Shown here: piece after piece, positions 1 through 64,000 of the stretch
Position numbering within the stretch: position 1 is the stretch's first letter
Layout of the letters: the number at the start of each line of letters is the position of its first letter
Assembly (NCBI GenBank): GCA_001599595.1
Contig: BCHH01000003.1
Location: forward strand, 324,847-388,846
Reading direction: 5' to 3'
From: Beverwykella pulmonaria
Lineage: Eukaryota; Ascomycota; Dothideomycetes; Pleosporales; Melanommataceae
DNA: 64,000 nt
The notes under the pieces: generated by a model
What the model was told of the DNA's origin: nothing
What the model saw: only the letters and a program-made list of their open reading frames with translations
Database searches by the model: none
Program-made: the position numbers and the translations under genes

Positions 1-528
1 GTTCACAGCGTTGCGGTAGGCTATGGCACCATTAGTGCAGACCACATGTCGTGGAAATCGGGAAGATCGGAGCAAAAACCAACCGAAGGCGAGCCGTTAT
101 CACCGAAGTCGAAAACTGCTGAAGAGAGCACTCCGCTGATAGTGAACAATAACTATAACGCACCACCGTCAAGAGGGCGCTCAAAGTCAGTCAGCACAAT
201 TGCTTCCCTGCATTCTGTTGGTTCGCGGTCTATCAGCCCTTCTCAGAGGAGGCACACAGCTCGGAGCGGCAGTATTTCAGAGAACATCATCGACGTCAAT
301 GGTGTGAAAAAGATTGTTTTAGAGACTACTAGCTCCAGTGACTCTGAGGAAAAACTTCATCGCGCCCAGTCTGACGGTGCGCCACCCGCTAGTTCCATGA
401 CAGGCGGAAAGCATACAGAGAGTGCGGACCATGGAGGCAAGAAGAAGCGGAAGAAGAGAAGCAAGAAGAAGAAGGCCGGAGGAGAGGGCAGCGAGTCGCA
501 GCCTCTTTTGGGAGGCGAGAGGAGATGA
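1..528 (+). CDS. C-terminal end of an unidentified protein (5' partial)
   Basis: The reading frame is open from base 1, so the start lies outside the window; the first ATG at 46 is probably internal, or the last exon may begin after the acceptor-like CAG near 33-35. The visible 175 codons are a low-complexity, Ser/Pro/Lys-rich tail: a Ser/Arg-rich stretch, an acidic segment with SSSDSEE, then a strongly basic run of Lys and Arg and the ending SESQPLLGGERR. No catalytic motif, membrane segment or known domain is visible. Such a tail would suit the cytoplasmic end of a membrane or trafficking protein, but nothing identifies the family. The stop is TGA at 526-528. Confidence 0.5.
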   Translation, partial: VHSVAVGYGTISADHMSWKSGRSEQKPTEGEPLSPKSKTAEESTPLIVNNNYNAPPSRGRSKSVSTIASLHSVGSRSISPSQRRHTARSGSISENIIDVNGVKKIVLETTSSSDSEEKLHRAQSDGAPPASSMTGGKHTESADHGGKKKRKKRSKKKKAGGEGSESQPLLGGERR

Positions 529-1034
529 TGAGAGTTGTCCGTCGATGCTGCGTAGAGGTGTTTTTGGGGGGCGCCGCCCAAACCCCCTTTTCAAATCTTA
601 CCTGATTCCCGATGATGGCATCTATTGGTTTTAAAAATCCCTTGCTTTCCATGGACGAGGTTCAAAATAAAGGCGGATCGAGGACTGGATATCTTCGTAG
701 TGTAGAATATCAGGCATAGGTTGCCGGACTTGCGGACGCATGTTGGTTGGGGTTTGGAGGGGGGAGATGAGGTTGGCGGAGAGGGAAGTTGGACAGGAAG
801 CGGTGCAGGAAACGAGTGCTAGAGTGAACGAGAAGCTTTAATTAATGACAACATTTCCTTGCCAACGAAGATATGTTTTTGTTCAATATTGGTTCAACGC
901 CAAACTCTTCTGATACAGCTTCTCTTTCCACTACCCCGTTCAAGTCTCCCCGTTCGAGTCTCCCGTGCGTTCCTGTCTCAATGCCCGACTTTCCAGACAA
1001 CAATGGTTTCATGACGTCATAGATCCCAAACACC
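529..1034. other. intergenic region, nothing recognised
   Basis: This stretch holds the 3' flank of the partial gene and the promoter of the next gene. Only shadow reading frames occur. A pyrimidine-rich tract at about 925-1000 is typical of a fungal 5' leader. Confidence 0.5.
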
Positions 1035-2329
1035 ATGCCTTCTGCGCATCTGTCCTCAGACCCTGATCTCCAACTCTATTCCTTCTTTTCCCGCAATTCC
1101 CTTCTTCAATCCCCCGCTGGCGGTCGATCATCGTTGGCGCTAATTTCCAGATTCTTCAGCATGTCCTTTTTATCCCTCAGTCACCTAGGCTCTTCCTCCT
1201 ATTTCTACGACTATTCTGGATTAGTACCGTATGCGAATCCGCCGACGAATTATATAGGCTCTGCAATTTTTATTTCGCATATTTTGCTGGCGCTCGTGTG
1301 TGCTGGCTACATTACCCATTCGCTATATTCGAGATATCAGTCCCTAATCCCCTCACCCAAACCCACAAACGCAACCAAAGAAGATGAACAAGCCCAAAAC
1401 CTCGAAATCAAAAATGCGCGTGCGCGACATATCAAGATCTACGCCGTGCTTGCCTCGATCAGCTTCTCGATGCTGTCATTTCACATGTTGAACTTCCTTC
1501 TCAACTCGTATCAGCAATGGAGCAAAACCAGAGGGGAAAGACCAGGAAATGTGATGGGTGTGGAGAGATTGAAGCAGTGGACGCTGGAATCCGCACTTTT
1601 CGAGACGTTCGCACGAGAGCTGGTGGACGATGGCCCGAGTACCGTGTGGATGCAGCTTGGAGTGCTTGGGACCTGGTTTTGGGGTGTTTGGATGGGCGGA
1701 AAAGGTGTGTTGCGTATCTTCGATTATTAGTATATTGTGGGGAGTACTGATATCTTTATCTAGCAAACGAGCGCGGCTTCTCGACAAACGCTTTGCTGCC
1801 GTACGTCCTCCTCAGCCAAATCCTCCCTATTTCCTTCACAGTCACGCTCTTTCTCATACATCTCCATCTCGCCTCCCCGGATCTCTTGCCCGGTTCTCCG
1901 ACCTCCGAGAAACCATGCTCCACAGACGCGAAACCTGAGCTCGAACCACTGCCCCTCCAAAACCCGCACCGAAAAACCTCCCTCCTCCTCCCGACCATCC
2001 TCCTCAACGCTGTTCTTCTGTCACTCGCACCCCTACGGCACCACAGCCTCTTCGTTCCACTCGTTCTGTTTACAAGGTTGTTGTTACTGCTTCCGTTTAC
2101 GGGGAGGATTAGTACGAGGAGTGTCGAGGTGGAGAGGTGTATGATTGTCTCGGGGGGTTTTGTGGTGGCGAACTTGTTGGTGCTGAGGAAGGGGTACGGG
2201 GTTGGTGACGTGGTGGGGGCTTTGACGGGGAGAGGGGGGTTTGGAGGGGAGGCGGTGAGGGTGTTCGCTTGGGATGCGGTGATGGGCGTGGCTGTGGGGA
2301 GGGTGATTGGTTGGGGTGGTGGCGTGTAG
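1035..2329 (+). CDS. multi-span fungal membrane protein of unknown function
   Basis: Two exons (1035-1704 and 1764-2329) give 411 residues. The 59-bp intron has donor GTGTGT, a CTGAT branch-like site and acceptor CTAG; splicing restores the frame exactly and joins GGK to ANERGFSTNALLPY. Hydrophobic segments are visible at about residues 72-98, 134-158, 205-222 and 236-262, with further ones in the C-terminal half, so it is an integral membrane protein. The N-terminal 60 residues are Ser-rich. Residues 105-132 between the first two spans are charged and hydrophilic, a likely loop. I do not recognise a family motif. The gene stands alone between unrelated neighbours, so context gives no function. 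Confidence 0.72.
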
Positions 2330-3279
2330 AATGGCATTGTACGGGAGATGATGGATGTTGTGTAGGTATATACCTACCGGAGTATCGGTGTACATTATTT
2401 TGGAATAGTAAAGGACAAGGCGCAAAACTTGGATGACGTGCATGCACTTAGTTGAGCCGTGCTGCAATTCCTTCCACCAAGCAATTTCCATATCCCCAAT
2501 CTTTGACTTTGGAACCCAGAGTCGCAGCCTGTATATTTTTGTTTCATGGAAGACTTGTTTTCACACTAAATTTTCCTTTATGACTGATCATATGACCTCT
2601 AGTAGAGATTAAGAGCACGGTATTGGAGTAAGTGTTTCATCGATTGATTGTTCAAATCATAATCTCACAAAATGCAGCGTTCTTAACCCTTGAATTCCTA
2701 TCGGGTGAAGGCCCAAGATCTCGGTTGCAGCAAATGTCTGTCGAATTCACCTCACCGAAGATCCAGGATCCGATAACTTGGACACAGGAACTTTCAAGCA
2801 GCGATAGCCGTTGTGCAGATTACGTGCTTTCTTGGCCCAACTTGACGGACAGGGCTGGTTGCACAGATTCATCCAATGCTGTGGGAGACCTGCAGGAACA
2901 GAAAGCACACATAATCGCCCAGGGGGTGGCGATTGGAGTGATGTATACCAGCATGTTCATCGGTATGCAGGAACAGATTGCACAGCCAGTGATCAAGGGG
3001 TATTGACAGCCATATATCCATGTCCGACATTTAGGCGATATGCAGGAACCGTAGCAGGCGGTAGCGAGCGGAGGAACGACATTGACGACCACACCCACAG
3101 TCCGGCGTAGAGGTGGTTTGAGCAGCCTCACAATGAAAACTGAAAAAAGAAATATTTGTACTGGTCATATGTCATGTAGACCATATTAACAGCATAGGAC
3201 TCGTACCAATGTGTTGTTAGTGATGTCTGCAATGAGGTCTTGTTCGTGTACAACCTCCATCCCTGCCCCGTTTGCAGGC
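2330..3279. other. intergenic region, convergent 3' ends
   Basis: This lies between the ends of two convergent genes. An open frame at 2632-3006 has no ATG of its own, no recognisable domain and no splice partner. Nothing else is supported. Confidence 0.5.
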
Positions 3280-3876
3280 CTATTTATCAGGAATTGCGGC
3301 AATGGCTTCAATCTCAATCAAAAACGCGCCTGGCAGCTTTCCAACTTGAACCGCTGTCCGCGCAGGCTTGGGCGTGGGCAGCATGGCGGCGTAAACTTCG
3401 TTCATCGCTGCGTAGTCTGACATATTGGCTAGAAACACAGTAGTCTTCATCACGTAATCCCATGAAGTTCCTGCTTCTTCGAGGATGACGGCGATGTTTT
3501 TGATGACTTGAGCCTAGAGATCATGTAAATAGTTTGGCAAGAAGTGGGACAAGAAAAAGAGGGATAATATGATTGATGAAGGGCATGTAGAGATGGCGTA
3601 CTGTTTGTGGTCTGATGCCTCCAGAGACGATGGTTCCATTAAGCGATGGGACAGTGCCTGCTGTGTATACTATTCCCTTTGTCGTGAAAGCACCGCTGGC
3701 TATAGAAATGATCAGTGAGAATTATGATATGGGTCTGGGTCGCGCATACATAGAATAGGCCCCTGGGTCCCAAGGTACGTAATAACCGGCTGCTCAGCTA
3801 GTTTGGGAGCCAGCGTTGCGAGTGTTGTGCTCGACGCAACAGCCATGGCAGTGAGGAGAAATGTAAAGGAGGCCAT
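3280..3876 (-). CDS. RidA/YjgF/UK114 family protein with N-terminal signal peptide
   Basis: Three exons on the minus strand (3750-3876, 3602-3699, 3280-3513; introns of 50 and 88 bp) give 152 residues. RidA proteins hydrolyse reactive enamine/imine intermediates from amino-acid metabolism. The family features are clear: SGAFTTKGIVYTAGTVP, a central AQVIKNIAVILEEAG helix, then DYVMKTTVFLANMSDYAAMNEVY, and the family's Arg in PARTAVQVGKLP followed by LIEIEAIA. The unusual part is the first 30 residues: MASFTFLLTAMAVASSTT followed by LATLAP looks like a secretory signal peptide, whereas family members are normally cytosolic or mitochondrial. The start ATG at 3876 is the first Met of the hydrophobic segment. 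Both introns preserve phase exactly. Confidence 0.85.
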
Positions 3877-5807
3877 TTTGGCAAGTTTGTGAAGATGGTA
3901 AAAGTGGCAATGAAGGGATAGGCTTGATAGTCTACTTAGAAGCCCTCGCACTGGGAGTTGCGTGGTTTTATAGCTCCCAGTCCGTCCGCTTTACAATGGT
4001 AACCTCTTAGTTCCAAGAATTCATTCGTGTCTTGGAGCTTCAAATGCTGGAATGTGGAGGCATCAATCCGGCGCAACTCTTCTCGTTAGCGTCAGGTGTC
4101 GACCACCACGCACAAGCAATTGACATGCATACAACTAACATAGCTATTTCTTGGTAGCTAGTTCCTAATGTCAGACCTTCGTTATCTCTTGGGTAATTCT
4201 AGAATCCCTCTACCCTCGTGGCGAGCTCAAATATCTGGCTACCGGGTCGGCATCAACGTCCTACCCTCACCAGTCCCATCGCGGCCGGGCCATGCGGTTC
4301 GGTGCGGGGTCCTGAGTGGGATGGGCGCCTTGATCGCACACTGAACTCCCAAAAGTGGAAGGTTGATGACGCATATGAGTCACCATAAAAGTTTGAGATG
4401 GTAAAGCAAAGATAGCGAGGAGACCTTGAGGCTGGGCGCCCAGACGGCATGTACTTATGTACTGAACCGAGACCTGAAGGGCGTCGTGATATAAGCGTAG
4501 ATAAAGGCCTGGGGCTGCAATTGGCTGCCTTGTTCGGCCAATATTCTCCAGCAGAACAGCGAGGGAATGATCAAGCAGCTTGATTCTTACCGAATTCGAG
4601 CCCTCGAAGCTTATTCGCTGAATACAGAGCTAGACTCTTCAAAGTAGAAAGCGGGATTACCCCAGGGCCGCGTGGCGTCCGGCTTCGCTTCGGCTTTGCC
4701 CCTGTTCGAACACGGCAAACATCTCACGTCTAGAATTCGATGTATATGGGAGTCTAAGGCGGCCCTCGTACCTCGCTTCGGAGCTTGTTTGGTCGTGGGA
4801 ATTGCTAAGAGCCCAGTGGCCGGGCGTCCTTGATCGTGAGGAAACGAGACGTCGTTGGCAGATGTTCTGGAATGCCGCCGGAGCTTTCGGAATCGGGATC
4901 CCACAACTGTTCAAAAACCAATCTCAGAACGCTCACCTCATTCTCATCATGGGATTGCCATTTTAGTATGAAACACTTCGAAATCAATACATCTTCTTGT
5001 GCACCAAATCGTCGCTTGTACAAATCTCTGATGTCTACTCCAGGACGTCGCGTTGATGTAGCATCGTCTTGTCGTATGTGCGCACATCTGTCCTGATCGG
5101 AACAAGTTGCTTCTATCCGTTATCTACACCTCCACACTGCCGCTGTCCACAACGGTCCGCTGCTGCATACCGGCCGGCCGAGGACAAGATACGATAGGCG
5201 CGCGAAACTCTCCCATCTTTCATTTCCATCTTTAAGAAAATTCTTCTTATCGCGGCCCTTCAGTTGCAAAGGTCTCAGGAATGGCACGATTATCCACTTT
5301 TCGACTGTGCTAAGTAGCATCTCTACGTAATAATTATAGATATTAGGGACAGGGAGCGGGTTAAAGAGCGCGGGCCAGGGGTTCTTTTTCTAAGATAGGG
5401 ACGAGCCGAACACGTGGTTATGCTTCGAGATAGCATGCTAACTGGGTACCTTGATGGACAAACGGTTTCTTGAGACGGGCGACGCGCTCTACGAGAGACG
5501 CTTCGAAGCGATTACGGACTGGTGTTCGAGATAAGCGGTAAGCAGTGTATGCCAGGCGGCTGCGGTAGCCTTGGGATGCTCCACGCGTGGTCGCCTCCGG
5601 TAAGTCTTGATACTGCACGGCAAACTTTTTGGAGCTCGCGGCTCCTTCAAAAGAGGATGGAATCCTCGTTCCATTCAATTCCTCACTTCTTTCGCCTCCT
5701 CTTTCTTAGCAGCAGTTCCGTGGGACCTGTGCGAAGCTTCCTAAAGAGGATCGATCGATCCCTTTCACATACCAACTCCCCTCCTCTTCACGCCTCCTAC
5801 TGCCAAC
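3877..5807. other. long intergenic region, nothing recognised
   Basis: About 1.9 kb between the RidA-like gene (leftward) and the amino acid oxidase (rightward), so it holds both promoters. Short open frames at 4611-4914 and 5418-5678 show no domain and no splice pattern. A pyrimidine-rich leader of about 50 bases directly precedes the ATG at 5808. Confidence 0.5.
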
Positions 5808-7859
5808 ATGAAGGGCCTCATTGCCACCTCCTCTGCTGTACTCTCCTTGGCCAATGTCATCCTGTCAACCCCTCTGTCTGGCCGCTCCAATCTCATTCTC
5901 TTCAAGCCTTTGAGTGTTACCTCTGACTCCGTCCACAACATCCACGTTGAATATGGCAACGCCGATTTCGAGGGCGAGGTTCGTGTGGTGCATGGATCAT
6001 GCGATATGACCGAGTCACACCAGAGACACCACGAAGTCGGATCTACCTTTGTGACTCGCGATGCTCAGCCTGAGCGCTTCATCTGGATCGTCCCTGAAAA
6101 TGCCATCCACAATGGCTGTCTGCATGCTTTCTCTGGAACTGCGCTCATTGGCCGCTCGGCTCCCATCAAGATCTCGCGGCCCCTTCGGAGGCGTGAGGAC
6201 ATCTCTGCTGTTGCCGACGTGACTGGACCCTGGTTTGACGGCGTTGCGTACATGAAAGATAAGCAAAACAACGCTTCTTTCGTCGCAGCTGCGAAAAGCA
6301 AGAAGATCGCCATTGTGGGAGGAGGAATGTCGGGGCTGTTAACTAGTCTGCTGCTGACTTCAGTCGGAATTAACGACTGGCACATCACCGAGTCGAGCCA
6401 GAGGATCGGAGGACGCATCCGGACGAAATACCTGAATGGAACTGCTCCGAGCGACTACCAATACCAGGAGATGGGCCCCATGCGATTCCCCGTATCAACC
6501 TTTTATAAGGACACGAACGAGACTATTGAGATCAATGATCACAAAATGGTTTTTCAGCTCGGAGCAGTTCTCAATCAGATGAACAACATTGGCGATGGCA
6601 ACGCGTCATCTGATCTCGCTGTAAACTTCATCCCCTGGATTCAGAGTAGTCCGAACGTCCCCGCAAACTCGAATGGATATCGCCTGCCAAATGGGCGCAT
6701 CCCAAGTGCGGCACAGCTCGCAGCCAACTCGTCTTTGCAATACACAGCAGCTGCGCCATCCAATGCTACTGCCGCCGAAATCGCTGCCAAGGATGTCGAG
6801 GCGTTGCTGGATGAGAGCGAAGAGAGACTGAAAGCGGCCGCAAAGAACATCTTCCAGGCCCACAAGGAATCTATCGAAAGAGGGCTGTTCGACTTCTCGG
6901 AATACGCGTACATCAGATATGTCCTGGGCCTAGATAAGGACACTGCCGATTACGTCGCTGGTACCTCGACCAACACGCCAATGTGGGATTTGTACGACAG
7001 TGTGTACTTTGGGGCTACGACTTGGAGAACCATTGACAAGGGCCTCGAGTCTCTACCCCGTGCCTTCTTACCGCATGTACAGGATAAGCTTACGCTCGGT
7101 CGCAAGATCGACGGAATTGTCTACAGCAACGAGACTGGGAAGGTGTCCCTGACATGGCGTGACGATCCGTTGGTCATGGAGCCTGAGAGCGAAGAATACG
7201 ACTATGCCGTCGTGGCCGTTCCCTTCTCCAAAGTCCGCGGCTGGAAGCTCCCCAAATATTCCTCGCTCTTGTCTCGCGCCATCACCACCATGAACTACCA
7301 GCAATCATGCAAGATTTCGCTCCACTACAAGACTCGCTTCTGGGAGCACTTGAGCCCTCCTATCATTGGTGGTTGCGGAGCGGTCGATACGTACGGCATT
7401 GGGTCTGTCTGCTATCCCGCGTACAAGATCAACTCGACTGGTCCAGGCGTGATCCTTGCATCGTATACTAGCGGCGTTGCGGCTCGGACAGTCGCCGCTC
7501 TGAGCACTGAGGACCATGTTGCCCGTACTCAGCGCGCAATGATCGAGGTCCACGGCGAGATTGCGGCCGAGCAGTGGACTGGCAACTACTACCGCCAGTG
7601 CTGGGAGGTCGATGAGCACCAGGCGGGTGCTTGGGCTTCACCATTTCTTGGCCAGCAAGATCTGTACCTGCCGGCCTACTACAAGACGGAGTTTAATAGC
7701 ATCTTCATCGGCGAGCACACTAGCTACACGCACGCGTGGATCTTCTCGGCGCTCGACTCGGCGGTTCGTGGAACGACGCAGTTATTGCTGGATATGGGCC
7801 TCGTGGACGAGGCAAAGCAAGTCGTTGATCAATGGATGGGTCGATGGATCAGCTTGTAG
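5808..7859 (+). CDS. secreted FAD-dependent L-amino acid oxidase
   Basis: A single exon of 683 residues, the usual size for fungal L-amino acid oxidases, which oxidise L-amino acids to keto acids with release of ammonia and hydrogen peroxide. The first 20 or so residues form a signal peptide. The FAD-binding Rossmann motif KIAIVGGGMSGLL lies near residues 166-178, followed by the amine-oxidase arginine motif RIGGRIRT and EMGPMRFP. The C-terminal FAD motif includes SIFIGEHTSYTHAWIFSALDSAVRG. About 150 residues precede the FAD domain, as is usual for secreted fungal members. The ATG follows a pyrimidine-rich leader and sits in AACATGA. Peroxide production suggests nitrogen scavenging or antagonism. 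Phenylalanine ammonia-lyase lies about 5 kb downstream, but a shared pathway is only conjecture. Confidence 0.93.
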   Translation: MKGLIATSSAVLSLANVILSTPLSGRSNLILFKPLSVTSDSVHNIHVEYGNADFEGEVRVVHGSCDMTESHQRHHEVGSTFVTRDAQPERFIWIVPENAIHNGCLHAFSGTALIGRSAPIKISRPLRRREDISAVADVTGPWFDGVAYMKDKQNNASFVAAAKSKKIAIVGGGMSGLLTSLLLTSVGINDWHITESSQRIGGRIRTKYLNGTAPSDYQYQEMGPMRFPVSTFYKDTNETIEINDHKMVFQLGAVLNQMNNIGDGNASSDLAVNFIPWIQSSPNVPANSNGYRLPNGRIPSAAQLAANSSLQYTAAAPSNATAAEIAAKDVEALLDESEERLKAAAKNIFQAHKESIERGLFDFSEYAYIRYVLGLDKDTADYVAGTSTNTPMWDLYDSVYFGATTWRTIDKGLESLPRAFLPHVQDKLTLGRKIDGIVYSNETGKVSLTWRDDPLVMEPESEEYDYAVVAVPFSKVRGWKLPKYSSLLSRAITTMNYQQSCKISLHYKTRFWEHLSPPIIGGCGAVDTYGIGSVCYPAYKINSTGPGVILASYTSGVAARTVAALSTEDHVARTQRAMIEVHGEIAAEQWTGNYYRQCWEVDEHQAGAWASPFLGQQDLYLPAYYKTEFNSIFIGEHTSYTHAWIFSALDSAVRGTTQLLLDMGLVDEAKQVVDQWMGRWISL

Positions 7860-8985
7860 AGAGTATACATAGCATACAAGTGTGCGATAAAAGTAATGAA
7901 TGAACGATACTGTCAACATGTTCCAGAATGAAAATGAGTTCCTGCGCTGGGTGAGACGGGAATAATTTGAACCTAGAAACTCGTGGCTATTGTAAGGGTT
8001 TATACGGTGAGAATCCTCTAAATAGCGCCACCATAATTATCTTGAAGACGGCGAGGGCGTTGATGGCGTTTTGGCTAGAGATGTAGCTCGACCCGAATCC
8101 CAATTGCCGGAAAGAGGCGGGGCCTCCCGCCAAGCATCTGTCAGAACGCCTTATAACACTTAGACAGCTCCCATCTTTTTTTTTTCTCTGGGCACCTGTT
8201 GCTTGCTCCATCAAGATTTCATCGCGCATAACTGAATTTAGAGCCAGGGGCAAAACATGGTCAATCCCCCATTCCGTCCCCTGCGTCGATCGTCCACCCC
8301 GCTGCCGCCCGATAGCTATCTCAGCCCTTTCTAGGAATGGTTTAGCAGCTTCCTGCCAGCTCAGACAGACACGACGCCAGAAAGCCAGCACACCTTTTGA
8401 TCCAAGCTGCTCCTCATCATCTCTAAGTTACAAAGATAAGCCACAACACTGCAAGTGCTTTCGTCAAAGCTTTCCGACCCAATGCCTCCATCAGCTCGGT
8501 AGGCCAGGTAGCTTCGTTGGACCCTCTGGGTCTAACGCTACCCAATGTAGAAACCAGGCATGCGACGTGGGAGATCGCTCCAGGGTCCACACCATATCCG
8601 TCTAGCGTCGACGATGCTTGGTATTCGCGAGGGAAGAAACACTTTGACGCCATCTTGAATTTCAGCAGCCATTGACACGTTGTTCCACGTCTTTTGGGGC
8701 ATATTCCACACGCAAATTATCCTGCTGTCTAATCCCCAGTCTCTGGCTGCTCCTTGTGAAAATATTCATCTGGTATTCGCAATCGCAGACCGAATCGCGT
8801 TCCAGGTACCTTCGGCTGGCAATCAACGCCACCAATGCTCAACTCGCGACACCAAATCCCATACTACCCTTTTAAACCCCCGCGTTGCTTATCCTGCCCC
8901 TTTCTGTCCTCCCTCTCATAATGCTAATGTCTTTCCCACTATCCCCATAACGAGCCTCTGCGCCCCTCCGACACTCCTTCGAGCC
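7860..8985. other. intergenic region with promoter of the acyltransferase gene
   Basis: Open frames at 7987-8391 and 8423-8653 on the minus strand lack recognisable domains. A C/T-rich stretch at about 8880-8985 looks like the leader of the next gene. The open frame begins upstream at 8680, but the first convincing ATG is at 8986. Confidence 0.45.
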
Positions 8986-10525
8986 ATGCCGTACCTCAGT
9001 TCGACCGAGAAAATGCCCACAAAGGGCGACTTCGTTCTCCCGTCACCAACTTCGCTCTCGACACCCCGCCTGCGTTCGCTTCCGCGGCGAATATCACGCT
9101 TCCTCGTCCCCTCCTTCCTTGCCAAAGACGCAAAACCGGACATCGTGCGGCCAACGGATTTCCTCGACGGCCTGCGCGGCTATGCCTCCTTCATCGTCTT
9201 CATAACGCACTCCGTCTGCCCATTGCATCCCAACTACGGCGTTGGCTTCTGGGGCTTGGACGGCGTCGACGACTACTGGATAACGCAGCTACCCATCATT
9301 CGGTTATTCCACAGCGGGCTGGTATGCGTCCACCTCTTCTTCGCGCTATCTGGATTCTCCATCTCTTTGAAGCCACTGAAGTTGATGCGGCGGGGCGCAT
9401 ACGATGCGCTGTTTGATAGCCTTGTGAGCGCGACCTTCAGACGGGCGTGTAGATTGTATTTGCCATGCTTGGCGCTGCTGCTAGGAGTGCTGGTGCTGGT
9501 GTGCATGGGCTTCTTTGACTATGCGTCCGCCCTGGCCCAGAAGGAGAATTGGCCGTTTCTGGGGATTGCGTTGCAGCCGCCGCCTGTCTTCAAGACATAT
9601 GGAGCGCAGTTTGCGAATTTTTGGAAGTGTTGGTGGCAGTGGAGTGACCCTGTGAGCCCCCTTTCCACCATTACCCAAACCCTACCTTTTCTTGATTTGC
9701 ATATATGTGTGTATGTGTGTGAGAGAGAAAGAGCTGACAGCGCGTGTTTTCAAGATGAACTCCTACTCCCGCATAACCGACCAGCCCTACTCGGGCCAAC
9801 TCTGGACCATTCCCGTGGAGCTGAAATGCTCCCTCATCGTATGGATATCGCTCCTGGGCGTCGCGAAAGCACGCCCTTACATCCGCCTTACCATTCTAAG
9901 CGCCCTGTCCGTGTACTTCTACGCGCGCTCGCATACAGACCCTTGTCTGTTCGTCACCGGCGCTATCCTTGCAGAACTATATCTCGAGCGTGTAGAATCA
10001 GCCCCGAACACTGCTAGCGAAGAGACGAAGAACGTGAAGATCAAGAACTGGGTCCTGTTTTTCTTCGCGCTGTTTCTAGGCAGCTATCCGAGGCGAGGTG
10101 GGGACAAAGCGCTGGGATGGCCTCTCCTTCACAAGCTGGGCGCTATGGTCGTAGGCAATAAAGGGAAAGTGCTGCTCGACTTCTTCACAAGTCTTGGGTC
10201 TATTTTGCTCGTATACGCCGTCTCGCAGTCTGCATCTCTCCAGTGCATGTTCAGCACCCCACTGGCCAAATACCTAGGCAAAATCTCCTTTTCGCTGTAC
10301 TGTGTCCACCAGCCGCTCATCAGCTGGTTCGGGTATAGGAATATCTTGTTCTGGTGGAGCATTACGGGGAATAAATATTTGGTCACGTACGAGCTGGGGT
10401 TTCTGATCGCCTTTTTGATACAGTTGGTGATTACCGTGTGGGCAGCAGATATGTTTTGTAGGGCGGTGGATGAGCCAAGTGTAAAGTTTGCAAGGTGGTT
10501 GGAGGGCAAGTGTACAGCGTCATAG
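8986..10525 (+). CDS. acyltransferase 3 family integral membrane protein
   Basis: Two exons (8986-9651, 9755-10525) give 478 residues. The 103-bp intron has donor GTGAGC, a GCTGAC branch site and acceptor CAAG, and contains a TG/AG-rich microsatellite. The protein shows the acyltransferase-3 (OafA/NodX-like) signature: FLDGLRGYASFIVFITHS near residue 60, with the catalytic-type His in the first span, then HLFFALSGFSIS. After the splice come GQLWTIPVELKCSLIVW and the late motif LGKISFSLYCVHQPLISW. About ten membrane spans are visible. The family transfers acyl groups to sugars, polyketides or other small molecules; the substrate cannot be read from sequence. The N-terminal 45 residues are cytosolic and Ser/Pro-rich. 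Confidence 0.9.
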
Positions 10526-11075
10526 GGCCAAAGGGAGCCTGATATTTTTCCATTTATCTGCATAGATTTGGGGTGCGTAAGGGCAAAGGCAATGGTACCC
10601 CGATAGAATATATCCCGCAAGAAGGGCTCCAGGCCCGTGTAATACATGAACTGAACGATTCTTCTGCAGTTTTTGTGAATGTGCTTGCTCTCTAGACTAC
10701 ACTTGTCATCGCTATTTCTGGATAAAAGGATTCTATCTTCACACTCCTAAGTAGTTCTTTATATTAACCTTGCTGTGGTTATAAACTATTTCGTGAACTG
10801 TGGCAGTAAAGAAATATGTAATTTAAAGCTACTTTTATGAAGTAATCAGCCATCACCCTTCGTTCGAGACACTAGCAGCGACATTTCTAATGATCAAAGT
10901 CACATTCAAGGAAAGCGAGACTAAGAGAACTGATATTATGCTTCATTAAAGAGAGATATATTAATTAGTCGATCTATTGCCGTGCCATCGCGGAAATCAA
11001 AAGGTATCATTGGTTGGGCATTTCAAACGTACGCTACCCTCCACACCGCCCCTAGCTCCAAGCATGATCAATGCT
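10526..11075. other. intergenic region, convergent 3' flanks, AT-rich
   Basis: About 550 bases between two convergent genes. The sequence is AT-rich as expected for terminators and 3' UTRs; no coding signal is visible. Confidence 0.5.
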
Positions 11076-12364
11076 CTATAGTTGGGGGTATTTGGAGCCA
11101 GTAATACCCGGCTCGACCAAGTTCATCAAGAAGTGCTCAGCCTTGCCTTTTTTCACCGCGAATCCAGGTAGTGACCAACCCATGGCTTGACCGACACCTC
11201 CGTTAGGGCCAATGGGGACAATCATCGTGTCCTTCATGGGCTTGAATTCCTTCTGAGCGATGCTCTTTCCACCGAGGCCGGGGATGAAGCTCAGCAGGCC
11301 TCCTGAGCTGCCGGGCTTGGCGCCCAGCTTCTTGAGCACGTCGACGGCGAAGCTGGAGGCGACGGTTGGCACCTGGGCGCCCATCTCAATCGCCGTGTTG
11401 GAGCTACCCGCTACAATATCGCCAAGAACGTAGATGTTGGAGACATCGGCCTGGCTGTCGCCCTTGACGCGGAAGTAGGCATCGCGTGTTGTCACACGGC
11501 CGGTGGCGTCGAGCCATGAGCTGGGGAGGTATTCGCTGTTGACTTTGCTGGCGCCGGAGCCGTCAATGTATAGATCCACCGTCTTCGACTCGCCATTGCT
11601 CAGTTCCACCGTGGTGCTCGAGCCCTCGGTGGTGGCCTTGGTGACCTTGGTGTTGGTGAGCACATCGACCTTTGCATCGGCGAGCAGCTTCTTTGCCTTT
11701 GCGATTGTGCCGGGCTTCAGGGTGGACAGGATTTCGCTGCCGGAGACCAGTGTGATCTTGATGCCGGGGTACGCGGATGCGATTTCGCCCGCCGTCTCCA
11801 CGCCCACGGGGCCGCCGCCCGCAATCAGAACCGACTTTGCGGTGGGAAGCGCGGCGTGCAGCTTGTGCAGGGCGTCGATGGAAATCTGGTGGTCGTCGTG
11901 AAGCGTCCACAGCGGGCTTGCGCTGGTGGTTCCGGTTGCGATGAAGAGGGAGTCATATTTGAGTTGCTGGCTGCCAGCGCCACCGACGAGCTCGACGGTC
12001 ACGGTGCGCGTCTCGGGCGAGAGGGACGTCGCCTTGCCGCGGACGAGGGTGACGGCCTCGCCGTACTGCTTGAAGGCCTCGGCAAGCGACTTGAAGATCT
12101 TCTCCTCTGGGATGAGTTTCGTGTTGATGAGCGCGCGGGGGGCAGCGATTTTGAAGAAGTAGTGCGTGTTGGGAGACACCAGCGAGATGTGGAACTTGGT
12201 CTCTCCGGCGGGCTTCTTGAGGAGGGGGAGCACCTGGCGCTGGAGGTAGTGGACCAGGTCGACGCCTGGCGACTTGTTAGCTTGCACATTCCGTGGCCTC
12301 CCAGTTTTGATGTGTATTCACCCGCAAAGTTTCCGCCTAGAATGACAATCTCGTGGGTGGACAT
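11076..12364 (-). CDS. AIF/AMID-like FAD-dependent NAD(P)H oxidoreductase
   Basis: Two exons (12322-12364 and 11076-12265) give 410 residues. The 56-bp intron (GTGAAT, branch GCTAAC, acceptor CCAG) splits the first Rossmann motif; splicing gives IVILGGNFAG joined to VDLVHYLQRQVLP, the standard start of apoptosis-inducing-factor-2-like flavoproteins. The NADH-binding motif SVLIAGGGPVGVETAGEIA lies near residues 155-175 and the second FAD motif VSNIYVLGDI near 285-295. No membrane anchor or mitochondrial leader is visible, so it is probably cytosolic or lipid-associated. Members oxidise NAD(P)H and reduce quinones; some promote cell death. It is divergently arranged with the ammonia-lyase gene. 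Confidence 0.9.
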
Positions 12365-13184
12365 GGCGGATAGCGATGAAGTGGGGTAGCAGGATGAGGG
12401 AGAGTGAAACAGGGAGAGCGAAACAGGAAGAGTGATGCCGCAATTGCTGTCGTTGGAGCGGTTGAGGCGTTGCTGACCTTTTTGTGTTCTGCCATGGTCC
12501 TTCTTTTGTCAGCGTCAGCGTCCAAGCTCCCCACAGCGCGCCATGATTGGCGGGTGCCTAGCGCCGGCCGGATACGCTGATCCCCAGCATCCGAAGGAGC
12601 CGATTTGAAAGCAAATTGATTAGTTGGTTGGGCCAACACCTGAGGCACAAGATGAGGACGCAATTTCGACATGCTTCTTTAACACTGCGCTGCCCCTGCC
12701 GAAATAACTTTTGGTTTCCGGCCTGGGGTAGGTGAGGTGTCGGGGGTGCCATGTCGGGAGCGAATGAGGGAGCTCGCAGGTCCGCAAATCAGCCTCGACG
12801 ATCATCGACCCCCACCGCCCACCAGCTCGCACTATCAGCGCTACCATCGGAGTCCGATGCGTCTCCATATTCACCGTAGCGCTGCTCAGCATCGAGGCCC
12901 TGGCGCGCCCACCAGCCCAATCGGTCCCCCACAGCTGTTGCTAGCGAAAGGAGCACTAAACACTAGCGTTGCGGAGGCTTAGCCATCCTCCCGCACAGCT
13001 GCAGGAGGTCCAAGAATACTCAGGATGAAAGCTACGCGCATGTGGCTGTGGCGGAGATGGGTGGATAGTCGCTTTCCAAAAGCGGTGTCGGTGCATCTAT
13101 ACACACCACGCTCCTCGCCCATATTCTCCGACCTCATTCATGCTTCCGTGTCTTTTCTTCTTCTTGTGATACCCAATCTCAACC
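12365..13184. promoter_or_regulatory. divergent promoter region between AIF-like gene and PAL
   Basis: About 820 bases separate the two divergent start codons. A TATA-like CTATACACACC lies near 13098-13108, followed by a C/T-rich leader up to the ATG at 13185. No specific operator is recognised; shared regulation is only possible. Confidence 0.45.
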
Positions 13185-15536
13185 ATGTCTTCTTTCAACC
13201 ATCTCGTTGTGTCTCACTGGGAGGAGTTCTCCAAAGCCACCGCAGAACGGCCTGCTGTGACGCTAGACGGAAGAACGCTGGGACTGGCAGATGTAGTTGC
13301 CGTCGCTAGACATGGCCTGTCTGCGAAGCTCTCCCAGCATGCCGTACAAGGCATTGAGAGAAGCGCAGCCGCCATCCAGAAGAGCATTGCGGACGGCGAA
13401 ATCATCTACGGCGTCAACACTGGCTTCGGAGGCTCCGCCGACACACGAACACAAAAGATCGAGAATCTCCAGCGAGAGATCATGCGAGGTCTGAACTACG
13501 GCGTCTTGGACGGCGAACACTACTCCACTCCCTCACGGCTCGGCAAAGGCACAAACGAAGCCGCTCACAATGCCGCACACGTGCTACCGCTCGACCACCA
13601 GACCAGCAACCACATGCCAGAAGCATGGGTCCGTGGCACAATGCTCATCCGCCTCAACTCGCTCACAAACGGCGCGTCTGGCGTTCGATTAGCCACCGTG
13701 CAAACTCTCTTCCAACTGCTCGAGGAAAACATCATTCCCCTCACGCCGCTCCGCGGGAGCATCTCAGCATCGGGCGACTTGAGCCCTCTCTCCTACATCG
13801 GCGGAACGATGCAGGGGAAGCCAAATCTGCTCGTCTGGGCAGGCCCCCAGTCCGATCGCCGTGTCATTCGAGCCGACTGTGCTCTCGCTGAGAAGTCGAT
13901 TCCCAAGGTTCGGCTGGGTCCCAAGGAAGGACTTGCCATTGTCAATGGAACGGCCGCGTCGACATCCGTGGGCGCGCTCGCGATGCATGAAGCCATGTGC
14001 CAGGCCGCGCTCTCACAGGTCCTCACGGCCATGAGCGTAGAAGCCCTACTCGGCACAGATGAGAGCTTCGATCCCTTCTTCTCAGACGTGCGGCCACATC
14101 CGGGACAGCGAGACGCCGCATCGGCAGTCCTGGGATTCCTGAAAGGCTCGTCGCTGATGCAGCATGGCGACGGCTCCGAGAAATCCTCCCTTCGACAAGA
14201 TCGGTACTCGCTGCGCACAGCACCGCAATGGATTGGTCCTGTATTTGAAGACTTTGTTCTCGCCCACCAGCAGGTCACTGACGAGTTGAACTCTGTCACC
14301 GACAATCCGCTGATTGACTGTGCGGATGACGGAACCCATCGCACTATCCACGGCGGAAACTTCCAGGCGCGATCGATAACTTCGGCTATGGAGAAAGTGC
14401 GCCAGGGTATTCAAGGCATTGGTAGAATGCTGTTCACGCAGTGCACCGAGATCATCAACCCCACCACAAACCGCGGCCTACCGCCGAACCTCGTCTTTGA
14501 TGAGCCCAGCGAGTCGTATATCTGGAAGGGCACAGATGTCATGATTGCATCTCTCACATCTGAGCTTGGATTCCTCGCCAACCCAGTTGGAACACACGTT
14601 CAGACGGCAGAGATGGGCAACCAGGCACTCAACTCACTCGCCCTTATCTCAGCACGCTACACTCTCGACGCGCTATCCATTCTTACGCAGCTGTCCTCCG
14701 CCCACCTCGTCGCACTCTGCCAAGCGCTTGACCTGCGTGCAATGAACTGCCGGTTCTTCGAGACACTGGAGCCGCTCTTCCACCAGCTCTTCGCCTCCAC
14801 ATTCTCCCCAGAATCCTTCCTAACTTCCGAACCCGCACCCTCCACCGACATCCAGTCCCTATCACACAAATGCTGGGCTCTATTCACCCAGCGCCTCGCC
14901 CAACTTTCCACCCAAAACACACGTGACCGCTTCACAACCTCCATCTCCACCACCTCATCCCATCTCCTCCCCCTCCTCGCGCCCACCTCCCTCCCTGCGC
15001 TCCAAATCTGGACGACAGAAGCCACAGACCTCTCGCTGAAGCTCTTCCACGCGAATAAAGACATATACTTTGCCACCCCGGATGCTACGCCGTATCTCGG
15101 CGCGGCGTCCAAGCGCATGTACACTTTCGTCCGGAAAGATCTAGGCATCCCGTTTATTCGCAACGACAGCATTTCCACGCCTAAGGGAGAGACTGTGGAT
15201 GGGGTCGAGGAGTATGGGTTTGGGGGCGGGGACAGGAAGAGGCAGGGGATGACGATTGGAGATGTTATTACCGAGGTTTATCGGGCTCAGAGGAGCGGAG
15301 CGCTGTATGGAGTTGTTGTGGAGTGTTTGAAGGACGCTGGTGTGGGGAGTGTGGGCGTTGATGTGGTGAAGCAAACGAGTGCCGAGCTTCTATTGACGAA
15401 GGTGGAGCAGGAGGGTAAGAAATTGGGTGGGATTAAGAGGTTTAGGGTTGAGGATGAGGATGAGGGGAGTGCGACGGATGATTCTGGCGTGGAGAGGGAC
15501 TGGAGAGAGAAGAGGAGGCGGACTTCCAGGGTTTGA
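13185..15536 (+). CDS. phenylalanine ammonia-lyase / aromatic amino acid lyase
   Basis: Single exon, 783 residues, somewhat longer than typical fungal enzymes (about 700). It deaminates L-Phe (or a related amino acid) to the cinnamate. The MIO cofactor triad Ala195-Ser196-Gly197 lies in SISASGDLSPLSYIGG; the catalytic Tyr75 is in IYGVNTGFGG; NSVTDNPLID and the QTAEMGNQ region are present. At the substrate-selectivity pair (Phe-Leu in plant PAL, His-Gln in Rhodotorula-type enzymes, Ser-His in histidase) I align Gly102-Leu103 within MRGLNYGVL, so selectivity is uncertain. The last 50 residues are a charged acidic then basic tail ending KRRRTSRV, which resembles a nuclear-localisation-like cluster and is not part of the fold. 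Hydroxycinnamate production, Phe catabolism or a pathway role are all possible. Confidence 0.93.
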   Translation: MSSFNHLVVSHWEEFSKATAERPAVTLDGRTLGLADVVAVARHGLSAKLSQHAVQGIERSAAAIQKSIADGEIIYGVNTGFGGSADTRTQKIENLQREIMRGLNYGVLDGEHYSTPSRLGKGTNEAAHNAAHVLPLDHQTSNHMPEAWVRGTMLIRLNSLTNGASGVRLATVQTLFQLLEENIIPLTPLRGSISASGDLSPLSYIGGTMQGKPNLLVWAGPQSDRRVIRADCALAEKSIPKVRLGPKEGLAIVNGTAASTSVGALAMHEAMCQAALSQVLTAMSVEALLGTDESFDPFFSDVRPHPGQRDAASAVLGFLKGSSLMQHGDGSEKSSLRQDRYSLRTAPQWIGPVFEDFVLAHQQVTDELNSVTDNPLIDCADDGTHRTIHGGNFQARSITSAMEKVRQGIQGIGRMLFTQCTEIINPTTNRGLPPNLVFDEPSESYIWKGTDVMIASLTSELGFLANPVGTHVQTAEMGNQALNSLALISARYTLDALSILTQLSSAHLVALCQALDLRAMNCRFFETLEPLFHQLFASTFSPESFLTSEPAPSTDIQSLSHKCWALFTQRLAQLSTQNTRDRFTTSISTTSSHLLPLLAPTSLPALQIWTTEATDLSLKLFHANKDIYFATPDATPYLGAASKRMYTFVRKDLGIPFIRNDSISTPKGETVDGVEEYGFGGGDRKRQGMTIGDVITEVYRAQRSGALYGVVVECLKDAGVGSVGVDVVKQTSAELLLTKVEQEGKKLGGIKRFRVEDEDEGSATDDSGVERDWREKRRRTSRV

Positions 15537-16031
15537 AGGTGTGGATCTTTTGCAGCGTAATTTTATACCACGGGTTTGCGAGTTATATTCAGGATCGGCT
15601 TTTTCGATCCTTCTCATATCTATACCATGAAGTAAATACTACAATTAATGCCTTTTACGTTTCTTTAACTCTGTCAAACTCCGTCCTAACCTCAGCAAAT
15701 GAAGATTGCTCTCGCGTTTAGAATTCAAGCATGAAATCTCTGAATAAGGCAATACTAGGATTTGCCTCAGTCCACGTGACGCCAATGCAAGAGATGTTAA
15801 GAAAGCTTAACCTAAAATATGATTTACTCACGTCTATGAGTGGTGGTACATGTAAGACCGACACATGACATCACAGCGACAAGACCAATTTGTTAAGATA
15901 TAAACAAACGAAAATTTTTCAGGGGATATATCCAACTCTAGCACCAAGGCCATCCAGCCATAAGAACCAATGAACAAACACGCGCCAATACCAGTCCCAT
16001 CAACGCCGCTGTCCACACTTGTAAACCAAAT
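15537..16031. other. intergenic region, convergent 3' flanks
   Basis: About 500 bases, AT-rich, between convergent genes. No coding or repeat signal seen. Confidence 0.5.
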
Positions 16032-17322
16032 TTAGATAGCATTAACCACCTTCTCCTGACTCGACCGCCCACTACTCGCCATACTCTTACTGCTTGTCGT
16101 AACATCCCACTCGGTTCTTACCCAGACCGCGCCCTTGCTCCCCCTATGCTGTGCGTGTCCAGCCTCCATATTTCCCAACTCAATGTACCCCGCACCGCCC
16201 TTCTTCGGCTGTGCCGAAACGAGCGGGCGCGTGTCGCCGAACCCCTTCTCACCGTCCGCACCAGAGAGCTCTGGCGACATGTTCGTCGTAGAGATTGTGG
16301 TATCGTTCGCGCTAGCCCCGGTTTTGGAGAAGTAGCTGCGCTTCGAGGACCCAATCGTATTCGTGCCCGCCGTCTTGCGGTTCGCCGAGCCTGCCGTCGT
16401 GTTGCCTGTCGCGGAACCAGTGGTAACGAGCAGCATAAGCGGACGCAGCTGGGGCAAGCAACCGCAGACAACGGCGATGTTGAGCTCGACGCACGTCCAG
16501 ATCTGCGGCATGCGGAACACCCACGTCACATCCTGCGCCTTGACATCGAGGTGGAGCAGCACGACGAGCCGTGTGATGGAGACGCCCGTGACGAAGATAC
16601 CCAAGAGGAAGATACCCGACAGCGAGATCTTTTGCCGCATTTGCAGACTCAGAGACCAGATTGCGGGTAGAGGCGTAAGAATGAGGAGGATGTCGGTGAT
16701 GATGTTGGGCGTGCTGTTTCCGTAGAAGAATTTATAGCTGTCGACGGAGCACACGGCTGGAATCGTCTTATCCCAGAAGCCATTCAGCGGCCTGCACTGC
16801 GTGACGACGATGAGAAAGACGGCGATGCCCCACATGGTGACAATGGCGGTGATGACGATGACGGCCCAGCGGACAAAGTCGTTGCGTGAGAACAACCGCC
16901 AGTAGAAGGCCAGGATGGAGAATTTGGCGAAGACGATGGTGCCCGTGTAGCAGACTTCAGTGGTGAAGAGTGACTTGAGGAAGACCTCGACGCATTCCGG
17001 GATTCGTGCGAGCGGCTGCACGTAGATGTGCTTGCCGAGCCCGTAGTTGATCATCCATGTGATAGAGATCCAGGACGAGATGGATGTGAAGATCTAGACA
17101 ATGTTGTTAGCAAGGGCGGGGGAGGGTCGGAGGCGGGGAGACACGTACGTATGCTGGAATCATGAGCCAGTCATCCCACCAGTACCCGGCTTTCGAGATT
17201 CTTCGACATACAAGGCGAAGAGTCAAGGCAATGGTTGCGAGCGCCCATGTTGCACTCACCGAGCCGATGATCTGGCTCTGGTTGTCGTCGGCGAGATTGA
17301 TACCTGGGGGTAGACCAGGCAT
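16032..17322 (-). CDS. PTH11-like / fungal rhodopsin-domain seven-span membrane receptor
   Basis: Two exons (17149-17322 and 16032-17093) give 411 residues; the 55-bp intron has a strong GTACGT donor, a GCTAAC branch and acceptor CTAG. Seven hydrophobic spans are visible, beginning with ATWALATIALTLRL and WWDDWLMIPAYIF. Landmarks of the fungal rhodopsin-domain/PTH11-like family are the WDDW motif at the end of the first loop, CRPLNGFWD, CSVDSYKFFYGNS and a late WTCVELNIAVVCGCLPQLRP. The last 120 residues are a Ser/Thr/Gly-rich cytoplasmic tail. In plant-associated fungi this group includes surface-sensing receptors, but many members are uncharacterised. The ligand is unknown. Confidence 0.88.
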
Positions 17323-18266
17323 GGCTTCTGTTCAAAGAGAGTAATAGTAGAAGGTAGCCTCGAGTCAGGGTCAAATAAATATGTAGAGGAGTAGGTTGGC
17401 GGCGTAGAGGTAGCGGGGAAAACTGTGGATCGCAGGACTCGTATCACGGCCGACTCGCGTTCGACCCGTAGACATATAATCATCGTGGGCGTCGCATTGC
17501 TGCGCATTCGCCGTCGCTTCGGGGACTATTGTTAGCGCCACGAGAAATGGAAGTCCGAGTCTAACGTCTCTCCATGCGCATAGTATGACTGTCGCTACGG
17601 TCCACTGGCTGCGAGTTGCTGAGCGGTACTCATGTGTAAGCCCGTACGCTAAGAGGTCGGCTAACCTAGTGCAGCACGCAAGCCTCATTTCTATCCTTAG
17701 GTCAGACCCCGCAGTGCTCACCACAGCGCAGGGATGTCGAGCACGCTAGACGAAACTTTGCTGATGTCCCTTATTCCGGAATGGAACCCTTGCCCCCCCT
17801 CTCCTCTAGCCATATAACGCGTGCTCCGGCTCCAAGGTCCGTTACCCTGTCAGCACACCCTGCAAGTGCATCCTGTACCGACTGAATTATTGATCCTTCG
17901 CGGTTCCAACCTCAACCCCCAGTCTCGTGATGATACATTATTCTCCAAGCGGGCAAGGCGACCGTTCCCACCAACACCAGATGACACGCTATTCTCCACG
18001 TGGCCTTGGCTCTGCGGACTTGCAGGCAGGAGACACGGCACGGGCACTATGGTTCTCACGATGGCCTCAGCGCGAGGTCGGAGGACAGCCTTGAGTGAGT
18101 GTAGTTCTGGCAGGCACCAGATGGTGATATCTCCGTCCGTGTACGAGGAGTTCCGATGATAAATTGCTGGGTCCGAGATGAAGGGAGACATGCATCCTGG
18201 GTCCTTCCTTTTCAATTGCTTTTCATATCCAGGCATACTGAATAGCGAATTTGGACTTGCGAAACA
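17323..18266. promoter_or_regulatory. divergent promoter region between receptor and hydrolase genes
   Basis: About 940 bases between divergent starts at 17322 and 18267. No operator is recognised. A long minus-strand frame that covers part of it is a shadow of the downstream hydrolase gene. Confidence 0.4.
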
Positions 18267-19205
18267 ATGGGCCGGAGCTCCAATTCCATCATGTCCATCT
18301 TCCACCTTCTTTTTACGCTGCCCCTCTTGTTTGCCTCGTTGATTGCAGCCGCTACCCTGGATGCATACAGGCCACGTGCGACAAACCCGACCATCGTCCT
18401 GATCCCAGGTGCCTGGCACTCTCCAGTCCACTACGCGCTCCTCGTCGGCGCCCTCAAGCAAGCAAACTACGACGTCGTCACCGACCGCCTTCCCAGCGTC
18501 GGTTCCAGCACGCCAAAGGCGCAGTCTGTCGCCGTCGACTCGGCCTACATCAAGAGCAAGCTTCTTCTCCCTAGTATCAATGCTGGCAAAGATGTCCTTC
18601 TGCTCATGCACTCGTACGGCGGTTGCCCTGGCGCGGACGCTGCCAAGGGTCTGAGCAAGGCTGAGCGCACAGCTGCCGGAAAGAAGGGCGGCATCATTGG
18701 CCTGATCTTCATGTGCGCGTTTGTAGCCAACGAGGGAGATTCGCTGAAGAGCAAGCTGCCCGGTGGCGTGTACGATACCTGGGTCATCGAGAACGTACGT
18801 CGACACTCCCCCAAACAGCTCCAAGAAAGAGAACCCCCAACTAACGCATCCCAGACCACAACCTCCCAACTCACCGTCTCCGACCCCAAGAGCGTCTTTT
18901 ACAACGACGTCAGCGACGCCCTGGCCAAAGTCGCAATCTCCCAACTGCTCCCTCAAGCCGAGCCGTCGCTTTCTTCTCCCAGCGGGCCTCCAGCCTGGCC
19001 AGACGCCGTGTACAATGGGAAGAGAGCGTATATCCAGACGCTGCAAGACCATACGATTCCGTTTGCCGCACAAGATGCCATGGTTACGTATAGTGGTGTG
19101 ACGTGGGATACCGTGCAGTTGAATAGTAGTCATAGTCCATTTTTGAGCCATACGAAGGATACCGCCGATTATATTGTCGGGAGGGCGAAGGCATACGCTG
19201 CGTAG
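18267..19205 (+). CDS. secreted alpha/beta-hydrolase fold protein
   Basis: The genomic frame is open throughout (312 codons), but 18795-18854 is a near-perfect 60-bp intron (GTACGT donor, CTAAC branch, CCAG acceptor) with no stop. Removing it gives 292 residues and joins DTWVIEN to TTTSQLTVSD, which reads better. A signal peptide or anchor covers about residues 9-30. The fold starts with TIVLIPGAWHSPVHY; the nucleophile Ser116 lies in MHSYGG and the candidate catalytic His269 in NSSHSPFLS. This matches single-domain esterase-like hydrolases common in fungi; the substrate is unknown. A second in-frame Met at residue 9 could be the real start. Confidence 0.87.
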   Translation: MGRSSNSIMSIFHLLFTLPLLFASLIAAATLDAYRPRATNPTIVLIPGAWHSPVHYALLVGALKQANYDVVTDRLPSVGSSTPKAQSVAVDSAYIKSKLLLPSINAGKDVLLLMHSYGGCPGADAAKGLSKAERTAAGKKGGIIGLIFMCAFVANEGDSLKSKLPGGVYDTWVIENVRRHSPKQLQEREPPTNASQTTTSQLTVSDPKSVFYNDVSDALAKVAISQLLPQAEPSLSSPSGPPAWPDAVYNGKRAYIQTLQDHTIPFAAQDAMVTYSGVTWDTVQLNSSHSPFLSHTKDTADYIVGRAKAYAA

Positions 19206-20092
19206 TGACTTTACGAGGGAAGGGAAAAGGTCTGGTGAGGTGCTGTCGGGTTAGTAGAAATAATGTATATATCTCATAATTAAAATCCGTGGACGTGTTT
19301 CCAAATGACTACACGTATGGCTCTGAAATGGCGACTTGCCAACGGTGATGTCGCGCTCGGGTGATTCTAGAAGCTCTCGTTAGTAATTTAGAAAACCCTG
19401 GCCGTTGTGCCTAGAGAGGAAAAGCATCACAAAGTTTGCGATCGGCGTGTGATGGTATTACTAACATGTGTAGATCACATACTGAGACTACTAGATTACC
19501 GTTCTCGTTGATTTCGCAAGTATACCGTTATGAAGTCATGCTCATGCTTGGGCACTGCCGATCAGAGATCGACTAGCGTACTAAAATCGGCTCGCTGTCC
19601 GAAGCACTGGTGACGATCTCGCAGTTAAGTTCGCCGCTCTTCACACTGCAGATCTCAACAATATTTTGGCTTGAGTTAATCGTTTTGGTGGTCTCACAAG
19701 GAACCTATTCTTTCATGGCACCACCGACTTCGGATGCAACAGAGCGGAGTCCACGACGGAAAAGGGCAAGTAAATATCATACGGACTCAACTTAGCTTCG
19801 TGGTGTGGTCGCATGGTGCCAACGTTCAGTGAGAATGGAAACATAGCGCTGAATAGTGGAAAGGCAGGATGGAGTCGCATTCCTTATGGCTTTGAACTTC
19901 TAAATACAAATCATGCAATACAATCCCAGCCCCAAGTAGCCACTCAACCTCTATGCACAATTGCAATGCCCCTCCTGCCTTTGTCTATGTGTATGAAATG
20001 ACGGAAAATGTCGGGATATAATAGACAAAGGGAATACATTAAGGAAATTTCACTCCGCCTCACAAGACGACCTTGTTCGTGCCATGTACTAC
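19206..20092. other. intergenic region, convergent 3' flanks
   Basis: About 890 bases between the hydrolase and the precursor gene. Short frames near 19610 and 19813 have no support. Nothing else recognised. Confidence 0.5.
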
Positions 20093-20658
20093 CTAGGCGG
20101 CCTCAGGCTCGCGCTTATATGACTCGGGGTAGGCAACAGCCTCGTCGTTGCGCTTGTAGGACTCTGGGTATGCGATAGCCTCATCGTTCCTCTTGTAGGA
20201 TTCCGGGTACGCAATAGCCTCGTCGTTTCTCTTGTAGGACTCTGGGTAGGCGATGGCCTCATCATTCCTCTTGTAGCTTTCTGGGTACGCGATAGCCTCA
20301 TCATTCCTCTTGTAGCTTTCTGGGTACGCAATAGCCTCATCGTTCCTCTTGTAGCTCTCTGGGTATGCTACTTCGGTGGTAGGCTCACGCTTATAGGACT
20401 CTGGGTAGGCGATGGCCTCGTCCGTCCTCTTATAAGACTCAGGATAGGCGATAGCTTCATCGTTTCGCTTATATGATTCTGGGTAAGCAATGGCTTCGTC
20501 ATTTCGCTTGTATGATTCTGGATAGGCGATGGCTTCGTCATTTCGCTTGTATGATTCAGGGTAGGCAATGGCTTCGTCATTTCGCTTGTATGATTCTGGG
20601 TAGGCGATGGCTTCATCATTTCGCTTGTATGACTCTGGGTAGGCGATTGCATCTTCAG
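20093..20658 (-). repeat. tandem array of 14 units of about 39 bp encoding the peptide repeats
   Basis: The units are 36-42 bp long and differ at many third positions. Units 2-5 are nearly identical in DNA (Ser as TCA, Arg as CGA), units 8-10 share Ser as AGC and Arg as AGG, and units 11-13 share Ser as TCC. This blockwise similarity indicates expansion by local duplication. Unit 8, with a different linker, divides the array into two halves. Confidence 0.92.
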
Positions 20659-20785
20659 CTAAATCTTATTGTCAGTGACCTGATTTCGTGCGTTCAGGAA
20701 CATGAGAAGACGTACTGTTGGGGTTGGCAATAGGGGCCGCTGACGCAGCAACCGCAAGAGCAACGACAGTGACGGCGAAACGCAT
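20093..20785 (-). CDS. RiPP precursor peptide: signal peptide plus 14 Kex2-type repeats (ustiloxin/dikaritin-like)
   Basis: Two exons (20716-20785 and 20093-20658; 57-bp intron with GTACGT donor, CTGAC branch and TTTAG acceptor) give 211 residues; the length closes exactly in frame. Residues 1-17 (MRFAVTVVALAVAASAA) are a signal peptide, then PIANPNT. From residue 25 come 14 repeats, mostly 13 residues, consensus NDEAIAYPESYKR; unit 1 is shortened (EDAIAYPESYKR), unit 7 begins with Thr, unit 8 is EPTTEVAYPESYKR, unit 14 has Val for Ile. The end is EPEAA. Each unit ends in Lys-Arg, the Kex2 site, so secretion would release up to 14 peptides. This is the architecture of fungal dikaritin-type precursors, and two UstY oxidase genes follow within 4 kb. 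The mature core is not certain: the invariant part is AYPESY, with two tyrosines available for cross-linking. A secreted repeat protein of another kind is the alternative. Confidence 0.9.
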
Positions 20786-22113
20786 AATGTGAGATTGCAG
20801 TGATAGATTGAATGAGGAGGAGAGTATATGCACAGAAGGGGTAGTGATCGACAGTTGCTAGAAGGTATGAGATTCAATAGAAGTATTGACAGACTGTAGT
20901 TCTTAAGTCAAATGAGTAGTTGAGTTGGCTGGCGGGTGTCTATGTACTAGAAATACACCGCAAACACTATGGACTTCGCGGATCACTGATACGTCAGATG
21001 CCTGCTCATCGCATCATCGGATCGCTGCAAGTCTATCCATTTCGTTTGTCCGTCAAGTATCTTCAGGGACCAGGATGTGTGTAATGGTGTCGGCCATTAT
21101 CGTCGGTCGCAGTATCTTCTTGGAGCAAATAATGTCCCCATTGGGCAGCTCATAGATAGACTTGTCTCACCATTCGGTGGCACAGTCAGAAGTCCGCGAG
21201 GCAACCTGTATCATTGGCCCAGAGGGTCAGGCGAGGATAGTAAAGGCACTTTCTTGGAGTGGTGTAGTCCCGGACTTCAGTTGGCAATGCGGAGATACAG
21301 TCGCAGCCGGCCTCGGTGCATCCTAGCATTATTCTTGCTGGCCGTGAGAAAGCGCGCGGCTGCAGCATACCGCCCCCGAACGTTGAAATAGACTACAATA
21401 GGAACAGCAAGCTTCTCACTGGTTTTCATTCTTCGGAATACGAGATAGCTGGTGCGTATGCACCCCGGAAGGAGCTGTGGTGTAACACATGTGGATGCTC
21501 ATCTCACGTTAGATGCGCATACCTTGACCCTTGTTCTTGTATCGGACTTGGGGGTACGCGGTAATTTTCTCGACAAGTCTTTCGGGATTCGAAGAAGAGT
21601 ACGAATGCGGGGTCATCAATACAGTAGAAACTCGAGCTATCGCGCCAATACAGGGCTGACGGGCCGTTAGTGGCCTTGCGCCCCCATGTCCGGTTGCGCA
21701 TTTATCAGCACGGTGCGCAGCAACACCTTTATCTTACCACCAATGATCGGTCGCAAGGCTGAGTGAGCACCGTTTTGGGCATGTGCGCCAATTGCTGTGC
21801 TGTTCTGGGATGGAACTTCCCGTACTTTTATCATGTCACTAACAATCGGCCGCGTGGCTGAGTGGGCAATGGTTTTTGGTATGAGCGCTAGTTGCTGTGC
21901 GGTTTTGGGATAGTACTTCCCGCTCATCGATGTCGACTCCTCTAATTGAAGCGGTACCGGGCTGACCTGCAACTTCTATATGCCCGTTTCTGCCCATAGT
22001 CTTTTTGGTTCCCGCTATCTTCTTTCGAATCTGAACGAGTCTCTCATTACATCATCCCTCACGACTTCTATCTCAAGATCATACTCCAGAAAATCAGCTT
22101 CCCACACAGCAGA
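20786..22113. promoter_or_regulatory. divergent region between RiPP precursor and first UstY gene
   Basis: About 1.3 kb between divergent starts. A TATA-like GCATATAC on the minus strand lies about 40 bases upstream of the precursor ATG (near 20825-20832). An imperfect direct repeat of about 95 bp occupies 21728-21922. Several short open frames here have no domain. I found no further biosynthetic gene, although small unspliced frames cannot be excluded. Confidence 0.45.
21728..21922. repeat. two imperfect tandem copies of a ~95-bp unit
   Basis: Copy 1 covers 21728-21822 and copy 2 covers 21827-21922. Both share the blocks AATCGG (GATCGG in copy 1), GGCTGAGTG, TTGCTGTGC and a final ACTTCCCG in the same order and spacing. 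The pair lies 190-390 bp upstream of the UstY gene start at 22114. It could be a duplicated regulatory block or an old repeat fragment. Confidence 0.75.
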
Positions 22114-22905
22114 ATGAGAATGTTTCCCAACTTCTCCAAAAAGTTTGGTTACTCCTACTCGAAGCTCCCAAACGACAGTCGAAATGATCTCGATCTCCCA
22201 GAAAGTCAAGTACAGCCACGATCACAATCAAGAAGGCGCCGGCTTTCGCAAATAATAAATCTGGTGTGCTGCTCTGTCGGCTTTTTGATTGTCGGATTCT
22301 TCCTAGGGCAGTCTTTTGCGCAGTACGGAAGCGAATTCTCCAGTTCTCTCGCTCTAAAAGTAGAACCTCACTTATTCAAGTATGAGCGTTTGTTTGGCGA
22401 GAGACCTTCGAATGAAAGCAACAGCGCCTGGGAGGATTTATTCCCAAAGCGAGGTGGATTCTTCACACATCCCAGGATTGCGCCGAAACGGTCTGCATAT
22501 TCAGTGTTCCATCAACTGCATTGCTTGGTACGAGTTCCATATTCGCAGTATTGAAAATGATTGTCCTAACAGCAATAGAACGCACTTCGCGAGGCGTATT
22601 GGACAACACTGGATGCAGCAGTCTCGCCAACCGCTTTGCGTCTTGACCAAGTTCCATTCGAAATTTCACCCCCGCATATGAGACATTGCATTGACCTGCT
22701 GCGTCAAACACTCATGTGCAGTCCCGATTTGACGGTAGAGGTGAAGAACGAGACTCTGGGTGGAGTCACTGGTTTTGGTGCTGTGCATCAGTGTCGCAAC
22801 TGGGATCAGTTGATGGGATGGATGGAGAAGTGGGAAGATGTCGGCGCCCCAGCGAATAAGCCGGGGGAGGGCCATGGCGGGCATGGGCATCATCATGGTT
22901 CATGA
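22114..22905 (+). CDS. UstYa-type DUF3328 oxidase (RiPP cyclisation)
   Basis: Two exons (22114-22527, 22579-22905; 51-bp intron with GTACGA donor and CCTAAC branch) give 246 residues. After a short cytosolic N-terminus, one transmembrane segment covers about residues 48-70. Both signature motifs of the UstYa/UstYb family are present: HQLHC at 133-137, ending just before the splice site, and HMRHC at 171-175. They are joined by NALREAYW after the splice, and IDLLRQTLMC follows the second motif. The C-terminus is Gly/His-rich (GHGGHGHHHGS), which is unusual and could bind metal. Known family members catalyse oxidative cyclisation of ribosomal or nonribosomal peptides in fungi. It is divergent from the repeat precursor and convergent with the second family member, which supports a joint pathway. 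Confidence 0.92.
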
Positions 22906-23111
22906 GAAGTTGAATAAATACCCTGGAGAGCGAGATTGGAATGAGCAGTGTACTGTAATGATGTTATACTATTGTATGTTGAAGACAACAATATGAGCTT
23001 GTATCCACGGATAATTTTCTCGTTGCACATACAACTGAGACATCGGGGTATATTCGCGAGTATCGTAAATTGGTCTAACTCTACTTTGGTTGGCAGCCTG
23101 CATCTTGAGCA

Positions 23112-24052
23112 TCACCGCACCTGTAACAATGGGTTCTTCAGTCGCTTCATCTCCTCATCACTAACTACTCTATCCTTCGTTGTGTCCAAAAATGCATCCC
23201 AATCCACACAAGTATGAACTGACTCACTAACATTAAACATCGGCAGATTGGTCGTAGGGTTCCAAACAAATGTCGTAAGTGAAGTATCAGGTTGACATAT
23301 CGACGCTTGTCTAAGAAGCTCGATGCAATGGTCTTGACTTGTTAGCGAACGAAACGCATTTTGCCATATTCCCAAAGTTCAAACTCACCGACATGCCCCT
23401 TATCTTTCTTTGATTCCTCTTCGGTGCTGTTACACTCTCTCGCTCTGTCGAACGAGTGCCGAAGCATTTTCTGTCAATCAATCGGTCATTATGATGTTCT
23501 GTAAATTGGGGAGGAGGAAGGCTTACGACGCAATGTAGACTGTGAAAGACGCCGAACCAACCCAGATGCCCGCCTCCCTCTGGCAGTTTCACACTCTCCT
23601 GATTCGTACTGCGTAGTTCCTCCTCGGAAAATCTCATGTTCATTGGCTTTAGTAATGCCTCCCATGCAGTGTCAAGATCTTCTTTGGGCTTTTCGCCGGC
23701 ATAGGGCGTCATGGAGAGATTATGGAAGGTTGTAGGCTTGAGAACTGTTGATACAGGTATTGTGTTCTCTTGCTCTGCACGTGTTTAGTATTAGGTATAT
23801 TTCTTCAAAACAATATCTCGAGAATTTACCTAGTTTCCGGGTATCAGTCATACATGTTGCGGTTGCTTTCTGTTTGATGATGACCAACGAAATGATAGTG
23901 TAGAGGAATATCAACACAGTGTGAATGCATGCATTCCGTTTCCAGTTCCATTGGCTCGATTGGCGACTCGATTCGTAAATAGTTTCGCTTTTCAGATCTT
24001 CTTCATCACTGCTATATCTTCCAAGAAACGGCTCATTTTGTTCACCTCCCAT
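23112..24052 (-). CDS. UstYb-type DUF3328 oxidase (RiPP cyclisation)
   Basis: Four exons (23830-24052, 23527-23774, 23389-23470, 23112-23332; introns of 55, 56 and 56 bp) give 257 residues; every junction keeps phase. One membrane span lies at about residues 43-64 (HTVLIFLYTIISLVIIKQ). Then come the family landmarks TFHNLSMTPYAGEKP and FHSLHCVKMLR. The first HxxHC motif, HSLHC, is at 152-156 next to intron 2; the second, HVDHC at 183-187, is created only by splicing intron 3 and continues as IELLRQASICQPD. The C-terminal part VHTCVDWDAF matches the Cys-Arg/Val-Asn/Asp-Trp region of the other copy. Two such proteins beside one repeat precursor is the arrangement of ustiloxin-type pathways. Confidence 0.92.
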
Positions 24053-25461
24053 GTTGTCGTTGTTGTGATGTATGTAGAAGTTGTTGTTGATAACGCAAAC
24101 TGGAGAGTAGAACACCTTTTCGTCGATGTACACGTCCGAAATGTGGCCTAAGGAGACGAACACAAAGCAGTCCGCCTTGACTACCAAGCTATGACTTTGT
24201 TCATGGATCCCAGAATAATTGGAACGTACGACTGTACGCTGATTCCAAGGGCTGATACCAGCGCTAAAATTTGAGGCGGTGTAATCCGCCCACGGCGTGG
24301 GGAGCCTCACAGCACATCTCAGCACGCGCAGCGTCGATGGTCCCCGTTCCAGGATATACCCAAGCCGTCCGTGTCCATTCTCCACGCCGATTTGGAACAA
24401 GACCCAGCCAGTCCTAGCGCCGGGATTCAATGCGCGCCACTACATCAGCTTCAGTTTCCGAAGCCACAACCCCAGCTTCCTATTTGTGCAACCCAAACTG
24501 GGGGCTGATTGATGAGGTTCGGGCTGCGAGGCCTCCCAAGTGGGGTTGCGAGGCTGAGGATGATCAAGCGATCTCATGCAACTGATGCGCAACATGGAAG
24601 CGATGTACTGCAAAGCACGTTCGGATGCGTGCGGAAGCTGACTAGTCCTCATTCCTCGATTTTTATCAAATGTAAGATTCTGAAAGGAGATGGTGTCATT
24701 TGGCAGGAAGTCCATTATCTCTTCTAAATTGAGCTATAAGAATCCAACAGTGAACAACAAGCAAGGAGATTAAAAGTCCGCCTCGCGTAAATCGTGTGTG
24801 ACCCCATGTTTCTAGGGAAGGATTTCTCTTCCGATGGTCTTCTGCATGTTGCAAGGGAAGGATTCTCCTCCGAGGGTCTTCTGCAGGCAGCAATCCCTCG
24901 AATCCTCCCAACCCCAGCAACATAAGCTTGATCACACGACTGCTGTAAATGGAACAAACGGACTTGCGCAAACAAAATGAGTGATTGATAGTTTGAAAAA
25001 TATAAGGACGCATCTTCGGGTAGTAACATGGATCTTTGACGAGGGCAAGGATGCTCGGAAATACAATGCAGCGCTTGGCTCCAGAGTGTAAGGCCTTGAG
25101 CAAAGGTTCTCGTGCGATTAGTTTGGGGGCGTGTGTTGTTGCTTTGGTTGGAAAGGGCGTTGAGTAATTCCTGGAGGTTTTCGCAAGCCTCGGGCTCCAG
25201 AACCTACCTAAGGTCCAACAACAATCGCTAGGGTAACGATTGGTAAGCCTTCAAAGATATGTTCACGTAACAATCCTTGGAGAGTCTAACACAGAGTGCA
25301 CACGCAATGTACGATCCAATCACGAACGCGCTCGACGTTCATGTCTTTATCAAATATACACACTTGGATACAGAAACCATTAACGCATTGATGGGAAGAT
25401 GAAGTAAAATAATACAAGTAACGCTACATTCCACTGAACTAGCTCTCTTCCATCCACACTA
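24053..25461. other. intergenic region, no gene recognised
   Basis: About 1.4 kb upstream of the UstYb-type gene and downstream of the P450 gene. Open frames at 24440-24715 and 24696-25103 have no recognised domain. A two-copy ~40-bp repeat lies at 24814-24892. A diverged small gene could be hidden here. Confidence 0.4.
24814..24892. repeat. two-copy ~40-bp tandem repeat
   Basis: Copies at 24814-24853 and 24854-24892 both begin AGGGAAGGATT, continue with TCTCTTCCGA or CTCCTCCGAG, and contain GGTCTTCTGCA. In one minus-strand frame it would encode two copies of a CRRPSEE-containing unit, but there is no Kex2 pattern or signal peptide, so coding is doubtful. Confidence 0.7.
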
Positions 25462-26967
25462 TCACACCGTAAACGCTACCTTGGCGCCATTCTTACTCTG
25501 CGTACTCAGCGTATATACCTCCTGAAACTCATACACCGGATCCCTATTCTGCAATCCGCTAAACGTCTGTGCAAACCTCACAATAGTATACGCTGCCTGC
25601 GTGATCGCCATCTGCTGTCCAATACAGATCCTCGGGCCTCCCGAGAACGGCAGGTATGCCCAATGTACTGGTTTATGCTCTTCCAGCCATCTCTCAGGTC
25701 GGAACTCTTCAGCGTCGGACCCAAAGATGTCTTTTCGTCGGTGCAGCGTGTAGAAGCTAATGGAGAAGATATCTCCCGCGCGGATGAAGATCGGGGAGTG
25801 ACCATCAGCGCCGCCACCGAGGGGCAGAGTGGTGTCGTGCAGGGCGATGCGCGAGGTGGTGCCAATACTGGGGTTGAGACGGAGGGATTCTGTGATGACG
25901 GCTTGGAGGTACCTCATCGATTTGAGGGACTCGAAGGTTATCTCTTGGTTCTTCGGCAGGGCGAGTGTCTCCGCGCGCAGCTTCTCCCAGACGTAGGGGT
26001 GCCGTGCGACGTTGAAGAAAAGATTCGTGAGTGCGACGCCTGTCGCCTCGTGCGCGGGCAGGAACACATTGAGCAGCTCATTGCGGATCGCGGTTCGATC
26101 GGTCGTTTCTTTGAGAAGCTCGTGTGCGAGGACATAGTGCGTGTTACTTCCATCCCCGCTATGCTTCTCTGGGTTCTGCAGCACGGCGTCGATTCTCCGA
26201 TCCACAAAGTCTTGCGCAAGCTTGCACGACTTCCAGAATTTGGGGTCGCGCGTGAAGATGTTCCATTGTGGAAGCTGCATTCGCCGTCCCAGAATCATCT
26301 GGCTGTAGTTCATAGCTCTTAGCCAGCCCTCGTTTTCCGGCGTGGGGTTTCCGAGCATGTTCAGACTCTCGCCAAACAACATCTCGGATGCAGCGTCGAG
26401 CGCCAACAGGGTGAAAAGTGGCCTCAGATCCACAGTGGAGCCGTCCCGAGGGATTTTGTTGAGCAGATTCTGGACATGTACTTCGAATGCAGGAAGATCC
26501 GAGATCTCTTTCCGAGCAAAAGCAGGCTTCAAGAGAGCTCGCGAGCGCTCCCAAGCATGGCCATCCGTCCCCATGATGCCCTGGCCGATCAGAGGCTGGA
26601 AGGAGAAGAGTCGTAGAGGTTGAACACCCCAGTTTTTGAAGTCTGTCGACATGACGGCTTGGACATTCTGGGGTTCCACTGAGTAAATCTTGCGCGAACC
26701 GTAGAACTTGGATTGGAACGTCGAGCCGTACTGCTCGTGGAGTTCTCGGATAGACGCATTTCTTCGATCTTTCTTGATGTCGACGAATTGCTTGTATACG
26801 AAGTCCAGGCCAAACAGCCAGTTCGTTTGTTGCGGCGACGGTGGATTTTTGCAGCGAAGTCTTTTGGCTGTGAAATATTGCACTACAGCAGTGTACGTGA
26901 TTTTTGAAATGTAAATAATAGAAAAGGAAACGAGGAAGACAGCGACGTTGCCAGCGAAGAACGTCAT
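25462..26967 (-). CDS. cytochrome P450 monooxygenase (CYP52-like clan)
   Basis: A single exon of 501 residues from the ATG at 26967; the frame is open ten codons further upstream but without ATG. An N-terminal membrane anchor of about 25 residues targets it to the ER. The I-helix motif is PAHEATGVAL, the K-helix ExxR is ESLRLNPS, the PERF-like motif is FRPERWLE, and the heme-binding loop is PFSGGPRICIGQQ with Cys448. The sequence around the heme resembles the CYP52/CYP63 (alkane-hydroxylase type) clan, tentatively. Its position 1.4 kb from the UstYb gene and divergent to a methyltransferase makes it a candidate tailoring hydroxylase of the RiPP pathway, as in the ustiloxin cluster. This role is inference. 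Confidence 0.92.
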   Translation of the reverse strand: MTFFAGNVAVFLVSFSIIYISKITYTAVVQYFTAKRLRCKNPPSPQQTNWLFGLDFVYKQFVDIKKDRRNASIRELHEQYGSTFQSKFYGSRKIYSVEPQNVQAVMSTDFKNWGVQPLRLFSFQPLIGQGIMGTDGHAWERSRALLKPAFARKEISDLPAFEVHVQNLLNKIPRDGSTVDLRPLFTLLALDAASEMLFGESLNMLGNPTPENEGWLRAMNYSQMILGRRMQLPQWNIFTRDPKFWKSCKLAQDFVDRRIDAVLQNPEKHSGDGSNTHYVLAHELLKETTDRTAIRNELLNVFLPAHEATGVALTNLFFNVARHPYVWEKLRAETLALPKNQEITFESLKSMRYLQAVITESLRLNPSIGTTSRIALHDTTLPLGGGADGHSPIFIRAGDIFSISFYTLHRRKDIFGSDAEEFRPERWLEEHKPVHWAYLPFSGGPRICIGQQMAITQAAYTIVRFAQTFSGLQNRDPVYEFQEVYTLSTQSKNGAKVAFTV

Positions 26968-27624
26968 AGTTGCAAATTGGAAAGTGATTTTCGTCAAATC
27001 GAAAGTTGTCGAGGGCTATTGATGGGAGAACGAGACGGCACCTTGGAATTGGTACACGCTTATTTCGAGAACGCTTCAGGCTGTCGCAAAGCTGTAAACC
27101 CACACGCGAGTCAATATGCTCCGTGATTAATCTATGATTCCGACGGCTACTTGACTATGGAAGCCCCCATCTTGTGATGACGGGCGCTGACGGGCGCTAG
27201 CGATCGATTGAAGTCCGACCCTATGGCTTGTTTTAGCTTCGGGAATCATGGTCGAAGACCCACATACGAGATGTGGCTCATCGGCGTGGGTGAGAGCTTA
27301 AATGCTTGTTACACCAGGGGAGCGGGCTTTAGCACCAATATGGTTAGCTTGGCCAGCTGCATATTCCCGAAAGAAGTGGGCCACAAAACAGCTGTCGATG
27401 CTCGCGCCAGGCGCAGCATTTTGATACCGGGCTGAAAGGCTGCAAAGCTCAGGGTAGATTCTAATTGTGTCTAGGCCGTGTTTCCGAGATCTGTCAATTC
27501 CCCACCTCATCTGTAAAATCAACACATTTCCAATTCACTTCCAAAATTCATGGGGCAAGCTCTCGTCCACATCAAACCCAAATCCACTACCCACTACCCA
27601 CCATCAAGCCTCACAAAACCAAAC
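26968..27624. promoter_or_regulatory. divergent promoter between P450 and methyltransferase
   Basis: About 650 bases between the divergent starts at 26967 and 27625. It contains two adjacent copies of the 10-mer GACGGGCGCT at about 27179-27198, near the middle of the interval, which could be a repeated regulator site. No factor is assigned. Confidence 0.4.
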
Positions 27625-28533
27625 ATGGGATCCATTAGCAATGAAAGCACGACCGTGCCCGCCGTTCCCGCCTTAACACATGGAGTACTACCGAAAGCAA
27701 ACGGCGATTTGCCATCTACCAGCAATGACAACTACATTCTTGGGCGCTCGCACTTCTCCTCTTCGCGCCTCAACCTCTCTCATTTCCTCTGGAAGCAAGT
27801 CCTAGGCTTCAACATCCATCCTTCTATTCCCACCTCAGGCTTCAAGCGCATCGTCGACATTGCGACCGGCACCGCGATCTGGCCACTCGACGTCGCGTCC
27901 GAGTTCCCCGATGCGGAAGTCGACGGCTTCGATATTGCGCTCGACCAATGCCCACCTAAAAATTTCTTTCCGCGCGTACGGAAGCTGGGAACTTGGGATA
28001 TCTTCGAGGAGCCACCTGAGGAGATGCAAGGCCGATACGATATCGTGCATGTACGACTCGTCATCTTTGTCGTGCAGAACAACGACCCGCGAGCCATAAT
28101 CAGGAATTTGATGAAGCTGCTCAAGCCGGGGGGCTATCTCCAGTGGGACGAGCTCGATCTCAGTGGCTCACATCTGGAGCGGGGATCCTTTTCTGAAAGC
28201 TCAAATGATGTTCCTGCTCCGGCAGCGGAGAGCGCATTGAAGCGGGTTCAGGGAGTTTCAGTGAATCATTGGGCGTGTAATTTGCCTTCCATTTTGGCTG
28301 AGGAGGGCATGGTGCAAGCCGATAAGGATGTGTACATCATTCCGCCACCGTGGGCGAAGATGTTCTCCGATATGCATTTGATGATGGAGGAGGAGCTGCC
28401 TATGCCGACGCCGGAGGCGAAGCAGGCCAAGCGAGATGAGATTGCGGCCATCAGTGCCGATTCAAAGCGTGGAGCGATGCTTTCGACTCCTTTGATGGTT
28501 ACTGTGGCGAGGAAACCATTGGCACAACGTTGA
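27625..28533 (+). CDS. SAM-dependent methyltransferase (class I, LaeA/UMTA-like)
   Basis: A single exon. The ATG at 27625 (AAACATGGGA, 302 residues) is favoured by context over the in-frame ATG at 27550 (327 residues). The N-terminal NYILGRSHFSSSRLNLSHFLW and motif I RIVDIATGTAIWPLDVA match the group of fungal secondary-metabolism methyltransferases related to LaeA. Further motifs are VDGFDI (acidic end of strand 2), YDIVHVRLV and LLKPGGYLQWDE. No membrane segment or signal peptide is seen. It may methylate the pathway product or act as a regulator; the ustiloxin pathway also has a methyltransferase. It shares an intergenic region with the P450 and ends only about 120 bp from the end of the O-methyltransferase gene. 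Confidence 0.88.
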   Translation: MGSISNESTTVPAVPALTHGVLPKANGDLPSTSNDNYILGRSHFSSSRLNLSHFLWKQVLGFNIHPSIPTSGFKRIVDIATGTAIWPLDVASEFPDAEVDGFDIALDQCPPKNFFPRVRKLGTWDIFEEPPEEMQGRYDIVHVRLVIFVVQNNDPRAIIRNLMKLLKPGGYLQWDELDLSGSHLERGSFSESSNDVPAPAAESALKRVQGVSVNHWACNLPSILAEEGMVQADKDVYIIPPPWAKMFSDMHLMMEEELPMPTPEAKQAKRDEIAAISADSKRGAMLSTPLMVTVARKPLAQR

Positions 28534-28652
28534 AATTGAATGAAATTAGTGAATAGAGATTGTATGAAAGGGTCATCAATGAAAAACTGTGCAATGATTG
28601 TATTGAAATATTGTAGGCCATGTGATTTGACATTCAAAGGCAAATAGCTTGC

Positions 28653-30010
28653 TCACGGCTCCCACTTGGCTTCAACGACGCCCAGTCTTGAACCAGGGAC
28701 ACGAGTAGTTCCGAGAAACTTGAATCGTGAATCACAGTCTCTGAATAGCTGCTCCCAATCGTCCGAATCCCTCTCTTTCCCGTTGTGAAGCTCCAGCATT
28801 GAAAGGTCCATTGTCCTGAAATATGAGTCAGTGCGAGTCTGCTGAAACAGTATTCACTATTGTACTAACCTTATGACTTTACTCTGGTACGACGATGCCA
28901 CACCAGGAGGCGGAAGGACAAACTCATTTAGAACAACTCTTGCTCCCCTCTTGAGAGCCGGTATCAACGCTCTTAAGATCTTGATGGCATACTTGTCAGA
29001 CCAATCGTGCAAGATCCACCTCAAAAGATACACATCTGCGCGCACTGTCTGATCGTTGAAGAAATCGTGTTCCATAAACGTGATTCTGTCCTGCAGTTCG
29101 GCGGCGAGTTTAGCACGACCTTCTGCAACAACCTCTGGCCGGTCTTGCACGATGAATTTGACTCCCTCATGCTTCTTTGCAATCGCCTGACTCACAAGCC
29201 CGGTGTTACCACCAACATCGACAACAGTCTCATACCCGCTCCATGGAATGGCATCCGCGAGTCCACTTGGTTCAAAACCAGGTGCTGAATTAGACCAAGC
29301 CATGGCATCAGCATAGCGAGCCTCTCGGACAGGGTCTTTGTGAACTTCGTCAAAGAAGACTGCTTCGGTACCGTTCGCAAGACTAAAGCTAGTCTGATTC
29401 GGCTCCTGGGCGTCTGGCCACTTCTGCAGCGCATCCACAGTCTTGACCGCAGACGGGCACAATTCTTCTGTCACGAAGCCCAACCAAGCTTTCATCAAAG
29501 GGTTTGCTAGTCTCTTAGAGGCAGCAGTATGGGTGACGTATCCTTTGCGTGGCTCGGCGAATATGCGATACGCCATCGCATGACGGAGAAGGCGCCGAAT
29601 TTCAGACTCGTTTTGGCCGCATGAGTCCGCCAGCTCAGCGAATGTGACCTCTTCTTTACCTCCTGGGAATTCGAGAAGATTGAAACGTAGGATTGCTTGA
29701 ATACTCAGCAGTGAATTATGCTATTGCTTGTGAGAAATTGTAGCTTTGGGCTGATGTGGATGCATACGAAAAGCGAGCTGAGCAAGCCAGTTGGACCAAG
29801 CATGAGGGCTTGAAGTTCGTCAGTCGCATCGATCACAGCTTGTCGCGAAGCGTCAATTTTCTCGCCATGGCCGAAGAGCAGTGTAGGTGGATTGTCCGCA
29901 GCAAAGGAAGGAGTAGGAAGTCCTTGGGAGGACAAATAGCCATCGATGCTTTGAGTGTTCGTTTGGATGGTGTTTGCAAGCTCGATGATTCTGTTGGAAG
30001 TGGAAGACAT
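28653..30010 (-). CDS. O-methyltransferase, winged-helix type (COMT-like)
   Basis: Three exons (29768-30010, 28870-29720, 28653-28815; introns of 47 and 54 bp) give 418 residues. The N-terminal half holds the dimerisation/winged-helix part (HNSLLSIQAILRFNLLE after the first splice, then LADSCGQNESEIRRLLRHAM). SAM motif I VVDVGGNTG is at about 247-255; VQDRPEVV, then LLRWILHDWSD with the catalytic-type His319-Asp320, and GARVVLNEFVLPP follow. The final exon ends RVPGSRLGVVEAKWEP, a typical C-terminus for fungal O-methyltransferases of secondary metabolism. It is convergent with the LaeA-like methyltransferase. Methylation of a phenolic (tyrosine-derived) hydroxyl would fit the pathway, but this is inference. 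Confidence 0.92.
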
Positions 30011-32022
30011 GTTGGATGGGTATTCTGGAGTTCAAGAACCTTTTGGGGCTGGATTGCAGTTTATAGCTGTCAAAACCCGGCGCACAGACCCCAGCATAGC
30101 TAGCATGCCAATGCCGAAGGCGGACGCTACCTAGGGCTGACGAAGGGTCCTGTAGGTCTCGCGATTTGACACTCCAAAAGCTATCTCAAGAAGTGGCAAG
30201 GAAATTTGTGTTGGCAAGCACTATTTCAGTCGATTCTCAAGAAATATGACGAGGAGACACTATGACAGGCTGCAAGACCCACCCGCTGGGCTTTGACGGC
30301 TCTTTGAGTAGAAGAATCCTTCGCTGATCAATGCCGCTAGTTGCTGGGGCCCATTGAACCAACTTGATGGTACCGAAAGCGCATAAAATGACTTCATCAT
30401 GTAAGATTGGTAGCACAACGTCGTGGTTGGGGGTTGCTCTCGGGCGGATGAAGATAGAGGAAAGGATGAGAAGAAAATACGAAGCTACTGAAATCGACAG
30501 GTTCGTTATCGATAAGAGTCACGTGTTGGCTCACACTTTGCATTGTTCTGTGGCTACCAATGTGTATAGTGATGTCCCCTTAGCTCGTGTGAAGCAGACA
30601 ATAGGAATAGAATATGCCCTACTAAACATATAATCGGAAGTACATAATGCAGATATATTTCCAAGGAATGGACAGTATACCTTGCTCGAACAAATGTGCT
30701 TTCTCATGGGAATACATACCAGCAGATATGTTCCTGTGAAAAAGCGACTTACTGTCGAAATTCCGCCATCATACAGGACACACTATAATCTACTCAACCG
30801 GGCGGGTGCTAGAACAAGGCGTAAAGGAAACAGCAATCGAATTCAGATGAGGAGCTCGAGAGTACCGCATGCGAGATCTCTTGGATTGAAAAACCAGTAG
30901 TCATATCATCTCTATCTCTATTGCCGGGTTAGCCGAGATTTCGTTGAAAGATGTTAATTGAATTATGTAGCGAATTATGGAGCAGGTGCTATGCAATTGA
31001 AACATCCATTCTAAACCATTCGCCTTATAACATACGAGGTGGGCTTATGTTGCAGAATATTCTCCGTGCAATCTAGGAAATGATCTATTTTGGGAGCTTT
31101 CGAGGGGGAAATTCCATGTTCTTTTGATGAGACAAATTCAATCTTGTGGCAAAGGTCCCTAAAGACAGACTAAGACTGGAATACAATGAAGTTCATGAGC
31201 CAACGAAATATAGGCACAAGGAAATGTGTGACGCTTAACTGAGTAAAATAGAGTACATTTGTAGCCTAGGATTGATTGAGTGAGCATGGTATAATTCTCA
31301 AAAACTTTTCATTGGACTATTTCTGCAAACTCTGGAATGGCTTTTTGATCTCTGTGTCATCTCGCCATGTTACTTGGTCTTATATTTCTGGGGAGGATTT
31401 GCCGCGCTTTCTTGTTGTTCTAACCAGGGGGAAGGGATGAGGATCGCACAACATTTTCCCCAAATGTTCCTTTGAGAAGGAGGAAGAACTAAAGTCCTAA
31501 AGTCGGCATCCGATGCTTGTTATCGATAATAGTTGCCACCCCTCTCAGTTTGTATGTCTACCACAACAGCTTGAGCAGGCAGATACTGTCACAAAATTTT
31601 CTTCCAAACCCATGAGAATCTTTAGTCCTCGATCTCAATATCAAGTCAATGACCAAAGTCCATATCCAACCCCAGCCATGTCCTACCACTTTATCTCAAA
31701 CGCACCTTCCCAATACAGTTAGACTGCCATCACGCGTCATCAACCACCTCTCAACACAAACATCGCACAAGTCGTCACAATGACTCCCACCTCTTGACCA
31801 ATCGCTTCAGTCTGGTTCGTGCAACAATGTGTATCTCTAGGCATGATGCACGCTGCAGGAACGGTACCTTATCGAGCGACCAAAGTGAGGGGTGCAGATG
31901 TAGTTGCAGTTGCCAATGGAGCCAGGCACAACAACCGGAACCTGCATATAAACAGCCTGTGGCCCACATCGACTGCGCTTTCCTCATCAGCTTCATCTGC
32001 GGTCGTGATTTTGGCCTTCGCC
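30011..32022. other. long intergenic region, AT-rich, nothing recognised
   Basis: About 2 kb between the O-methyltransferase and the amidase. Only short frames without ATG context or domains are present. It is a natural candidate for the right-hand border of the RiPP cluster. Confidence 0.45.
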
Positions 32023-33704
32023 ATGATGTCATTCCTGTATTTCTTGAAAGCGTCGGTTGCGTTGGCGCCGTTGGTGTACGGGCATTATGGAAAGCCAAAT
32101 GGTACACTGCCGTTACTGATGGAGGCGACGACTGAAGAATTGGCTGCTGGGCTTGAGGCGAATCTGTTCACCAGCGTCGACCTCGTCAATGTGAGGGTTA
32201 GCCAAGCCCAATTGGATCCCTAGTTAATGATCGACAGGCATATATCGGCCGCATCCTCGAAGTAAATGCCACCCTTCATATGGTCACAGAGATTAACCCA
32301 GATGCCTTGGAGATCGCCAAAGAACTCGACGAGGAGCGAGCATGTAGGAAGCTTCGAGGGCCACTTCACGGTCTCCCGATCCTTATCAAGAACAACATCG
32401 CGACCTTGGATCAAATGAACAACACTGCAGGTTCGTACGCTCTCCTCGGCGCGAAAGTTCCCCGTGACGCGACCGTGGCCGCCAAACTCCGCAAAGCAGG
32501 CGCCATCATCCTCGGGAAAACTAACCTCTCGCAATGGGCCAACTTCCGCTCCAGTAACTCTTCGAATGGATGGTCTGCGCATGGCGGGCAAGTCTACGGC
32601 GCCTACTACCCTGGGCAGGATCCCTCCGGCTCATCTTCGGGCTCGGGGGTGTCCTCGTCGCTTGGTCTGGCAGTTGCGACGTTGGGAACAGAGACTGATG
32701 GGTCGATTGTGAGCCCGAGCGAGAATAGCAACCTAGTGGGGATCAAGCCTACAGTAGGCCTCACCTCTCGCGCTCTTGTGATTCCCATATCCGAGCACCA
32801 GGACACCGTTGGCCCCATGGCTCGGACCGTCAAAGACGCTGCGTACCTGCTCCAAGCCATCGCAGGCCCTGATCCATACGACAATTACACATCTGCCATC
32901 CCGTTCAACGGCACGTTGCCCAACTATGTAGCCGCGTGCAAACTCGATAGCCTGGTTGGGAAGCGCATTGGCGTTCCGCGCAACGCCATCGGTACTCGCG
33001 ACGCTGAGTCGGCACCCATTCTCGATGCTTTCGAGGCCGCGCTCGGGATTCTCGAAGAAGCTGGCGCCATCATCGTCGATAACACGAACTACACGGCCTG
33101 GGATGCATACCTGAACAGTCTGGCAGAAGGCTTTGTACTTGATGCAGATTTCGTCGCGAATCTCGCCTCGTACCTCGCACAACTAACCTACAACCCCAAC
33201 AACGTGACCAGCCTTGCTGATATCCGTAACTTCACGCAGTCATTGCCGGCAGAGGACTACCCCGACCGCGACACGGCAACCTGGGACGAGTCTCTTACGC
33301 TCAACTTCACAAACACGAGCCCCGAGTTCTGGGCGTACTATCAAGAGGATTTGTACCTTGGCGGCGCGGGTGGACTTCTTGGTGCACTGGACACGTACAA
33401 ATTGGATGCTGTGGTGATTCCTACGTACATTTCTTCAAGCATCTCAGCCATTATCGGGGGTCCCTTGGTCACTGTGCCGCTTGGAGCCTATCCAGCGAAT
33501 ACCACAGTGAGGACAAACAGCCGGGGAGATTTAAACGCCACTGCGCCTGGTATTCCCTTTGGACTGGCGTTTGCGGGGAGGCGTTGGAGTGAGGAGAGCC
33601 TGGTGGGCTTTGCGTACGCGTATGAGCAAAGAAGCCATGTGCGGGAGAAGGTGAAGCCGTATGTGGAGCCGACCACGGAGTTGGTGGACGTCATCAGGAA
33701 GTAG
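32023..33704 (+). CDS. secreted amidase-signature family hydrolase
   Basis: Two exons (32023-32190, 32238-33704; 47-bp intron) give 544 residues. The first 21 or so residues (MMSFLYFLKASVALAPLVYG) form a signal peptide. The Ser-cisSer-Lys triad of the family is present: Lys107 in GLPILIKNN, the Gly/Ser-rich PSGSSSGSGVSSSLG with the cis-Ser, and the nucleophile Ser in TLGTETDGSIVSPS. Many Asn-X-Ser/Thr sites fit secretion. These enzymes hydrolyse amides (free acids plus ammonia). It lies 2 kb beyond the O-methyltransferase, so a role in releasing or modifying a secreted peptide is conceivable but unsupported. The frame is open upstream of the ATG, and a longer N-terminus cannot be excluded. 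Confidence 0.92.
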
Positions 33705-33858
33705 AGTTAGCAAACCACATAGATAGTATGTTCCTGAGAGTCGACTCGGCACATCTGTGAGCAAAGAGGCAGTTGAGGCCTCAAAATCTATACATAATAT
33801 CAGCTGTCACATGCCCAATCAAAGGGCGATACTCTATGCTCCCTTCCGTTTCCAAATC

Positions 33859-34850
33859 CTAATCGAAGTAACCCGGAAACAACCACTTGATCTTATTCTC
33901 GACCTCCTTATTCCTCCCCTCCTTATGCGTCATGCTTCCAGCGAACTTCATCTGCCCCGTCAAATGATTCCCCTTCACCTGCTCCGCATGCTCCTCCTTA
34001 CTCAGCTCATCCAGCACCGCGCCCATAAACCTCCTCGCATTCTCCGAATTCGCCTTCATATGCCCCATTACCATCTCCACGTTGACATCTTCCCCAGCCT
34101 CGGCGCGCCAGCAATCGTAGTCCGTCGCCATGCAAATCATTTGGTACGCGATCTCCGCCTCCCGCGCGAGTTTAGCCTCAGGCAGCGCAGACATGTTGAT
34201 CACAGAGCCGCCCCACGAGCGATACAGGTTTGATTCCGCGCGCGTACTGAACTGTGGACCCTCCATGCATATCAGGGTGCCTTTGTCATGCAGCGTCACT
34301 CCTTCCCCGGCGAGCGCATGTCCACACTTCTGCACGATGGTAGCGAGATTGGTATCAAACGGGTCGCCAAACCCAACGTGTCCCACCATGCCACCCTCGA
34401 AGAAAGTAAAGGGCCGGATCCCCTTGGTGCGATCGATGATTTGGTCGGGAACCACAAAGTCGCGTGGGCGAATCTCTTCTCGTAGCGAGCCGACGGCGCT
34501 GAAGGCGATGATGGTGCGGACACCAATGGAGCGCAGCGCCGCGATGTTGGCTTGGTTTTTCACTTCGTGCGGTGCGAGTTCGTGGTGCAGGCCGTGGCGC
34601 GAGAGGAATGCGATGGGGATCGGGTGTCCGGTTGTCGGGGAGGGGTGGTGCAGGATCGAGATTGGGGAGGAGGGGAGGCCCCAGGGAGTGGACACGGTGA
34701 GGACTGCGGCCAGCGTGAAGGATGGCATGGACTGGATGCCCGTCCCGCCTATTACAGCGATGTGTACGGGCGCTGAGGAGCTGTCAGTGTCGACGGACGA
34801 GAGTGGGAGGGGGGATGCGGACCATCGTAGGTTGTGGGGACGCCGGCCAT
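33859..34850 (-). CDS. S-methyl-5'-thioadenosine phosphorylase
   Basis: Two exons (34823-34850 and 33859-34772) give 313 residues. The first exon is only 28 bases; the 50-bp intron has an unusual GTCCGC donor, a CTGAC branch and acceptor CTCAG, and splicing yields MAGVPTTYDAPVHIAVIGGTG, the expected start. The enzyme splits methylthioadenosine into adenine and 5-methylthioribose-1-phosphate in methionine salvage. Supporting motifs are SRHGLHHELAPHEVKNQANI, the phosphate-site FSAVGSLREEI, MEGPQFSTRAES and VINMSALPEAKLAREAEIAYQ with ATDYDCW. No targeting signal is seen, in line with a cytosolic enzyme. Confidence 0.93.
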
Positions 34851-36331
34851 TCTGCGATAGGAGAGGGTGATGGACCGGGAAGAAAGAAGGGGGCGGAGAC
34901 AAGGAGGAAAAGAGCGAAGAAAGAGTGCGGGATGGGTGGGCATTCACGATGTTCGTGTTAACCAAATTTTTGGAGGGGCACGAAAATCGAGCTCTGACCC
35001 TGATGATGCAATAGCTCATGGTAACCAATCAAAATTCGTCACATCTACACGAAGCGCAAGGATACATCTGACGCTTCACCATTCTCTGTGTTTGGACACT
35101 TAAGGTTTGTTCGTCGGATTTAACCTTCAGTCGTTTGGGGAGTGCATTTGATTTCCACTTTCCTACCAAGCCATGGAGCGACTTGAAATACCATAGATGC
35201 AGGCCTAATTTTTGAGGGCGTCGCCTCAATGATGACATAAAAGTGGTAATTGTATCCTTGGCAAAGTGCTTAAGTGTATGGAATCCCACATTATGTCAGT
35301 GTAGAGACATGTAGTTTGAAGGGATCGATTCAATCGACCTAGCATTGATCCTCAAGATCTCCTCGAAACATTTACAAGGCCTTGAACATCTAGACGCAAA
35401 TCGCACACGTAATCCTCCCTTAGTAGGCTAGCAATACCTGCCTTCATCGACGTTTGTAGAGTTCCGTAAAATGCTTTGCCGAAGTCTTTGAGAGCAGGCT
35501 GATGGAATCAAGGTCGAACCTTTCCGCTTGGACACGCCTTACCAACCCGAGTAGGATATTGCGAAGCGATAAGATGGAGTAGGCCAACGTCCCACTTGAT
35601 CGTAGTGGCGATTATTACCGTATGAGTGTAGTGGGATTATTGGTCAGAACGCTACAATTGGGAGTATTAATCTTGATGCGGTACTATATCGTACAGTTGT
35701 ACAGATTGAACAGAGTTTTAGTGTTGCAATTCATATCCGTAGAGCTATTTTTAGGACCTCTAGAAGCTTATGTTTAGCAATTTAGGTAGTTCTGAGGCAA
35801 CATTGGACGGTAATCATTGTGAGGTTGGAGAGTTGCTAGGCGTTAATTCACAGACACTTCTGCTTCGAAGACTGGACAAGCATTGGTGGGAACAATTATG
35901 CCAGTACACGCTTTCTGGACACTTAACCCCGTCAACAGGCCCGAGCTCTGCGGCCATCAGTCTCTAGCGTTTCTCCATCGTTGCTTTCCGTTCATCAAAG
36001 ATAATGTGTTTTGTTATACCCGTGACGCTGATTGTCTGTCGGTTTGTTTTCCTCAGTGTCGTATAGGAATCGAGGAAGGCACAGGCGAATAGAGAAGTCC
36101 ATTGAACCTTCTCTTAATTAGAATGTAATAGTGGTAAAGTGGAGATTGGATTCTGCGCCAGGGGTGATATTCCCATATCGCATCAAGACTGTTACTGCAT
36201 AAGTGACAATACAAAATAACATCATGTACCATCGATCTACTGAGACTAAACAGATCCTGTAGTATAACTTAGGTAATTTAGTCACTGAAATTCATAATAT
36301 CGGCTCTGCTCATAGCTCTAATAGGGCAGCT
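34851..36331. other. intergenic region, nothing firmly recognised
   Basis: About 1.5 kb. A short minus-strand frame at about 35447-35600 reads like coding sequence (about 50 residues including RRVQAERFDLDSISLL) but has no start, domain or splice partner, so it may be a gene relic. The rest is AT-rich. Confidence 0.4.
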
Positions 36332-37609
36332 TCAAAAGTCCCAGCCAGGATCTGGCCCAAGAGGGCTTCCATACTCGTTAGATTGATTGAGATTTTGACT
36401 CATCCATCGTTTCCTATCGGCCTCGTGCTTATCATGCACCCTTCTCTTGTGCTAAATGCAGGATATTAGCAATATGCTCATCATGAAATGTACAACTAGA
36501 GGTTTCACTTACCTCGAGATAGGCAGTGAATAAATCGCGGAGATTGTCCGTCGTGGTGCCCACCCAAGCACTGTCGATCGTATTGCGGGGCTTTATCAGC
36601 CGGAAAGTGACGCGATATCCGGCGTCCATTAGGGGGCGCAAGAAAGGAACGCTCGACTCCAAATGATGTTCATAAGTCGAAACATCTTTTTTAATATCGC
36701 GGAAGAAATCATAAGGGAAGTTGAGATCGATCAAGAATTTGGTACGCGGTTTGAAAGCGAGAAATGTCTCCACGGTCGGCGGGTCTGGATGACCGAGTCT
36801 CTGCGACGCAGGTCCGGCGAAAAGATCGATTTTTATATGAGCAACATGATTCCCGGGGGTCAGTCCTAGACACCACCTATCCTCCTTCAGAAACCGGTCA
36901 ATCAAGTAGTAGTTGTTTTTGAAGTCAAAATACGTATTGGCGTAGAAGGCTTCCGCAAGTTCTTGTGCCACGTCGACACCAACATACTCGGGGTTCCAGT
37001 AATGTGCAGTGCCCAAGCCATCGTGTTGTGACGCAGGATAGGATGAAAAATATGGGATTGGCTCGGTATGCGAGCGGATGTCTGGAAAGCTTGGCCAATC
37101 GTTGACTGCGACCACATCTTCAGGAGTGAGATAGAAGAAAACCAATCGTGTCAGCTCGAGTGGTAGGGCGGATTGAATTTGCTGGCAGAGAAGACGGCAG
37201 CTGCGCTTCGCGTAGGCTTCTAGATTTCGTTCGAAGTTTTTGTGCATGATTTCCTTCTGGACAGACAATCTCTTCGCTTCGTCCCATAAGGCATTATGTT
37301 CCGAGATGGCATAAGGGCTGGTCGCCTCGCGCTGCTTGCCATTAAGTGCTTCTTCGGCTTCAATTCGAACGCTTTCCTTGTCGAAGCTGCAGGTTGGTGT
37401 CAGAAATGTGGCCTATTTGGTTTGTATCAATCGAAAGAAGCATTTAAAGACCCCGGGTAGGCCGAGGCGAACAATGTTGATGTTGAACCATTTCACATCC
37501 CGGAGGATTTGTAACGTGTTGGATCCAAGGACACTCACAAAGCGGCGCTTTTCCGATAACGCTCCATCTCAGTAGATAGAGTGGCAGCCAGCCGTTGCGA
37601 GTCCTCCAT
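36332..37609 (-). CDS. uncharacterised protein, family A copy 1
   Basis: Three exons (37539-37609, 36513-37386, 36332-36451) give 354 residues. Intron 1 (152 bp) is in phase 2 and intron 2 (61 bp, GTAAGT donor, GCTAAT branch) in phase 0. The protein has no signal peptide or membrane span. A recognisable core reads EAYAKRSCRLLCQQIQSALPLELTRLVFFYL, which resembles the short domain near the N-terminus of many fungal proteins of unknown function (LPxELxxxVF, F-box/2EXR-like). The short last exon is strongly charged (KRRVHDKHEADRKRW). The same exon pattern and core occur in the gene at 42804-44018. Function is unknown. Confidence 0.8.
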
Positions 37610-37799
37610 GTTTGCAGCTCACGAAGTCACCGGAATGGTGATGTAGGGACTACAGTCGCAAGCCGAGTAAGCAGGAGCGGTTGAAAGGCTTGGCACGGAC
37701 TAGGCAGCAGTCAGGCTAGCTCATTCTCGGCAAGTCGCATATCCCAATGCGATCATATATAAATTCCATAGTCGGATTACATATTCTGTTCCTAAGTCC

Positions 37800-38297
37800 T
37801 AATCTAAGTAGTACCCCTTTTCCATCACGAAAGCCACTCAAGGCGACCAGGGCCGTAGTTTAGCTCATTGGAGACCAGCAATATCTGTGATAGTGTCCTT
37901 GCGGCGCCAATCACCCTAGTTCGGTTTTGGATGTACAGTATCTCCCCTCAAATACGTCGTTAGTATTATAATGTCTGTTGATATCAACGATATCTCTGCT
38001 CGGTTCTTACCATCGGAGACAATGAACTTCAGACCACTGAGTGATATTTCCTACAGAGCGCATCTTACTGAATACTTAGACACTCATGAGGGACATTTGG
38101 TTTATTCCCATGCAACAGACGTCTGTAAATACTGTCCTTGGTCCTCCACAAACCAATATCTGGTGAGACCGGGCACTAATTCACTGCAAATTTGGCGAAA
38201 TCTTAAGTTTCTCGCCATTTTTTTTCCTTTCAACATTATTTCTGCATTATTCTTGTGCTGGGTAGCGCGCCCCCGCAAACGATCCCGAACGAGTTGA
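37800..38297 (+). pseudogene. decayed C-terminal end of a PDR/ABCG-type ABC transporter
   Basis: The frame 37971-38297 encodes a segment typical of the end of fungal pleiotropic-drug-resistance transporters: LTEYLDTHEGHLVYSHATD, then CKYCPWSSTNQYL, and a final membrane span FLAIFFPFNIISALFLCWVAR. Just upstream, in another frame (about 37916-37950), RFWMYSISP matches the segment that normally precedes it, but stops and a frameshift separate the two. No nucleotide-binding domain lies nearby. It is therefore a relic, not a gene. Confidence 0.8.
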
Positions 38298-38547
38298 CGA
38301 GCGCATAGAGCAGAACGCCTTCTATAGAGTCAAAAAAGGGTGAATTGTCTAGCTAGAAGCAAAGTGGTATGAGCCTAGTCATCCACCTAGACGTTAGCAG
38401 GGAAATTGTGCCGCCGCATTTACACGGTGATGCATTCGCCCATTCTCTTTCATGTACTCATCCTGGCCCAAAGCCGGATATTGCATCGACCACTTCCTAT
38501 TTTGGACGATATTAACATATATATACAACACGTCTTATCATCCCGTC

Positions 38548-39369
38548 TTACTCGACCTCATTATCAGGAACGTACATGGACGCCTGCCCAGCAAAAAATC
38601 CTCCAATCGACAACACTGCTACTACGGTAAACACCAACGCAACCTTCGTATTTGGATCATCCCAGCCAACCCCCACAGTCGCATTCCACGCATGCAAAAA
38701 CATGCCCACAATCATGGCCAACGTGGCCGTCGTTAAGAAAATAACAGGCAACTGCCAGGCATACACCTGGCTCGTTTTCGGCTTCAATCTATGCGTGGAT
38801 TTAGAGCGGCGTCGCTTGCCGTCCGGCATCGCGAGGAGATTGCGGATATTGTTGAGTGCATTCTGGTGTGAGGACATTCGGTGGAGGCGCACAGTTTGGT
38901 CGGCGGCCGTGAGGAGAGAGAAGAGGGAGAGTATTATGCCGCAGTACCACGAGGTGCGGACGTGCCAGGCGTCTTGGTGGCCGGAGGTGATGTTGGGCCA
39001 GGAGCCCGTTGAGGTTAGAACCCCAGCAAGAAGTGCAGCCTAACTCCCATCAATTCCAATACACAGCCAATTTACAGAACGTAGAATAGTACATACCACA
39101 ACACCAACAAAGTTCAACTCCGCCAACCGGTTATCCCTCCACCTCTCCGTCAGTCTGTCTCTTTCTTCCGGGTCTTCAGCATTTAATAACGTCTCAATAG
39201 GATCGTACGTAGAGCTGTCAGTTGCATAGATGCCACCGCCGAAGAAATGGAGCAAGCGGTAGATGAATGAAGGGCGGGGTGTCACGGGATTGCTAGCGCC
39301 ACGCGTGTCTTGACCGTCCATGAGGGGCTCGCGCTCGTGCTGGATCTCGATGTCGGTGTTGAATTCCAT
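38548..39369 (-). CDS. four-span membrane protein of unknown function
   Basis: Two exons (39097-39369 and 38548-39039; 57-bp intron with GTATGT donor and TTAG acceptor) give 254 residues. The N-terminal 85 residues are cytosolic and acidic, with YDPIETLLNAEDPEERDRLTERW. Four hydrophobic segments follow: LNFVGVVAALLAGVLTS, WYCGIILSLFSLLTAA, LPVIFLTTATLAMIVGMFL and VALVFTVVAVLSIGGFFAG. A basic loop (KRRRSKSTHRLK) separates the second and third. This layout is common among uncharacterised fungal membrane proteins. The start at 39369 has a better context than the Met four codons upstream. Confidence 0.8.
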
Positions 39370-39920
39370 GGCTAGTATCATATAGGATTAGAGAGGACTG
39401 AGGGGAGGAGATGGGAGACGGAAGAGCGTATGCGAATTTTGAAGCGACGGAAGAAATAAAATCAGGACTGATGAATGAGAGGGCAATTTTGCAGACTTTG
39501 TACTTACACGCATTTTCGAGTTATATGAGAGGTGTTTATGACATGCACAGTATAGAATAATTACGACGTAGCTACCCCGCTAGATCAGCGTCGCAAACCT
39601 GAAATTGGTCGTTAGGGTACTGGTCAAGTGAACTGACAACCCCACCAACATTTTGCAACGCGTCACCTACGAACTACTACTCAATTGCCCTATAATAAGG
39701 CACATAATCTCCTTGATATCTTAACTATTATTCGCAAGCAAATATAAAGCGTAAGCTACACCGCTACAGCATTTTACGTCCTTCAGTCAACTCTCACTGC
39801 GCGATGCAATTGCGTAGCAACTCTATGGAATGGACGCAATGAACTCAATGCCACCCTCAAGATCATGCCAAACTCATATTTCTTAAAGGAGAAATCCGAT
39901 TACCCGTGACTATTCATTCC
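39370..39920. other. intergenic region, nothing recognised
   Basis: About 550 bases, AT-rich, holding the promoter of the four-span gene and the 3' flank of the protease gene. Confidence 0.5.
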
Positions 39921-40930
39921 TTACGGATAATTCTTCCTTGCCTGTGCAACCCCATTAACGAAAGCAATTCTTCCCGCAAACATATTTTCCTTCTCATTCC
40001 CCGCCGACGCGACGCCATACAAATACCGCACTCCATCTGCCTCAGGGAGCAACCAAAGCGGGCCTCCGGACTGACCACCCTCAAGATCCGCATCCGTCGT
40101 AATAGGGCCTGTAGCGCCGCCATTGCAATTAGTAAAGTTTTTGCCTGTAATCTTGTCTTGCACGTATGGGCGCTCGGTGTTGCCGAGATCAATGGGATAT
40201 CCTTGCGTCATAGTCAGTGGTAATGTTAGGGTAGGAATGTATAAGTTTGGGGAAAGGGGGAAGCAGGGGGAGCAGGAGTCATGCCTTCATGCCAAAAGAT
40301 CGCCTGATTAGCCTTCGTCCCATTAAACTGCCTAACACCAAAATACCCATACTTATCCCCAAGTCTCTGGTCCAGAATCATAATTGCCCAGTCATCCCCA
40401 TATGAGCACGCATCCCCCAGCGTACCAGGAATATATAGCACCGTCGTTACTCCAGCTGTCGTATAGCCCCGCGTACCCTGATCATAGTTCGGACGAAACT
40501 GATACGTGATTGTAGAGCCAGGAGTTGTGTCGAAGCAGTGCCGCGCGGTTGCCAAATGGCGTGGTCCGACGAGAGACCCACTGCAGCGGCCACCGTCAGA
40601 CCAGGCGAAGTTGCCGATGTAGTCCCAGGGGTTGCCTGTTTTGGTTTGTAGGACCCGGTTGTCGGTGCCGATGACCCAGCGTTCTTCCAGTGTTGATCTG
40701 GGGAAGCCCCCGACCGAAGAGCCTGGTACTATAGTGTGTGGGTCCAAGAGGTCGGCCTTGTTTAGTAGAACTATTTTTGGTGGTGTACCAAAGCTTTGAG
40801 GGGAGATGGGCAGGGGTATACGAGTAAAAGGATGCACGTATGGCCCATCCCTCTTGGTAAGAGATTGAGGAAGGGCAGATGCAAATGTGATGAGCGCGAC
40901 GAATAGGGACGATTGAGTGAAGAGCAACAT
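39921..40930 (-). CDS. secreted trypsin-fold serine protease, V8/glutamyl-endopeptidase-like
   Basis: Two exons (40285-40930 and 39921-40201) give 308 residues. No GT donor fits; a GC donor (GAAG|GCATGA) with a CTAAC/CTGAC branch region and acceptor GCAAG gives exact phase and joins WHE to GYPIDLG, so the 83-bp intron appears to be of the rarer GC-AG type. A signal peptide covers about residues 1-20, with a Kex2-like KR at 26-27 for propeptide removal. The catalytic triad is His131 (TARHCF), Asp179 or Asp180 (YGDDWAIM) and Ser260 (EGGQSGGPLW). It resembles fungal extracellular V8-like proteases that nick proteins outside the cell. It is single-copy here and has no obvious partner gene. Confidence 0.9.
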
Positions 40931-42803
40931 TTCAGTAGAGATCTGTGATTCAAGAGAATGAAGGCTAATCCAATTTGGACAAGAAGTCTGGAATCTCCTG
41001 TACGACTGCTATTACCTTTGAATGCTGTCTTGAATATATACATACAATTTCTACAACTCTCTTAGCTATCATGTGGTTAGTATTGGTCCTTCTCGCCCCC
41101 ATGTAAGCAAACGCCCCTCCAACACATGGCCATTACCACCCGTCTGACCACCATACGAAAACCCTAGTTCAATATCCAAATCCGGTGAGACTTTTTCCAC
41201 ATCTAGCAGTGTGTCTCTAGAACAATATTTTGCGCTCTTCATGTTGGAGACTTCGATCGCGATGAAGTGATATCCAAAGCCAAAGGACAAATACCGGGAG
41301 AGTATGTTAGATGAAGTATTGATGCAATTGGCGTGCTTAGATAGAGCGGAAAAATTGTACGAAAGGGAATATGCTACTTCGTAAGTATACTTGGGGAGAT
41401 ATAATCCACTGAAATCAGGCTGGAAATTACGAAGCCAAGTATACTTGGGCTGTAAGCGCCATATGGGAGAATCTGAAGCTCCGGGGCAAAGTGGACGTCT
41501 CCCTTGTAATGTGGTGAGGCGGCACATTTCATGCCCGCGCTATTGACCATTGTTGTCATTGAGGCACAGTGGGCATCTCAGATGATTTGTCGAAGCGGCA
41601 CATTTCATGCCCATGATATTGGTCACTGTTGGTAGCTGCCTACCTTTCGATCTCAGAAAGCGGTACACATATCGGTGCTTCCCAATTTATTCGCGCCACC
41701 CGACTTGGTAAAGCGCTAGTTAGTTGAACCACTGGGCCTTTGCGAGACCTGTCCTTGGCCAATTGAGGGCTAAATTAGCTTACTATGATTCTGCTCCTGA
41801 TGACCTTGACAACTTGCTCCTTCTACTGCATAAGGTGTTGTGATCTTAGTTGTCTATTTGCCCGACTTTCTTATTCGTCGCAAAGCTTGTACCTGATTTC
41901 CAATCGCTTTCATTTCGTACGACTCCCCGCTTTCCTCCCAAATTAGCTTTGCCGCATGCTTCAGCGCAATACAAACTGCCTCTTCCTGATCTGCTTCTCC
42001 CTTTTCTGACGCCAAACTCTCAAATTCCTCCCATCACCAGCGATGAGTCATACTGTCTCTACCCAGATAGCCAACTACACAGTACATCTTCGACAGACCT
42101 TCACGTGATTCTAATAACGCTCGGCGGGGGTGTCGAAGTAGGGTAGCATAGACTTTCTGACAAAAACTCGAGTAAGAGAATGATCATTGTGCAACTGCTC
42201 ACCAGCTATGAGTCATCCCCCTCTAATCGAGCCATCTACGACCCAATGATCTCAGGCTCATGGCGTAGTGAAGCGTACTAGAAATCGGATTTCTGAAGCT
42301 GAGTGAGCAGTACAGGTTGCTTCCCTCTGCCGTCTTCGCAACGCCGAAGTTGCGAACTCGCTTCCAACTCTCCTGGGATTCCTCAGTAGCCTCCACAGTA
42401 GTGACTTGAGGTAGCAGGGGCACCATGGTGAGAAGAGTTCTCGTGTTAGCTGGGAGGACATGGTTGAAATTGGGCTGGGGGGGGGAGAATGTCAAAGATA
42501 AAAGCGCGAGAACGTGTGGGGTAGGTGACCTCGGCACATTTGCTCGCGCTATCACATGACGAAACATTCCCCGAACCCCCGCATGCATAGAGAAAAGCAA
42601 ATGATGGAGAAATTATATATATTGTAGCATGAACGATCAAAATCTGGTCGGGCCGACCTACAACCACAGCTCTTCCTATTCTAATCGCTCTCGTTTCAAA
42701 GTAACCTTTTATGAATTTCAATTTCTTGGTGGCGCTTTCCGAATACCTCTCGTCATTCTTCGTGACGTTGTCGATGCTATCGTAGCCGAAATGACTCGCG
42801 CGA
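40931..42803. other. long intergenic region with a short direct repeat, no gene supported
   Basis: About 1.9 kb. A minus-strand frame at 41069-41527 (152 codons) has fairly normal composition but no ATG at its start, domain or splice partner. A frame at 42223-42600 is similar. A two-copy repeat lies at 41519-41632. No function assigned. Confidence 0.4.
41519..41632. repeat. two-copy ~37-bp direct repeat
   Basis: Copies at 41519-41555 and 41595-41632 share GCGGCACATTTCATGCCC and a following TATTG(A/G)(C)CA-like block, 76 bp apart. The significance is unknown. Confidence 0.65.
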
Positions 42804-44018
42804 TCAATCGGAATCATTCATTTCATCTTCATTACGGACTTCGGAGCTAGTCTCTTCGCCCCTCAAAATGTCGCGCATGGCTTCTCGGGCGTTCAGCCAT
42901 TCCTGTCAGTCGTTAACACTATTTCTTCGTTACTATGACGGTTCTGTTAGTAATTCACCTGTCTCCTCTCTTTGAGCTTTCTGATCCATCCTTGTGGGGA
43001 AAGAAAACCATTTTTGGGGTTTAGCTTGCAGAGACGTTCGACCTGGATTTCGATGCGAGATCCAGTTTCCTGGAGATGACAGAGCGTCGGAAACATATGT
43101 GTCAATGAGCCCACAAATTTCTCAATTTCTTCGTCGCTCTCTTGCCATATTTCCCCTGGGTAGTAATAGCGGAAATTGATGGAATAGATCTCGAGTGTGA
43201 TGTTGATGCTGTGCTTAAACTGTAGCAAGTTGTCCCACAATATAGGCTTGAACATCGACTGGTGTACTATGACTTTGACGTTTGAGATCAGTGTCTTGGG
43301 GTTGATTCCGAGTTCCGGCCTAGCGCATTTCAGGAGCTTTGGGACCGACTCTAATTCCTCAGCAAAGTGAAATTCCGTGATGGCATACCAGCGTTCAATG
43401 AACTCTCGGAGCACGTCGACCCCGAAAAAGTCTTCGCTCCAGCAGTGCTGAAGGGGTGTATATGACTGCCAGTATTTAGGCGCGGTATATGAGTGAAGTT
43501 TCTCGAATAGATGTTCGCCAACGTCCGTGCAAGAAGCACCAATGATAAGCTCGTATACCACATCGCGTAATTCTCGTGGTAGAGTAGCGTGAAGCTGGCG
43601 ACACAAGAGCTGACAAGATAGCTTCGCGTAAGTCTCGAGGTATTCCCTCGATCTCTTGTCTAGTACCTCTCTACGTGCTCCACCCGCAACATTGTCTGCC
43701 TTCTCTTTGATGTAGAATGCGTGCCGTAGCTTTAATGCGTCCAGATGTTGGGCGCGGGTTTCAACGTTGGCGGCTTCGGGGTCCCGCTCCAAACGTATCA
43801 TTGCTCTGTAAAGTGCGCGTTCTATTATGTAGGCTCGTTTATACAAAGCTGTCATAGTCTCGCTTTCTCTCACGGCGCTGCAGTCATCTGATTAGCTGCC
43901 GGCGTGACAAGGGATTCGAGGACACTGACGCGATAGCAAGTTCTTTCATTTCTTCGATTTCTACAATTGCGACATTTGCATCCGCGGTATGGCTGTCCTG
44001 GATTTCTGAGGAAATCAT
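42804..44018 (-). CDS. uncharacterised protein, family A copy 2
   Basis: Three exons (43930-44018, 42959-43877, 42804-42902) give 368 residues. Intron 1 (52 bp, unusual GTCAGT donor, CTAAT branch) is in phase 2 and intron 2 (56 bp) in phase 0, the same pattern as copy 1. The shared core is EYLETYAKLSCQLLCRQLHATLPRELRDVVYELI. It is followed by FFGVDVLREFIERWY, which parallels YVGVDVAQELAEAFY in copy 1. The last exon is acidic (DILRGEETSSEVRNEDEMNDSD). There is no signal peptide or membrane span. Function is unknown. A shorter start at the ATG at 43855 is possible if intron 1 is wrong. Confidence 0.78.
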
Positions 44019-44799
44019 AGTTGTTAGTTGTTGTCAGTTGTTGTCGGTTGTTGAGTGTTGAAAACGTGGGGAGGTAAGGTTTGGAAGCAACCTCGGGAAA
44101 ATTGCCCAAACGCGTTGCTGCCTTCCTGCCTACCGTATTCGCGAAATTACACAAGCGTGTCCATATTATGTGGTCATTTTATCTTTTCCTTATAACACTT
44201 CATATCATTCCCAGGTGAACAATAGAAAGGCGTGAGTATACGTTGTCGCGATAAGGCAGTCTCTGTGCTATCTTCTCGTTGAGGCTTCTTGAAAAGTGGG
44301 CGATTCTACTGGCCTCTCAGTATGTTGTAGGCGTTTCTCGACTTCGCGCATTTAGTCCGGAAGCAGCATGAGTCTGCAGAAGTGCGACATTCAAGGCCTA
44401 CATAAAGGCAACCTTTTCGCAGTGCTGCGGTGTCATTGTCAGGTGTTTGTGCACCAGAGCGACAACCTTGATAGATTATGTACGACTGAGCCTTTGTTCT
44501 CATTCAAGGTTGGTGTTATCGCGGATAGGTAGGATGAAAAAAGGAACCTTATAAATACGCGAGCTGCTTAGTCTTACATCCCACCTGTTGACCGCAGTTT
44601 GATCTGTTATAATAGCTTTCTCTCACGCTTGTGCGCTGCGAACTCGACTTCAAGAAAGAAAAACTTCGATCAATTCTAAAGAGATGATACTCGCATACCA
44701 TTTCGAACGTTGTCCCCGAGGCATAGAGAAAACCCAAGGATGCCCAAATACTATGATATAATTTTCGGCCGACGAAAAATCTAGGTCAAGTTTTGAATA
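44019..44799. other. intergenic region, nothing recognised
   Basis: It contains a short GTTGT-rich simple sequence at about 44020-44056 just upstream of family A copy 2. No coding signal is visible apart from the tail frame of the adjacent pseudogene, which remains open to about 44650. Confidence 0.45.
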
Positions 44800-45540
44800 A
44801 GCCAAGCTAGTATTTGCTGCTGTGTGTTTCCTAATTGATTTCATCATCGGTGAAGACTTCCTCAATACTATCACCTCTACAATTAGCATTAGCTTAAGTC
44901 GTGATCTCACCAAGGATCGTCCATCAATTCCTTCCTCCAAACCGTCCTCGGTCGTATCGCAATTCCGATCCCTATCCTTATCTTTTCCTCGTTCCATCTG
45001 TCCACCCATCAATGATCTTATTTTGTACGTAAGATCGCATTCTAAGTAACGTACTCGCTGTAGCTCTTCGAGTCTCCGCGTCCATTCTTGAGGAGACACT
45101 CCCACATTTGTCGCATCCAAATTGCACTCCCCATCAACGGAAAATCGAATCCTTGATCCCGAGTCTCGGTGCCGACACAGTGCAGGAAACACAAAGCCCA
45201 GCCAGTTCAACAAACTCTTAATATACCCTCTAAATGAGACTATACAGCGCCACCGAAATTGGGCTCACATCAACATTGAGTAGATCGTGACCTTGGTGTC
45301 GACGCCATCCTTAAAACAGACTAGGTTGTCGAAGCCCTCTACTACCCACCCTTCCGGGAGCTCAGACCGCGGCAGTACAACAGTAAGCCTTGAAACCAGC
45401 GCTTTCTGGTCGATACCGAGTTTTGGATGGATACAAGACAGAAATTCTGGTAATAGACTAAACCTCCCGTCGATACTTAACTCGGCGGTCCAAAGCTAGC
45501 ACTCAAGGAACTCGCGCAATATATCTGTTCTAAAGAGTCG
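44800..45540 (-). pseudogene. broken third copy of family A
   Basis: On the minus strand, 45540-45240 encodes a segment parallel to copy 2: TDILREFLEC, an in-frame TAG at 45496-45498, then LPEFLSCIHPKLGIDQKALVSRLTVVL, matching VPKLLKCARPELGINPKTLISNVKVIV. A TGA then ends that frame, and in another frame FPALCRHRDSGSRIRFSVDG and GVSPQEWTRRLEELQR match FPTLCHLQETGSRIEIQVER and FLSPQGWIRKLKERRQ. A GTACGT donor and GGACAG acceptor at the position of copy 2's last intron are still visible. Stops and frameshifts mark it as a pseudogene. The N-terminal part was not found. Confidence 0.8.
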
Positions 45541-46078
45541 CAAAGTAGAGCAGTGCACATGGAAATGTATGCATTAAGTGAGCTACTTGGAACACAGTGG
45601 ATGAGACTGTTATGGTACTTGCGTAGCAGCCTCTTGACGGGCACTTTCGATTTTCGTAGTAGTGACGAGGTAATCCTGCGGCGCTATGCGGTCCATTGGC
45701 CACAGTCGGAGGGAGAATCTTGGAGGTGAGTGGAGTTGGATGAGATTGAAAGATTGTGACCAACAGCGGGAGCAGAGGGAATAAATGATACCTCGGGAGT
45801 CATTTAGCGTAGCACTCACGTGTGTGGGTGCAGCCTCTGCATTCTGGCATTCTTATCGCAGATTCCGTCCACTGCCGAACTTAGCTTGTTTCGATCTACA
45901 TCAGGAAGGATCCGAATGTCGAGTGCATAGCCAGGTAGAAGCCCAGGCATACGCGGTGAAGATCAAGACCCCTTTTATGCTGGAGCATGACAACCAAGTC
46001 TATGTTTGACAACAAGAGAAAAACAAGAGTTACAGTACTGATAATTTGAAGAAAACAAGAGCGTACACTCGCTCCTAC
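45541..46078. other. intergenic region, nothing recognised
   Basis: Short frames at 45530-45819 on the minus strand have no relation to family A or any domain I know. This is where the missing N-terminal half of the pseudogene would be expected. Confidence 0.45.
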
Positions 46079-46932
46079 CTACAATGACCCCTCCGGTCTC
46101 CTATAAGCCGACCAATTCACACTCTCTAGATCATAATCCGTCTGCAAACACACACTCCCTTCAGGAAATGTCTTCGTCGACCCACCAGGCAAATCCACCG
46201 GGTCGGCCAAGCTTCCAGGCATCCACTGCGACTTGAACCCATGGGCCTTTGCGATCTCCGGTTTGACTCGGTACAGCCTTTCCTGTCTTGGCGTTATAGT
46301 AGCTAAGACTTCATCATCGGCTGACTCATCAAATTCGCCCGGTTCGAGATTCACCCATGTTGGCGGAAGCCATTTCTCTTCTGTGGAGTCGGGGTCGTAG
46401 GATATGCCGGATGTGGCTAGGCCGGCATGTGTGTAGTTGACGGGAGCGGGATAGGGGACGTCTAGGTTGTCGAGGTCTTCGCGGATACTTTGGTTGCCGA
46501 CGTCGTAGTTCGAATGCCTTCAAATCATTAGTCGCGAAGGGAGATGGAGAACTTTCCAGATGCTAGCTCGTACATAATGGGCACATCTTCGACCTTGACG
46601 CGGATCTTCCACAGAACCTCTGCGTTCTCCGCCTCCCCATCCTCAACTTCCTCTTCAGTGGCAAATTGGCCCAGGTACCATATTCCGCCGTCTGAGGGAG
46701 TATCCTTGTCGATCACAAGAATGGGCTTCTCACTTGGCTCGGCTTTACGAATCTCGGCGTGCGAGAGGCTGTGGTAGTCTGGAATGTCTTTGATAAAGAG
46801 CTCTGTGGATTGCGCAACCGCTCCGCGTCCAAATGCTGCCTGAATGGAGTCGCGTTGCTCGAGCGTAAGCTCGGTAGTAAGGAATGCTGTGAGCCGCTCT
46901 TTGGCGCAATTTGTGCCGAGATCGAAGACCAT
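46079..46932 (-). CDS. protein of unknown function, 265 residues
   Basis: Two exons (46574-46932, 46079-46517; 56-bp intron with GTACGA donor, ACTAAT branch and GAAG acceptor) give 265 residues; without splicing the first frame stops a few codons later. The ATG at 46932 has a good context (CAAAATGG). No signal peptide or membrane span is seen. The protein is acidic, with an N-terminal globular-looking half (VFDLGTNCAKERLTAFLTTELTLEQ) and an EEEVEDGEAENAEV stretch. The C-terminal half contains PRQERLYRVKPEIAKAHGF. I do not recognise the family. The exon join is supported by exact phase and by coding character on both sides. Confidence 0.72.
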
Positions 46933-47937
46933 TTTGCGGAGTACGAAAACAAGCAAAGTGCTTTGGGGCTGCTGATGGAACTCATATGGGGAACCAGAAC
47001 CCGGCTAATGATATTATTTAGGATCGTAGTGGCTGTGTTGACTTGAATCATGCAGTCCGTTCGTTTCCAATTCAAGGATGCGCTATGTTTCAATGAGTGG
47101 CAATATCATAGTTCGCCTGAAAGACGGAGATGGCTTTGGTGTGTTGTTGTGGCCGTGGTGTGGCTGCATGTAGTCTGTAGGGGTGTGCATCTGGCGTCTA
47201 CCTTAATTCCCCTCGTGTCTCCAAACCTAATCACCTTTTCGACAGCAGTGACTCGCCATTCTGGCCGTAATGGAAACGGAAGGAATAGAATAAGACGGTT
47301 CACATCAAAAACACTTAGGTGTCGAATCACGTGTGTAGGTTCCGACCTGAATCAAGCCACGATGCCTCATTCTCTCATTGCAGGCGGGTCGCGGGGCTGT
47401 CTCGGCAAAAGACGTTACTTGCATGCTTGGCTGTCACAAAAAGCAGCAGCGGTGGCTGCAGCAGAGCTGTCTGAACGGGCTTGGTGGGTGGTGTCTGAGT
47501 CGTTGTCCACGCGTAACAGAGGAGATGAATGGGCAAGACCGAATGCAAAACAGGTGCGTTGTGGGATCAACGAGCGGGTTCTACTGCAGAGCAAATCGCT
47601 CTCGAACGTGTGCTGCCGTCAATGGACAGTCTCGTGGATTGCGAGTGGAGAGAGTGGGATGTGGGCTGAGGGGTTGAGAAAGAGTTGAGAGATGAGCTGG
47701 CGTTCGGTGTTGTCTCTGCGGCAGCCACTGGACCCCTGTCCTCGTTCCGCATCGGGCACTGGCGATGCACCCCACATTAAAGCCACGACATGAAGCAGAG
47801 CTTGCTGGTGCCTCCAGGAGCTCCTCTCTCTATCCTCCTCACACTGCTCTATTCTATCACTCCCTCGCAGCAGGCCTTGTCGCTGTCCTTTGTGTAGTTG
47901 CATCTGCGCTGGTTCACGCCCCAACTTAGCTCTCAAC
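46933..47937. promoter_or_regulatory. divergent promoter region upstream of the coiled-coil gene
   Basis: About 1 kb between divergent starts at 46932 and 47938. A plus-strand frame at 47050-47688 (212 codons) has no homology I recognise and unusual composition, so I treat it as non-coding. A C/T-rich leader precedes the ATG at 47938. Confidence 0.45.
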
Positions 47938-50900
47938 ATGGCCGACGCAAGCGAGCCGACTACTGAGGTTGCACCCGCCGAAGCTCCAGCTCCCGCTCCC
48001 TCAACGCCCTCCTCGACAGCACAACGCAAGATGGCCTCATCGACGGGCTCTGCGCCCACAAAATCCGACCATGTAACCGCTCCTCCCCGTCGTCCAGGCG
48101 GCACCGCTACCGTGGGCGCCCGCCGACCTCCTCCGACCTCCACCACCGCTGCGCCGAGAGCTTCCACCACCGCGTCGAGACCCCTCGCTAGCTCGACAAT
48201 GCGGACGGGCGCTGCTGGATCAAGCCTGAACAAGCCCCCTACGCGTCCTGCGCCAGGCACAATTGCCAAACGCCCCGGGCTGGCCTCGAGGTCGGCCGCC
48301 TCGGACGCAGAGCCGGACCTGTCATCCATCACGTCCGGCGATGAGAACAAGAAGACTGCGCCGCGGAGAACCACGCTGGCGTCAACAGCAGCTACGAGGT
48401 CTTCCCCGGGAAAGCCGGCTGCGTCGGAACGCAGATCGACCATTGCGCCGTCCCACACGGCACCAGCGAAGCGCCCCGCGACAACGCGCCCCAGTGCAGA
48501 GACATCTACGGCCCGAGCAGCACCTCGCGCATCGCTTTCTTCCTCAGCGAGGCCCGCGACCACGCGCCCATCAACCACGACGAGAGCAGCTCCAGGTGCT
48601 GTCCCTAGAACGCCTGTCGCGCATGCGAAGAAGCCCTCGGTGCCAGCAGCAGCTCCCGCTGCCAACCTTGGCAGCTCTGTGATTCCAGAGGAAGAGTACG
48701 TGTCAGAACCTCGTTCCTTTGTCATTCCACTAACACAATCGTGCAACAGCACTCCCAAGAGAAATTCTCCACGCAAAGAGAAAGCCGCCTCCGATGCCGA
48801 AGCCGAGACACGAAAGAATGCGCTGGGTCCCGTGAAGGCCGCGCTGGCTAAGCTTGGAGGAGAACCACAGCGGCCGGATACTGCTCCGAGCAGACCTGCC
48901 ACCGATGCCGACCTCGACACGAAGAGGACGAGTGCCCAGATTATGCAGGATTTTTTCAAGGAGACAAACCTCCGAGAGCAGCTGCAGGAGCAGAACAACG
49001 ATCTCAATCGCGAAATAGACAACCTCCAGGCCGAACGGAACAAACTGAAAAAGCAACTGGCTGATGCGGAGGCTACCCTTGCGGACAAGGAGAAAGTAAT
49101 TGCTGACGCTACCAAGGCAAACGATTCCCCCGATCCGCAGCATTCCTCTGCCGTGGATGAGCTGGAAAAGAAATTTGCCGAGGAGACCAAGGGGTTCGAG
49201 GAGAAGAGCGAGATACTAAAGGCGGAGAAGGCTGCGGCCCAAGCTAAGGAGGCCGAGGAAGCGCAGCGTGCTGCTGAGCTCCAGAAGATTCTGACTCAAC
49301 TCAACCATGATCTTGAAGAGCAAGGTCGCGAATGGGACGCCGAAAAGAAGAAACTTGCTGAGCAACAAGCCCAAATCGTGACATTGACTGAGCAGATAGA
49401 TGCATTAACGCGTGAGAGAGATGCACAGGCGGAGCGAGCCGCGGAAGCAACAACAATAGTCGAAGATCTGCAAACGAAACATGGGGAACTCGAGCAGAAC
49501 CACGCCGAAGATTTGCGATCGCGCGACACAAAGATTGAGGAGCTGTCCAGAAACCTGGAAGATCTGCAAGCAGAAGTCTCCGCATCGCACGAACAACACC
49601 AGGCTGCTCTGGAAGAGGTCAGCCGGTCGCTTGAATCCAAATCCTCCGAGTCGTCCAAAATCGTTGAAGAGCTTCAAGCCAAGCTTGAGTCCACGCTTCA
49701 GCAACACACGGATGAATTACTCCTCAAAGACGAAACAATCAACTCTCATGTACAGGCCACAAAGGAGTTACGTGAACAAGCCGAGAAACTCGAAGAGCGT
49801 GCCAACCAAATTTCCGCTGACCTCGAAGCTGAGCGCGTTGCACACGCGGAGACCCTTCGCGAGAAAGTTGACGAGCTGCAGCGGAGTGGAGAAGAAGCTC
49901 TGCATGCGAAGGAGGCGGAGGTCGCCCAGCATCTTGGAGCCATTGACGGCCTTCAGGAACAGCTCAAGGCCCTGCAACAGGGGGAGACGGAAGGCGCCAA
50001 AATCGCACAGGAGCTCAATAAGCAAATTGAAGAACTCGAGAAATCGCATGCGGATGCCCTCAGGATTAAGACTGAAGAGAACGAGGAACTCTTGAAGCAG
50101 CTAGATGCCATAAATGATCAGCTCAGCACCGACGCGATCCAGATTGAGGCAATGAAGGAGGAACAAGAAAGTCTCAAGAAAACTATCCAGACTCTCGAAC
50201 AAGCCTCTGAACAAGAGGCGCAACAGCACTCTGCCAATCTCATCAAAGTGCAAGCCGAGCTAGCCGAGGCGAAACAGAGAGCGATTTCGTTAAAGGACGA
50301 GCGTGATGCTGAGATTGAATCTCTCCGCGCGGATCTCGAGGGGGATGCAAAGAATCAATTGAGCGAATTGCAAGCCAAATACGACGCCATTGTCGCTGAA
50401 AAGGATACATCATTGGCAGAACACGAGAAATCTTTGGTTGAGAAGGTCCAGGCACTCAATGATGTTTCCCAGGAGCTCAAGGGTCTTCAAGAGTCACATG
50501 GTGCTACATCCCAGAATCTGACTGAAGCGTTGGCCAAGCACAAGGAGCTTGAAGAGGAAAAGTCAGCCATCGAAGAGGCTCACACCATGGCACAGAAACT
50601 CCTGGTCGACATTCAAGCCCGCCATGACAGCATGTTAGAAGAGAAAACTGCTGCCGAGGAAGCACATGCGACATCACAAAAGCTTATTACCGACCTCCAG
50701 GCCCGACATGATATTCTCCTGCAAGATAAGACCTCTGCCGAAGATTCACATAACCGTGCGATTGAGGCTCTCAAGCAGGATTCCGAATCTGCATCAAAGC
50801 AGCTTCTTGGTGAGCTGCAGTCCAAGTACGACGCCCTCCTTGATGAGAAGAACAAGATCGAGGGAACTCACCTCAATGAGCTCGAAGACCTTCAAAGTCA

Positions 50901-52417
50901 AGTGGCTACGTTGTCAACGGAGATATCGGCTGCACAAGAAGCTCACGCTAAGGCTTTGGAGGCACAGCGAGCTGATATCGAGCAAAGCTTTGCTACCCTG
51001 ATCGAGGAGTTGCAAAATACCGTCGATGTCTTGGAACAACAGAAGAAGATTGTGGTGAACGACAAACAAGCTACTCTAGAGGAACTCGTAGCTCTCAAGC
51101 AGGAGCTGCTTTCGAAGGAGCAGTCTGGTCAAACTGAGCTCGATGAACTTACTGCGAAATACGAGGCTCTTCTGGCTGAGAAATCAACAGCTGACGAGGA
51201 GCACCAGTCTGCCATCGCCTTGTTGAAAGATTCACTCAAAGAGGAGCATGAGAATACCATCTCCACGTTGCAGTCCAAGCATGACGCACTCCAAGAAAAG
51301 CTTTCCACAACCGATCAGGAGCACAGCGATGCAATTGCCTTACTGAGAGAAGAGCTCCAGGAAGGGCACTCGAATGATCTAATCGCTTTGCAAACTAGCC
51401 TGGACGACTTACAGAGGACGCATAAAGAACTTGTCGAGCAGAAACTATCTATGGAGAAGGCTCATGAAGAGGCTATTTCGGAACTTATCTTGGGCATGGA
51501 GTCCAGCCAGACTGACGCCGTCCAACAACTGCAAAAGAAATACGATGCTCTAACTGCACAACTCGAGGAGGCTCAAGCAAGTTATGCGGCAGAGCTTACG
51601 GCTGCACAAACTAACCATGCGAAAGAGCTGGAGGCTGCACAATCTGGTCTTGTCACAGCAGTCGAAGCGGCAAAGTCCGAGCATACTGCCGCCCTTGAAG
51701 CAGCAAACTCGGCACTCGAGGCGGCTCAGGCAAGTCACATCACAGAGCTTAACGTCTTGAAGAGCCTCAACGACAAACAAGAGGCTCTTCTGCAGGACCT
51801 CCAATCGCGGTACGATGCTTTGGCTTCTCAAACTGGTGTCGAAACGGAGAGCCATGCTCAAGACATCAAGCGTCTCCAGGAGAGCATCAGCAAACTTGAA
51901 GCCGAACGCTACGAGGCCGTCGAAGCTGCGAACGATGCCGAAGACAGGATCGAAACCATGAAAGGCGATGTCGTGCGAAAGCACCTTGCTGCCGTGGAAC
52001 CTTTAGAGAAGGAGGTCGGGCAGCTGCGGGACAAGGTCGAGCGACTACAGGCCATCCTAGCTGCCGGTGATAGAGTTGCACGTGCTGCCGCGACGATGGG
52101 CGAGAAACGCGAGATCGACACCCTGCAGGAGGAAGACGAAGAAGAAGATGAGCAGACCACGTCCGGTGCATCGGCACCACAGCTATCACCCGCTGTCGGT
52201 GGCGATGTTGTGGAAACTGTGAGTCGAAATCCCTTGCCAAATTGACAACCATGAATGATGACTGACCTACGGGTAGCAGTTAGCGGCTATGCAAGCATCT
52301 CTCTCCCAACTCTCTGAGCTCAACAACGACGCCATGGCCGAGAGCTCTCGGACTGCTCGAAGCCTCACCGACGATTGGGTAGCCGTTAGTGATACACCGG
52401 GTAGTAGCAGCCATTGA
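47938..52417 (+). CDS. large coiled-coil protein with basic, Ser/Thr/Pro-rich N-terminus
   Basis: Three exons (47938-48695, 48750-52218, 52280-52417) give 1454 residues. Intron 1 (54 bp, GTACGT, ACTAAC, AACAG) contains no stop and would be missed by a simple frame; intron 2 (61 bp, GTGAGT) moves the end 170 bases downstream. Residues 1 to about 255 are Ala/Ser/Thr/Pro/Arg-rich and disordered, as in microtubule-binding or scaffold N-termini. From about residue 330 nearly the whole protein is heptad-type coiled coil rich in Glu, Lys, Gln, Ala and Leu, with degenerate ~30-residue repeats of the form LQ(A/S)(K/R)(H/Y)D-x-LL-x-EK. A short non-coiled acidic end (EEDEEEDEQTT) and the terminal DDWVAVSDTPGSSSH follow. 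It is probably a cytoskeletal, Golgi or polarity scaffold; no enzyme domain is seen. Confidence 0.85.
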
Positions 52418-53012
52418 TATGCGATATGAAACTGGAGTGATAATGTGAGTAGATATCAGGCGTAGAGGGGGCAGAAGTGTGTCCATGGCCTTTTTGGTTG
52501 GATTGGTTCAGTCATACCCACCACTCTTCTCTGCTTCAACAATGTTTGTAATAATTCTATTTTTGGTCGAGTGTGCTCTTTCATTTAGATGCCTTTGGTA
52601 CTATACCCATCGATGCAGTCTGTCTGTCTTTATACCCCTTTGGCAGATTTAAGTGGTTCATTATGTTGCTATGTGAGAATTTTAGTACATCTGTGGTGTA
52701 ATCCGTGCTGGATATATATAGGTGATCGAAAAATGTTGTTGTGTAATCCCCCAAGCACTCCCTGGATGCTATCGCTCGCATTTCTCGTATTTAATACCGG
52801 TAGACGTTAGTGCGGGGAAAGACGTCACGGAATGCTACCTCCATATAAGGGTCACATCTTATTGCTTGCTTCTTGCGCATCCTCTATCCTATCTGCCTCT
52901 TACCTATGTCTCAGCAGCCTTTGGTTTATGTTACTTGCAAATATTTCTCTAGTGCTATTAATTGATATTCCCTCGACTCGCCTATTGTCGATACTCTATC
53001 TTGAATCCCACA
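52418..53012. other. intergenic region, 3' flank and promoter
   Basis: About 600 bases between two rightward genes. Nothing specific recognised. The next frame is open from 52962, but the first well-placed ATG (CACAATGG) is at 53013. Confidence 0.5.
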
Positions 53013-54044
53013 ATGGCCGAAACGACAATCCTAACCGCTACCTGCCTTTGTCGCGCTTCCAGACTCACGTTCACAGTGCCAAACTCTTCTCTTCCGTTGC
53101 AAACGCATTTTTGTCATTGCAATGTTTGTCGGCGCACGCATGGTACGCTGGCAAGTATCCATGCGCCGGTCCCGAAGCCAGAGGGGGACCTGGGGTCGTT
53201 GACCGCGTATAAGAGTAGTGAGAAGGTGACGAGGTATTTTTGTAGTACTTGTGGGGCGCATTTTGGAGACTGCGCGGTTGAGGGGGTTGCGGAGCAGTGG
53301 TATGTCGCTGCTAGTATGGTGGATGCACCCGAGGAGACGTGGGATTTCAGGAATCATATATATGTTGGTAGTACGGTGGATGGAGGTCTGGCGATGTGGC
53401 TGCCGGAGGTCAACGGGAGGAGGTTAAGGTGTTGGGAGGAAAACGAGGGCGATGTTGAGGATCCGCGGGTTAAAGAGAGCGGGGACTGGGCACCGCCAGA
53501 ACCGTTATCATTCAGTGAAGGACCAACAAATACGGAAGAGGCGGATGAAGACGACGTATGCTACGTGCACTGCCACTGTGGTGGCGTCACTTTCTTCATC
53601 TCGCGCCCGCGGTCCCCCTCCGCTTTCTCCGCTCTACCTGACTCCCTCACGCCTTCCAATAAGACTAAATGGTACGCCATCCACGACGTCTGTACATCCT
53701 GTCGTCTCGCGACCGGCTGTGCAATCGTGTCCTGGGCATTTCCCGAGAAGTCCCACATTGCCTTAGCGGATGGTTCACCGTATACACCGGTGTTTGGCAC
53801 GGCGAAAAGTTATAAGAGCTCTGAGGGCGTGCTGAGAACTTTCTGTGGGAGATGCGGGGCTACGGTTTCTTATATGAGTGATGATAGACCGGGAATGGTA
53901 GATATAGCGGTCGGACTATTGGATGCGGTGGGAGGGGTGAGGGCCGAGGAGTGGTTAGAGTGGAGGACGGGGAAATGTGCATATGAGGAGGATGCGGTTT
54001 GGAAGGGGGTGCTGGGGAGGTTCAAGGAGGGTTTGAAGAAGTGA
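53013..54044 (+). CDS. protein with two GFA/CENP-V-type zinc domains
   Basis: Single exon, 343 residues. Domain 1 (about residues 5-140) has the zinc ligands CLC, CHCNVCRRTHG and CSTCGAHFGDC. Domain 2 (about 190-330) has CHCGG, DVCTSCRLATG and FCGRCGATVSY. The GFA fold binds zinc through CxC, CxxC and single Cys ligands and was first described in bacterial glutathione-dependent formaldehyde-activating enzyme. Most fungal members have no tested activity, so an enzymatic role is uncertain. The duplicated arrangement is known in fungi. An acidic linker (TEEADEDD) separates the domains. No signal peptide. Confidence 0.9.
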   Translation: MAETTILTATCLCRASRLTFTVPNSSLPLQTHFCHCNVCRRTHGTLASIHAPVPKPEGDLGSLTAYKSSEKVTRYFCSTCGAHFGDCAVEGVAEQWYVAASMVDAPEETWDFRNHIYVGSTVDGGLAMWLPEVNGRRLRCWEENEGDVEDPRVKESGDWAPPEPLSFSEGPTNTEEADEDDVCYVHCHCGGVTFFISRPRSPSAFSALPDSLTPSNKTKWYAIHDVCTSCRLATGCAIVSWAFPEKSHIALADGSPYTPVFGTAKSYKSSEGVLRTFCGRCGATVSYMSDDRPGMVDIAVGLLDAVGGVRAEEWLEWRTGKCAYEEDAVWKGVLGRFKEGLKK

Positions 54045-54984
54045 GAGGTGAGGAAATGGAGTGATAAGTGATGGTAATGTATTTGGGAAGCGCAACGTGT
54101 GTACCCTTTAAGCTTGTGTTCTTCTGTCTCTTGACTACAAATTAAAATTATACTATATACCATTAACCTTTACGTTTCCTAGGCCTTATGTCTATATGTA
54201 TTTGCGAACTCACCGCTACTTATTACGCATGCAGTTGCCTTGGCAGCTTGTTGCTGCCCTCTCTTATATCTTATTTTACTCTAAGTAGTATAAGAAAGCA
54301 AGTCTAGAAATAAAAGACGTTAATTGTAAGGGGTGTATCCCTATAACCTGGCCTCGATGGAATCTCAGTGCGACCCTTGTCAGGCAACTGCGCATCGACC
54401 GAACGTCGCCGTGGCCACCCCTAAGCAACGTCAAGCGGTTAGACAGCCCCTAAATAAAAATAAAAACCCATAGACAACTGCAACTTCGAAGAGAACTTCC
54501 AGAAAATGTATAGCATCCACTCACGTTTTACCAACAATGATCCTTGACAGACTTTGAAACGGATATCAGGGGCCGAACCAGAGGTAGAACTTGGCCTCAG
54601 GAACACTTACGCTAGGAACGAACCTCGGAACCCCCCTTTGTCCCTCGAATAACCCTACGTCGACAATTTCAATTTCCCCTTAGATAGCTCTCGCGTACAT
54701 GGCCTCGGCGGACTACTATAGACTTATAAGCAGTATATATATATATATACGTCTATTCTAGAAATATATAATATTCAGGCGTCTTTTTGGTTACAGGACT
54801 TTACTATGGATCCAGCTGATATCGCCTCCACGACTAGATAGAAAGAAATTTCAACTCGAAATTTGTCTATATGTATGACACCTTTTCCCGGTCGTTGGAA
54901 TATAAATACACTCAAACTATTTTCGAAAACATACATAATCTAAAGAAATCAACGCACCCGCTAGGAGTAATGCGGGACTTTTTT
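54045..54984. other. intergenic region, AT-rich, possible degraded repeat
   Basis: About 940 bases with low GC, a TA microsatellite at about 54735-54750 and stop codons in all frames. A GC-richer patch at about 54330-54700 looks like old repeat DNA, but no terminal repeats or transposase were recognised. Confidence 0.45.
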
Positions 54985-56218
54985 CTAACATGAAAACCCA
55001 CAATCGCCATCCCTGTGACCGCTATCGAATGCCCCGAAGCTGCAATGATGGTTGTCTTCATCATTGCTGGCCCACTTATCGTTGTTGTAAGACATCCAGA
55101 TCACACCTTCATCGAGCTGAGGCGCAGTGATTCCGAATGAATACGGCAAAGTGCTCCCAATCTGTAGCGTCTCTTTGCTAGGTATACTGACATGCTCAAG
55201 GTCGCCGACAAGCTCTTGGTCGGCGTCGTACAGCTGGACATCGAAGCGATAGTTTTCCGGAAAAAGGCCGGGTCCCTCGTTTTTCTTGTACTGTCTAATA
55301 TGCACGCCACACCAGCCGCTATGGAAAGACTCACAATTCTGTTTCGAGACATCTCGACCGGAAAGGCACTCGATGGGCTCTGTGTGCGGCGTGGTTACTC
55401 CGTTATTACCGATAAAGTTCGCCGTCCAATAGTATAGTGTGCAGCATTTATTACCGAAAAGATTGCATTGGAAAGAAATGTGAATCTGGACACGATGTTG
55501 CGAGGCCGGATCAACGTCTCCTACGAGGGTGGCCCACAGTACAGTTTCTGCATAGTTGTATTTTTTATCAACGGAGCTCGAGGTCAGTTGAAAACCGTTA
55601 CTGTCGAGCTGCAATGTTTGACACTAGATTACGTTATTCCACATTTTCTTCAATGTTTCTCTGCTGAAGCTGTCAGCTGAGGCTACGTACCTTTAAGTTC
55701 CAAACTATATAATGTTGAAATCCCGCAGATGGGTTGTCTTCTCCTAAATTGTGGTAGGTCTTGAGATGAAGAGAAGACAAAAGATTTCCAGCATCGCTGG
55801 GGCCCCACGGCCAGGCCCTTTCGACAAGTCGTCCGAATGCAGCTGTCGGATCTTCTTCATCTCTTGCACGCAGTTGCTCCTCGAGTGCGCTGTTGAGACT
55901 GTCAAGCTCTTCCTCAGAATTGGTGATCTCTGCAAACGACAATCGGCTAGAGAATAGGCAAGTTGCGAGGTCTATGTGGCAGTTGATTGCAGCAATTTTG
56001 GAATGCTTAGTAAAGGCAGCTTTAGGGTCGCGTCGAATATAGGATCCTTGCGGGGTCTCCAGCCAACGAGTGTAGACCTCGAAATTCGGGTGAGATTCAT
56101 AAGCGGACAAGTCTTTTCTGATGATATCATGGACAGGTATGGATAGGATCGATGGCTCTGTGGGAGCTGCCCACACAGACGACAATTGCAAGATTGTAGC
56201 AAGATAAACTAGGAACAT
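54985..56218 (-). CDS. secreted Cys-rich protein of unknown function
   Basis: Two exons (55691-56218, 54985-55608; 82-bp intron with GTACGT donor and TTGCAG acceptor) give 383 residues. Residues 1-18 (MFLVYLATILQLSSVWAA) are a signal peptide. The N-terminal half is helical and mostly free of Cys. The C-terminal half has about eleven Cys, including QCNLFGNKCCTLYYW, ECLSGRDVSKQNCESFHSGWCGVH and the end GDCGFSC, so it is probably a disulfide-linked extracellular domain. No catalytic motif is recognised. It borders the transposon-rich zone, the kind of location where fast-evolving secreted proteins are often found. Function is unknown. Confidence 0.82.
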
Positions 56219-57097
56219 TTTGATGGATGACTTTCGGCAAGAAAAGTGATAGATGGGAGAGCTGGTTATTACAATATTAGGAGAAAGAGCTTGTTCTTAT
56301 ATATAATCATTCACGTTGATTAGTACTACCATCGTGTGGGTTAATGACCTTCGAGGCTGAGTATAGATTGTTGCCTGCGAAAGGACAATGGGTTTCGTCC
56401 ATTAGGGTATGATCTAAAACACCTGGGGGCTGAAAAAGATTTCTTAGCAATAAGACCACGGCTTGTGTGGTTGGAGCGTCGTGCAAAATCTTGAGGTTGG
56501 GTATGTTTGCCCCGTAATACGGCACAGTTTGCACAGTTCAATTTCGTAAGCCCGCTTCACAGAAAGAGTAACATGCTTTCCGGACCTGAATCTCCGTATG
56601 GGGCTGAAATGAATTCTTCAGCTCGTTTGTACCCGACAATTTTGGTGCCTGGATGGCCCAGCGTCATGAGACCATATTCGAGTGTATTACACAACAGGTT
56701 AAGCCATAGGAGGAGGTGCGCAACCTAAAATGTTCTTCTCAGTTCGACGCTTATTAGAGCTTGTCAGGGCTTTTTCTCAATACTTTTAGCATACCGGGTA
56801 CTTGTTTTACTTGTTTTTTATCTTCTTGTGATGTTTCGAGCCAGTTTTTGAAGCGCGGGCGAAAATATTGGGTGGCGCAGTATAGTAGGTAACAGCAAAC
56901 AAAATCAAAAGGTTCTGGCCCCCATTTGTTGTCATCTCCGAAATGTTCGCCCTACTTGCCTATGAGACAATATTGTAGAGTACGGCAAGTATACAGTGTA
57001 TATGTGAGCAGTACTGGCAGGGAACAGAACGAAGGGGTGTATCAGAGGTAAACAGGCTTGATTCATCAGAGGATTCGGGGAAGCTATATATATGATA
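56219..57097. other. intergenic, AT-rich, repeat-like region
   Basis: About 880 bases of low-GC sequence with no supported gene. The first part is the promoter of the secreted Cys-rich gene. Confidence 0.4.
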
Positions 57098-57648
57098 TGT
57101 CACGTGACCTATAGACACACGGCCCGATAGGCCTCCGAGGGGCCTCCGCAGGAGGTCCTCCGGGAAACAGAAGTATCCCTCACAGTATGTATAGTTAGGC
57201 AGTTAGAGTGTACCTGTTCACCTCACAGATATATATCAACTACACGATTCTGCCTTGCGGCTATTTGTAACTAATTATAACCATGTCCTTTCCTGCTTCA
57301 AGGTTCAGCAAAGTGTCGCAAAGTAAATTCCAACCGACATAGAGATGGAGTCACTAAACAGGTTATATATCGGCAAGGAGTATGCTTACAATGAACTATT
57401 ATTTATGCTTGACAGTTGTAGTAGACTGCTAAGTTTAGAAGTAAGATAGTCCACGACCCCCCGATATCTCTAATATGACGTAGTCTATGAATGTGATGAC
57501 GAGCTCGGTCTTCACTATTATAGATGCACGAAGTACAAGTAATAAAATAAGTTAACTCTATCTCATACTACACTAAGATGGAGAGAGAAGAGGTTCTCAG
57601 CAGGATGGATCTTATATACTGTAAGCAGGACACACCGTCACGTGGACA
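57098..57648. mobile_element. possible second solo LTR
   Basis: The segment begins TGTCACGTGACC and ends CGTCACGTGGACA, a near-inverted terminal pair with TG...CA borders like many fungal LTRs. The 5-base flanks (TGATA and TGCCA) do not match, so this is only a candidate. There is no internal retrotransposon coding sequence. Confidence 0.3.
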
Positions 57649-58080
57649 TGCCACTGACCAATCAGTCCGTCATATATATATATATACATATATCAGCTGT
57701 ACAAAATCTCATACACTTCTTCATCCTCTTTCCTCCACACTTCAGCTTACATATACAACGGGGGCATGGACTGGGGCTAGCCGAGCATACTCTGCGCACT
57801 GCGCTATGCTGTGAATAGCGTAGGCGTTGCGCATTCATGTAATTGCAACGGGCCTATCGAGAAGCACCATCACAAGGCTAATGCGGGTCGACCATCCTCT
57901 TTGCTTGTGGTGGCGAAACCCATGACCATGTCTACTACCGTTAGGCATAGATGAATTTGAGTTGGTGGTAACATGGGAAAGGACGTCTTGGGCGGTGCAA
58001 GAACGTAATCAGGGAGTGGATGGCAACTGCAAAGAAAATTCTCAAGCGTCTTTAGCGCTTGGCTGCAAGGCTCTTATTAC
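57649..58080. other. spacer upstream of the Tc1/mariner element
   Basis: About 430 bases with no gene recognised. It contains a short TA-type microsatellite at about 57673-57688. It is bounded on the right by the left inverted repeat of the transposon. Confidence 0.4.
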
Positions 58081-58114
58081 CTCTCGCGTCGCATAATGTT
58101 CGGGAAATAAGCTC
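58081..58114. repeat. left terminal inverted repeat of the Tc1/mariner element
   Basis: 34 bases, the exact reverse complement of 60001-60034. Confidence 0.95.
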
Positions 58115-58216
58115 CGCGCTGCAACGCCTCAATATTGCCCATCAAGGAGGCAGCAACACTACTTCTGCGTAGTTTTTTGATGCGAGTTCGAATCTGATGT
58201 GATATTATATATATAT

Positions 58217-59918
58217 CTAATATTTTGTGGCTCTGCTGTCCACCCGCAAGCACTCATGGAGCCTGGCTGGGTACTGCAAAATAGTCTTGTTTATCTTCTC
58301 ACAACTTAACTCGCTCTATACCTTGTAAAAATAATTAATACCTGCTGAACCTAATGTACACTTCTGTTGATAGAACTTATCTCTAAGAGGCTTTACCCAC
58401 GTCTCTATTACAGAGAGATCTGGCGACTTTGGAGGTGAGAGGAGGTAGTTTATGCCTTGTTTATCTATCTAGGCTTAAGTCTTCTTAGATGTGTGAGCTA
58501 AATCGCGGTCCTCCTATAGAATTAATTTAGTTCCTCTTATTATCTTATTAAGCTTAGGAAGAACCTAAGTAATGTACGTTTGTAAGGTCATCTTGCTATT
58601 ACTGTTCCCTGCGTTATACTTAATATACTAAGCAAAGTTGAATCCTACAACGCAGAAGATATAGAAGTGCTCTTAAAGCTCTAGATTAGGCTTGTAGTCC
58701 TTATTATACTGTACGTTCTTAGGCTTATGCCTCTCTCTAGGTTGTCTCTTAATCCTCTTAATGTAGCAAGGACCTGTCATCTAATAGATCTTGTCACAGA
58801 AGATGACAAGCTTCCAATTAGGTCCGTGAGGCCTAATCTCAAGCTAAATTCTGCACTACACCTTCTGTTGCTCCCTCCTCTTAGGTGGGTGCTCCTCCTT
58901 CTAGACTGCAACATGCGTTAGAATCCCTGTCTCCTTCTTGACGTTGTGGTATATGGTAGAACAGTGATAATCCTCCTTACTGTTAGCAGGAAGGACTTGT
59001 CACGGTAACCACCGCGACACCAATCCTGAACAACGACCCCGAACGACGGTCCTGAACGATCCTGAACGACGGCCCCGAACGGTCCCGAACGACGGTCCCG
59101 ACAAGTACTGTACTCCGCAGCACAGTACTTCACACACCCGAACTCGCGCACAATACCGACTAATACCCGTTGCGCACATCATCCTATTCTGACTCACAGT
59201 ACACCGACGGTGACGACCGTCGGCACCGTACTGTGACTCACAGTACGACGAGCTCGGCAACTAGCCGACCCGACCTAACCTGGAATACTGAACCGAGTCC
59301 CAACCGGGCTCGGCCCGCGCACGAACCAGACCCCTGACGCACGAACCAGACTGAGTATTTATTGAACCGCGAAGGACCTCTGGTCGAGCTCCTTACGCAA
59401 CGTCTTGTATGATAATTCATCGCACCTGAGATTGTATCCGTAGTATCCGATATTTAATTGAACCTTTATCCTCTGCTACCGATAGCCTCTCGTGACAGGA
59501 CTCTAGCCTCTGCAGCAATATCCTCCTAGGTATTAGCCTTTACCTTGTAATTGCATGTATCAAGATAGCGTCCTACTGCCTCTGCATTGTTGTGGGTAAA
59601 CTGTTAAGGTCAACCACAAGTATTAATCTTGTCTAAGTGGGCAAGACGCCGCACCCTCTTTGTCTAGATTACTCTTGAAGAAGTGCTTGAAGAGATGCCA
59701 AAAGCCTCCTTTAACTTTGCAAGAGAACAGTGTATATCCTAGAGCTGGCAGAAGTAGGTTACTGCAAGTACTGCAGCGCAATGGGGAGTCTCAAGCTCTC
59801 TATGGCTTTGCTTGTTTGGATCAACAATAACATTATTTGGTGGAGTCTTATATTGCTTGCGCTTGCGTTGACGGGGTGTAGATTGAGGAGGAGAAGAGGA
59901 TTGAGTACGTTTTGGCAT
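58217..59918 (-). pseudogene. Tc1/mariner transposase pseudogene, interrupted by a solo LTR
   Basis: The frame starts at the ATG at 59918 (MPKRTQSSSPPQS) and, once the LTR and one target-site copy are ignored, continues in frame to the TAG at 58217-58219. Recognisable DDE-type blocks are KLVIFCDKIY (first Asp), EDRDLAHTSKKT (second Asp) and GINYLLSPPKSPDLSVIETW (third acidic position). Many in-frame TAG and TAA codons replace likely CAG/CAA, and TGA or TAG replace likely Arg/Trp codons, the C-to-T pattern of RIP. It cannot encode an active enzyme. Confidence 0.9.
58998..59497. mobile_element. solo LTR of a retrotransposon inserted in the Tc1/mariner element
   Basis: The 500-bp segment begins TGTCACG and ends CGTGACA (7-bp inverted ends with TG...CA) and is flanked by identical 5-bp target duplications GGACT at 58993-58997 and 59498-59502. 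Unlike its host it is GC-rich for most of its length and lacks an obvious RIP pattern. It contains short tandem CCGAACGACGGTCC-like units at about 59030-59100 and inverted copies of GTACTGTGA-like blocks at about 59190-59250. Recombination between two LTRs presumably removed the internal region. Confidence 0.9.
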
Positions 59919-60000
59919 TATTTAGGACTGTTTAGCATAAGATTCATCTAATTGCGTTGAAAAATTGGTGGAGGGTGATGATGGCTGAGCGTGGAGGGCC

Positions 60001-60034
60001 GAGCTTATTTCCCGAACATTATGCGACGCGAGAG
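60001..60034. repeat. right terminal inverted repeat of the Tc1/mariner element
   Basis: 34 bases, the exact reverse complement of 58081-58114. Confidence 0.95.
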
Positions 60035-60417
60035 ATTACATCTGAACGGTACGCTAAATCAAAGCGAGTGGCTTCCTAGTCTAGCTCATGGCTGGGAAAT
60101 TGAAGTCTGCAACCGGGATGCTGGGTCTTTGCACGATTCCTGATTGGCCAGAGCGCTGGGAAACCGTGTACTGAATTCTCAGAATGTGTTGTCTCCGCCT
60201 TCGCGTGCTTTCCTTTTTCGTAACGTTAATTTCAATCTTCCAGATTAGGGATCCTTTGTGAGGCGCAGCAGTATAACTCGCACTTTGGATTAAAATGCAA
60301 CAGACTGCAACCTTTGATTTGCCGTCCCTTTGTTGCTCTCTCCAACTCACCGAACCTACACCTCTCGCGTGCCACTGTCGGCCGTTGAATCAGGGCGTTC
60401 GCCTTTCCAACGAAACA
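60035..60417. promoter_or_regulatory. spacer and promoter of the GPI-type gene
   Basis: About 380 bases between the transposon end and the ATG at 60418. The frame is open from 60295 but the AACAATGC context at 60418 precedes a clear signal peptide. No specific site recognised. Confidence 0.4.
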
Positions 60418-61083
60418 ATGCGTCTTTCCAGCCTCATCATGCTTCTCGCCAGCACAGCTGCTGCGCAGTCAGTCGTGCACGTCACACTTCTGAATCTCCA
60501 GTGGTCAAGGCTTCCAACCTTAACAGTCCAACGCTCTGATGCAACCGCCACCACATACGAACACGACTGCCTAACCACAACGACTACAAATCCAGCCACG
60601 CCTACTCCAAAACAAACCTCGGCCTTCATTCTCACCAACCTTCCTAAAATCCCTTGCATCCCTATGACCCTCATCCAAGGTCCGCAGACCTGGCAGTTTA
60701 ACGCGACCGGCACCGTCCCTGGCGCCATATCACTCAACGCCGAATGCAAATGGCAGGGCGAAAGCACCGTCGCAAACTTGACCTGCACGGGAACGGCGCA
60801 GGGCGACATCTATACGACTTTGGTTGCCAACACGACCGTCTTCAATCAGAATGATCTGCAGTCTTTCACATTCTGGGATGTGGCGATAGTAGTTGCAATG
60901 GCGGGAACCAGTGGTGTGGTTACGACTGCAACAGGTGTGGGCAGCGCTTCGGGCTCTGCATTGCCTACGGGAGTCGCGAGTGAGCAGAGTAAGGGCCCCG
61001 CGCCAAGTATGTCAATGCCGACGGGGGCTATGGTGTTTATAGGTGGTGCGGCGGGAGTTTTGGGACTGGCGATGGGGTTGTGA
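60418..61083 (+). CDS. secreted, probably GPI-anchored surface protein
   Basis: Single exon, 221 residues. Residues 1-17 (MRLSSLIMLLASTAAAQ) form a signal peptide. A Thr-rich stretch (CLTTTTTNPATPTPKQT) and several Asn-X-Thr sites (FNATGT, VANLTC, VANTTVF) suggest heavy glycosylation. The C-terminus is a small-residue region followed by the hydrophobic tail AMVFIGGAAGVLGLAMGL, the expected GPI-attachment signal. Four Cys could form two disulfides. Similar short GPI proteins are common and uncharacterised in filamentous fungi. It starts about 380 bp right of the Tc1/mariner element. Confidence 0.82.
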   Translation: MRLSSLIMLLASTAAAQSVVHVTLLNLQWSRLPTLTVQRSDATATTYEHDCLTTTTTNPATPTPKQTSAFILTNLPKIPCIPMTLIQGPQTWQFNATGTVPGAISLNAECKWQGESTVANLTCTGTAQGDIYTTLVANTTVFNQNDLQSFTFWDVAIVVAMAGTSGVVTTATGVGSASGSALPTGVASEQSKGPAPSMSMPTGAMVFIGGAAGVLGLAMGL

Positions 61084-61179
61084 GGTGGGGATGGGCATGT
61101 GCGATGCGCGCACATGCTTTACGGGGAGCTTTGGGACTCTAGATGGCTTGAATCATTAATGCATAGGAGGGAGTAGAAA
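61084..61179. other. short spacer
   Basis: 3' flank of the GPI-type gene; nothing seen. Confidence 0.4.
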
Positions 61180-61900
61180 GAACATGGATCAGGAGGGGTA
61201 TGCTTATTCATAATATCCTTCGGTAAGAGTAGAGTAAGAGTAGATACCCTTTCGCGATTTATATCAGCTTTTTCATTTATAGCAGCGCAATGGTCAAATC
61301 CAATTTTTAGGTTAAAGATGTTTGGATATTCATCCCTCTCCCATCCAAGCCAATCTCCAATCCATCTACTAAACACATTCTCTAGATCATAATCCATTAA
61401 TCTCCAACAGCTCAGCATCCATGTCTCTCAACAAAACTTTGGTAGCCGGAACCGCGGCAGTCCACAATCTTCCATTATAAACATTATGTTGCACGTGCTT
61501 CATGAAATAACCCAGGGCCAGAGGCCCAAATTGTTTCTCATCATACTCGCCCCGTCCGTCGTTCATCCTCCACTTGAAAGCCTCATAGTTTGTGACATAC
61601 CAATAGACAGAGTTCCGGGTATATGGACTGCTTGTCGAGGAGCTCGAAAAAAAAGGTTAGTGATACTGTTGCTTTCTCGACAGTGGAACTTTCAGCCGGT
61701 TTGCTCTCTCTTGAGCAATGACTGCGCAACTACGACCTGTATTCTCTGCTTCGTCGTCCGAGGGTTGTGGACAAATATATCCGTTCTATTAATTCGAAGT
61801 TAAATGCGACCACGCTGAGCGACTCAGACACGTTGCCACTAAGTGTCAGCTTCAGTAGCTTGGAAGAGAGTCACATAGCGGAGAAGGTACTACAGTGGCG
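61180..61900 (-). pseudogene. possible broken gene of unknown family
   Basis: On the minus strand two overlapping frames have strong coding character. About 61620-61390 reads RNSVYWYVTNYEAFKWRMND and later GRLWTAAVPATKVLLRD, ending in TGA. In a shifted frame at about 61392-61180 comes DYDLENVFSRWIGDWLGWERD. The junction suggests a single-base frameshift. A further stretch at about 61850-61740 (ESLSVVAFNFELIERIYL) may be an upstream exon, with an intron-like CACTAAC plus T-tract and CAG between them. I do not recognise the family. A real gene with an extra intron is possible. Confidence 0.35.
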
Positions 61901-63469
61901 GATTTACTAAGAGCAGGCAGAGTGTCGAGTTTGAGGACGAGGACGTTGCTTCCGTGGGGTAAAGGTTGATAAACGATTGAGTCGAAGACATTCTGCGGTC
62001 TGGCCAGCGACTTATAAGAGTAAACACAAGACGAAGAGAGTGGCCTTTGGTATTAGACCGTGGTATTAGACTGATAATCTATGCAATCCCAAGCAAGATG
62101 CGGCCAACGCAGCTCATTTTGCAATACTAAATCTGGTGCGGGTTCCTATCAAACAGGAAAAACAGGAATTAAGAAGCTAAACGTTCCCCCTCAAGCTGCC
62201 CAATCCGAAACTCCCGAGTGAATGACCAAGTTTAGCCGTGTCAAAGAAGAGTTTCTTTACAGCTGCTTTCTCGGACATTCACAATACAAGAATCAACATT
62301 CGACCGTGGACAGTCTACGCAGTCACAGTGATTAGAAAAGGGCGATCTTATATTGCCCTAGATCGCTTAAGAAAGGTCAATAAAAATAACATATCTCCTT
62401 GCCATTATGAAAGGATACTTAAATCTGGCAAAATGTAGAGCAGAAGGTCATGAAAGTACGTTAACAGCTCTGGCACTATAATATTCGTCCAACTATAATG
62501 TCAAGGCAACGCATAGTGCGCCGTAGCGAAGAGCTACTTCGCCCGAATCCACCTCGGGCGCTGGTTGAAGGCTTGGATTCATGGTGCAAGGAAAGGGTCT
62601 TGGTTTCTCTGTCAGCTGCTTGCTTCGTCGTCACTTAACACGACATATATATGGGCATCTGAACAACCTCGCCCCTCCATCGTGAATCATAAACCATATC
62701 ATGAACAACCGAACATCACCGACCACCGAACACACGACCCTCACTCTAACGAGATCGCGAACATTTCTTCTGTCTTTCATCACACATCTTTTTCATTCCT
62801 TTGGTAGCTAGATATAACGAAATTACAACAGTCTGCTGCCAAACCTCGTCTTCTTTGTGAACGTCACTCGAGACCTTTTGATTCTTCCTGCCTCAGTGCA
62901 TTGCTGCTTCGGACATCGCATGGCTGCGAGTCGCCTTCTAGGCGCTGTGTATTACGCGATTTCCACCCGTATGTATGTACATTAAGAACTACTAGAATGC
63001 TAATAAGCTATACGCCAGCTGCCACAACTAGATCTATTACAAACTTTAAGTTCATCGGCGCGCGTATGTCTGTAAAGCGTGCTACAAGGCACATTCTAGC
63101 AAAAATGAAATGTCAACACATCCCAAGATAACTATGAGGAATCAATTTCACCCGCCAGTTTGGCGTCATTCTAGGTCTCTGCGAACGCCAGGTCGATGTC
63201 TCAACCACAAAGAAAAACTCACGCCTCGTCTGCAAGGAGGAATTCTCATTGTCGGCATTGTAGCAAACAGCCTCGATTTTACTGCAACTGGAAGTTTTGG
63301 ACAGGCACTGACTGAGTTCGCCAAGATTTTCGTCAGTGAGGAAGTGCCTCAAAAGTTTCATTTTGGAGGATACTGGATGAAGACCAAAAGTCAGCATCAG
63401 AGACACGGACCCAAAGTCCCAGTGAAGAAGACATTGAAGGCATCATATTCGGCAGGAACATGCCACAAG
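61901..63469. other. long region with no supported gene
   Basis: About 1.57 kb. Short frames at 62238, 62565 and 62901 have no domain or splice pattern. The plus-strand frame from 63110 leads into the ankyrin relic but its first 120 residues resemble nothing I know. Confidence 0.4.
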
Positions 63470-63720
63470 GTGGAGGATAGTGGCGGCCAAATGCCGTTGT
63501 TGCGGGTTGCCGCGAATGGGCAAGAGGCTGTTGTGCGGCTGCTTCTCGAGAAGGACACTAACCTTGAGTCGAATGATAAGGGGCATGTGGACGCTGACTC
63601 AAAAGATGCTAATTACGGACACCTACCACTGTTATGGCCGTCAGAGAAAGGGCACGAGGCTATAGTCAAGCTGTTGCTTTAGACTAGCAACGTCGACGCC
63701 AACTTGAATAATGAGCCAGG
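63470..63720 (+). pseudogene. ankyrin-repeat gene relic
   Basis: The frame encodes two ankyrin-type repeats: PLLRVAANGQEAVVRLLLEK with DTNLES, and PLLWPSEKGHEAIVKLLL, followed at once by a TAG and then TSNVDAN, which would have continued the next repeat. The typical TPL and Ala/Gly positions are partly lost. It looks like the remains of a larger ankyrin protein, perhaps of the NACHT-ankyrin type common in fungi. No intact N-terminal domain is visible. Confidence 0.65.
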
Positions 63721-64000
63721 CACGAGGGTGTAGTCGAACTGCTGCGGTCGCACGTTTACCTTCTGTTAATAACCTATGAACATACTCTCCAGGGGAGCCG
63801 GGTATGCCGCCAGAAGGGTTCCTATGGCGGAGCAATTGTTTAGCAGGTCCTCAAAGCAGGAGTGAGGTTTAGCAACAGAAACGGTCTCACATTGGGGACC
63901 AGAACAGGACCCACGAAGGAGCCTTTAAGCGTACTACCACAAGATCACCTCTTTGCCTCATACAGCCGCACCATTTTATTGTTGGAGGCTAATACCACTT
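63721..64000. other. window end, nothing recognised
   Basis: About 280 bases without coding signal; they may continue the decayed ankyrin gene. Confidence 0.35.

What the first reader, a model, noticed from the sequence alone, without database searches (positions are those of the whole stretch)
20093..30010. Candidate fungal RiPP (dikaritin-type) cluster: repeat precursor, two UstY oxidases, P450, two methyltransferases
Seen: a secreted precursor with 14 Lys-Arg-terminated repeats, two DUF3328 proteins each with two HxxHC motifs, a P450, a LaeA-like methyltransferase and an O-methyltransferase, contiguous over 10 kb. Established: ustiloxin, phomopsin and asperipin pathways combine such a precursor with UstYa/UstYb oxidases, often with P450s and methyltransferases. 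Inferred: the cluster makes a cyclic peptide from the YPESY region. I do not recognise this core from known products, and the set lacks the tyrosinase and peptidase genes of ustiloxin, so the chemistry may differ.
Basis: partly seen in the sequence, partly recalled or inferred. Interest (0 to 1): 0.92.

Follow-up and report, generated by a model that had tools for sequence, protein, structure and literature searches.

The report
Fungal peptide cluster with YPESY repeats
A fungal gene cluster that probably makes a small cross-linked peptide from one secreted protein carrying fourteen copies of a seven-residue piece; a near-identical piece and related enzymes turn up in a lichen fungus, so it may be an old shared peptide family rather than a one-off.

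Summary
Within 20093-30010 lie a secreted-type 211-aa precursor with 14 units ending YPESYKR, two UstYa (DUF3328) proteins each with two HxxHC motifs after splicing, a P450, a small methyltransferase and a Methyltransf_2 protein. Best read as a dikaritin-type RiPP cluster.

- Canonical units differ almost only at silent sites (pN/pS 0.011).
- The motif occurs 14 times in the 45.6-Mb genome, all in this array.
- The core [IV]AYP[ED]SY recurs in four outside proteins; one, from the lichen fungus Rusavskia elegans, is predicted fused to a P450 homologous to this one.
- P450 and UstY1 homologues appear linked in seven other places (Pleosporales, Arthoniomycetes, unnamed).
- Methyltransf_2 paralogues lie near other UstY genes (4 of 11, at three loci), including a sister cluster with core IVYPDTGLY.

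The likely core is IAYPESY; NDEA looks like spacer. Tyrosinase and S41 peptidase are absent, as in asperipin-2a. Against: no such precursor was returned from P. nodorum, and membership of the small methyltransferase rests on position. Not shown: expression, product, cyclisation. The library searched holds no paper with AYPESY or AYPDSY. New variant of a known kind.

The parts
20093..20785 (-). Precursor (Kex2-processed repeat protein), 211 aa; exons 20785-20716 and 20658-20093; 14 units [IV]AYPESY-KR
20112..20647 (-). 39-bp tandem array of repeat units
22114..22905 (+). UstY1 (UstYa family), 246 aa; exons 22114-22527 and 22579-22905; one TM-like helix, HQLHC and HMRHC, His-rich C-terminus; relatives such as P0127 and P0140 start at the residue matching the second ATG, 22120
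23112..24052 (-). UstY2 (UstYa family), 257 aa; exons 24052-23830, 23774-23527, 23470-23389, 23332-23112; one TM-like helix, HSLHC and HVDHC
25462..26967 (-). Cytochrome P450, 501 aa, single exon; homologues appear linked to UstY1 homologues elsewhere
27550..28533 (+). Small SAM methyltransferase (Methyltransf_23/12), 327-aa ORF; divergent from the P450 with about 580 bp between; membership rests on position only
28653..30010 (-). Methyltransf_2 (O-methyltransferase fold) protein, 418 aa; exons 30010-29768, 29720-28870, 28815-28653; family enriched near UstY genes in this genome

Best explanation
A dikaritin-type RiPP cluster. The precursor enters the secretory pathway (inferred from its N-terminus) and the kexin cuts it after each of 14 Lys-Arg sites (inferred). 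The Lys-Arg is trimmed from the C-terminus and an acidic-Ala spacer from the N-terminus, leaving about 14 copies of IAYPESY (inferred from spacer variation in relatives). Two membrane-anchored UstYa-family oxidases, UstY1 and UstY2, oxidise the core, most likely joining a conserved tyrosine oxygen to a beta-carbon to close one or two rings (inferred from ustiloxin, phomopsin and asperipin-2a). The P450 and the Methyltransf_2 protein then tailor the product. The small methyltransferase may add an N-methyl group as UstM and PhomM do (guess). Shown: the genes, the unit structure, selection on the peptide, and the recurring core. Supported by annotation data: linkage of P450 with UstY1, and of P450 with precursor units, in relatives.
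For: Precursor architecture and spliced enzymes. Near-pure synonymous variation between units. The motif is unique to this array. In 34 units from the window and four outside proteins, Ala-Tyr-Pro is invariant because the units were picked by it; beside it Ile/Val is 34 of 34, the second Tyr 33 of 34, Asp/Glu after Pro 32 of 34, and Ala before Ile/Val 32 of 34. R. elegans P0001 holds six such units ahead of a P450 stretch 45% identical to the window's over 218 residues. Five P450/UstY pairs have identical longest-contig lengths, against a mean of 0.118 and maximum of 2 over 2000 shifts; two more have neighbouring locus tags, P. nodorum HBI56_224370/224390 and Coniocarpon Q9162_005142/005140. 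By bit score all seven of these UstYs are nearer UstY1 (133-299) than UstY2 (26-57). A sister locus, L015 on C17, has UstY1-like and UstY2-like genes in the same convergent order, a precursor with core IVYPDTGLY, and Methyltransf_2 genes on both sides. The genome has one kexin-type gene, S8 plus P domain.
Against: No expression or metabolite data. In P. nodorum, where UstY1 and P450 homologues have near locus tags, no such precursor was returned (one search gave 4 proteins, none named as from it); it may be unannotated, outside the length limits or have another core. No tyrosinase or S41 peptidase near. The UstY1 paralogue of highest score in this genome (L019, 47.5% identity) has no repeat array in the 10 kb read. 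P450 paralogues: 0 of 13 near other UstY loci; small-methyltransferase paralogues: 1 of 16. A mirror test of full P450 and UstY1 distances was not significant (918 of 5000); only a 50-residue block chosen afterwards was (1 of 5000). P450 and methyltransferases are expected in the cytosol while the precursor is secreted, and nothing here resolves that.
Confidence: 0.8

Rival explanations
1. Linear secreted peptides. The repeat protein is cut by kexin into linear IAYPESY-type peptides that act at the cell surface or as signals, and the UstY, P450 and methyltransferase genes belong to a separate neighbouring cluster.
For: In a survey of 7878 KEPs, 78% have no DUF3328 gene among the 15 nearest genes, and most Y-bearing ones are not required to be cyclic (PMC7329392 section 7). 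Spacers in relatives look like those trimmed from a yeast mating factor (the likeness is recalled).
Against: In R. elegans the repeats are joined in one gene model with a P450 whose homologues accompany UstY1 in seven other places. A sister locus pairs a YPD..Y core with UstY1-like and UstY2-like genes. Both tyrosines are kept in 33 of 34 units.
Confidence: 0.1
2. A structural wall or matrix protein whose Tyr-rich repeats are cross-linked without being cut apart; the UstY proteins cross-link the polymer.
For: Regular Tyr-Pro repeats; nothing here shows that the Lys-Arg sites are cleaved.
Against: Lys-Arg follows the core in 14 of 14 window units, and in the 20 outside units K is at the first place in 17 and R at the second in 15, while the spacer varies in length and letters; this fits cleavage more than a polymer. 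Genes of small-molecule tailoring type lie beside the array.
Confidence: 0.04
3. Same kind of cluster, other chemistry: the UstY proteins desaturate, hydroxylate or otherwise oxidise the core rather than closing a ring. This is a variant of the best explanation, so its odds overlap with it.
For: DUF3328 members have several activities, and PhomYc, PhomYd and PhomYe are linked to dehydro-residues in phomopsin (PMC10880069 passages); hydroxylation and chlorination are reported in cyclochlorotine clusters (PMC12048977 section 17). Two UstYs here could do different steps.
Against: Conservation of both tyrosines in 33 of 34 units is what ring closure through tyrosine would leave; not decisive.
Confidence: 0.25

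Closest known systems
Ustiloxin B pathway (ust cluster, Aspergillus flavus)
   Same: Precursor with signal-like N-terminus and 16 core repeats flanked by ED and KR motifs, two UstY oxidases, a methyltransferase and a P450 (PMC6514808 passages; PMC12048977 section 17).
   Different: Core YAIG instead of IAYPESY; its tyrosinase has no counterpart in the window, and no flavin monooxygenase was found among the ORFs scanned; a Methyltransf_2 protein is present here.
Asperipin-2a pathway (apr cluster, A. flavus)
   Same: No tyrosinase and no peptidase; multi-tyrosine core (FYYTGY) closed by a UstY protein through ether links to beta-carbons (PMC6514808 passages).
   Different: Four genes only: precursor, one UstY, a transporter and a reductase; no P450 or methyltransferase listed.
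Lichen Clan R1 clusters in Parmeliaceae (PMC12048977)
   Same: Two UstY genes, an O-methyltransferase and a SAM methyltransferase; the authors say O-methyltransferases had never been reported in dikaritin clusters (sections 11 and 17 part 1 read).
   Different: Clan R1 has a tyrosinase, its O-methyltransferase lies between the UstY genes, and no repeat precursor was found; here the precursor is plain, a P450 is present and the Methyltransf_2 gene lies outside the UstY pair. Homology of the two O-methyltransferases was not tested.
[quoted passage not shown]
   Same: Signal-like N-terminus, repeated units, Kex2 sites, neighbouring DUF3328 genes (abstract and section 7).
   Different: KEP cores are described as highly diverse; this one recurs in a lichen fungus of another class. 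Whether this core is in that survey's supplement could not be checked.

Membership tests
Dikaritins (RiPPs from KEP precursors cyclised by UstYa homologues; definition in PMC10512285 passages) | Precursor with repeated cores separated by Kex2 sites | tested here: met
   14 units each ending Lys-Arg; cleavage itself not shown
Dikaritins | N-terminal ER signal peptide on the precursor | tested here: inconclusive
   Hydrophobic stretch at residues 3-15, mean hydropathy 2.38; no signal-peptide predictor was available
Dikaritins | UstYa-family protein(s) beside the precursor, with double HxxHC | tested here: met
   Two, 92.5 and 124 bits against cut-off 25; motifs present after splicing
Dikaritins | Product cyclised by the UstYa homologue(s) | not testable with these tools
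   Needs culture and mass spectrometry
Ustiloxin/phomopsin subgroup | Tyrosinase gene (UstQ/PhomQ) in the cluster | tested here: not met
   Genome scan for PF00264: nearest match on this contig is C3:467662, about 79 kb beyond the window's end
Ustiloxin/phomopsin subgroup | S41 peptidase in the cluster | tested here: not met
   Genome scan for PF03572: 8 matches, none on this contig
Asperipin-2a subgroup | Single UstY with reductase and transporter | tested here: not met
   Two UstY genes; no reductase or transporter among the 40 sequences scanned
O-methyltransferase (Methyltransf_2) as an active enzyme | Methyl transfer activity | not testable with these tools
   PF00891 at 113.7 bits. Best solved matches are 7bqj and HpiI 7bqo, which I recall as pericyclases of this fold, so the activity is open

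The most novel reading that the evidence does not exclude
An old, class-spanning family of cyclic peptides with a fixed [IV]AYP[ED]SY core, made by a UstY1-P450 pair in Pleosporales, Arthoniomycetes and lichen-forming Lecanoromycetes. Seen so far: the core in the window, in one named Lecanoromycete and in three unnamed sources; the enzyme pair in Pleosporales, one Arthoniomycete and unnamed contigs. Unlike most fungal RiPP cores, this one would have been kept for a conserved target, perhaps a signal or defence shared by lichen and plant-associated fungi.
Probability: 0.42. Interest if true: 0.75.

Novelty: new variant of a known kind. Interest (0 to 1): 0.55.

Why it matters
A review of 2022 counts only five reported dikaritins (PMC10512285 passages), and a lichen survey of 2025 reports many UstY clusters but no repeat precursor in its two conserved clans (PMC12048977). 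Here a precursor, its core and an enzyme set are given together, with a recurring core that can be looked for by mass in lichens and Pleosporales. It also ties a Methyltransf_2 family to UstY loci and gives a sister locus in the same genome for comparison. If the core is truly fixed across classes it points to a conserved target, which would be unusual for this kind of peptide.

Tried and rejected
Paper searches for the core strings: one search found 29 papers holding the letters YPESY (20 listed, all unrelated words) and none of those listed holds AYPESY; papers with more of the terms are listed first. One search found 2 papers, unrelated, none with AYPDSY. Other searches (40 of 149 papers listed, 3 of 3, 14 of 15, 15 of 1,673, 12 of 103, 11 of 11) showed no title or abstract start describing this cluster. 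The library lacks most subscription journals and all bioRxiv preprints, and supplements could not be read.

Mirror test of P450 and UstY1 distances over 8 pairs: not significant on full sequences (918 of 5000), where P0140 and P0205 are truncated predictions. I then restricted it to 50 residues ending at HQLHC (1 of 5000). That choice was made after seeing the first result, and the signal mostly reflects a split between Pleosporales-like and other sequences, so I give it little weight.

P450 paralogues (0 of 13) and small-methyltransferase paralogues (1 of 16) are not enriched near UstY loci, so those two genes get no support from inside the genome; tyrosinases are weakly enriched (2 of 21, p = 0.034). 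The Methyltransf_2 test counts two genes at one locus (C17) as independent, so its p value is somewhat too small.

P0033 was suspected to be another precursor-P450 fusion because of its length; it holds no YP[DE].Y units.

Only 22 of 30 other UstY loci were read for precursors; the other 8 were not.
Full report
What is there. The window is part of a 45.6-Mb fungal genome (contig C3, 324847-388846). Its organism was not identified. The closest named relatives of its P450 are from Parastagonospora nodorum (77%) and Periconia macrospinosa (73%), both Pleosporales, so it is probably in or near that order (inference). Six genes lie between 20093 and 30010: precursor (-), UstY1 (+), UstY2 (-), P450 (-), small methyltransferase (+), Methyltransf_2 protein (-). 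The four spliced genes were re-translated from their exon coordinates and all seven introns are GT-AG.

The precursor. It has 211 residues, a hydrophobic N-terminus, 14 units ending YPESYKR and a short tail. Twelve canonical units were compared codon by codon: pS 0.98, pN 0.011, mean DNA identity 79%. Serine even switches between TCN and AGC codons. So the units have drifted far at silent sites while the peptide is held fixed. A degenerate pattern for the motif hits nowhere else in the genome (14 of 14 hits in the array, control 0).

Relatives of the precursor. A protein search returned four proteins at E <= 0.01 with the same core: P0001 (a Rusavskia elegans MAG; Lecanoromycetes) and P0002, P0003 and P0004, unnamed. 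Over 34 units anchored on Ala-Tyr-Pro (14 from the window, 20 from outside), the Ile/Val before it is kept in 34, the second Tyr in 33, Asp/Glu after Pro in 32, Ser in 32. The spacer before the core varies in length and letters but is rich in Asp, Glu and Ala; Asp/Glu is at its second-last place in 32 of 34 and Ala at its last in 32 of 34. I therefore place the core at [IV]AYP[ED]SY and treat NDEA as spacer (inference); the trimming enzyme is not identified.

Linkage. P0001 is a single predicted protein of six repeat units followed by a P450 stretch 45% identical to the window's over 218 residues. It is probably a gene-model fusion, but it places repeats and P450 next to each other in a lichen fungus. 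For P450 and UstY, the 120 listed P450s (of 624) and 85 UstYs with a contig length (of 86) were compared: five pairs share an exact longest-contig length (8829, 67837, 80568, 9801, 17898), against 0.118 on average and at most 2 over 2000 shifts. The 67837 pair is Periconia macrospinosa in both lists. Two further genomes carry both with near locus tags: P. nodorum HBI56_224370 and 224390, and Coniocarpon cinnabarinum (Arthoniomycetes) Q9162_005142 and 005140. By bit score all seven UstYs are nearer UstY1 (133-299 bits, 46-71% identity) than UstY2 (26-57 bits). P. nodorum also has a UstY2 homologue (P0126, 57%), but under another strain's tag, so its position is unknown. No YPESY-type precursor named as P. 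nodorum was returned (only the 7991 candidates sharing most words were scored).

The same genome as a control. It has 31 UstY loci when matches within 12 kb are merged. Of 22 read outside the window, 5 carry repeat arrays with Kex2-type sites and different units (L011, L012, L015, L025, L032); L012 and L025 are short. L015 looks like a sister locus: UstY1-like and UstY2-like genes in the same convergent order, a precursor with core IVYPDTGLY, a Methyltransf_2 gene inside the piece and another just outside it. L019, which holds the UstY1 paralogue of highest score, shows no array. Of 11 Methyltransf_2 paralogues at E <= 1e-20, 4 lie within 10 kb of UstY loci, at three loci (binomial p = 1.2e-5 taking genes as independent; with the looser set, 4 of 23, p = 2.7e-4). 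This supports the Methyltransf_2 protein as a cluster member. The same test gives nothing for the P450 (0 of 13) or the small methyltransferase (1 of 16).

What is missing. The nearest tyrosinase match on the contig is about 79 kb beyond the window's end and no S41 peptidase match is on the contig. Asperipin-2a lacks both too (PMC6514808 passages; PMC12048977). One kexin-type gene, with S8 and P domains in a frame of 850 residues, is at C3:1835849-1837120. A profile of the two UstYs found no solved relative (one match at E 0.67, not credible).

How it likely works. Secretion, kexin cutting, end trimming, oxidation by two membrane-anchored UstYs, then tailoring. Each UstY has one strong hydrophobic stretch near its N-terminus, and in the model of a UstY1 relative the two HxxHC motifs sit in two helices. 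In an alignment of 54 UstYs, chosen from the 86 hits, the invariant residues are W105, H132, H135, C136, H170, H173, C174, C184, D187 and C209 (P0127 numbering), which would suit a metal site (inference). Ring closure through tyrosine is my preferred chemistry because both tyrosines are kept; desaturation or hydroxylation is a real rival.

Verdict. Observation confirmed, interpretation supported, chemistry unproven. By the definition in PMC10512285 (KEP precursor, cyclised by UstYa homologues) it meets the genomic criteria of a dikaritin; the cyclisation itself was not testable. It differs from the ustiloxin and phomopsin subgroup in lacking tyrosinase and S41 peptidase, and from asperipin-2a in its enzyme set. 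What appears new is the core, its recurrence in another fungal class, and the UstY1-P450 pairing. Papers used: PMC7329392 (abstract and outline, section 6 part 1, section 7), PMC12048977 (abstract and outline, section 11, section 17 part 1), PMC10512285, PMC10880069 and PMC6514808 (passages only); all other titles were seen in search listings only.

Noticed in passing
L015 (G000:C17:311500-321499), 4029-9379: Sister locus with a five-unit precursor RDEDIVYPDTGLYAENGKR (last unit incomplete), UstY1-like and UstY2-like genes and a Methyltransf_2 gene; another Methyltransf_2 gene lies just outside at C17:309734-311096.
   Followed up: partly
window 22870-22905: UstY1 ends in a His-rich tail GHGGHGHHHGS. 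26 of 86 UstY hits have four or more His in their last 30 residues, including the five P450-linked ones whose C-terminus is complete; possibly a metal-loading tail.
   Followed up: partly
L031 (G000:C3:4545000-4553999): A Methyltransf_2 gene, a tyrosinase and a UstY within about 5 kb, resembling lichen Clan R1 in content; no direct repeats found.
   Followed up: partly
L032 (G000:C2:696500-706499), 6813-7628: Repeat precursor with 34-residue units NADKEAYNALGENPTQVESNEGVNLLAPRIGYKR near UstY and Methyltransf_2 genes.
   Followed up: no
L011 5415-6026, L012 7327-7527, L025 2079-2341: Three more arrays with Kex2-type sites and different units (..NPADILGKR..ETRIYYKTT..EKR; QFGYNVPAGVEGE..EKR) near UstY genes.
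   Followed up: no
L023 (G000:C7:2387500-2397499), 6947-7983: 60-bp repeats with a run of N inside, near a UstY gene; not counted as a Kex2-type array.
   Followed up: no
window 24805-24885: Two near-identical copies of about 39 bp upstream of UstY2 (TRF score 127); purpose unknown.
   Followed up: no
window 13185-15536 and 32280-33704: Aromatic amino acid lyase and amidase genes flank the cluster at some distance; no evidence that they belong.
   Followed up: no
P450 hits P0005-P0124: The P450 family is large (624 proteins at E <= 1e-60). Of the 120 listed, 14 bear an organism name, and most of those are lichen-fungus genera as I recall, so more such clusters may exist in lichens.
   Followed up: partly
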